NCBI GenBank assembly: GCA_902531985.1
Contig: CACAGG010000008.1
Span: 1-38,160 of the forward strand
Source: an uncultured marine group III euryarchaeote
GTDB taxonomy: Archaea > Thermoplasmatota > Poseidoniia > MGIII > CG-Epi1
Reading direction: 5' to 3'
DNA: 38,160 bases
Under the pieces are notes generated by a model. It was given only the letters and a program-made list of their open reading frames with translations, was not told where the DNA came from and made no database searches. Below are positions 1-38,160 of the stretch, piece by piece (the stretch's first letter is position 1; every line of letters starts with the position of its first letter). The position numbers were made by a program, and so were the translations under genes.

Positions 1-1
1 T

Positions 2-1009
2 TCAGTAGAATCTCAAATGGTTTCTGATGTTCCCTTAGGTTTTTTGTTAAGCGGAGGACTTGACTCTAGTATAGTAACGACGTCAGCATCTAAATTGACA
101 AATCAAAAACTTCAGACTTTTACAATAACTTTTGCAGACCCTTCAAAATCCGAAGCAAAAGATGCATCTTTAGTCGCCAAATTAAATAATACAAAACATC
201 GAGTTCTAGAATTATCACCCGATTTAACCAAACGTTTGATGACTAATTTATCTAATTGGTATGATGAACCTAATTCAGATACCTCAGCCATTCCAACATT
301 TTTAGTTTCGTCAATGAGCAAAAAATATGTTACAGTTGTATTAACAGGAGATGGAGGTGATGAATTATTTGGAGGATACTCCAGACATCTTAAAAGGAAT
401 CCATTATCATCTTATTTTATCAAATTTAAAATGCTAAAACCGATTTTAGTGAAACTTAGAGACGTTTTTCGATTAAATACTCTTCCTTATAGGTCATTGA
501 ATATCTTCATGCGCTTTTTTTTGGACGATTTAGAATTGTATACGAAACAAATAGGTGCAGGTGGGATGATTAAAGAAGAGAAATTAAAATACAGAAAATA
601 TTTTGATATAGAAGATGATTATGATGACTATTGGTATTTTAGAAAACATTGGTGTCTTGACTTAAGTTATAGTAATAGGCTTCGCTATTTGGACTTCAAA
701 ACATATATGCATGAATCAGTTTTAACTAAAGTAGATAGAACTAGCATGTCGGTATCTTTAGAAGCAAGAGTACCTTTACTATCTAGAGATTTAATTGAAT
801 TTATGTTTAGCCTACCTGATAATTTAGTATTTATTAAAAATGATTTGAAGGGTTTGGCGAAATATGCATACAAAGATATCCTACCTCCTCCAATACTTTC
901 AAAGAAAAAACAAGGATTTAGTGTTTCTCCAGATACTATCAAATCCAATATTTCATTTGGAGTTAATGTTCTAAAGAAATATTATTCACATTTTTTAGTT
1001 AATATATAG
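2..1009 (+). CDS. asnB: Asparagine synthase (glutamine-hydrolysing), C-terminal part, cut by window start
   Basis: The reading frame is open to the left edge (codons before the first ATG at 17 read SVESQ, continuous with the AsnB pattern), so the N-terminal glutaminase domain lies outside the window. What is visible is the ATP-pyrophosphatase synthetase domain: the PP-loop SGGLDSS early in the fragment and the second family motif TGDGGDELFGGY near residue 120. The family transfers glutamine-derived ammonia to a beta-aspartyl-AMP intermediate. Copies within polysaccharide clusters often amidate a sugar acid or an amino-acid substituent rather than serve asparagine supply. The position at the head of a glycan island makes the second role plausible here, but that is inference. 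The next gene follows after 17 nt. The family assignment is firm; the substrate is not. Confidence 0.88.
   Translation, partial: SVESQMVSDVPLGFLLSGGLDSSIVTTSASKLTNQKLQTFTITFADPSKSEAKDASLVAKLNNTKHRVLELSPDLTKRLMTNLSNWYDEPNSDTSAIPTFLVSSMSKKYVTVVLTGDGGDELFGGYSRHLKRNPLSSYFIKFKMLKPILVKLRDVFRLNTLPYRSLNIFMRFFLDDLELYTKQIGAGGMIKEEKLKYRKYFDIEDDYDDYWYFRKHWCLDLSYSNRLRYLDFKTYMHESVLTKVDRTSMSVSLEARVPLLSRDLIEFMFSLPDNLVFIKNDLKGLAKYAYKDILPPPILSKKKQGFSVSPDTIKSNISFGVNVLKKYYSHFLVNI
1000..1008 (+). promoter_or_regulatory. Possible TATA box for the 1027 gene
   Basis: TAATATATA lies across the end of the asparagine synthase gene, centred about 23 nt before the ATG at 1027. That spacing would fit a leaderless archaeal transcript. 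The region is AT-rich throughout, so a chance match is quite possible. Confidence 0.3.
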
Positions 1010-1026
1010 TAATCATAAATAAAATA

Positions 1027-2484
1027 ATGACTGAAACAAAAAGTATTGACCCTGATAAAAATAACTGCGCCATAATGTCAGATGAGTCAAAGGGGATTTA
1101 TTCATGGACACAGTCGAAAACAGTCATAAAAGATTCACTCACAGTCAGAACAGCCTTTAAGACTGGTGCAGGAAATAAAATTAGATTTTTGGACAGCAAT
1201 AATTTACAAATTAGGGTTCCTCCAGATCCTGCAGCAGGCAACTATAAGGATCCAAAGGGTTATGATTATTTTTTCCATTTTGATTTGGAAAACAAGGGCG
1301 ATAAATTACATGAACTTAATATTGAATTACTTCGGCCAACAACAAAATCAGACATAAATACATGGTTTTCCACACAAGCACCTCTCTTTTGTAGTGACGA
1401 CGGAAAAGATTGGTATTTGCTTTCAAATGTAAAAGCCACAAAAGGTCATAGAGACTATAAATTTCCACTAACGATTTTACCAGGGCAAAAGATCCATATA
1501 GCGAATAGTATACCTATCAATCCTTCATATGTAAAGGAACATTTGATTTCAATTTCTAGTTTGAATCCTTCTATTTGCAGTTACCATGAGATAGGTACTA
1601 GTGTTCTTGGGGAGCCATTGCCTCTTTTACAAATTAATTCTAATTCAGCTAAAAAAAAGGACAGATTTCTCATATGGGCTGGTATTCATGCCTCAGAACC
1701 AGATACACTTGCGACATTTTGGCTGATAGATTGGCTGCTTTCTGATGACGAATACGCGAGAAAAGTTCTTGAAAAATTTAGCTTTGATGTAGTTCCTATG
1801 ATTAATCCTGATGGGTTCATTTTGGGGACTAGCGGTTGTAATTCTTATGGTGTTAACATCTTTTGGGATTTCCGCAAAGAAGACAATCTCAAAAGTCCTG
1901 AATCAACAGCTTTATGGAAATGGGCGCAGGAAAATCCTCCACAGGTAGTATTAGATATCCATGCTTACATTTATCAAGTACACAAACCAGCGAGGTATTA
2001 CATTGAGACAGTACTTTCCCACGGATCTAAATTGAGAAAAGTTGCATGGTCGGCCCAGCAGGCTGTTTTACGTCAACTCAATGGTCAGGCACTTGTTAAT
2101 GATTGTAAAAATTCGTTTTCAACATATTTGAAAAAAGATTACGACACATTGACATTTCCGGGTTATCACCTTCGCTTTTTAGATGGCCCTACTGCCTGCA
2201 AGCAATTAATTATTGAGACTATCAAAAGTATTTATTTGGCTACTACCAATCATAAGCCTTTATACTCATTAGCTAATAATAATTCAAGAAAATCTTACAA
2301 TAGTATTTCATGGCGCTTATTTGAAATTCTGAATGATAGAGCCCCTCGCCAAATCCGGAAACGTTTATTTCCGCCATCTTTCGATCAACGTAAAATTGAT
2401 GACTTAGAAGAGTGGAAAAGATACATTTACCTTTCAGAAAATCCATTACCAGTGGCAACAGTCAGTTCAGGAAAGATTTTTTAA
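1027..2484 (+). CDS. M14-family zinc carboxypeptidase-like protein (cytosolic-carboxypeptidase type)
   Basis: 485 residues with no signal peptide. Residues about 35-200 look like the beta-sandwich domain that precedes the catalytic domain in cytosolic carboxypeptidases (FFHFDLENKG, then a stretch with DDGKDWY). The catalytic domain shows the zinc motif HxxE (H221, E224 in GIHASEPDT), the family NPDG motif (260-263), the third zinc ligand H312 in LDIHAY and a candidate general-base glutamate at E397 (LIIETIK). The usual NRNF substrate-carboxylate motif is replaced by IFWDF (278-282), so the arginine that grips a C-terminal carboxylate is missing. It may therefore be an amidase, deacylase or de-modifying enzyme rather than a plain carboxypeptidase. 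It sits between asparagine synthase and a methyltransferase in the glycan island. The fold call is good; the substrate is unknown. Confidence 0.75.
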   Translation: MTETKSIDPDKNNCAIMSDESKGIYSWTQSKTVIKDSLTVRTAFKTGAGNKIRFLDSNNLQIRVPPDPAAGNYKDPKGYDYFFHFDLENKGDKLHELNIELLRPTTKSDINTWFSTQAPLFCSDDGKDWYLLSNVKATKGHRDYKFPLTILPGQKIHIANSIPINPSYVKEHLISISSLNPSICSYHEIGTSVLGEPLPLLQINSNSAKKKDRFLIWAGIHASEPDTLATFWLIDWLLSDDEYARKVLEKFSFDVVPMINPDGFILGTSGCNSYGVNIFWDFRKEDNLKSPESTALWKWAQENPPQVVLDIHAYIYQVHKPARYYIETVLSHGSKLRKVAWSAQQAVLRQLNGQALVNDCKNSFSTYLKKDYDTLTFPGYHLRFLDGPTACKQLIIETIKSIYLATTNHKPLYSLANNNSRKSYNSISWRLFEILNDRAPRQIRKRLFPPSFDQRKIDDLEEWKRYIYLSENPLPVATVSSGKIF

Positions 2485-2509
2485 TAATTCATAGTCATTA
2501 GGATAAGTT

Positions 2510-3433
2510 GTGACAATAAAGAGTAGTTTCATTGATTGTTTCATTCCAGATAGGATAGGATCGATTAATACTTCTGGAAGGATACCTAAATTATCACCAG
2601 ATTTATCATATTCGACAGGAAATTTTTCAGTATTACGGCAAAGGCATTCTGAACTACAATTAGATTCAGTTAATCGTACTAACCATAGATTAGAAACGAT
2701 ACTTAATAGAACAAATTGGCAACCTAATTTCTTCAAAGATAAATTAATTTTGGAATGCGGTTGTGGAGCTGGTCCAGATACTGAAATTCTGCTATCATTA
2801 GGTGCAAAAGTAGTGTCCGTAGATATTGCAGGTCTTGATGTTGCTTACAATAATATCGGTAATAATCCTAAATCACAATTTCTTCAAGCCAGTCTTCTCG
2901 ATTTACCATTTAAAGAAAATCATTTTGATATAGTATTTTGTCATAGAGTTATTCAGCATACTCCAAATCCAGATAAATTCTTGAGAAATATATTAAGATA
3001 TGTTAAACACTCTGGCAATGTTTTTATCCATTCTTATGCAAGGACATGGACACAAATGGTTAGATGGAAATATGCACTTCGTCCTTTAACTACTAAAATG
3101 CCACCGAGCGAGCTATATGATAGAATTCAAAGTTTAGCTCCTTTTTTGTTCCATTTTTGTAATAAATTAGATGATATTGGAAAATTCGGTAAACTAATTA
3201 AGCGCATCTTTGTTCCATTTTATAGTTATAGAAATAATGATTTCTTTAAAGAAAAGTCAGATAAGTGGATAATGGAATACGGGATACATGATACTTTTGA
3301 TGCACTGTCGCCAAAATATGACAATCCACTCAGTTGCACAAGATTTGAAAAAATAGCAAAAGAAATTTTAACTTCAAAAAATATAGATTGGCATATCTTG
3401 GAAAAGCCAGGTATTACCTTGCTCCGAAGCTAA
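2510..3433 (+). CDS. Class I SAM-dependent methyltransferase
   Basis: 307 residues from a GTG start; no closer in-frame ATG fits better. The SAM-binding glycine-rich motif I is LECGCGAG (81-88), the acidic end of strand 2 is VSVD (about 102-105), and the post-motif region reads FDIVFCHRVIQHTPNPDKFLRN (139-160 region), the typical Methyltransf_11 pattern. The N-terminal 70 residues and the C-terminal 120 are extensions without a domain I can name. A role in methylating a glycan or a phosphoramidate group is suggested by its place directly before the phosphoramidate-type genes, since C. jejuni also encodes methyltransferases next to its glutamine-kinase cluster. The SAM fold is certain; the acceptor is inference. 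Confidence 0.82.
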   Translation: MTIKSSFIDCFIPDRIGSINTSGRIPKLSPDLSYSTGNFSVLRQRHSELQLDSVNRTNHRLETILNRTNWQPNFFKDKLILECGCGAGPDTEILLSLGAKVVSVDIAGLDVAYNNIGNNPKSQFLQASLLDLPFKENHFDIVFCHRVIQHTPNPDKFLRNILRYVKHSGNVFIHSYARTWTQMVRWKYALRPLTTKMPPSELYDRIQSLAPFLFHFCNKLDDIGKFGKLIKRIFVPFYSYRNNDFFKEKSDKWIMEYGIHDTFDALSPKYDNPLSCTRFEKIAKEILTSKNIDWHILEKPGITLLRS

Positions 3434-3484
3434 TTTTATAAGAAGAAAGTATAATTTACGCATAATATAAATAAATTTTAATTT

Positions 3485-6400
3485 ATGAAGGCAATAGTTT
3501 TAGCAGGCTTAGGTTCAAAAGAACTTCCTAAAAATCCGAATTTTCAAACTAGTTTGACGTGGATTATTAATTCACTGCAAAATTCAGGTTTAAAGGACAT
3601 AAATGTAGTTGCAGGAAAAGAAACAGAGGATCTGGTTTCTATATCCAAAGAAGTCAATGTAATATACAATGATAATTGGGCTAAAACAGGCCCACTTGAG
3701 TCGCTTCTACTTTGCGAGGATGAAATTATAGGCTCAGATATTTTAGTTTCATTTGGAGACGTAGTCTATAACACAGATTTCATAAATAACTTCATTTCTA
3801 AAATTGATAGAAATAAAATCAACATATTGACGGATAAGAGGTGGCTAAAAAGATTTAACAGATCTCAAGATTCTATAAACAAAGCCGAAAAAGTAGAGGT
3901 TAACAAAGAAGGTTTTGTTATAAAAGCAGACCGTAATTTTAATGATATAAATAAAATATCAGGGGAATATACAGGAATATGTTTTCTGAGTAAAGATCAT
4001 AATGAGGAACTAATATCTACTATCAGATCAATTGTTAATTGTAAAACAAAGAACAGAAAATACCCCTTTGGTTTTATGGATTTATTCAGTGAAATGATCA
4101 ATAAGAAATATGAACTGAAAAACTACTATACCGAAGATAATTGGGCCGAATTAGACAATCTTAATGATTTTTATAATTTTACTTTTGGTAATAAATCCAA
4201 GACCCTCTTTAATCTTAAAGGCCAATTGAAGCACGCAAAAATATTAACACAAGTGTCATTTGACATAAGTACTTGGAATAAAGATAAGGACGCTATTATT
4301 GATAGAGTTCAAGACCACTTTAGAAATGATAAATTAATCGTAAGAAGTAGTTCAATAAGTGAAGATTCGTTTGAAAGTTCAATGGCTGGTAAATTCAAAT
4401 CGTTAATAGGAATAGACAGAGATAATCGTTTATTAGTTAGAGAGGCCGTGGAGGAGGTGATTGATAGCTATGGTAAAAGTAAAAATAATAACGATTTAGT
4501 TTTCATACAGCCCTTACTTCCAAATGTAACCATTTCTGGTGTTGTTTTCACATGTGATATGAAGACTGGTGCGCCTTATTATTGTGTTAATTATACTAAG
4601 TCTAACGAAACAGACATAGTTACATCAGGAGGAAAAGGAAAGCATTATTTGTACTACCAGCATAAAAGTATTAAGTCAACAAATAAAAATCAATATATGT
4701 CTAAGTTGATAAATGCAGTAAAAGAAATTGAAAAATTAGTAGACAATAGTATGATTGATATAGAGTTTGCATTTGATTTAGATGAAAAATTGTATATTTT
4801 TCAGGTAAGGCCTATTGCTAGTGAAATAGCAGTTCAGAGTTATGGTAAACATGAAAACTTAGAAACAATTAAAGATAAAATTAAAGACTTAGAAAATGTT
4901 TTTTCACCAAAACCCAATATTAGCGGACAAACAACAATTCTTGGAAAGATGCCTGATTGGAATCCAGCAGAACTTATTGGTACGCGCCCTAGCCCTCTTT
5001 CCAAATCTCTTTTTCATCGCCTAATAACTAAAAAAGCTTGGAGAGTTGCTAGGGGCGATATAGGTTACTATAATCCTAAAAATGAAGAACTTTTGTTAAT
5101 GATTTTTGGCCAACCGTTCATTGATGTTCGCAACAGTATAAATTCATTTACACCTAAAGACCTCCCACACCACATAAGAGAGATGCTTGTTAATGAATCA
5201 ATAGAATTCCTTAATAAAAACCCACATTTACATGACAAGTTGGAATTTGATGTTGCAACAACTTGTTACAGCCCCTATTTTTCTAATAAAATAAATAGAT
5301 GGAAAGAATTTGGTTTTAAGGATAAAGAAATAGAGCAGATGTCATATTTTTTTAGAAAACATACTGAGAAAATGATAAACGGTTTTTTAGTGAAGCATGA
5401 TAACTTGCTCACCCTCGTTGAAAAATTAGATATTTATAGGAAAGAAATAATTAACAGAAATGACATTGATAAAATCTCAAAGGTAGAAAAGTTAATCACA
5501 AGTTGTGAAAAATTAGGTACAATTCCTTTCTCAACACTTGCTAGGTTTGCGTTTGTGGGAAACACATTTCTAAAATCTTTTGTAAACGAAGAGATAATAC
5601 CTAAGAGTTCTTATGATTCATACTTAAATTCAATAAACACAGTAGCCACAGAATTATTAGATGAATTGGAAAATCTAAAAAAAGGCATTACAAGCATGGA
5701 TAAGTTCTTAGCTAGATTTGGCCATTTACGGCCAGGTACTTTTGACATAACTTCATTAAGATACGATCAAGCTCCTGATTTATATTTTGATTTAGAGGAC
5801 AGCAGATTTGACAGTAAAAATAGCAGTATAATTTCAAGTTTCAAACTAAATTCAGAAGAAAAATCAAAAATTGGAAAGTTATTGAAAGAATTGAAATTAG
5901 AAATTGAACTTGATACATTTCTCGATTTTATTGAGAAAAGTATTAAAGGTCGAGAATATTCAAAGTTTATATTTACTAGAAGCATTAGTGACAGTTTTAA
6001 TCTGCTTGCAGAATGGGGTCGAGAAAATGGTCTTTCTAAAAAGGATATATCCTTTATTGATTACAATTTCTTGACAAAAATGAATTCTAAATCAGAGAAA
6101 GAATCCGACCTTCAATTATTGAATAATCTCGTCAAAATCGGAAAAGAAGATTTTGAATTTAATAATCATTTACTATTGCCAGATTTAATTTGTAATCCCC
6201 GTGATTTAGTTCATTTCCATTTACCAACAAATAAGCCAAATTTTGTTACCAATAATTCAGTTTCTGGAGAGGTAGTTAAGATTGATAACAATCAAGAATC
6301 TTTTTCAATCTCAGACAAAATAGTTATGATTGAGAGTGCAGATCCGGGTTATGATTGGATATTTACACATAATATCAAGGGGTTAATTACAAAGTATGGC

Positions 6401-6541
6401 GGCGTAGCTTCACACATGGCAATCAGATGTGCAGAATTTAATTTACCTGCAGCAATAGGCTGTGGTCGCCAATTCGATACTTTCTCAACAAATGACAAAT
6501 TGATAATAGATTGTTCAAATAATTTAATTAAAAGAGTATAA
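3485..6541 (+). CDS. Fusion: nucleotidyltransferase-like domain plus L-glutamine kinase-like (PEP-synthase family) protein
   Basis: 1018 residues. Residues 1-235 have a nucleotidyltransferase fold: MKAIVLAG at the start, the metal aspartate D92 in VSFGDVVYN and the closing AELDNLNDF (221-229). The signature glycine/Arg/Lys loop is degenerate (AGLGSKELPKN). Residues about 245-445 are a PPDK-type ATP-grasp domain (VRSSSISEDSFESSMAG, 286-302; IEFAFD and FQVRPI, 425-444). The long middle contains FGHLRPGTFD (745-754). Residues 915-1018 are the swivelling phosphohistidine domain with catalytic H977 in GGVASHMAIRCAE. There is no PEP/pyruvate TIM-barrel, so this is not true PEP synthase. The ~770-residue kinase part matches the size and architecture of C. 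jejuni Cj1418, which phosphorylates the glutamine side-chain amide. The downstream hydrolase and cytidylyltransferase support that reading. The specific substrate remains inferred. Confidence 0.8.
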   Translation: MKAIVLAGLGSKELPKNPNFQTSLTWIINSLQNSGLKDINVVAGKETEDLVSISKEVNVIYNDNWAKTGPLESLLLCEDEIIGSDILVSFGDVVYNTDFINNFISKIDRNKINILTDKRWLKRFNRSQDSINKAEKVEVNKEGFVIKADRNFNDINKISGEYTGICFLSKDHNEELISTIRSIVNCKTKNRKYPFGFMDLFSEMINKKYELKNYYTEDNWAELDNLNDFYNFTFGNKSKTLFNLKGQLKHAKILTQVSFDISTWNKDKDAIIDRVQDHFRNDKLIVRSSSISEDSFESSMAGKFKSLIGIDRDNRLLVREAVEEVIDSYGKSKNNNDLVFIQPLLPNVTISGVVFTCDMKTGAPYYCVNYTKSNETDIVTSGGKGKHYLYYQHKSIKSTNKNQYMSKLINAVKEIEKLVDNSMIDIEFAFDLDEKLYIFQVRPIASEIAVQSYGKHENLETIKDKIKDLENVFSPKPNISGQTTILGKMPDWNPAELIGTRPSPLSKSLFHRLITKKAWRVARGDIGYYNPKNEELLLMIFGQPFIDVRNSINSFTPKDLPHHIREMLVNESIEFLNKNPHLHDKLEFDVATTCYSPYFSNKINRWKEFGFKDKEIEQMSYFFRKHTEKMINGFLVKHDNLLTLVEKLDIYRKEIINRNDIDKISKVEKLITSCEKLGTIPFSTLARFAFVGNTFLKSFVNEEIIPKSSYDSYLNSINTVATELLDELENLKKGITSMDKFLARFGHLRPGTFDITSLRYDQAPDLYFDLEDSRFDSKNSSIISSFKLNSEEKSKIGKLLKELKLEIELDTFLDFIEKSIKGREYSKFIFTRSISDSFNLLAEWGRENGLSKKDISFIDYNFLTKMNSKSEKESDLQLLNNLVKIGKEDFEFNNHLLLPDLICNPRDLVHFHLPTNKPNFVTNNSVSGEVVKIDNNQESFSISDKIVMIESADPGYDWIFTHNIKGLITKYGGVASHMAIRCAEFNLPAAIGCGRQFDTFSTNDKLIIDCSNNLIKRV

Positions 6542-7077
6542 TGTATTCTTACAATATTGGTAATGATTTAAAGGATAACATAACTTATAGTTTCTCTCTA
6601 TTCGAGGGAGGAAATTTTCTAGAGTATTACTATGAACATCGGAGCAGAGCTATAAAGAATCTAAATGGTATTATAGATTCAAGCAAAGAAAAGAAAAGTA
6701 TTAAAGATAATTCGGGAGTAACTGGTACAATTTTAAATCAGATTCTAGAAAAAATTAAAGATAGTGGAGCAGCAGATAATTTGGATTTTTACGTGGTTAA
6801 ATTTGAAGTGAATAAAATTTTATATGATTCCTATGATGAGGGACGTCCTCAAGGAGCCTACAATAATATAAAAAATTACATACTTTTAAGTTATTGTTGT
6901 TTAGAAAAATATAAAATTAGTGGTCGCTTAAAATATCTTAATACAAGTCTAAAACTAAACGACATAATTATATCTTCCTTAAAGAATATTTCAGATGTTG
7001 AAGATTTAGTGATGAGTTTAGAGATTATTAACTTAGAATTATCAATTATTAAAGAAATTGTAAAAAGGCATGATTAA
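6541..7077 (+). CDS. Unknown protein in the phosphoramidate-type operon
   Basis: 178 residues. The ATG overlaps the stop of the kinase gene by one base (TAATG) and the next gene overlaps the end by 8 nt, so it is translationally embedded in the run. I do not recognise a family. It has no signal peptide and no clear membrane segment. Composition is rich in Asn, Lys, Ile, Leu, Ser and Tyr, and the second half looks mostly helical, with alternating hydrophobic residues from about 85 to 175. A short distinctive stretch is YDEGRPQGAYNN (about 98-109). It could be an accessory subunit or scaffold of the neighbouring kinase or formyltransferase. The tight coupling is seen; the role is unknown. Confidence 0.7.
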   Translation: MYSYNIGNDLKDNITYSFSLFEGGNFLEYYYEHRSRAIKNLNGIIDSSKEKKSIKDNSGVTGTILNQILEKIKDSGAADNLDFYVVKFEVNKILYDSYDEGRPQGAYNNIKNYILLSYCCLEKYKISGRLKYLNTSLKLNDIIISSLKNISDVEDLVMSLEIINLELSIIKEIVKRHD

Positions 7078-7765
7078 AGAAAATATAGCCCTCTTGTTAC
7101 ATCCATCATTGAGAGGCCGTGCATACATTCAAAGAATGATTAAAAATCATTTGATTCCTTCTGAAATTTTATTGATGGATGATAGATTAAGTGAAATTGC
7201 AGTCCCTCCTAATCTAGAATTTGCAGATTATTATAATCCTTATGAGAAACCAAGTATAACATTAACAGACAATAATATTGATTTTTCTATAGTTTCTTCG
7301 ACCAATTGTAATGATACCTTAGTTATTGATGAATTGAAAAAGTTCAAATCAAAATGGGTCATTTTTTCAGGAGGCGGTATACTCCAAAAAGAGATATTAT
7401 CAATTGGGAAAAATTTCATACATGTGCACCCAGGAAAATTACCTCAGTACAGAGGAAGTACTTGTTTCTATTATAGCTTAATAAAAGAGGGTAAATGCTT
7501 CTGTACAGCCTTTGTCATGGATGAGATGTTAGACTCAGGTAAAATTTTAAGGTCTGAAGAATTTAATCCTCCAAAAGGCGTTGATCTCGATTATGTTTTT
7601 GATCCATGGATGCGTTCTGTTACAATGGTTAATATTCTAAATGATTTGAATTTCATTAAAGAAGTTAAACTACATGAGAACAAATCTCAAAACTCAGAGA
7701 TGTATTATATTATACATCCTGTGTTGAAGCATATATCAATTCTAAAAAATAACAATGAAATATAA
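7070..7765 (+). CDS. Formyltransferase-fold protein with an altered catalytic triad
   Basis: 231 residues related to methionyl-tRNA, GAR and sugar N-formyltransferases. The core signature is HVHPGKLPQYRG (118-129), followed by the loop motif MDEMLDSGKI (150-159). In characterised members the catalytic triad is Asn-His-Asp from NxHPSLLPxYRG and LDTGD. Here His (H120) and Asp (D155) are kept, but the Asn is replaced by H118. The protein is too short for a tRNA-binding C-terminal domain, so methionyl-tRNA formylation is unlikely, and archaea generally do not formylate initiator tRNA. It starts 8 nt inside the unknown gene and ends 11 nt inside the hydrolase gene. A role on an amino sugar, glutamine derivative or phosphoramidate intermediate is inference; the substituted Asn may mean different chemistry. 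Confidence 0.75.
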   Translation: MIKENIALLLHPSLRGRAYIQRMIKNHLIPSEILLMDDRLSEIAVPPNLEFADYYNPYEKPSITLTDNNIDFSIVSSTNCNDTLVIDELKKFKSKWVIFSGGGILQKEILSIGKNFIHVHPGKLPQYRGSTCFYYSLIKEGKCFCTAFVMDEMLDSGKILRSEEFNPPKGVDLDYVFDPWMRSVTMVNILNDLNFIKEVKLHENKSQNSEMYYIIHPVLKHISILKNNNEI

Positions 7766-8417
7766 AATCTCCGTCACTAGTAGAATAGTAGATACAAAAG
7801 AGTATCATGAAATCCGAGATGCTGTTAGTCATGATTTGATTGATTACTTGGTATCTTTGAATGCCAAACCTTTGATTATTCCCAATAATGTGACTATTGC
7901 TGAGGAATATCTAAAGGAAAGCAAACTTTTATTTTTAAGTGGAGGTAACAATGTATCAGATAGTCTTAGTTTATCAGATAAAGATTATTCGTCATCCATA
8001 ATTCGAGATTCTGTTGAGAAGATTTTAGTAAAAAAAGCTATAAAGGAAAGAATTCCAATAATAGGGATATGCAGAGGGATGCAATTTCTAAATTGTTATT
8101 TTGGAGGAACGCTAGAAAAATTAACCTCATCACATATCCATGATTCAGGTGAGCATAAAATTTATTTTTCAGGAGATAGTTCCATATTAACTAAATTTGA
8201 TTCTTTGACTGTGAATTCATATCATAATTTTGTAATCAAAAAATTAGGTAAAAATCTAAAGTCTTTAGCTAAATCTGATGATGGGCATACTGAAGCTTTT
8301 GAACATAGTATTCATCCAATATTTGGTTTAATGTGGCATCCGGAGAGAAAAGCTAGTACACCAAATTTTGATATTTTCAATAAAAATTTAATAAAAAAAA
8401 TATTGGACCAATATTGA
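7755..8417 (+). CDS. Class-I glutamine amidotransferase-like hydrolase, probable gamma-glutamyl-CDP-amidate hydrolase
   Basis: 220 residues of the PuuD/GATase1 fold standing alone, with no synthase partner. The nucleophile is C106 in the elbow GICRGMQFLN, and the His/Glu pair is H195 and E197 in GLMWHPER. The oxyanion-side motif FLSGGNNV lies at 60-67. In C. jejuni the comparable stand-alone protein Cj1417 removes glutamate from CDP-glutamine to release cytidine diphosphoramidate. Here the gene lies between a glutamine-kinase-like gene and a cytidylyltransferase, which are exactly the enzymes of the preceding steps. The alternative is a gamma-glutamyl-polyamine or gamma-Glu-GABA hydrolase, but no polyamine gene is nearby. 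The family is clear and the substrate call rests on the neighbours. Confidence 0.78.
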   Translation: MKYKISVTSRIVDTKEYHEIRDAVSHDLIDYLVSLNAKPLIIPNNVTIAEEYLKESKLLFLSGGNNVSDSLSLSDKDYSSSIIRDSVEKILVKKAIKERIPIIGICRGMQFLNCYFGGTLEKLTSSHIHDSGEHKIYFSGDSSILTKFDSLTVNSYHNFVIKKLGKNLKSLAKSDDGHTEAFEHSIHPIFGLMWHPERKASTPNFDIFNKNLIKKILDQY

Positions 8418-9205
8418 GAGCAATCATTCTATCAGCAGGTAAAGGCAGTCGCTTAAGTGCACATACATTTGATAAACCCAAAGGAATGATTAAGTTTGTA
8501 GGGAAAACTTTACTTGAACATCAGATAGATGTATTACAATCTAATGGCGTCAGTGATATAGTAATTATTAGAGGATACAAGGCGCATAAAATTAATTTTG
8601 AAAATATAACGTATTTTGATAATGTTAATTTTGAAAATACAAATATGGTTGAGAGTCTTTTATGTGCAGAAGATAAATTAAATGTTGAATGTTTGGTGAC
8701 TTATTCTGATTTGATATTAGAAGATGCCGTGATTAATAAAATGGTTAAATCGGAATATGATATTGGCGTTTTAGTTGATGAGAATTTTGAAGATTACTGG
8801 AAAGCCAGGCTAGGTGAAAAATATTCAGAAGATATGGAAAGTTTGGTTATTTCAGATAATAAAATCATGAATTTAGGAAATCCTAATCCAAGTTTAACCC
8901 AAGTTGATGGAAGATATGTTGGTGCAATTAAATTTTCTGCAAGAGGGATAAAAACATTATTAAAAATTTGTAAAATTAATAAGAAAAAAGAATCACTTAA
9001 TTCCTTTAATACTCGCAAATTTAAAAATTGGCATATGACAGACTTACTGCAATGTATAATAGATAATAATTTTTCTGTGAATCCAATTTTAATCTCTAAA
9101 GGCTGGTTAGAATTTGATACAGACAAAGATTATGATCTGTATACGGAATGGTATATGAAAAATAAACTTAAAAAGTTTATTAGTTTAGGTTCATCTGATG
9201 TTTAA
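8414..9205 (+). CDS. Sugar-nucleotidyltransferase-fold cytidylyltransferase, probable CTP:phosphoglutamine type
   Basis: 263 residues from a TTG start that overlaps the previous stop (TTGA), a 4-nt overlap implying coupled translation; the RAIILSAG strand begins at once, so no later start is possible. The nucleotide loop is intact: SAGKGSRLS (7-15) followed by KPKGM (21-25). The metal aspartate is D99 in VTYSDLIL and the closing motif is WLEFDTDKDYD (231-241), the pattern of LicC-like and Cj1416-like cytidylyltransferases. By context it would transfer CMP to phosphoglutamine before hydrolysis by the 7755 gene product. Phosphocholine or a phosphorylated sugar are alternative substrates. Unlike the NTase domain fused to the kinase, this copy keeps all signature residues. 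Confidence 0.8.
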   Translation: MRAIILSAGKGSRLSAHTFDKPKGMIKFVGKTLLEHQIDVLQSNGVSDIVIIRGYKAHKINFENITYFDNVNFENTNMVESLLCAEDKLNVECLVTYSDLILEDAVINKMVKSEYDIGVLVDENFEDYWKARLGEKYSEDMESLVISDNKIMNLGNPNPSLTQVDGRYVGAIKFSARGIKTLLKICKINKKKESLNSFNTRKFKNWHMTDLLQCIIDNNFSVNPILISKGWLEFDTDKDYDLYTEWYMKNKLKKFISLGSSDV

Positions 9206-10367
9206 AAAAAATGTCTTAATGGTCTGTTTAGATGGTGCACGTGTCGACATGTTGAACAGTTCTCACGAGCTGTCCACACTTTTTAGCCAAGGTTCGCTTT
9301 TCAATCAGTGTATTGTTTCTTCCCCTTATACTGTAGCGTCAATTCATTCAATTATGACTGGTATGTATGGTCACAGAAATGGTGTTGATGCTTACAATAA
9401 TATGTTTAGACTCAAAAAAAATCTTAAGACTTTACCAGAGTATTTGAATGAGAATGGATATTATACACACGCAGACATGTTAGGTGAAGCAGTATTATCT
9501 AAAAGAGGTTTTGATGAATCAACAATACATGATGAAAATTCAATTAGTTCAGAGGATTTACTGGAATATCATAATGAAATAATAAGTAAGGCTCATAAAA
9601 AAGGTAACAACTTTTTTGTTTTCCTACAGTATAGCAAAATACACACAGGTTGCGTTGCTAATGTAGCTAAAAAGTTTGATGATTTAGATGAGGGGTATTA
9701 CACCACTCAGCAATATCAAGAGAATAAAAAAAATTTTTCATCTTATATGAAAGATTCAGGAATATATGCATCAGGCTTAGTTAAACATCTTGAAGCACTT
9801 AATATCTTAGATGATACAGTTGTGATTTTTTTTTCTGACCACGGTACTAGCCTAGGAGAGAAATACGGAGAAAAAATGTATGGTTCTTTTGTTTATGACT
9901 ATACAATAAAGACATTTTTCCACTTTTTAAATCCTATATTCCCTAATGTCAAGATCAATACACAAGTAAGATGTATAGATATTATGCCTACTATACTAGA
10001 TTTTCTAGGAATTAGTATTGATTCTAATTTGCTATCTTTTCAAGGTGATTCAATTATGCCTTTAGTCGAATATCACAAGAAGAATAGATTACATAAGTTT
10101 TTTCTTAAAAAGGTAAAAGATAGGATAGCTTATGTAGAAACCGGAGGTTTAGGAGGCCTTTGGCCTTCACCTAAATCAGCTAATGTTAGGTGTGTCCGAA
10201 CAAGAAAATGGAAATTGATTCATAATCTTACTCCAGATAATTTTGAGCTTTACAATTTAGAAAAAGATCCTCGAGAGGAAAAAAATTTAGCAAGTATAGA
10301 ACTCAAGCTCAAACATCAAATGCAAAAATATATGTTAAACATAATGGAGGGTAGTAAGAAGCCTTAA
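9198..10367 (+). CDS. Alkaline-phosphatase/sulfatase superfamily enzyme with a threonine nucleophile
   Basis: 389 residues, no signal peptide or membrane segment. Metal ligands of the superfamily are visible: D12 in VCLDGARVD, H149 in SKIHTG and D214-H215 in FFSDHGTS. The nucleophile position is T45 in SSPYTVASIHSIMTG, so the Cys/Ser-x-Pro-x-Arg formylglycine motif of true sulfatases is absent. The C-terminus carries the familiar sulfatase-like ending with VRTRKWKLIHN and ELYNLEKDPREEKNLA. A Thr nucleophile is typical of phosphotransferases and phosphodiesterases of the superfamily (for example LtaS and EptA types). The gene overlaps the cytidylyltransferase by 8 nt, so a phospho- or phosphoramidoyl-transfer or removal role in this pathway is plausible. 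The superfamily is sure; the reaction is inferred. Confidence 0.8.
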   Translation: MFKKNVLMVCLDGARVDMLNSSHELSTLFSQGSLFNQCIVSSPYTVASIHSIMTGMYGHRNGVDAYNNMFRLKKNLKTLPEYLNENGYYTHADMLGEAVLSKRGFDESTIHDENSISSEDLLEYHNEIISKAHKKGNNFFVFLQYSKIHTGCVANVAKKFDDLDEGYYTTQQYQENKKNFSSYMKDSGIYASGLVKHLEALNILDDTVVIFFSDHGTSLGEKYGEKMYGSFVYDYTIKTFFHFLNPIFPNVKINTQVRCIDIMPTILDFLGISIDSNLLSFQGDSIMPLVEYHKKNRLHKFFLKKVKDRIAYVETGGLGGLWPSPKSANVRCVRTRKWKLIHNLTPDNFELYNLEKDPREEKNLASIELKLKHQMQKYMLNIMEGSKKP

Positions 10368-10387
10368 TTTCTTAAAGAAAATTTACC

Positions 10388-11386
10388 ATGTATGCTTACA
10401 TAATAACTTTTTTATTTTTATTGTTTATACTTTATGTTTATTTTTCTAGTTGGTCATATTCAAATAAATTAACATTATTTTTTATCGCATGGATTGAATC
10501 AATAGTTGTAATGACTGTTTTTGTATATCCTAAATCAGTTCTTGAAGGAAAATTCCCACTTCCGCCAATACTTTTTTTCTTTTTAGTACTTAGTTTTCTT
10601 ATTTACAAATGCTTAAAGCTTCAAGATTATCCTAAAAATAAGGATAATAGTTTAGTTGGTTCAATTTATTTTAGGTCAATAGGTATAATTATTATATTTT
10701 CAACAATCCTTCTGGAAGTTTTTATATTTGATGGTTCTTTCAGTGCTAATAGCCTATCATTGATTATTTTTGGTTTCTATTTGGTTATATTTAATTTTTT
10801 AGATATGCATATTAATTATAAAAAAATGTTATTTATTTTTTTATGCCTTTTTGTTTTATCACATCCAGTAGCAACAGTCATAATTAAAATATTAAAAAAT
10901 AATTTTGATCTCTTTAACGATAGTGCATGGTCGGATTCTTTAGTTCATCTAACTTTAGGTGTACCTGTTGCCAATTTTCTCTCTCTTTTTGGTTTTGAGG
11001 TTTGGACAACAGGGAATACAATTTTCTATATAGATAAAACAGTGGGCCATTCCAGTTCAGTTTCTATAGCAACAGGTTGTTCAGGTATTGATTCAGTTGT
11101 CGTTTTTATTTGTGCATTATTCAGTTACCTTTATGTGGAGTACAAAATTCTTGATCCGTTTACTTTAGCTTTATTTCTCCTTGGAGTAATGATGTCCTAT
11201 TTTGCCAATATATTAAGGATGAGTATAATAATAATATCTGGCCATTATTGGGGCAATGACGCGCTCCAATTTGCACATACAAATGTTGGTTGGTTGATAT
11301 TTACATTCTGGATTTTTATTTTTTGGAGGTTGATGGATTCATTTATTATTGATAATATTGTGGAGAATTTAAAATCAGAAAGATGA
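10388..11386 (+). CDS. Archaeosortase/exosortase family transpeptidase
   Basis: 332 residues, about eight predicted hydrophobic segments. All three family catalytic residues are present in order: C231 in ATGCSGID, R277 in FANILRMS and H297 in FAHTNVGW. In characterised archaeosortases (ArtA of Haloferax) the Cys cleaves a C-terminal tripartite sorting signal and links the protein to a lipid. Bacterial exosortases of this family are commonly encoded among exopolysaccharide genes, which parallels this island. The N-terminal ~180 residues are an extra hydrophobic extension. The gene ends inside the start of the next one (ATGA overlap), so the two membrane proteins are probably made together. No protein in this window ends with an obvious PGF-CTERM-type tail, so targets lie elsewhere. 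Confidence 0.87.
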   Translation: MYAYIITFLFLLFILYVYFSSWSYSNKLTLFFIAWIESIVVMTVFVYPKSVLEGKFPLPPILFFFLVLSFLIYKCLKLQDYPKNKDNSLVGSIYFRSIGIIIIFSTILLEVFIFDGSFSANSLSLIIFGFYLVIFNFLDMHINYKKMLFIFLCLFVLSHPVATVIIKILKNNFDLFNDSAWSDSLVHLTLGVPVANFLSLFGFEVWTTGNTIFYIDKTVGHSSSVSIATGCSGIDSVVVFICALFSYLYVEYKILDPFTLALFLLGVMMSYFANILRMSIIIISGHYWGNDALQFAHTNVGWLIFTFWIFIFWRLMDSFIIDNIVENLKSER

Positions 11387-13029
11387 AATTAAGTCATAAA
11401 CTTTTTTTTGCAACAATAATGTTGTTTAGTTTTTGTTTAAGATATCCAGATAGTTATTTAGAACAAGGTTCAGATTCATTTGGCAATCACCTCGTATCTC
11501 AGGCACTAATTAATACTGGAAATGATCAAAGAATTATTAATCTTTTTTCATTTTTTGGTTTATTTCCAGGTTCTAATAATACAGGAGGTTCATTTTTGCT
11601 TAGTGCCTTTTCGATTGTTACAGATTTGACAGTCCATCAGTCAATCTTTATTCTTCCTATTTTACTTTCTATTATAGGTTCATTCTCAATGTTCCTATTT
11701 GCAAGAGAAACTACGAGAAATGTGACAATATGTCTTTTTGCAGTTTTACTCTTTTCAACAGCACGATATTATTTATCATTTACAGAGTTTACGTATAGTT
11801 ATAGAATGGTTTACATGTCATTATTACCTGCTTTTCTCTTTCTTTTTATTAAATTGTTTAAAATTAATTTTAGCTTTGATTTTGGATTTTGGTTTCTTAT
11901 ATTATTTTTATCTTTTGCACTTCTTTCAATACATAGAATGATGTATCTTAATGGTTTATTGGTAGTGTCTTTGATATTTTACTATATTATAAATTATTTT
12001 TCAACTAGATTTAAATTCACAAATAAATTTCTAAAGCCGATTATAATATATTCTCTTTTGATAATACTTTATGTATCATCAGTAAGTGGTTATTTTTTCT
12101 ATTCAGGTTCATCAGAGTATTCACTTGAGAGGGGTAAAAAGTTTTTCGATAGCGATTCGTTACATTTTACAATAATAAATCTGGGTTTATTGTACGCAAT
12201 GCAATTTGGTTTTTTACTGCCATTTGCAGCGTTAGGTTTTGTGACAATTATTTTTAGAAAAAGCCCAATTCATAATTATTTAGTATTCGTAACTTTGTCA
12301 TATTCTATGATATGGACAGATTTGACCTATGGCTCATTTGCTTATTTGCCAGTGATTGTTGTCTTAGTTTCTTTGGGTTTGGAATCTTACCATTTATTTT
12401 TATCTAAAAGAATTAATAAAAACACAGCGTATTCAATACTTATTGTTATAATATTATTTTTACAAGCTAGTCCTGAATTTTTTACAGTAAAGGAAAGTGA
12501 ATACGATTATATCAACGAGGGGGTAACTTATTCAAGAGACTTAGAATACATAAAAGCTCTTGATGCTGGTTTGTACATAAAGACTACTAGTTACAGTGAT
12601 AAACCCATTATTTCTGCAGTTGTTTCAGGTTCTCGAATTTCTGCTTTTTCAGATTCTCCAGCCCCTGTTGCCACAACAAATCCTAATGCTGAATTTTTCG
12701 AGTACAAACAAATAGAATTAATAGAATTCTTATCAGGAGATTTAAATTTTTTATTTGAAGTTGCTGATGATAATCTTCAGCGTTCAATCCGATATGATGT
12801 TTTCTTAAGTGGTCAAGAATGGGATGCAGAATACACAAGAATAAATATGAATTACATATTTAGAGGAAATGATACATATATTCTTGCTCTTTATTCAGAA
12901 ACGAATCTCATTAAAACAGATAATGATGAATGGGTGGAAAGCCCTTTTATTATATCAGCAATAGAAAGTAATTATAAATCTTATGATAATGGTTTCCACA
13001 ATTTATACAATCTAGATCATACAAATTAA
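11383..13029 (+). CDS. Polytopic membrane protein, GT-C glycosyltransferase-like
   Basis: 548 residues: an N-terminal hydrophobic helix, a first outer loop with EQGSDSFGNH (27-36), then roughly ten membrane segments up to about residue 365 and a soluble C-terminal domain of about 180 residues. The acidic residue in the first loop (D31), followed by a nearby His (H36), resembles the layout of GT-C enzymes that use dolichyl-phosphate sugars, such as AglB and PMT types. I see no WWDYG-type motif, so it is not an oligosaccharyltransferase. It starts 4 nt inside the archaeosortase gene. A role in transferring a sugar on the outer face, or in processing the archaeosortase product, is inference from this coupling. 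Membrane topology is clear; the enzyme class is moderate. Confidence 0.6.
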   Translation: MKLSHKLFFATIMLFSFCLRYPDSYLEQGSDSFGNHLVSQALINTGNDQRIINLFSFFGLFPGSNNTGGSFLLSAFSIVTDLTVHQSIFILPILLSIIGSFSMFLFARETTRNVTICLFAVLLFSTARYYLSFTEFTYSYRMVYMSLLPAFLFLFIKLFKINFSFDFGFWFLILFLSFALLSIHRMMYLNGLLVVSLIFYYIINYFSTRFKFTNKFLKPIIIYSLLIILYVSSVSGYFFYSGSSEYSLERGKKFFDSDSLHFTIINLGLLYAMQFGFLLPFAALGFVTIIFRKSPIHNYLVFVTLSYSMIWTDLTYGSFAYLPVIVVLVSLGLESYHLFLSKRINKNTAYSILIVIILFLQASPEFFTVKESEYDYINEGVTYSRDLEYIKALDAGLYIKTTSYSDKPIISAVVSGSRISAFSDSPAPVATTNPNAEFFEYKQIELIEFLSGDLNFLFEVADDNLQRSIRYDVFLSGQEWDAEYTRINMNYIFRGNDTYILALYSETNLIKTDNDEWVESPFIISAIESNYKSYDNGFHNLYNLDHTN

Positions 13030-13069
13030 TAGTTTTAGAATATAGAGAGAGCCCTTATATTTAATTGAA

Positions 13070-14629
13070 ATGAGTTCTAATAAAAACATAAAAAAAACGA
13101 TCGTTAATATATCCTCTAAGGTAACTTTTTACACTTTATTTGGATACGTAATAAATATACCTTCTAAAATTTTAGTTGCAATATTTCTTCAGCCAGTAGG
13201 ATATGGTTTATTGAGTATTGCAAACTTAATTCTGACATATTCAAGCTATTTAGATTTGGGAACCTTTGCCAACATGCGGCGAAGAATATCTTTACTTTTA
13301 GGGGAAGATAAAAAAGAAGAAGCTAATGACATTGCAGCTGTAACTGCAGCTTGGATGTCCGTAACAACTGTATTTATAATATTAGCATTATTTCTTTTGT
13401 ATATTCTTGGATATAATTTTAGTGGTCTACTAAATCCTACAAATATAGTAATTATTGTTTTTCTTTTGATAGCAAATAGATTACGTACATTTTTAGCAAA
13501 TTATTGTAGAGGGTTTGGCGTCTTTGATGTTATAGTAACAAAATATTCTGTATCTAGTATTTTAACACCATTACTATCGGTTGTATTAGCGTATTATTTC
13601 CATGTTTCAGGAGTTTTATTGGCTAAAACTTTAGCCTCATATGTAATACTGGTTGTTTTTTTATATTATTTTTACAAAATCGATTCACCATCTATTTTGT
13701 TTTCTTTTTCTTACAATAAAACTATTTTGCATATTAGTGAATCTTTCCCCCTTTTTTTGAGGAAGTGTCTTACTGAGATTTATTCAACTTTAGATATATT
13801 GATAGTGACATTAATTTTTCCAATATACAGTTTGGGAATCTATGCTTTTTCAAAAGGAATATTTGTATCTTTAAAAGGTGCTGTAAGTTCAATCACGGCA
13901 GTTACAGATCGAAATATGCTTTTTGAAATTAGCAGCGAAGGTCATTCAGATAAAAGTATTTTTAAAAAATATTTCGAATCAAACATGATATGCTTTTTTA
14001 TGATTCTTTCTATACTTATAGGAATTTCTTATATCTTCTTTGAAATAATTATAGCAAATTTTATTCCTGAATATACGGCATCACTAGAAATAGCACAGTT
14101 ATTTTTTATTGAAGTAATACTAATAAAATCATCAGGTTTAGCTCTTGGCTATCTTAATGCAATAGGTCGGCTAAGATTGTACAATTCTATATATTTTATG
14201 GGATTAATAACCAAATTTTCTTCCATTTCCCTTTTAATTTATTATGACAGTATCAGTCTAAGTGCAATAGTTATGTGTTCAATTATTGGGAGTCTCTTGA
14301 TATTTATACTATCTCTTCATTTTACACTCACAGATATTTATTCCAGCAGACTCCAAAGCTTAAGGATAAGTATTCCATTCGTAATTATATTGGGGTCTTT
14401 GTATTTCTTGTTATCAGAATTTTCTTCAGTTATAGATTACCAACAGATTTCAGATTTAGTTTATTATAAATTAATAATTTATCTTATAGCTATTGGAGCA
14501 TTGACCTCAGTTATCTTTTGTGCATTCACACTCATTATTTTTTCCATTTTTTTCATTAAGATGAGACCCGAAAAACAGCTGTATAGTCTTATTCAGATGT
14601 ATATTTATCCGAATTCTGAAAAAAATTAA
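13070..14629 (+). CDS. Oligosaccharide flippase (Wzx/MOP superfamily)
   Basis: 519 residues with about 12-14 hydrophobic segments spread evenly over the whole length and short basic loops. The N-terminal part, with FGYVINIPSKILVAIFLQPVGYGLLSI (about 24-50) and LDLGTF at 57-62, follows the polysaccharide-transport-protein pattern of the MOP exporter superfamily. Such proteins move lipid-linked glycan units across the membrane. Its presence with the GT-C protein and sugar-nucleotide genes suggests that a lipid-linked glycan is assembled inside and exported. The gene is separated by 40 nt from the GT-C gene. The family call is firm; the cargo is unknown. Confidence 0.85.
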   Translation: MSSNKNIKKTIVNISSKVTFYTLFGYVINIPSKILVAIFLQPVGYGLLSIANLILTYSSYLDLGTFANMRRRISLLLGEDKKEEANDIAAVTAAWMSVTTVFIILALFLLYILGYNFSGLLNPTNIVIIVFLLIANRLRTFLANYCRGFGVFDVIVTKYSVSSILTPLLSVVLAYYFHVSGVLLAKTLASYVILVVFLYYFYKIDSPSILFSFSYNKTILHISESFPLFLRKCLTEIYSTLDILIVTLIFPIYSLGIYAFSKGIFVSLKGAVSSITAVTDRNMLFEISSEGHSDKSIFKKYFESNMICFFMILSILIGISYIFFEIIIANFIPEYTASLEIAQLFFIEVILIKSSGLALGYLNAIGRLRLYNSIYFMGLITKFSSISLLIYYDSISLSAIVMCSIIGSLLIFILSLHFTLTDIYSSRLQSLRISIPFVIILGSLYFLLSEFSSVIDYQQISDLVYYKLIIYLIAIGALTSVIFCAFTLIIFSIFFIKMRPEKQLYSLIQMYIYPNSEKN

Positions 14630-14704
14630 TAGGACGTAATATACCTTGCAAACGTTATCAACAATTACACTTTTGTATGTTAGATTAAGATATTCTTTAC
14701 TTTT

Positions 14705-15436
14705 ATGAACAGGTTCAGATATCAATTGGGCAATTTAATTCGTTTTTTGTCGGCACCTTGGCAGCAATGGAATATTTCTCCTGAAAAGGCTTGCACAATA
14801 TTTGGCAGCAATTTTGGTAAATCAGGCTGGAATCATATTAAACAAACTTTAGAAGAATATGATTCCAACAATCAAATTAAAGCGAAAGACACCACTCTTT
14901 GGAAATTTCTGAAAGAATTCAAACCAAGAAACATATTGGAAGTAGCAGGTGTAGATACAAAAAAAGAGTTTGACTTGTTTACATATCCTTGGTCTAGCTT
15001 TACTAAAAACTCTTTAAAAAAGAGTCCCTTACTTTCAAGATTTTGCGGCCCATCTACAGACGAATTTATAGAAGAAGAGTTTAAACGTATAATAGCTTTA
15101 TACAAAAAGTTAAAAAAAGAGGGTTATAAACCTTATACATATCCCAATTCCTTTATATATGGTACATGGCTCACTTCAATGTCGGGAGCATCTCGTTTTG
15201 TCGTTTTGCAAGGCAATCATAGAATGTCAATACTCAGTCATTTAGGTTACGTTAAGGTTAAGGTACGAACTCATAAGTCTTATCTAAAAAATATCTCTGA
15301 ATCAGATTTAGAATCATGGGAATTTGTTAAGTCTGGAGACTATAGTTCCGATGAGGCACTACACGTTTTCAACTTATTCTTTCAAAATAATGGTAATCAC
15401 ATCAAAAATATGATTAATAAATCTAGGATTTTATAA
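14705..15436 (+). CDS. ParB/sulfiredoxin-like (GNHR motif) protein of unknown function
   Basis: 243 residues, soluble, no signal peptide. The recognisable part is VVLQGNHRMSILSHLGYVKVKV (166-187 region), in which GNHR (170-173) and the following small-hydrophobic-Gly pattern match the nucleotide-binding core of ParB/Srx-fold proteins, where the motif is GxHR. ParB members bind CTP at this place and sulfiredoxins bind ATP. The N-terminal 160 residues are not recognised. There is no ParA or HTH nearby, so plasmid partition is unlikely. Its place between a flippase and an alkaline-phosphatase-like gene suggests a sugar- or phosphate-modifying role. A 75-nt gap precedes it and holds nothing I can identify. 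Confidence 0.6.
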   Translation: MNRFRYQLGNLIRFLSAPWQQWNISPEKACTIFGSNFGKSGWNHIKQTLEEYDSNNQIKAKDTTLWKFLKEFKPRNILEVAGVDTKKEFDLFTYPWSSFTKNSLKKSPLLSRFCGPSTDEFIEEEFKRIIALYKKLKKEGYKPYTYPNSFIYGTWLTSMSGASRFVVLQGNHRMSILSHLGYVKVKVRTHKSYLKNISESDLESWEFVKSGDYSSDEALHVFNLFFQNNGNHIKNMINKSRIL

Positions 15437-15478
15437 AATATGATATTTAATTATCTCATTAAAATCAGGAGAGAAGAA

Positions 15479-15484
15479 GGAGGT
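15479..15484 (+). promoter_or_regulatory. Shine-Dalgarno sequence for the 15496 gene
   Basis: GGAGGT ends 11 nt before the ATG at 15496, within a purine-rich stretch. It is one of few strong ribosome-binding sites in the island, where most genes start by overlap with the previous one. It supports translation of 15496 from a transcript with a leader. Confidence 0.55.
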
Positions 15485-15495
15485 TTTGATCTTTT

Positions 15496-17403
15496 ATGAG
15501 TAAAATAAATAATAAGGATGATGATTCATCTTTAACTACAATCATAAATCAGGAAGGCCACTCCCCTATTATTTTTTATGATGATTACACCACCTTCAGA
15601 GAGCTTCCTAAATCTAAATTTTGGAATATTAAATATTACTTTAAACAAATTTTAAACATCTTGTTGCCTTCATACAGAGAAGGTAAAACCTCCAAAGATT
15701 TTCTATCTTTAAATCAATTATTAAAGAGAGGCATACCTAATCAAAGATTTAATTTAATTATAAAAGAAAATTATTCAGATTATCGCGTACATTCTAGCCG
15801 TGAGGCAAAATGTTTCAAAGAAATTTCTAAAGAAAAACCAGCACATGTAATTACCAAAATAATAGATGAAAAATCGGAAGATTTAGTTTTCAGTCTCTTC
15901 CTAAATAAACAACTTCGCTTTGTAAAAAATATATTAATTGAAGGCTACATCCAGAATATAGGCGATTACAAAAAAACATTCAGAATCAATGTAGACCAGA
16001 ATGGAATCGATAGTTTGTCTCACCCAACATATTGGTTGGATTTGAAAATTGGTGTAAATTATTCTGATTTGCCTAGTAGAGATAAACCCATTAATTTATT
16101 CCTCACAAATTTAGTTGTTGATTATAAAGAAAACAATGTTGGAATAATACCATTTAAAATATTGTCATCAGAAATTAATTCTGAATCTAGTACTACAACC
16201 AAAAAACAAATACTTTTGTTGTCATTTGATGGAATCACTACAGATGACTTACTAAATAACGAAAAATCAACCGAGCTGTTTCCTTCGATAAGTAAGTTTG
16301 CTAAAACAAACCATTGGTTTAGGAATGCAATAACTTCTTCAACAGTTACAGCTTCTTCAGCAGCTTCACTGATTACTGGTTTAAACTTGCCAAGACATTT
16401 AATTTATAATTATGAAGGTAGTTACAATTCACCCAATCTAAGCTCTATTTCTACTAAAATAAAAACACTTGGCCAAAAAATGCGTGAAAAAAACATTCCT
16501 TCTTATGGATTGTTTACTTATGGCCGCTGGACTCCTCAATATGGCCTTTCTCGGGGCTTTAGTAACTATCGTTCAGTTAATAGCGGCGCTTTGCAGAATT
16601 ATCCTTGGTTAGAAGAGAGTATTAAGTTGATATCTAATAATAAGTCGAATTCTTTTTTATTTGCTATGCACCATCCAGGTGGCCATTCACCATTTATATC
16701 TAAAATTTCTGACAATTACGATAATGCAGAATTTTCAGGCTACATAGAGAATATGAAATACGTTGATACTTTCTTTTGTGCTATTTTAGATTATTTAAAA
16801 AGTAATGACCTTTATGATAATACATTAATCATTTTTGTTGCAGATCATGGTCGCTCTCTTCGAAGTGAATTTAACCGTAGAGTTTTTCAATTTACTGAAG
16901 ACAGACTTAGAGTACCACTAATTATTAAGCATCCAAATTGGGAAACGGTTTCACCAACCTATGATCTAGATAAACATACAAGTGCACAAACTACCATTCA
17001 TGAAATAATTTCTGATTTCATTGGATTTGATAGGAATAATGTATCAGATTCGTCCTTACGTTTATTTGATGGAATTACATGGGTTTGCGAGACTGTAGAT
17101 TATGAGGTCGGTAATTCTATAGGTTTAGTAGGATATGATAGTAAATCGAAGTATACAATTTATTATGAAATTGACTTTCAGAATTATAAATTAGGTAATC
17201 CTCGTGATATTAAAAAATATAATTTAGATAAGTTTTCAATAGCTCAAGAAGGTATGGACTTACTCGATCCAGATGAAAGAGAAAAAGTAATTGTGTCTTC
17301 GAAGAATTATATTAGTAAGAGTCTGAATTTCTCAAAATATAATAGGCCTCAATCAGTAGGAAAAAATACGTCAATGTTTTACAGTCCACCTTATTCTGAC
17401 TAA
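15496..17403 (+). CDS. Large alkaline-phosphatase/sulfatase superfamily protein with extra N-terminal domain
   Basis: 635 residues. Residues 235-600 are the alkaline-phosphatase-superfamily domain: D245 in LLSFDGIT, candidate nucleophile T285 in SSTVTASSAASLITG, H397 in PGGHSPF and D450-H451 in VADHGRS. T285 lies nine residues before the TG of the motif, the same spacing as T45 in the 9198 protein. There is no formylglycine motif, so a sulfatase is unlikely. Residues about 85-230 read as beta strands (LVFSLFLNKQL, VKNILIEGYIQN) and may bind glycan or a partner. There is no signal peptide or membrane segment, so it probably acts in the cytoplasm before export. It is preceded by a good Shine-Dalgarno. 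Phosphotransferase or phosphodiesterase action on a glycan precursor is inference. Confidence 0.75.
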   Translation: MSKINNKDDDSSLTTIINQEGHSPIIFYDDYTTFRELPKSKFWNIKYYFKQILNILLPSYREGKTSKDFLSLNQLLKRGIPNQRFNLIIKENYSDYRVHSSREAKCFKEISKEKPAHVITKIIDEKSEDLVFSLFLNKQLRFVKNILIEGYIQNIGDYKKTFRINVDQNGIDSLSHPTYWLDLKIGVNYSDLPSRDKPINLFLTNLVVDYKENNVGIIPFKILSSEINSESSTTTKKQILLLSFDGITTDDLLNNEKSTELFPSISKFAKTNHWFRNAITSSTVTASSAASLITGLNLPRHLIYNYEGSYNSPNLSSISTKIKTLGQKMREKNIPSYGLFTYGRWTPQYGLSRGFSNYRSVNSGALQNYPWLEESIKLISNNKSNSFLFAMHHPGGHSPFISKISDNYDNAEFSGYIENMKYVDTFFCAILDYLKSNDLYDNTLIIFVADHGRSLRSEFNRRVFQFTEDRLRVPLIIKHPNWETVSPTYDLDKHTSAQTTIHEIISDFIGFDRNNVSDSSLRLFDGITWVCETVDYEVGNSIGLVGYDSKSKYTIYYEIDFQNYKLGNPRDIKKYNLDKFSIAQEGMDLLDPDEREKVIVSSKNYISKSLNFSKYNRPQSVGKNTSMFYSPPYSD

Positions 17404-17478
17404 AGTTTTTGTAAAATACTAATTATATACAAGAGTTTTTATTTCAGATTTGAAAAACATTATTATAGCTGATGGCTT

Positions 17479-18297
17479 ATGGAAAAAATAAATATGAATA
17501 AAATAGGAATAATAGGATATGGAGTCGTCGGTAAAGCAATAGCCACTACATTTGATAAAAGCTTTGAAATTATTAAATATGATAAAAATATTAGTTTAAA
17601 CAATTTTGAAGACTTATTTTCCTGTCCGCACATATTTCTAGCAGTACCAACCCCTTTTGATTTAAAACAAAATCGGGTTGATGATTCAGCAGTTTACTCT
17701 TCACTTGAGCGCTTGAATAATTTTGAATACAAAGGCGTTGTAATAATAAAAAGTACATTACCTCCAACTTCTACTAGAAATTATACCAATGATTTCAATT
17801 TAAACATAGTTTTCAATCCCGAATTTTTAAGAGAGAGCGTTTCACCTGAAGAAGATTTTGCAAATCAGAAAATAGTAGTTTTGGGAATTGATAGCGATCG
17901 TAATTTTGAAGTTACTAAAGATCTTTTTTTGAATGTTTTATCTGCAGATTGTATTTATCATAAGTGTACTTTTGAGGAAGCTGAATTAATTAAGTATAGT
18001 CAAAATATGACTCTTTCATCTAGAGTAGCAATATCTAATTTAGTTTTTGATGCTTGCAAAAAATATAATGTAGATTATAACAGCTTAAAGAAAGTAGCAT
18101 TTGATTTTTTCCCTATTTTAGGACCACAGATGACTCAAGTTCCCGGTCCAGATGGTAAGAGAGGATTTGGAGGTAAATGTTTACCAAAGGATTTATTAGG
18201 CTTCAATTCTATTTTTGAATCAGAGATAGTTTCTTCAATAATTGATTATAATAATAGCCTTCGTGATGATATACCAAGAAAAAATGACAACAAATAG
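17479..18297 (+). CDS. UDP-glucose/GDP-mannose dehydrogenase family protein, short form without C-terminal domain
   Basis: 272 residues against about 430 for the family. The N-terminal Rossmann domain starts GIIGYGVVGKA (10-20), VPTPF is at 56-60 and FNPEFLRE at 112-119. The catalytic cysteine C234 lies in GFGGKCLPKD. The protein stops about 35 residues later, so the C-terminal UDP-binding domain (PF03720) is missing. The downstream DNA is an intact epimerase gene, so this is not a simple frameshift. The family oxidises the C6 hydroxyl of a UDP-sugar to a carboxylate. Loss of the third domain may change substrate or make it depend on a partner. A start at 17494 (MNKIGIIG) is equally possible. 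Confidence 0.82.
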   Translation: MEKINMNKIGIIGYGVVGKAIATTFDKSFEIIKYDKNISLNNFEDLFSCPHIFLAVPTPFDLKQNRVDDSAVYSSLERLNNFEYKGVVIIKSTLPPTSTRNYTNDFNLNIVFNPEFLRESVSPEEDFANQKIVVLGIDSDRNFEVTKDLFLNVLSADCIYHKCTFEEAELIKYSQNMTLSSRVAISNLVFDACKKYNVDYNSLKKVAFDFFPILGPQMTQVPGPDGKRGFGGKCLPKDLLGFNSIFESEIVSSIIDYNNSLRDDIPRKNDNK

Positions 18298-19246
18298 TTA
18301 TGAATTAAAATTTACTGATAAAAGCTGCATAGTTACAGGTGGAGCAGGTTTTATAGGTTCAAATTTAGCTATATATCTAGCAAAACTAGGGGCTTACGTA
18401 ACGGTTCTTGACAATTTTAGCACCGGGCGAAAAGAAAACACAATGGATTTCAACAGTTTAGGTATTAGAATAATCGATGTTGATATTTCAGAAAAGGAAA
18501 AAGTTTCTGAATATTTTTCAGGTGTAGATTTTGTTTTTCATCAAGCAGCAGTTCCTAGCGTACCTCGATCAATTGCCCAGCCATTATTAACAAATAATAG
18601 TAATATTATGGGAACACTTTCAGTTTTAGAAAATAGTCGTCAGAGTGGTGTAAAAAAAGTAGTTTATGCGGCTAGTTCATCTGCTTATGGAAATACTAAA
18701 ACGTTACCTAAAAAAGTTTCAATGCAACCTTCTCCTTTGAGTCCTTATGCTGTACAGAAGTTAGCGGGAGAAATGTATTGCAAGACTTATTTTGATAATT
18801 TTCAATTGCGTACTACTTCTCTTAGATATTTCAATGTTTACGGTCCACATCAAGACCCTAACTCTGAATACTCAGCAGTAATTCCAATTTTTATTAAAAA
18901 AGCTTTATCAAATGAAACTCTAACTATTTTTGGTGATGGTAATACTTCTAGAGATTTCACGTACATTGAGGATGTTATTCAGGCTAATTTAAGGGCTGCA
19001 ATTTCTCATCATTCTGATGGCCATGTTCTTAATGTAGCTTATGGTAATAGATTTACTTTGACAAATTTAGCAAAAAAAATAATTAAAAAAATAGGCAGCA
19101 AATCTGAAATAAAATATGATTCCTTTCGTAAAGGTGATGTTTTACATTCTCTAGCTGATTTAACACTAACTAAGGAATTAATTGATTATGAACCACACTT
19201 TAATCTATCAACAGGCTTGAGTAAAACTATTGATTTTTATAGATAG
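18284..19246 (+). CDS. NAD-dependent NDP-sugar epimerase (extended SDR; UDP-GlcNAc/UDP-Glc 4-epimerase-like)
   Basis: 320 residues from the ATG at 18284, which gives the usual short lead into the Rossmann motif TGGAGFIG (18-25). A longer frame from 18242 would add an unlikely hydrophobic lead. The SDR catalytic residues are the Ser run at 131-133 and Y155-x3-K159 in SPYAVQK. RYFNVYGPHQDP and GDGNTSRDFTYIEDV are the substrate and C-terminal motifs of the WbpP/GalE-like group. It overlaps the dehydrogenase by 14 nt. The pair could make a UDP-hexuronic or N-acetyl-hexosaminuronic acid for the surface glycan, as in bacterial pairs of this kind. It is the last gene of the island. Confidence 0.87.
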   Translation: MTTNSYELKFTDKSCIVTGGAGFIGSNLAIYLAKLGAYVTVLDNFSTGRKENTMDFNSLGIRIIDVDISEKEKVSEYFSGVDFVFHQAAVPSVPRSIAQPLLTNNSNIMGTLSVLENSRQSGVKKVVYAASSSAYGNTKTLPKKVSMQPSPLSPYAVQKLAGEMYCKTYFDNFQLRTTSLRYFNVYGPHQDPNSEYSAVIPIFIKKALSNETLTIFGDGNTSRDFTYIEDVIQANLRAAISHHSDGHVLNVAYGNRFTLTNLAKKIIKKIGSKSEIKYDSFRKGDVLHSLADLTLTKELIDYEPHFNLSTGLSKTIDFYR

Positions 19247-19270
19247 TTAAGTTTTATCACATCAGGATTA

Positions 19271-19278
19271 CTTTTTTT
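19271..19278 (+). terminator. T-run at the end of the glycan island
   Basis: A run of seven T residues 26 nt after the epimerase stop, in the 30-nt gap between convergent genes. Archaeal termination commonly uses T-runs without a hairpin, and none is obvious here. Confidence 0.35.
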
Positions 19279-22200
19279 ATAAAATACTGAAATATTTTGC
19301 ATTTTCATTCGCAAAGTATAATCCGGATACGCTTGCAGCAGGCGACATTGAGAAATTCTCTGTTAATTTCATACCTATTTTTCTAGCCTCTAATATTTTA
19401 AATAATTTTTCTTTTTCCTCATGGTTTGGACATGCAGGGTATCCAAAAGCTGGCCTAATACTTCTATATTTTTCTTTAATTAAGTCTTCATTTTTTGCGT
19501 TAGGCTCATCAGGGAATCCCCACTCTTTTCTTACTCTCTGATGCATTAATTCCGCTAAAGCTTCAGCTAATCGATCTGCTAAAGTTTTAATCATTATTGA
19601 ACTATAATCATCATTTTGTTTCTCATACATTTCAGATAATTTTTCAGCATTTATTCCGGCAGTAACTGCAAATGCGCCAATGTAATCCTTGATTTCTGAA
19701 TCAGTTGGAGCTATAAAATCAGACAGAGATAGTGTAATTCCTTTTTTTATTTTTTTCTGTCTCAACATATTGAACCTTACTAGTTCCACTGCTCTCTCCT
19801 CATTTTTGTAAAGAATGATATCATCTCTAATTGAATTGGCAGGCCAAAATCCATAAGCAATGTTTGCTTGTAACAATTCGTTTTCAATGATTTCATCCAA
19901 AAGTTGGTTTCCATTAGTAAATAATTCGTTTGCGATTTTACCTTTTACGGGATCATTCATAATTCGCGGGTAAGTTCCTTTCATCTGCCAAGCCTTAAAG
20001 AAAAAAGTCCAATCAATATAGTGCCTTATTTCTTTAATCGGAAAGTTAACTAAATGTTTTAATCCTAAAAAAGAAGGGATTGCTATATCTTCATTTTTCC
20101 AATCTAGCTTAAGTCTATTTTTGTAAGCTTCTTCGCTTGAAAGAACTTCAATCTTATTACTATTTTCAAAGTTTTTTCGAAGCCTTTCTTGTTTTACCCT
20201 ATTCTCATTACTAAACTTTTCTTTCTTTTCTTCGCTCAATAAATTGCCGACAACTTGAGCTACTTTTGATGCATCGCGAACTCTAACTATTGGTTCGTTA
20301 TAATTGGGGGCAATTTTTACGGCAGTATGTTTTGGACTTGTTGTTGCACCACCTATTAGTAAAGGAATCTCCATGTTTTGTCGGTTCATTTCCTTAGCGA
20401 TTCCAACCATTTCATCTAGCGAAGGCGTTATTAATCCACTAAGTCCAATAATATTAACATTCTCTCTTTTAGCAATCCTCAATATCTTTTCAGCAGGAAC
20501 CATGACGCCTAGATCTACAACTTCATAGTTATTACATTGGAGTACAATAGCCACAATATTTTTACCGATATCGTGTACATCTCCTTTAACGGTTGCTAAG
20601 ATAATTTTCCCTCTTTTACTACCTTCTCCAGTTTTTTCTTTTTCCATAAAGGGTTTGAGATATGATACAGCTTTCTTCATGACTCTTGCAGACTTTACTA
20701 CTTGTGGTAAAAACATTTTACCGCTGCCGAATAAATCGCCGACAACCTGCATTCCATCCATTAAAGGCCCTTCAATTATTTCCAGTGCAGAATTATAATT
20801 TCCTCTTATGTTTTCGACATCTTTAACAATATATTTATCAATTCCATTAATTAACGAATAAGTCACTAAATCATCAGGTTCTTTATCTCTCCAATTTTCT
20901 TTAGATTGCTTGATTTCCTTTTCCTGATTATTTCTTTCAGCATAATCTAATAAATTTTGTGTTGCATTTTCGCTCCTATTAAATATCAGGTCTTCAATCA
21001 ACTTTAATAATTCTTGCGAAATTTCATCATATATTACTAACTGTCCTGCATTAACAATCCCCATGTCCATACCGGCTTCAATAGCGTGAAAGAGGAAAAC
21101 CGAATGCATAGCCTCTCTGACCACATTATTTCCTCTAAATGAGAAAGACAGGTTACTAACACCTCCGCTTATTCTTGAACCGGGGCATTCTTCCTTAATT
21201 ATTTTAGTGGCTTCGATAAAATTTTTAGCAAAATCGTTGTGTTCCTCTATACCCGTAGCTATGGCTAAAATATTCGGATCAAAGATAATATCAGATGAAT
21301 CAAAATTTAATTTCTCGGTAAGAATCAGATATGCACGTTTACAAATTTCAACTTTTCTTTCTACAGTTTCAGCCTGTCCTTTTTCATCAAAGGCCATGAC
21401 AATAACTGCAGCACCGTGGTCCATAATTTCAGTAGCTTTTTCAATGAAATCTTTTTCTCCTTCCTTTAATGAAATTGAATTTACTATTGCTTTACCTTGT
21501 ACTGCTCTGAGTCCCGATTGAATTACAGACCATTTAGAACTATCAATCATTATTGGAACTTTTGCTATGTCAGGCTCTGTAGCTATTAGATTCAAAAATC
21601 GCGACATGCATTCTTCGCTGTCTAGTAGTCCTTCATCCATGTTAATATCTATGATATTAGCGCCATTCTGCACTTGCTCTAAGGCAACCTCAAGTGCTTC
21701 ATCATAGTTTTCTTCTTTAATTAAACGAGCAAATTTTAGAGAGCCAGTTACATTAGTTCTTTCACCGATCATTGTAAAATTACTGTCTTTTCTAATTGTA
21801 AAAGTTTCTAAGCCACTAAATTCAGATATACCTTTTCTAATCTCAGGGTTAAAATTGCGCGGCTTTTCTTTTTTAGCAGCATCTACAAAGTGTTCGATAT
21901 GGTGACTGTTAGTTCCACAGCAACCTCCTACAATGTTTACTAAGCCAGATCTACACCATTCCTCAATGTGCTCACACATACTTTGAGGAGTCTCATCATA
22001 GCCTCCGAATTCATTTGGCAAGCCTGCATTTGGATAACAATGTACATTTGTTGTAGCAATCTGGGATAATTTTTCCACATAGGGTCTTAAATCAGAAGGG
22101 CCTAACGCGCAGTTTAATCCCACACAGACAGGTTTAGCATGTTTAATGGATGTCCAAAAAGCTTCTACAGTTTGGCCAGAAAGAGTTCTTCCACTTAAAT

Positions 22201-22843
22201 CCGTAATTGTTCCAGATATGATAATGGGTAATTCAATATTTTTTTCTCTGAAAACTTTTTTTACAGCTACAATTGCAGCCTTCGCATTAAGTGTATCAAA
22301 TATGGTTTCGATGAGGATGAGGTCTGAGCCACCTTCTACTAGCCCTCTTGTCTGCTCTTCATAAGCTTCTTTCATTTCATCGAAACTAATATCTCTGAAT
22401 CCAGGGTCTTCTACTTTTGGAGAAATAGAGAGAGTCTTGTTTGTAGGACCTAATGCCCCAGCAACAAATCTTGGTTTATCTTCGGTTGAATATTTTTCAC
22501 AAGCTTTTTTAGCAAGTTTTGCAGCTACTTTATTTAATTCAAAACAATGGTTTTCAGCATTATAATCTGCTTGTGAAATTTTATTTGCATTAAATGTGTT
22601 AGTTTCAATGATATCACATCCGCTTTTTAGGTATTTTTCGTGAATTTCAGTAATTAGTTGACTTTTTGTTAAACATAAAATATCATTATTTCCCTTTAGA
22701 TCGCATTCGTGGTTAGAGAAAAGTTCACCTCTAAAATCAGATTCTTCTAGTTCATAATCCTGAATCATTGTACCCATTGCACCGTCAAGAACGAGAATTC
22801 TCTGTTTGAGAACATTAGCAAAAATCGAGTTTTTTTTAGTCAT
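19277..22843 (-). CDS. metH: Cobalamin-dependent methionine synthase
   Basis: 1188 residues, close to the usual full length. Domains in order: homocysteine-binding with zinc cysteines in GLNCALGP and VGGCCGTN (1-325), pterin-binding (about 355-610), the B12 cap and the B12 domain with H757 in DVHDIGKN, which supplies the lower cobalt ligand and sits almost exactly where it does in E. coli, and the C-terminal SAM-binding reactivation domain with [12 protein letters not shown]. The enzyme moves the methyl group from CH3-THF to homocysteine. It overlaps metF by 8 nt, so both are one unit. The presence of the reactivation domain indicates a complete bacterial-type enzyme, unlike the short core MetE proteins of many archaea. 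It requires a supply of cobalamin and a reductant not seen here. Confidence 0.97.
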
Positions 22844-23783
22844 AGAGGGAAGTTTTGATACAAAATTCTCGATACTTTTTAGACAATTCTTGGAGCATGT
22901 TAATAGAATGTTGAAAATTATAAGACATTATATGTTCGACGTTTAAGCCAATAGGTACAGTTATTCCAAGTTTTTCATTGCTAGTTAAAATATCATTCAA
23001 TACATCTGTAGCAATTTTTAGTGATTCTTTAGTTATTCTAGGTCCTACATCAATTAAATGTTTTTCAGTTTTTTTTGGTATCTCTACGCCTAACCACTTT
23101 AGAAAATCAATATTTTTCTTTGAGGAGACGGGTGCAAAACTTAGCAAAATACGTCTAGGCAATACTTTACTTTTTTTGCAAATATCATCATAATATTTTA
23201 GCATTTTTTTTATTTTTTCTGAATCGTAAAGTACTTGTGTTGTAAAAAATTCAATGCCATTACTTCCTTTACGAAGAAGTCTCTCTGATTCTACTTTCCT
23301 ACTAGGTATAGCTATACCTCCACAAAAAAAATCAAATCTTCCAGCGTTCAAATCTCTAGTGATAGATTCAGAAGTCTCATTTACAGAAGGTCCAGAATAG
23401 TTTATCTTACTAGATTCGCCGCCAACAAGAATTAAATTTTCAATATCGTAATCATAAAATGTTTCTTTTATCCACTGAGTCTGTTTTTCTGCTTTTTCAT
23501 GCACTGTTACGCGGTTGACGATTGCCTCTATTCCTACATTGTCTTGTAACAATTTTCCAAATTCTCTTGCTTCAGCTCTTTCTAAATTTTTAACAGGTCT
23601 CTTTCCCCGAGCATCCTCATCATGTACCTCTGGTATGTTTATCGCATCAATGTGAGTTTGTGAAAGTAAAGAACTAATTTTCTCGGCATATGAATTTAGA
23701 GTTCCATCTTTTTCTCTTGGTGGTAAAATCTCGTATACAACTACAGGCCTTTTTGGTTTTCTAACTTTATCTCTGAATCTCAT
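22836..23783 (-). CDS. metF: Methylenetetrahydrofolate reductase
   Basis: 315 residues. The N-terminal TIM-barrel motif is VYEILPPR (about 16-23), where the Glu corresponds to the folate-side acidic residue of the family. LILVGGESS (about 116-124) and the FFTTQVLYD segment match the flavin and folate-binding strands, although the sequence is more divergent than E. coli MetF. It reduces CH2-THF to CH3-THF, the methyl donor of the adjacent MetH. It begins 3 nt after the regulator gene and runs 8 nt into metH, so all three are one leftward operon. The divergence leaves a related flavin reductase possible, but the partner genes make this the best call. Confidence 0.87.
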
Positions 23784-23786
23784 TAT

Positions 23787-24212
23787 TTACACCAACGTTT
23801 CTGTACAAACCATAGTTACAGTTTGTGTCAAAAATTTGCCATATTTTTCCCTAAATTCTTGTAGAAAATCATTGAATTGATCTAAATTACTACATTGAAT
23901 TTTAATTATAAGATCATAATTTCCAGTTACAGCAGAAACTTCAGCGACATATTTATGCTGGAAAAAATCATTATCAAGATATTTTTCAGGGGAACCGTTA
24001 ACCATTACGTATGCAGAGAAACCTTTTCCCATAATTTTTTCGTTTAAAATTGCAGTGTAGCCTTTGATTATTTTGTTTGCTTCTAATTTTTTGATTCGGT
24101 GATGTACAGTACTCGCCGGAATTCCCGTTCTCTCTGCAATTTCTTGAACTGCAGTCTTAGAATTTTTCTCCAATATTTCTAGCAATTGTATGTCTTTGCC
24201 ATCTAATTCCAT
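23787..24212 (-). CDS. Lrp/AsnC-family transcriptional regulator
   Basis: 141 residues from the ATG at 24212 (MELDGKDIQLLEIL), the usual opening of the family; an upstream ATG at 24224 would add only MKKF. I chose 24212 because a TATA box lies 25 nt from it, the archaeal leaderless spacing, and only about 13 nt from 24224. The helix-turn-helix covers about 15-55 (AERTGIPASTVHHRIKKLE). A RAM effector domain follows, with VSAVTGNYDLII. It leads the metF-metH operon and faces ahcY-metK, so control of the methyl cycle by methionine, SAM or a related amino acid is a natural proposal. The effector is unknown. Confidence 0.9.
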   Translation of the reverse strand: MELDGKDIQLLEILEKNSKTAVQEIAERTGIPASTVHHRIKKLEANKIIKGYTAILNEKIMGKGFSAYVMVNGSPEKYLDNDFFQHKYVAEVSAVTGNYDLIIKIQCSNLDQFNDFLQEFREKYGKFLTQTVTMVCTETLV

Positions 24213-24223
24213 AAATTTCTTCA

Positions 24224-24229
24224 TCCAAT
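24224..24229 (-). promoter_or_regulatory. TCCAAT half-site over the regulator start
   Basis: TCCAAT on the + strand (ATTGGA on -), the same six bases as the arms of the dyad at 24274-24290. It lies between the TATA box and the start of the Lrp-like gene, where a bound regulator would block transcription, so autoregulation is possible. A single 6-mer is weak evidence. Confidence 0.3.
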
Positions 24230-24233
24230 ATAG

Positions 24234-24241
24234 TTTATAAA
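24234..24241 (-). promoter_or_regulatory. TATA box of the lrp-metF-metH operon
   Basis: TTTATAAA on the minus strand, centred 25 nt upstream of the ATG at 24212, the standard distance from TATA to start in leaderless archaeal transcripts. It lies inside a small dyad, AGTTT-ATA-AAACT (24232-24244). Confidence 0.6.
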
Positions 24242-24273
24242 ACTTATCATTTTTTACAAGATTTCATTGTTTA

Positions 24274-24290
24274 ATTGGAAATTATCCAAT
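24274..24290. promoter_or_regulatory. Inverted repeat between divergent promoters, candidate operator
   Basis: ATTGGA, five bases, TCCAAT: a perfect 6-bp dyad in the middle of the 24213-24344 intergenic region, upstream of both TATA boxes. Its size and place suit an Lrp-family dimer or another activator serving both directions. The binding protein is inference. Confidence 0.5.
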
Positions 24291-24314
24291 AAAAGTTGTT
24301 AAACCTTAAGGAAA

Positions 24315-24323
24315 TTATATATA
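24315..24323 (+). promoter_or_regulatory. TATA box of the ahcY-metK operon
   Basis: TTATATATA centred 26 nt upstream of the ATG at 24345, with a purine-rich BRE-like AAGGAAA directly before it (24308-24314). This is the clearest archaeal promoter in the window and implies a leaderless mRNA. Confidence 0.75.
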
Positions 24324-24332
24324 CTAACTTAA

Positions 24333-25811
<1,479 letters not shown>

Positions 25812-25818
25812 GTAAACT

Positions 25819-26958
25819 ATGAGTGCAAAACGCATTTTCACATCAGAATCGGTCACAGAAGGCCATCCTGACAAAGTATCTGATAGAATTTCCGATTCTA
25901 TCCTTGATGCACTTTTGTCCGGTGATAAAAATTCAAGAGTAGCCTGTGAAACATTGACTAATACAGACTTAGCAGTAGTCGCAGGTGAAATTACATCTAA
26001 GACAAATGTGGACTATGAAGAAGTAGTTCGCAAAGCTATCAAAGAAATTGGTTACACAGGTCCGGAAATGGGTTATGATTATCAGACTTGTGATGTAAAA
26101 GTGCATTTAGATCAGCAGTCACCGGATATTTCACAAGGGGTAACTCAAGGTGAGGGGTTGCATCGCGATCAAGGCGCGGGCGATCAAGGTATGATGTTTG
26201 GATTTGCATGTAATGAGACGCCTACGCTAATGCCAGCTCCAATTTACTATGCGCACCGTTTAACAGAGAGATTAACAGATGTAAGAAAGAAAGGAATAGT
26301 GGATTATTTTTATCCCGATGGAAAGTCACAAGTTACATTGGCTTATGAGGGAAATAAACCAACACATGCAGATGCTATTGTTATAGCTCAGCAACATGCA
26401 GATGATGTTGAGCATGAAAAAATAGTTGAAGATGTCATTGAGCATGTAATAGAGCCAGTATTACCCTCAGAATTTTTAGATCCAAAACCAGAGTTCCATA
26501 TCAATGCTACAGGCCGGTTTGTAATAGGTGGGCCTCATGGGGATTGTGGACTAACTGGCCGTAAAATAATAGTAGATACTTATGGAGGTTATGCCCCACA
26601 CGGCGGAGGTGCTTTTAGTGGTAAGGATCCTTCAAAGGTAGATCGCTCAGCAGCTTATGCAGGGCGCTGGGTTGCAAAAAATGTTGTTGCAGCAGGATTA
26701 GCAGAAAGATGCCAAGTTGCATTAGCTTACAGCATAGGTGTACCAAATCCAGTTTGGATTGATGTTAATACATTTGGAACCGAAACAGAAGGTATAGATA
26801 GCATTAAGTCAAAAATAGATAAGAATTTTGATTTAAGGCCTAGAGGAATCATAGAAGACATGGAACTGTTAAGGCCAATCTATACTGAAACTTCAGCATA
26901 CGGCCATTTTGGCCGTGAAAACCCTGATTTTAGTTGGGAAAAGACGGATAATCTTTAA
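25819..26958 (+). CDS. metK: S-adenosylmethionine synthetase (bacterial-type MetK)
   Basis: 379 residues. Diagnostic motifs are [19 protein letters not shown] (8-26), [16 protein letters not shown] (119-134), and the phosphate-loop segment [18 protein letters not shown] (about 264-281), each close to bacterial and eukaryotic MetK. Most archaea carry a divergent MAT of another subfamily instead, so this gene was probably acquired. It makes SAM from methionine and ATP. The gene directly abuts the P-loop kinase gene (stop TAA followed at once by ATG). Together with ahcY, metH and metF it completes the methyl cycle. Confidence 0.97.
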
Positions 26959-27390
26959 ATGATTTTCTGGTTTACAGGGCAACCAGGTAGCGGTAAAACA
27001 ACATTGGGTAAGGCATTGATTGAAGAATTAGACGATGTTTTTCACATAGATGGCGATGATTTACGTAGTTTATCAGCTAATGTAGATTATTCCGAGCAGG
27101 GTAGGATTACTAATATCAGAACAGCCCAATCGATAGCGATGTATTTAGATAATAAAGGGAAAAATGTAGTGGTATCTGTAATAGCGCCCTATAAGTGGCT
27201 GAGGGAAGAATTTAAAGATAGGCACAAGGTAAACGAAATATACCTTCATACTTCTGAAATAAGGGGAAGAGAACATTATTTTGTAGACGATTATGAAGCG
27301 CCTACAGAAAATTTTTTAGATTTAGATACGACAAATTTGTCAATTGAAGAATCATTGAAAATAATTTTGGAGTATTTTAATTATGATTGA
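26959..27390 (+). CDS. APS-kinase-family P-loop kinase, shortened lid; candidate CDP-amidate kinase
   Basis: 143 residues, shorter than the usual 170-200. Present are the P-loop GQPGSGKTT (7-15), DGDDLR (31-36), the substrate Arg/Asn set R49, N52, R54 and IAPY (75-78), then DDYEAP (110-115). The usual segment with the KGLYKKAR-type lid between the fourth strand and DxYEAP is largely missing (IRGREHYFVDDYEAP). There is no ATP sulfurylase, PAPS reductase or sulfotransferase in the window. In C. jejuni the APS-kinase relative Cj1415 phosphorylates cytidine diphosphoramidate, and that step is otherwise unfilled here. The gene starts directly at the metK stop and overlaps the next by 8 nt. The kinase fold is firm; the substrate is open between APS and another nucleotide. 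Confidence 0.75.
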   Translation: MIFWFTGQPGSGKTTLGKALIEELDDVFHIDGDDLRSLSANVDYSEQGRITNIRTAQSIAMYLDNKGKNVVVSVIAPYKWLREEFKDRHKVNEIYLHTSEIRGREHYFVDDYEAPTENFLDLDTTNLSIEESLKIILEYFNYD

Positions 27391-27727
27391 ATATTCTTTT
27401 TTCATAGGCAGATGGCAGCCGTGGCATGAAGGTCACAGGTGGCTTATAGATCAAAGATTAAATGAACAAAAGCACGTTTGCATTGCAATACAGGATAGAG
27501 AGACAGACGATCGCAATCCCTTCACATCAGAGGAAGTGAAAAATAATATTGAAAGAGAGTTAAAAGAGTTGATAGAATCTGGCAAAGTTAAAGTAATAAT
27601 AATACCAGCAATTGAATCTGTAAATTATGGCCGTAAAGTTGGTTATGAAATTAATGAATTCGTACCTCCTGACGAAATAAATAAGATATCTGCAACTAAC
27701 ATAAGAGGTAAATTAAATCTAGATTAG
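27383..27727 (+). CDS. Small HxGH-type nucleotidyltransferase (cytidylyltransferase-like fold)
   Basis: 114 residues. FIGRWQPWHEGHRWLI (7-22) contains the HxGH nucleotide motif H15-E-G-H18, and ISATNIRG (102-109) is the ISxTxxR motif, so the active site is complete despite the small size. The family adenylylates or cytidylylates small phosphate compounds; archaeal NMN adenylyltransferases are of this type but about 170 residues. ATP sulfurylase shares the same fold, so the pairing with an APS-kinase-like gene is suggestive. It overlaps that gene by 8 nt. Substrate unknown: NMN, pantetheine phosphate, a sulfate or phosphoramidate compound are all possible. Confidence 0.72.
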   Translation: MIEYSFFIGRWQPWHEGHRWLIDQRLNEQKHVCIAIQDRETDDRNPFTSEEVKNNIERELKELIESGKVKVIIIPAIESVNYGRKVGYEINEFVPPDEINKISATNIRGKLNLD

Positions 27728-27728
27728 A

Positions 27729-27747
27729 TTTTTACCCTACTTATTTT
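27729..27747 (+). terminator. T-rich run after the metK operon
   Basis: Two T clusters (TTTTT at 27729-27733 and TTATTTT) directly after the stop of the nucleotidyltransferase gene, with no hairpin. This is a possible archaeal terminator, overlapping the next promoter. Confidence 0.3.
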
Positions 27748-27752
27748 ATATA
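27744..27752 (+). promoter_or_regulatory. TATA box for the 27772-glyA unit
   Basis: TTTTATATA centred 24 nt before the ATG at 27772, consistent with a leaderless transcript of 27772 and glyA separate from the ahcY-metK operon. Confidence 0.5.
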
Positions 27753-27771
27753 GCCAGCATGATAAACATTT

Positions 27772-28341
27772 ATGTTAATTATATCACAAAACTTGTCCAA
27801 CTATGACGTAGTGACTCCTGATGATTCAATACTTAGAATTAATTTAGCTTGGATTGAGGATTTAGATGAATTAAAGCGTATTCTTAAGCTGTATTCTAAC
27901 TCAAATATTTTTCTTGATTTACCAATAAAACGGACTAAGCCTCCTAATAATAAATACACACTCCAAGATATATCAAAATTTTTTTACGACTACAATAACA
28001 TAAAATATTTTGCAATTTCGAATGTAGAATCAAAATTAGATTTGGAAGCTTACTTATCGATGATTCCTAGAAAAATCGTTTTGGTACCTAAAATAGAGAG
28101 TGAAGCAGGAATAAAGAATATTAGTGAGATAGTACGAAGTCTCGGTGATGAAAAAGTTCTAATGCTAGATCATGACGATTTGTATTCCTCACTTTTGAAA
28201 GCAGGAAAAGGAGCTAAAGAATTTCAAAATTTAATAAAAGAACTTATTGTTTTCTGTGAAAATAATAATGTTAAACTTTTGCGAACAGTAGGTGTTATAT
28301 TTAGTGATGATGAAAAAAGGCATGGAGGCTACGTTAATTGA
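27772..28341 (+). CDS. Small pyruvate-kinase/HpcH-like TIM-barrel protein
   Basis: 189 residues. The clearest parts are FLDLPIKRTKPP (47-58), like the DLPGPKIR strand of pyruvate kinase, and VPKIESEAGIKNISEI (105-120) with the KIE motif (K107, E109). Next comes VLMLDHDDL (129-137), the metal-side strand shared by pyruvate kinase and HpcH/HpaI/citrate-lyase aldolases. It is far too short for pyruvate kinase (about 470) and shorter than HpcH enzymes (about 250-290). It may be a reduced barrel that cleaves or makes a C-C bond on a keto acid. It is coupled to glyA (4-nt overlap), so a link to glycine/serine one-carbon metabolism is possible but unproven. Confidence 0.6.
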   Translation: MLIISQNLSNYDVVTPDDSILRINLAWIEDLDELKRILKLYSNSNIFLDLPIKRTKPPNNKYTLQDISKFFYDYNNIKYFAISNVESKLDLEAYLSMIPRKIVLVPKIESEAGIKNISEIVRSLGDEKVLMLDHDDLYSSLLKAGKGAKEFQNLIKELIVFCENNNVKLLRTVGVIFSDDEKRHGGYVN

Positions 28342-29582
28342 AATCAGATCAAGTTTTTGAGATAATTTCCAAAGAGTCAAGAAGACAGAAATCTACAATT
28401 GAACTGATAGCTTCAGAAAATCATGTTTCATCGGCAGTTATGAAAGCTGTTGGATCATGCATGACAAATAAGTATGCAGAAGGTTATCCTGGAAAAAGAT
28501 ACTACAGTGGATGTGAAAATCACGATGCCATAGAGTCATTAGCCATTGAAAGGGCCAAGGAATTATTTAATTGTAGCTATGCCAATGTCCAACCCCATTC
28601 AGGCGCTTCAGCAAACATAGCAGTATTTCTTGCATTTATGGATCCAGGAGATAAATATGCTAGTTTAGTTCTTTCAGATGGGGGGCATTTAAGCCATGGT
28701 TTGAAGATAAATATATCTGGAAAATATTTTGAACCAGTCCATTATCCTTTAATTTATGATGAGTCTGATGATGGCTTTGAGACTATAAACTATGATGCAG
28801 TAAGAGAGGTATGCTTAGAGCATAAACCAAAAATGTTGCTTTGTGGTTATTCTGCATATCCACGAATTATTCATTTTGATAAGATGCGAGAAATTGCGGA
28901 TGAGTGTGGTGCATATTTGATGTGTGACATTGCACACATAGCTGGCCTAGTTGCTGGCGGGGTTCACCCTTCACCATTTCCTCATGCACATGTTGTAACA
29001 ACAACAACTCATAAAACCTTGAGAGGACCAAGAGGTGGTTTGATTCTAACTAATGATGAAGAGATAGCTACAAAAATAGACAGAGCTGTATTTCCAGGTT
29101 CACAAGGAGGTCCACTAATGCATATTATCTCAGGTAAGGCCGTCTGCTTCGGAGAAGCCTTGCAACCTAAATTCAAGGAATATTCTAGAAAAATAGTTGC
29201 GAATGCACAAGCTTTAGCCAAAGGTTTGTCGAGTAGGGGATTTAGACTAGTAAGTGGTGGGACCGACAATCACTTAATGTTAGTTGATTTACGTAAAAAA
29301 TTACCCGATAATACGGGAAAGGAAGTGGCAGTCTGGATGGAAAGTGCGGGAATGATTGCAAATCACAATGGAATTCCTAAAGATCCTAGGCCTCCAATGC
29401 AGACTAGCGGGATCCGCTTAGGAACTCCTGCAGTTACAACAAGAGGTATGGGTCCTAAAGAGATGGATAAAATTGCAGAATGGATAGATAGAGTAATTAT
29501 TTCCAAGGGAGATACCTCAGTTCATGCAGAAATCAGAAAGGAAATTGAAAAATTTTGTTTAAATTTCCCTTTACCTCATTAA
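28338..29582 (+). CDS. glyA: Serine hydroxymethyltransferase
   Basis: 414 residues from a TTG start overlapping the previous stop (TTGA). The next ATG comes after the conserved N-terminus (ELIASENHVS, 22-31), so TTG must be the start. The PLP lysine is K226 in TTTTHKTLRGPRGG; ANVQPHSGASAN and PGSQGGP are further signatures. It converts serine and THF to glycine and CH2-THF, the substrate of MetF. It thus supplies the one-carbon unit of the methyl cycle encoded upstream on both strands. Confidence 0.96.
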   Translation: MKSDQVFEIISKESRRQKSTIELIASENHVSSAVMKAVGSCMTNKYAEGYPGKRYYSGCENHDAIESLAIERAKELFNCSYANVQPHSGASANIAVFLAFMDPGDKYASLVLSDGGHLSHGLKINISGKYFEPVHYPLIYDESDDGFETINYDAVREVCLEHKPKMLLCGYSAYPRIIHFDKMREIADECGAYLMCDIAHIAGLVAGGVHPSPFPHAHVVTTTTHKTLRGPRGGLILTNDEEIATKIDRAVFPGSQGGPLMHIISGKAVCFGEALQPKFKEYSRKIVANAQALAKGLSSRGFRLVSGGTDNHLMLVDLRKKLPDNTGKEVAVWMESAGMIANHNGIPKDPRPPMQTSGIRLGTPAVTTRGMGPKEMDKIAEWIDRVIISKGDTSVHAEIRKEIEKFCLNFPLPH

Positions 29583-29634
29583 TTAGATGAAGGTGCACAA
29601 GCTAATTAATGTAGTATTTAGAATCCGTATTTAG

Positions 29635-32600
29635 ATGGTACGTTTCAGAGCATTAATCTTGGCATTAATTTTGCTCTTGCCAGCAGGGGTTCAGGGCGAA
29701 TGGTCTATGTTTGGCGGAGATGCAAATCATACAGGTGTAGCTGAAACTACAGAGCGTACTATACAAAAGAGAGAACCAACAGTATCTTGGGATAGAGGTA
29801 GTTCATCTGAAGAAGTTTACTCTTGGGGAACATCAATAGGAAATTTCACGCCAAATATCGATGGAGATGTTTACGATCGTAATGTTTTACATATTGTATA
29901 TGTGACAGCTGAACAGGATGGCGATTGGTTACGTGGTTATCTTGTAATTCGTGACGGAGGAAGCCCCGGTAAATTGATGTGGAAAAGGGATTTGGGAAAT
30001 ATTAAGAATCAAAATAATCAAAGTTTAGAGACTGAATTCGAAAGTTTCGAAGCTGCATATGGAACTCCAGCTATTGCCGATTTCGATGGTGATGGACTTA
30101 TGGACATAGCAGTTGCCACACCCCATGGAGTTATAAATTTCTTTGAGCCTGAAATAGAATATACCTCTTCAAGTGAAAGCTATGATGGAGGTAATGATGG
30201 AGATAGGTGGTTACATGAAACAGGAATCACGATAGTCCGTAGCAATCCAGCAATTACTTCCTTTAACGGAGGCAATGATTTAGTTATTTCAGGCATTAAT
30301 GAAGATGAAGAAAATGAAATAGTAGTCATTGCCATTGATGGTTCAACAGGTAATGAATTATGGAAATTTGAAGCTGCAGGGAATGAAATATCATCGCCAG
30401 CAGTGCTTGAAGATGGTAGTAGTAGAAAAGTTTTCGTTTCAGTATATGACAGTACTCAATTAGATGTATATGCTATACAAGGAGGTTCAGGTCTTTCGGG
30501 ATGGAATCCAAAACAGATTGGTACAATTCTTGATCCAAATGATCCAGGTCAACATCCAATCCTTCCTAGTATAGTTATTTCAGATATAACAAATGATGAA
30601 GGCAAAGAAATTTTAGTTCCTCAACCTCCAGCCACCGATAGTGGAGATGCCCAACTATGGTTATTTACAGATGATGGAGATTATGCAGCTGGCTGGTCCT
30701 CAGCTTACACGTTAGAAGGCGGCGGCGAAATTGATGCCACACCTGCGGTAGGCGATATTGACGGAGATGGTAGTCTCGAAATAGTTGCAGTTACTTGGGA
30801 AGATCCTAGTGATTTTGGGAACAATGAAATAACTCATGTTTGGGCTATAGATAATGACGCTACTTTAGAATGGGAAACTGAATACGATACAAGTTCCTCA
30901 GGCGGTGGTGGAGACAATGATGAACATGCAATATCTTCTCCAGTTTTAGCAGTAATTTACAATGACGACGGAGAGAATAATTTGGATGTTTTTACTTGTA
31001 CTACTCCAGATTGTTACGCATTAGATGGAAATGATGGCTCAGACGGAGGTGGAGCGAGTGATGACCTTTGGTCTATCCGATTAGATGGACGTGATGGTGA
31101 TAATCGTATTTTCAATTCTCCAGCAGCGTCAGATGTTGATGGTGATGGTTTGCTTGATTTTGTCATAGATGGGTCTGTGTATTCAGCAGACTTAGCTGAT
31201 ATGACTCTTAAAAAATCAGATATTCTGATTACAGATTCAGAGGGCAATGAAGTAGCCGAAGTTGAGGAAAATCAAGAATTGACACTTTACCCTATTACAA
31301 TTCGAAACGACGGAAATCATGACGCACTAAATGTCGATGTTGAGGTTAGATTAGATTCAAAGTTTGGTGACTTATTACACGAAGAAACAATAGATGTACA
31401 GTCAAATTCTATAATCAATCTTCAAGAATTCACTTGGACTGCTGAAGGTCAGGGTACACATGATATTTGGGTAATGTGCATAGTGGATGCGAATGAAAAC
31501 GAAGAAGTAAGATATGACAACAATAACATGTCTAAATCAATCTTAGTTAGACCTCAATATGGGTTTGAGATGTCTGCTGAAGACACTTTAGAATTTACAA
31601 ACGTGACTCAAACTGCGTCATTTGATATTGATATAGCAAATGTAGGGCTACGAACGGATAATTACACAGTATCTGTAACTGTGCAAGACCCTGAGTGGGA
31701 TATAAATCACCCTTCCGTAGTTTCTAACGTATTATCAAATACTACTGAGAGTTTCGCAGTATCTTTCACACCAAGTTCCAATGTTACAGCTTCAGTTCAT
31801 CAATTTAACATATCAGTAACATCAGAGGGAGATACCAGTCGTTCAAATTCAGTTTTCGTAAATATAGATGTTTCTCAATATTATGACATTGTTTTAGATA
31901 TGCCTCTTTCAGAACAACGGGTATTTCCAGGAACTACATTATTCTATCCGGTTAGAATAACAAATAATGGTAATGGGGATGATACCTTCGATCTTTATTC
32001 GAGTAGCGGCTGGAATTCACAAATACGCATCAACAATTCACCATCAGGCTCTGTTACTTTAGCAGCTTTCAGGACAATAGAAGCCGAATTGAAAATTACT
32101 GCACCTGCAGATTCCGAAGTAGGTGACTTCAAACAAATTTCCTTCACAGCAATTTCTCAGGGTAATGATTTAATTTCTAAATCAGTTTCCAGTAACACCT
32201 CAATTGGAATAATGATGGCAGATGATGCTGTCGTAGATATCCTTCCGGGTGGACAGGCAAGTTTTGCTATAGAATTTCAGAATGCTAAAGAAATTGCAGA
32301 TGAGTTGTCATTGGCAATTTTCTCGGGTGCACCAGAATGGGAGTATACTATTTCACCAACTGAAGTTTCATTAGATCCAAGTGAAAAAGCATATTCTTGG
32401 ATAAATTTCACAGCACCAAATACGGCCGAGCCGGGGACTTCATTCACGATTGTAATTGATTTAGAAAGTAACGAAACCTTGGATCAAATTAGCGTGGTTT
32501 TGGAAGTAAAACCAATACAGGGAGTACGTCTTTGGCCATCTGAATCAGATAATTTACAAAGATATACAGATCCCGGAGAAACAGTTTATTTTGATGTGAG

Positions 32601-35103
32601 ATTGGTTAATTATGAATCGGATTCTTTGGATATAACTCTGTCACATGACGAGTCATTGTTATCTGGCTGGTCAGTTTTATATGACAATTCATCAACATGG
32701 TCCAAGTCATTTCCCGGTGAAAATTCAACAATTGTTAGTATAGGAGTTACTAGTCCAAGTGATGCTGAAGCAGTTGAAACTGGATGGCTAAAAGTAATGG
32801 CTAGTGTTTTAGGTTATGAAGACACTTATTTTGATGCCAATATCACAGTATCTCAAGAATTCGGAGTATCTATTGATTCTATTGGAAATACTGAACTGTT
32901 GGGCAATGTTAGCCAATTAGTTACAATACCTATAACAAATACGGGCAATGGGGCAGATACATTTGAATTAGTATACAGAGGAAATTGGATTGATAATACT
33001 ACAGCAACCTTGTCATTTGATGCATTTGAGACTAAGGAGATTACATTCCCAATTAGTTCAGGTTTAGTTACCCCTGAAACTCAAAGTAGTGTATTTTTGA
33101 CAGTTAATTCTACCAAAAGTGAGCTAACAGGAAATCCTATTTCAAAATCAGCTATTTTTGATTTTACAGTAACGGGGATGAGCGCAGTTGACCCTCAATC
33201 AATGGTACTAAGCCAAGGAGAGAGTGGAACATATAGTGTAGCTATTGTTTCATTGGTTGATATAGATTCCTCAACTTCTCGAGTTATTACAGAAGTATCG
33301 GGAGACGTAAATTGGTGGACTGAGTTTGATAATACAGAAGAATTCGAAGGTGAAGAAACTTTAATTGTACCTGTAGGGCAACCAGAAATTCATACATTTA
33401 CAGTATCAGTTCCTGAGTATGCAGATGCCGGAAATTATGTATTTAATCTCAAAGTTACCGATTATAACGATCCAAGTCATGTTTCAACATTGACATATAA
33501 TCTGTATGTAAGACAAGTTTATGATATTCGTGTAGATACTCTATCAGACCCACCCAATGTAGACACAGGCGCCAATGCATCTTGGGATTTTAGAATAACT
33601 AATAATGGCAATGGGGGGGATAGAGTTGATTTTGAGTTAACTGGTTTACCAAATAATTGGAATTACACTTTTGCTTCAGACAGCATTGAGGTTTTACATT
33701 CACCGCCCGGAGAGAATGTAGGTACAGTTACACTAATTGTAGAGGTGCCGGAAACAGCTTCCCCGGCAGTTTATGAGTTTAATTTATCGGCGCAATCTTT
33801 AGGCGTTACAGTCAATGTTACATTGAATTTGACTGTAAATACATTTTATCAAATTTCAGTTACTGAAACTTCAAGCGTTGATGTTACTGGACAAGCAGGC
33901 GATACAGTTTACTTTCAGTTTAAAGTTAAAAATAGAGGAAATTCAGTAGACACTTTAAATGTGGAGGGCGGTGGTTCCATGGTCGATCAAGCTTTACCTG
34001 CAGAATTTCAGTGGACTTCAAAAACCTTACAGCCAGGTGAAGAACAAACTAATTATTTCAAAGCTACAATTCCTAATGGAGAGGGGCCCTGGACTGCCTT
34101 GGTTACGGTAAGTTCTTCAGATTCCTTAACTTCAGTTGAAACTATTACATTAACATTAAGAGGTATTACTCTTCCGGATGCAAGTCTTAGAGATTTACTG
34201 TTTGCCCCTGCTAGTCCAAAAGAAGGAGATAAGGTGACAGCAAGATTTACAATACTTTCTAATGATGCTCCAATTCAATCAGTCTATTATTCAGTGTATG
34301 TAGATGGTAGAGTTGTTAAATCAGCTTTCGCCAATAGTATAGAAAATGGCGGCAGTAAACTAGTATCTGTTACATTTACTGCAGGAGAAGGTTGCCAAGA
34401 AGTTAAAGTGGTTCTTGATCCCGACGGCAGTCTCGCAGAGAGTAATACAGGAAATAATGAGATTATAAATGAAATATGTGCAGAATCTTCAGCAGGTAGT
34501 AATTTACCCATCTTCATTGCTATATTCGCAGTTCTATTAGTTGCAGGTGCCGTTTACTATAGATATTCGACAAGGACGCAAGCACCAGCAATTAAGGCCA
34601 AGGCAGCGCCAATTGTAGAAGAAACGCCAGTTAATTTCCCATTAATCCTTAATTGTACAAAGTGCGGTTCACGCGTTAGAGTGGCCCGTCCAGGTTCCTT
34701 TAGATGTCCCTCGTGTAAGGCAGTTTCTTCAGTAGATAGTAATGGTAAGATTGTAGCGGATGATTCAGAAACTGAAAAGCAAGTTAAGCCTAAACCAAGA
34801 GTACCTTCCAAATCAATTGTTGGTACAGATAGAAGACTTCGAATGGAGCGTTTTTTGTCAGAGGAAGAAAAGGAAAAAGTAGAAGAAAAGTTGGAACCAG
34901 AATCAAAACTTTCAGCCTCTGAAAAATTAAAGCAATTGAAGGCAGAAGAAGGTATTATGGAGGGTGAAGAAAGCATTGAAGAGTTACCTGATGAAGAGTC
35001 AAAAGAAATTGAAGACACTCCTAAGAAAAAGGAAAACAAATCTAAAAAAAAACGTAGCCCGCCGAAAGGAGGTAGTTTTGGACCAACAGTTGGCGGATTC
35101 TGA
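29635..35103 (+). CDS. Giant secreted/membrane-anchored FG-GAP, CARDB and NEW3-like repeat protein with cytoplasmic zinc ribbon
   Basis: 1822 residues. A signal peptide (MVRFRALILALILLLPAGVQG) is followed by WSMFGGDANHTG, the start of a PQQ-like beta-propeller. FG-GAP calcium-type repeats follow: DFDGDGLMDIAV, DIDGDGSLEIVA and DVDGDGLLDFVI (DNA near 30080, 30755, 31130). A CARDB-like domain lies near 31250-31550, then six or seven diverged NEW3-like beta domains with NNGNGDDTF-type loops up to about 34190, and a last CARDB (34180-34480). A membrane helix (34498-34569) and a cytoplasmic tail follow, with a C-x2-C...C-x2-C zinc ribbon (CTKC, CPSC, 34651-34733), a long acidic and basic linker and a Gly-rich end. 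Surface adhesion or binding is inference. The ATG follows an in-frame TAG directly, so the start is fixed. Confidence 0.85.
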   Translation: MVRFRALILALILLLPAGVQGEWSMFGGDANHTGVAETTERTIQKREPTVSWDRGSSSEEVYSWGTSIGNFTPNIDGDVYDRNVLHIVYVTAEQDGDWLRGYLVIRDGGSPGKLMWKRDLGNIKNQNNQSLETEFESFEAAYGTPAIADFDGDGLMDIAVATPHGVINFFEPEIEYTSSSESYDGGNDGDRWLHETGITIVRSNPAITSFNGGNDLVISGINEDEENEIVVIAIDGSTGNELWKFEAAGNEISSPAVLEDGSSRKVFVSVYDSTQLDVYAIQGGSGLSGWNPKQIGTILDPNDPGQHPILPSIVISDITNDEGKEILVPQPPATDSGDAQLWLFTDDGDYAAGWSSAYTLEGGGEIDATPAVGDIDGDGSLEIVAVTWEDPSDFGNNEITHVWAIDNDATLEWETEYDTSSSGGGGDNDEHAISSPVLAVIYNDDGENNLDVFTCTTPDCYALDGNDGSDGGGASDDLWSIRLDGRDGDNRIFNSPAASDVDGDGLLDFVIDGSVYSADLADMTLKKSDILITDSEGNEVAEVEENQELTLYPITIRNDGNHDALNVDVEVRLDSKFGDLLHEETIDVQSNSIINLQEFTWTAEGQGTHDIWVMCIVDANENEEVRYDNNNMSKSILVRPQYGFEMSAEDTLEFTNVTQTASFDIDIANVGLRTDNYTVSVTVQDPEWDINHPSVVSNVLSNTTESFAVSFTPSSNVTASVHQFNISVTSEGDTSRSNSVFVNIDVSQYYDIVLDMPLSEQRVFPGTTLFYPVRITNNGNGDDTFDLYSSSGWNSQIRINNSPSGSVTLAAFRTIEAELKITAPADSEVGDFKQISFTAISQGNDLISKSVSSNTSIGIMMADDAVVDILPGGQASFAIEFQNAKEIADELSLAIFSGAPEWEYTISPTEVSLDPSEKAYSWINFTAPNTAEPGTSFTIVIDLESNETLDQISVVLEVKPIQGVRLWPSESDNLQRYTDPGETVYFDVRLVNYESDSLDITLSHDESLLSGWSVLYDNSSTWSKSFPGENSTIVSIGVTSPSDAEAVETGWLKVMASVLGYEDTYFDANITVSQEFGVSIDSIGNTELLGNVSQLVTIPITNTGNGADTFELVYRGNWIDNTTATLSFDAFETKEITFPISSGLVTPETQSSVFLTVNSTKSELTGNPISKSAIFDFTVTGMSAVDPQSMVLSQGESGTYSVAIVSLVDIDSSTSRVITEVSGDVNWWTEFDNTEEFEGEETLIVPVGQPEIHTFTVSVPEYADAGNYVFNLKVTDYNDPSHVSTLTYNLYVRQVYDIRVDTLSDPPNVDTGANASWDFRITNNGNGGDRVDFELTGLPNNWNYTFASDSIEVLHSPPGENVGTVTLIVEVPETASPAVYEFNLSAQSLGVTVNVTLNLTVNTFYQISVTETSSVDVTGQAGDTVYFQFKVKNRGNSVDTLNVEGGGSMVDQALPAEFQWTSKTLQPGEEQTNYFKATIPNGEGPWTALVTVSSSDSLTSVETITLTLRGITLPDASLRDLLFAPASPKEGDKVTARFTILSNDAPIQSVYYSVYVDGRVVKSAFANSIENGGSKLVSVTFTAGEGCQEVKVVLDPDGSLAESNTGNNEIINEICAESSAGSNLPIFIAIFAVLLVAGAVYYRYSTRTQAPAIKAKAAPIVEETPVNFPLILNCTKCGSRVRVARPGSFRCPSCKAVSSVDSNGKIVADDSETEKQVKPKPRVPSKSIVGTDRRLRMERFLSEEEKEKVEEKLEPESKLSASEKLKQLKAEEGIMEGEESIEELPDEESKEIEDTPKKKENKSKKKRSPPKGGSFGPTVGGF

Positions 35104-36272
35104 TGAAAGTTGGCTTAGTTGGAAAGCCTAACGCAGGTAAATCTACATTTTTTACAGCAGTAACTTCAGCGAGTGCACAAATTGGCGATTACCCTTTTAC
35201 AACAATAGAAAAGAATGTAGGTATAGCTTATGTTAGGAAAACCTGCCCTAGCAAGGAATTAGAAGTGGAACCAAATCCAAATAATTCACTATCAATAAAT
35301 GGAATCAGATATATTCCGGTAGAAGTTATTGATGTTGCAGGATTAGTTCCTGGTGCTCATAAGGGCAAAGGAATGGGCAATAAATTTCTCGACGATTTAA
35401 GGCAAGCAGATGTCCTTATTCAAGTAGTCGATTCTTCAGGAAATACAGATTTAGAAGGAAATTCTACCGAAGGCGCAGATCCAATTGAAGAAATAAATTT
35501 TCTAAAAAATGAAATATGCCAATGGATTAGTGAAATTACGATGCGTACGTGGTCGCGTAGTGCACGTGCAGTAGAGGCGGGTGAAAAAATTGAAAATTTC
35601 CTCTCTGAAAGATTAGCTGGATTAAAGTTTAGCAGAGAACATGTCATAACTGCATTAAGAAAGGCTTCAATTTCTAAACCAATAATGAAATGGGGTCCAG
35701 ATGAAGGGATTGTGATTGCTGAATTATTACAAGATATAGCAAAGCCTATTGTTATTGCAGCAAACAAAGCAGATATTTCTTCAGAAGAAAATTTGAGAAA
35801 TTTATCTAAAAAAGGAGCTATAATTACAGTAGCTGATTATGAGTTAGCATTGAAAAAAGCATCAGAAATAGGCTTAATAGAATACATTGCAGGTGCTTCA
35901 GACTTTAATATCTCTAGCGATAAATTAACAGAAGGACAAAAAGAGGCGCTTCAAAAAATTAAAGTTTTTTTAAAATCCAAAGGTTCGACAGGTGTTCAAG
36001 AATGTGTCGAAAAGGCAGTTCTTGAAAAATTAGATTTAATAGCCGTTTATCCTGTAGAGGATGAAACGCATTTTACAGATGGGCAGGGAAGGGTATTACC
36101 AGATGCACATTTGCTCTCTAGAGAGTCTTCAGCTTTAGATTTGGCATACAAGGTTCATACAGATATTGGTGACAATTTTATTAGAGCTATAGATTGCCGT
36201 TCAAAGCGTATAATTGGAAAGGATTACGTCCTTCAAGATGGAGACATAATCAAAATTGTAGCAGGTTCATAG
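35103..36272 (+). CDS. Archaeal Obg-like GTPase with C-terminal TGS-type domain
   Basis: 389 residues. The G motifs are GKPNAGKST (7-15), the switch-I area DYPFTTIEKNVG, DVAGLVPGAHKGKGMGNKF with the G3 DxxG, and ANKAD as G4. The middle holds a helical domain, and the C-terminus reads as a TGS domain (SSALDLAYKVHTDIGDNFIRAI, ending DIIKIVAG). It belongs to the HSR1/Obg-type family, close to YchF-like GTPases, that associates with ribosomes. It begins in a 1-nt overlap with the giant protein gene (TGATG), and the next gene follows by 2 nt. Conserved core gene; a general ribosome or stress function is known for the family only. Confidence 0.93.
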   Translation: MKVGLVGKPNAGKSTFFTAVTSASAQIGDYPFTTIEKNVGIAYVRKTCPSKELEVEPNPNNSLSINGIRYIPVEVIDVAGLVPGAHKGKGMGNKFLDDLRQADVLIQVVDSSGNTDLEGNSTEGADPIEEINFLKNEICQWISEITMRTWSRSARAVEAGEKIENFLSERLAGLKFSREHVITALRKASISKPIMKWGPDEGIVIAELLQDIAKPIVIAANKADISSEENLRNLSKKGAIITVADYELALKKASEIGLIEYIAGASDFNISSDKLTEGQKEALQKIKVFLKSKGSTGVQECVEKAVLEKLDLIAVYPVEDETHFTDGQGRVLPDAHLLSRESSALDLAYKVHTDIGDNFIRAIDCRSKRIIGKDYVLQDGDIIKIVAGS

Positions 36273-36274
36273 AT

Positions 36275-36955
36275 ATGCGGATTGAGGAGCTAGATTCATT
36301 GAGAGCAACAGCACTTGTGATGATGTTAATCTCTAACTTTGTTTCAGATCTTGATTATTTTGGAATAATGGAAGTTATCAAGGGGGATAAATGGTGGTGG
36401 CTAGCAAGAGCAACAGCATTTCTATTTGTTTCTATATCTGGAATTTCCTATTTTTTAGCTCACCAAAAAGAATATGATTTTATGGTAACATTGAAGAGAA
36501 CTCAACGATTGATATTTTGGGCATTTGTAATCACCTTCATAACGTATTCTTTTGCACCAGAAGCATATGTTAGATTTGGCGTATTACATCTTTTAGCATT
36601 AGGAAGCATTGTAGCATTTCCAGTTGCACGTAAGCCACTCTATGCATTTGGAATAGGCATTTTTCTTTTACTGATTCCACTATCCTCTAATTCTAATTCA
36701 GTTTGGATTGGCTTACAAGGGACAGGAACGTTTGCAGTAGATTATTTCCCACTTAATCCTTGGTTGGGTATTTTCTTCATATTTATATCAATAGCAAGTA
36801 AAATCTATCCAGAAGGAAAACCTGTGCTAAATTTTGAATGGCCCTATAGATGGCTTTGGTTTGGAAGGAATACCTTAATAATTTATGTAATTCATCAACC
36901 AATATTGATTGGTTTATTGATTTTAAGCGGTAATGTTCATTTGGAGGATTTATGA
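36275..36955 (+). CDS. DUF1624/HGSNAT-like acyltransferase membrane protein
   Basis: 226 residues from the ATG at 36275, which is 2 nt after the GTPase stop. A longer frame from 36194 would overlap the GTPase coding region by nearly 80 nt and adds no hydrophobic or conserved sequence. The opening MRIEELDSLRATALVMMLISNF is the first transmembrane segment of the DUF1624/heparan-alpha-glucosaminide N-acetyltransferase type, and five or six further membrane segments follow (about 35-215). RFGVLHLLALGS carries the family's internal motif. Family members transfer acetyl groups across the membrane to a sugar. The acceptor is unknown. The last codons overlap the YggS-like gene by 4 nt. Confidence 0.75.
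   Translation: MRIEELDSLRATALVMMLISNFVSDLDYFGIMEVIKGDKWWWLARATAFLFVSISGISYFLAHQKEYDFMVTLKRTQRLIFWAFVITFITYSFAPEAYVRFGVLHLLALGSIVAFPVARKPLYAFGIGIFLLLIPLSSNSNSVWIGLQGTGTFAVDYFPLNPWLGIFFIFISIASKIYPEGKPVLNFEWPYRWLWFGRNTLIIYVIHQPILIGLLILSGNVHLEDL
36943..36947 (+). promoter_or_regulatory. Shine-Dalgarno for the YggS-like gene
   Basis: GGAGG sits 4 nt before the ATG at 36952, within the upstream gene. It fixes the start and fits translation of an internal operon gene. Confidence 0.5.
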
Positions 36956-37620
36956 TTTCAGGAGGTTTAAGTAAAATAAGAAATGAGATGAAAACCGTAA
37001 TTTCAAATTGTGGTAGAAAGCTTTCAGATATTAATTTAATTGGTGTTTCAAAAACTAAGCCTTTAGGTATGATAATCGACGCGTTTGAATTGGGTCTGAA
37101 AGATATAGGTGAAAATTATGTTGAGGAATTTTCACAGAAACATTCAGATTATAATCCAGGTGGCCTAAATTATCACTTCATAGGGCGTTTACCAACCAAG
37201 AAGGTTAGGAAGGTAGTGGGAAAGGCAAAACTTATACATTCAGTAGATTCCTTAAAGTTAGCAAAAAAGATAGACTTCGTTTCTTCTGAAGAAAAAGTAT
37301 GTCAAGAAATTTTAATTCAAGTAAATCAAGGTGGGGAATTGTCTAAATCAGGCCTTGATCAAGATTCATTAGAGTTATTTCTTTCTGAAATTTTAGCTCT
37401 TAAAAATATAAAAATTAAAGGCCTTATGTCTATCCCTCCTTTTGGTGAACCGGCAAGACCTTACTTCCAAGAACTTTGTAAGTTGCGTAATAGTTTACAA
37501 CAAAGCCTAGGTATTGATTTACCTTATTTGTCTATGGGTATGTCAGGAGATTTTAGAGAAGCTATAGAAGAAGGTTCAACACATATTCGAGTAGGTACTG
37601 CTATTTTTGGGAGTCGTTAG
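36952..37620 (+). CDS. YggS/PLPBP-family PLP homeostasis protein
   Basis: 222 residues, the usual size. The PLP lysine is K34 in LIGVSKTKP, IGENYVEEF and LNYHFIGRLPTKK follow (the QxxK-type strands of the single TIM barrel), and LSMGMSGDFREAIEEGSTHIRVGTAIFG at the end is the PLP-phosphate cup. The protein handles free PLP and has no known catalytic reaction. It overlaps the preceding gene by 4 nt (ATGA) and ends convergently, 4 nt into the FMN reductase gene. Confidence 0.93.
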   Translation: MISGGLSKIRNEMKTVISNCGRKLSDINLIGVSKTKPLGMIIDAFELGLKDIGENYVEEFSQKHSDYNPGGLNYHFIGRLPTKKVRKVVGKAKLIHSVDSLKLAKKIDFVSSEEKVCQEILIQVNQGGELSKSGLDQDSLELFLSEILALKNIKIKGLMSIPPFGEPARPYFQELCKLRNSLQQSLGIDLPYLSMGMSGDFREAIEEGSTHIRVGTAIFGSR

Positions 37621-38126
37621 TTTAGTGCTTTGGAAACTCTAATCAATTCATCACCTAATTCTTTTAGGCGCTCTTCAATTTCTTTATTTGATATAATTTC
37701 ACCATCAAAATCATGTTTTATTGCGTAAACAAATTTAGGAATGATATAGCATCTAAAATCTATCATTAATGAATTAGCCAATGACATTACAGACATGTAA
37801 CTACTTTTGCCGCCGGCGGCACAAATAAAGCCAAATATTTTGTCATACAACATTCTTCCCCCTAGCTCAACGGCATTCTTTGCACCTGAGCTAACATTGA
37901 AATTGTAAATAGGAATTGCCATAATAATCCCTTTAGCATTTTTCACTTTTTCTCTAAAATCTAGGACTTCAGGTAAGTCATAACATTCATCTCCGTCACA
38001 TATTGGTAATGGATTATCTTGTAAATCAAAGAATTCAACATCCTCCAAATGTTTTTCTAAAAATTTAGCCATAATTTTGCTTCGACTTTCAGGCCGTAAA
38101 CTAGTACTAATAATTAGGTAGCTCAC
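37617..38126 (-). CDS. NADPH-dependent FMN reductase-like flavoprotein
   Basis: 169 residues from a GTG start, with a TATA box 25 nt upstream. ISTSLRPESRSKIM (6-19) is the FMN phosphate loop, DNPLPICDGDE (about 37-47) the usual DLxxLPxxD region, and IPIYNFNVSSGAKNAVE (76-92) the flavin-ring segment of the NADPH_dep_FMN_red family. The short reading CAAGGKSSYMSV (112-123) is the AGGxxG-like loop. It reduces FMN or a quinone with NAD(P)H; the physiological acceptor is unknown. It runs convergently to the YggS-like gene. Confidence 0.87.
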   Translation of the reverse strand: MSYLIISTSLRPESRSKIMAKFLEKHLEDVEFFDLQDNPLPICDGDECYDLPEVLDFREKVKNAKGIIMAIPIYNFNVSSGAKNAVELGGRMLYDKIFGFICAAGGKSSYMSVMSLANSLMIDFRCYIIPKFVYAIKHDFDGEIISNKEIEERLKELGDELIRVSKALN

Positions 38127-38145
38127 GTGTCGTATAATGGCGGAT

Positions 38146-38155
38146 AATTATATTT
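38146..38155 (-). promoter_or_regulatory. TATA box of the FMN-reductase gene
   Basis: AAATATAATT on the minus strand, centred about 25 nt upstream of the GTG at 38126. The spacing suits a leaderless transcript, and the region upstream is cut by the window edge. Confidence 0.45.
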
Positions 38156-38160
38156 TGGAT

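Follow-up and report, generated by a model that had tools for sequence, protein, structure and literature searches.

Phosphorus-nitrogen (P-N) bonds are comparatively rare in living organisms. The glutamine kinase that forms one of them is listed as EC 2.7.3.13, and the phosphoramidate concerned is known at the biochemical level only from capsules of Campylobacter. In Campylobacter jejuni, the O-methyl phosphoramidate pathway (Cj1415-Cj1418) is encoded by genes clustered in a surface polysaccharide locus; the gene set cj1415-1418 (PMC3907429) and the chemistry of the glutamine kinase (PMC6429109, PMC10971088) have been described. A review of 2022 still calls the P-N-forming enzyme 'C. jejuni-specific' (PMC9561416), and no assays of cassette enzymes outside Campylobacter were found in the literature. 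An earlier note on the DNA analysed here knew of no such pathway in archaea, a statement that does not quite hold any more: in 2025 the Cobalt Borg, an archaeal element, was predicted in silico to carry a cluster for O-methyl phosphoramidate, with a CTP:phosphoglutamine cytidylyltransferase in a glycoconjugate region (PMC12660748).

The window analysed here, 38,160 nucleotides of contig CACAGG010000008.1 from an uncultured marine group III euryarchaeote, carries one operon of overlapping genes at 3485-10367, all on the + strand, with the following features in and around it:

2510..3433, + strand: SAM-dependent methyltransferase (Pfam Methyltransf_11), ending 51 bp before the kinase
3485..6541, + strand: K, predicted glutamine kinase, 1018 aa (NF004508, PPDK_N, PEP-utilizers, H977)
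6541..7077, + strand: X, helical protein without family match, partner of F
7070..7765, + strand: F, formyltransferase-fold protein (H118-x-H120...D155; HMM and Foldseek)
7755..8417, + strand: H, predicted gamma-glutamyl-CDP-amidate hydrolase of class-I amidotransferase type, 220 aa (best family NF045546; C106/H195/E197)
8414..9205, + strand: N, predicted phosphoglutamine cytidylyltransferase, 263 aa, TTG start (MobA-like/NTP_transferase Pfam)
9198..10367, + strand: S, alkaline-phosphatase-superfamily (sulfatase-fold) protein (Pfam Sulfatase; Thr at the nucleophile column)
10388..11386, + strand: archaeosortase/exosortase (TIGR04178, Exosortase_EpsH), 20 bp past S
11383..19246, + strand: rest of the surface-glycan island, with a membrane protein, a flippase, a Thr-type sulfatase-fold protein, a short nucleotide-sugar dehydrogenase and an epimerase
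26959..27390, + strand: APS-kinase-family protein, 17 kb from the cassette and left out of the pathway

The series K-X-F-H-N-S runs with gaps of -1, -8, -11, -4 and -8 bp (6541 to 9198), which confirms the overlapping genes for kinase, hydrolase and cytidylyltransferase described in the earlier note. X and F between kinase and hydrolase, the coupling of S to the operon and a nucleotidyltransferase (NTase) copy at the N-terminus of the kinase had been overlooked there.

We consider it likely that this operon makes a nucleotide-activated phosphoramidate for the decoration of a surface glycan. By analogy with Cj1418, Cj1416 and Cj1417 of C. jejuni, K would phosphorylate glutamine to phosphoglutamine, N would join phosphoglutamine and CTP to CDP-L-glutamine, and H would remove the gamma-glutamyl group, releasing CDP-phosphoramidate and glutamate. 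Less firmly, X and F may replace the usual methylation by acting on the phosphoramidate group or on the acceptor, and transfer to the glycan may be performed by an enzyme that uses CDP-phosphoramidate directly, with S as the best candidate. The three families would be those of the C. jejuni locus, from which the archaeal operon differs by a pseudo-NTase fused to K, the insertion of X and F, a sulfatase-fold candidate transferase, the lack of a linked CDP-phosphoramidate kinase and an archaeal host. The Campylobacter pathway implied in the earlier note is thus not reproduced as such. Compared with the Cobalt Borg, which we liken to this locus by description only, kinase, hydrolase and NTase here form one operon together with X and F, and they lie on a contig with core genes instead of an extrachromosomal element of methane-oxidising archaea (PMC12660748).

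The kinase scored 863.1 bits (cut-off 501) on NF004508/PRK05849, which we take to be the Cj1418-type family, the model itself being named only 'hypothetical protein'. PEP synthase and rifamycin phosphotransferase have in common with K the ATP-binding and mobile phosphohistidine domains, but their models reached only 71 and 29 bits, respectively, so that on family scores neither is its closest relative. The Pfam domains of K are confined to PPDK_N, in two stretches of which 273-368 is the best, and to the PEP-utilisers mobile domain at 944-1012; no PEP/pyruvate barrel was detected, and H977 falls within the set of positions conserved at 95% or more among 85 homologues, which bears out the description of a PEP-synthase-like kinase lacking the barrel. 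At its N-terminus (residues 1-230), K carries a degenerate version of the NTase, devoid of the catalytic Lys and fused to the ATP-grasp and phosphohistidine kinase (about 230-1018), and this pseudo-NTase domain probably serves product binding or channelling without catalysis. Relatives of the three enzymes bear the automated names PEP-utilizing enzyme, gamma-glutamyl-GABA hydrolase and phosphocholine cytidylyltransferase, and such names do hide the link between them, as had been anticipated. Taken literally, these or similar names would make the genes a PEP synthase or rifampicin phosphotransferase, a gamma-glutamyl-GABA hydrolase and a sugar nucleotidyltransferase of ordinary metabolism that are neighbours by chance; with the barrel missing, the family scores so far apart and the triad conserved in many phyla, we regard this as extremely improbable.

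The hydrolase matched NF045546 (gamma-glutamyl-CDP-amidate hydrolase) best, at 134.6 bits against 69 for the next model, but remained below the curated cut-off of 250 bits; six cassette partners in other genomes behaved likewise (95-147 bits, NF045546 best, all below cut-off). By these scores H is a distant homologue of NF045546 (Cj1417 type) and not an equivalog member. The proposal that the three families are those of Cj1418, Cj1417 and Cj1416 is supported by the NF004508 score of K, the best match of H and the intact N, with the correction that H falls short of the Campylobacter-type cut-off. The class-I amidotransferase triad of H is conserved among 67 homologues (C106 100%, H195 99%, E197 99%), and the GxGxR...K motif and metal-binding Asp of N are intact, with G9, G11, R13, K23 and D99 invariant (100%) among 66 homologues. 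The best solved relative of N is LicC, and its sequence resembles other NTases too.

The curated scores of H and N as distant homologues, the likeness of N to LicC-type phosphocholine cytidylyltransferases and the variation of accessory genes between cassette members would also fit a kinase acting on another amide or amine and a different gamma-glutamyl-derived nucleotide, with only the logic in common with Campylobacter. This seems improbable to us in view of the preference of H for the gamma-glutamyl-CDP-amidate model and of a kinase-hydrolase fusion in locus L017, which fits a gamma-glutamyl substrate.

The K-H-N set recurs in numerous bacterial phyla and in several lineages of archaea. A survey of co-occurrence, of the kind suggested in the earlier note for marine archaeal genomes, revealed all three genes together in 63 of the 70 loci with enough flanking sequence, a recurrence that is not due to chance, and in 11 of the 12 archaeal loci examined, one of them with a broken kinase. 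Rosetta-stone fusions were encountered as NTase-K, APSK-K, CTP_transf_like-K, K-H, APSK-X and X-F; these recurrent fusions bind the cassette genes into one predicted pathway. Family scores, active sites, gene fusions and a gene order conserved in dozens of genomes thus lend good support to the core proposal of the earlier note, in which a glutamine kinase, a CDP-glutamine hydrolase and a phosphoglutamine cytidylyltransferase act in a single pathway, here within a glycan island. The kinase alone is no proof of the pathway, since some kinases of the family lack H and N (L014, L076, L087). These three kinases, together with a cassette (L015) that has a CDP-alcohol phosphatidyltransferase and a LysE-family translocator as neighbours, would agree with an activated phosphoramidate that ends up on a small molecule, a lipid or a protein, the glycan island being incidental. 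We find this unlikely, because the operon runs on to the archaeosortase with flippase and nucleotide-sugar genes downstream, and because cassettes in other genomes have glycan enzymes and TagF-like and sulfotransferase-like proteins as neighbours. Judged by gene neighbourhood, the product of the cassette would decorate a surface glycan.

The X protein has no match in Pfam or NCBIfam, and neither Foldseek with its good AF2 model (pLDDT 84) nor HMM searches gave a convincing relative of its fold. In other genomes X is fused to F or to an APS-kinase-like protein (fusions in L032 and L035), and F is present in 16 of 17 X loci. F has a formyltransferase fold (HMM E 8.5e-10, Foldseek E 4.5e-12) in common with N10-formyltetrahydrofolate formyltransferases, but the Asn-His-Asp set of these enzymes is incomplete in F: the catalytic Asn is replaced by an invariant His (H118), while His and Asp are kept, H118/H120/D155 being invariant in 12 members. 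Of 86 cassette loci, 35 have a methyltransferase of one particular family, but none of the 18 F loci does, which suggests that X and F may take the place of this usual cassette methyltransferase. The methyltransferase at 2510-3433 belongs to another family and is not close to the cassette-accompanying one, so that a role as the usual cassette methyltransferase is not supported; it may possibly be a member of the pathway.

F-type cassettes with K, H, N, X and F also occur in bacteria, for instance in Anaerolineales (L058), Nomurabacteria (L043) and Alteromonas ponticola (L048), and no description of them was found in the literature. The Anaerolineales locus has the order K-X-F-...-H-N and the fused NTase domain of the archaeal operon, but in it a TagF-like gene separates F from H. 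An APS-kinase-like gene mostly lies close to the bacterial F-type cassettes, whereas none is linked to the archaeal operon. Here the only APSK-family gene found is the one at 26959, and it was dropped as a counterpart of the CDP-phosphoramidate kinase Cj1415 (APS-kinase family): its SAHase-metK-APSK block is also present in the sister genome G007, which has no detectable cassette, an argument that the 66% completeness of G007 keeps from being absolute.

TagF-like (PF04464) and Sulfotransfer_3 (PF13469) proteins were not detected in the 75%-complete genome. S carries Thr in the nucleophile position of the sulfatase fold, overlaps N by 8 bp and has relatives in the same spot past N in three other loci (L028, L084, L059), and may be the best candidate for a phosphoramidate transferase. 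Tentatively, we propose an undescribed F-type branch, possible yet doubtful, in which the X/F pair, with the catalytic Asn of F changed to His, would cap the P-N group with something other than O-methyl (e.g., a one-carbon unit on nitrogen), after which a Thr-dependent transferase of the alkaline-phosphatase fold would transfer CDP-phosphoramidate directly, skipping the 3'-phosphate step.

The contig itself is genuinely archaeal, its right half being syntenic with G007 at about 60-97% identity. The GC content (30.3% in the left half, 36.0% in the right), the bacterial origin of the nearest kinase and the lack of a kinase over the cut-off in 389 other genomes of the phylum could point to bacterial contamination or a chimera in the left half. 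We hold this for highly improbable, and contamination was rejected on the synteny; in the same place G007 also has an island, whose archaeosortase (39%) and dehydrogenase (52%) are homologous to those found here. Moreover, GC3 is alike in both halves, and the nearest sequences to N are DPANN archaeal and CPR. The surface-glycan island is variable in the sister genome, and the cassette, which sits in it with flippase, archaeosortase and nucleotide-sugar enzymes, was probably acquired. A viral origin was likewise rejected, as viral contigs yielded no relatives in a search limited to close ones, and the sole 'phage' match (L017) looks like bacterial chromosome, with ORFs that by eye resemble thioredoxin reductase, PRPP synthetase and Mur ligase.

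Although the P-N-forming enzyme has been called 'C. jejuni-specific' (PMC9561416), the cassette in fact extends over a wide range of bacterial phyla and into several lineages of archaea, masked by misleading names. If the F-type branch is real, bacteria and archaea would bear a family of P-N surface decorations with different caps, and cultured carriers of the F-type variant (Alteromonas ponticola, Paraglaciecola arctica, Jannaschia donghaensis and Cohnella panacarvi) make the cap directly testable. With the cassette so widely spread, P-N decoration would be a common feature of microbial surfaces, which matters for recognition by phages and the immune system in Campylobacter and, by extension, in other microbes.

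Our analysis revealed six consecutive genes, all on a single strand and with overlaps of 1 to 11 bp between neighbours, which are for these two reasons read as one operon; a further gene follows 20 bp past its end:

3485-6541, plus strand: K, predicted glutamine kinase
6541-7077, plus strand: X, helical protein
7070-7765, plus strand: F, formyltransferase-fold protein
7755-8417, plus strand: H, predicted gamma-glutamyl-CDP-amidate hydrolase
8414-9205, plus strand: N, predicted phosphoglutamine cytidylyltransferase (NTase)
9198-10367, plus strand: S, sulfatase-fold protein
10388-11386, plus strand: archaeosortase/exosortase-family protein

Around the operon lies a glycan island (about 1-19250), to which it belongs together with an asparagine-synthase-type amidotransferase, a peptidase M14, a methyltransferase, a membrane protein, a flippase, a second sulfatase-fold protein, a nucleotide-sugar dehydrogenase and an epimerase. 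The dehydrogenase (17479-18297), which overlaps the next gene (18242-19246), has only 272 aa versus about 400 in profiles and looks C-terminally short.

The NCBIfam profile search assigned K to NF004508 with 863 bits (cut-off 501), as against 71 bits for the true PEP synthase and 29 bits for the rifamycin phosphotransferase family profiles. PPDK_N and PEP-utilizers domains were detected in K by the Pfam scan, from which the PEP/pyruvate barrel was absent, and H977, along with much of the ATP-binding region, falls within the set conserved in at least 95% of 85 homologues. Residues 1-230 of K form an NTase-like domain related to N; we read it as a putative non-catalytic binding or channelling domain, because the catalytic lysine is missing in all 12 fused NTase-kinase examples compared, in which much of the remaining site is kept. 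The best family of H was NF045546 (gamma-glutamyl-CDP-amidate hydrolase) at 134.6 bits, under the curated 250, and six cassette hydrolases from other genomes scored 95-147 bits; residues C106, H195 and E197 are 99-100% conserved. In N, residues G9, G11, R13, K23 and D99 are each invariant (100%) among 66 sequences, and the nearest solved structure is a LicC-type phosphocholine cytidylyltransferase.

A genome-wide scan with alignment yielded at least 570 confirmed relatives of K, and the association statistics, which ignore phylogeny, refer to the 80 best-scoring loci kept from these plus plasmid and phage hits. Where the downstream flank reached 4.5 kb or more (70 loci), H was present in 64, N in 66 and both in 63. 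On plasmids of Azospirillum, Pseudohalocynthiibacter, Vibrio, Agrobacterium and a deltaproteobacterium, H and then N likewise follow K in the same order. Fusions join NTase to kinase (12 loci), APS-kinase to kinase (N-terminally, in L020, L022, L023, L024, L033, L038, L039 and L051; 8 loci, mostly Acidobacteria), CTP_transf_like to kinase (archaeal loci, among them L060 and L095), K to H (L017), APS-kinase to X (L032) and X to F (L035). This co-occurrence and these fusions are strong evidence that the parts act in one pathway. The kinase-hydrolase fusion (L017:652-3687, 1011 aa) lies in a record labelled bacteriophage, although the remaining contig resembles bacterial chromosomal DNA; the contig yielded no NTase. 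Three further family members (L014, L076 and L087) have neither hydrolase nor NTase nearby and may differ in function.

Cj1418 of C. jejuni, formerly annotated as PEP synthase or PPDK, is a glutamine kinase (PMC10971088, PMC6429109), and cj1415-1418 have been described as a cluster (PMC3907429). Given the evidence for a single pathway, this published chemistry and clustering lead us to read the cassette as a route in which K, as Cj1418, would convert glutamine to phosphoglutamine, from which CDP-glutamine and then CDP-phosphoramidate would be formed. The two later steps are predicted from work on Cj1416 and Cj1417 and from the NCBIfam name.

The cassette occurs in several variants. APS-kinase-family genes lie near K in 54 of 86 loci (best-scoring set plus plasmid and phage hits), and 19 of the 20 loci with a sulfotransferase-like cluster also have one; the sulfotransferase label is a motif reading, and the one member scanned was unrecognised by Pfam. 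By analogy with PAPS enzymes, we infer that such loci may use a 3'-phosphorylated donor. A methyltransferase family accompanies the cassette in 35 loci and F in 18, of which 16 also have X. None of the 18 F loci carries this methyltransferase family (Fisher p 2e-5, uncorrected for relatedness); these loci were picked by score and by hand, a choice that drops weak hits of a generic formyltransferase kind, including one next to a methyltransferase. The window cassette is of the F type with a fused NTase, and L058 (Anaerolineales) has the same gene order, K-X-F-...-H-N. HMM and Foldseek comparisons assign F a formyltransferase fold in which His120 and Asp155 are kept; since the catalytic Asn of formyltransferases is an invariant His (H118), F may either perform chemistry unlike ordinary formyl transfer or have His stand in for Asn. 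The AF2 model of X is helical, and Foldseek and HMM searches gave it no known relatives.

S directly follows N, as do its relatives in L028, L084 and L059, and Thr occupies the nucleophile column where aligned (window, L028, L084). Thr is the nucleophile typical of phosphotransferases, and Cys or Ser that of true sulfatases. This placement and the Thr suggest S as the best candidate phosphoramidate transferase; searches of the window's genome, which is 75% complete, turned up neither a TagF-like nor a Sulfotransfer_3 protein.

Glutamine kinase was termed C. jejuni-specific in a 2022 review (PMC9561416), and in a 2025 paper the Cobalt Borg, an archaeal element, was predicted to carry an O-methyl phosphoramidate cluster (PMC12660748). 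The Borg glycoconjugate section of the latter paper gives C-P bonds for O-methyl phosphoramidate, a compound with a P-N bond. Among the open-access papers searched, none was found to describe the cassette in archaeal chromosomes, its bacterial breadth or the X/F variant.

The window corresponds to contig 8 of its genome, which totals 971 kb. Its right half (19277-38126) has the same gene order as the sister-species genome G007 at about 60-97% identity, so the contig is archaeal, and the cassette lies within a variable island: the glycan island differs in G007, where only diverged homologues are kept, e.g., of the dehydrogenase, the epimerase and the archaeosortase (39% identical). Also shared with G007 is a block (25819-27727) in which metK precedes genes for an APS-kinase-family protein and a small NMN-adenylyltransferase-like protein (identity 81-83% and 60%); a search of 11 further genomes from the genus did not detect this APS-kinase. 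The protein encoded at 29635-35103 (1822 aa) looks secreted, has FG-GAP, CARDB and NEW3-type repeats and is 87% identical in the sister species.

No other genome among 390 sampled in the phylum had a kinase over the cut-off, which was exceeded in 7 of 279 sampled genomes of the phylum of genome G405 and 3 of 295 of that of G406. Across 12 archaeal loci examined, K, H and N occurred together in 11, although in one of these the kinase matched as separate fragments and seems broken; the remaining locus has a partial kinase only. One archaeal locus, L121, also carries X and F. The archaeal kinases L060, L095, L118-L121 and L126 bear an N-terminal CTP_transf_like cytidylyltransferase domain, not the NTase domain of the window, and this fusion is independent of the NTase-kinase fusion. 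The tree places K beside a sequence from Flavobacteriaceae (SH-aLRT 96), tentatively in view of long branches and compositional bias, and its remaining archaeal kinases form two separate groups. The closest sequences to N are DPANN archaeal and CPR ones. The cassette was likely acquired horizontally, and its history is perhaps mosaic.
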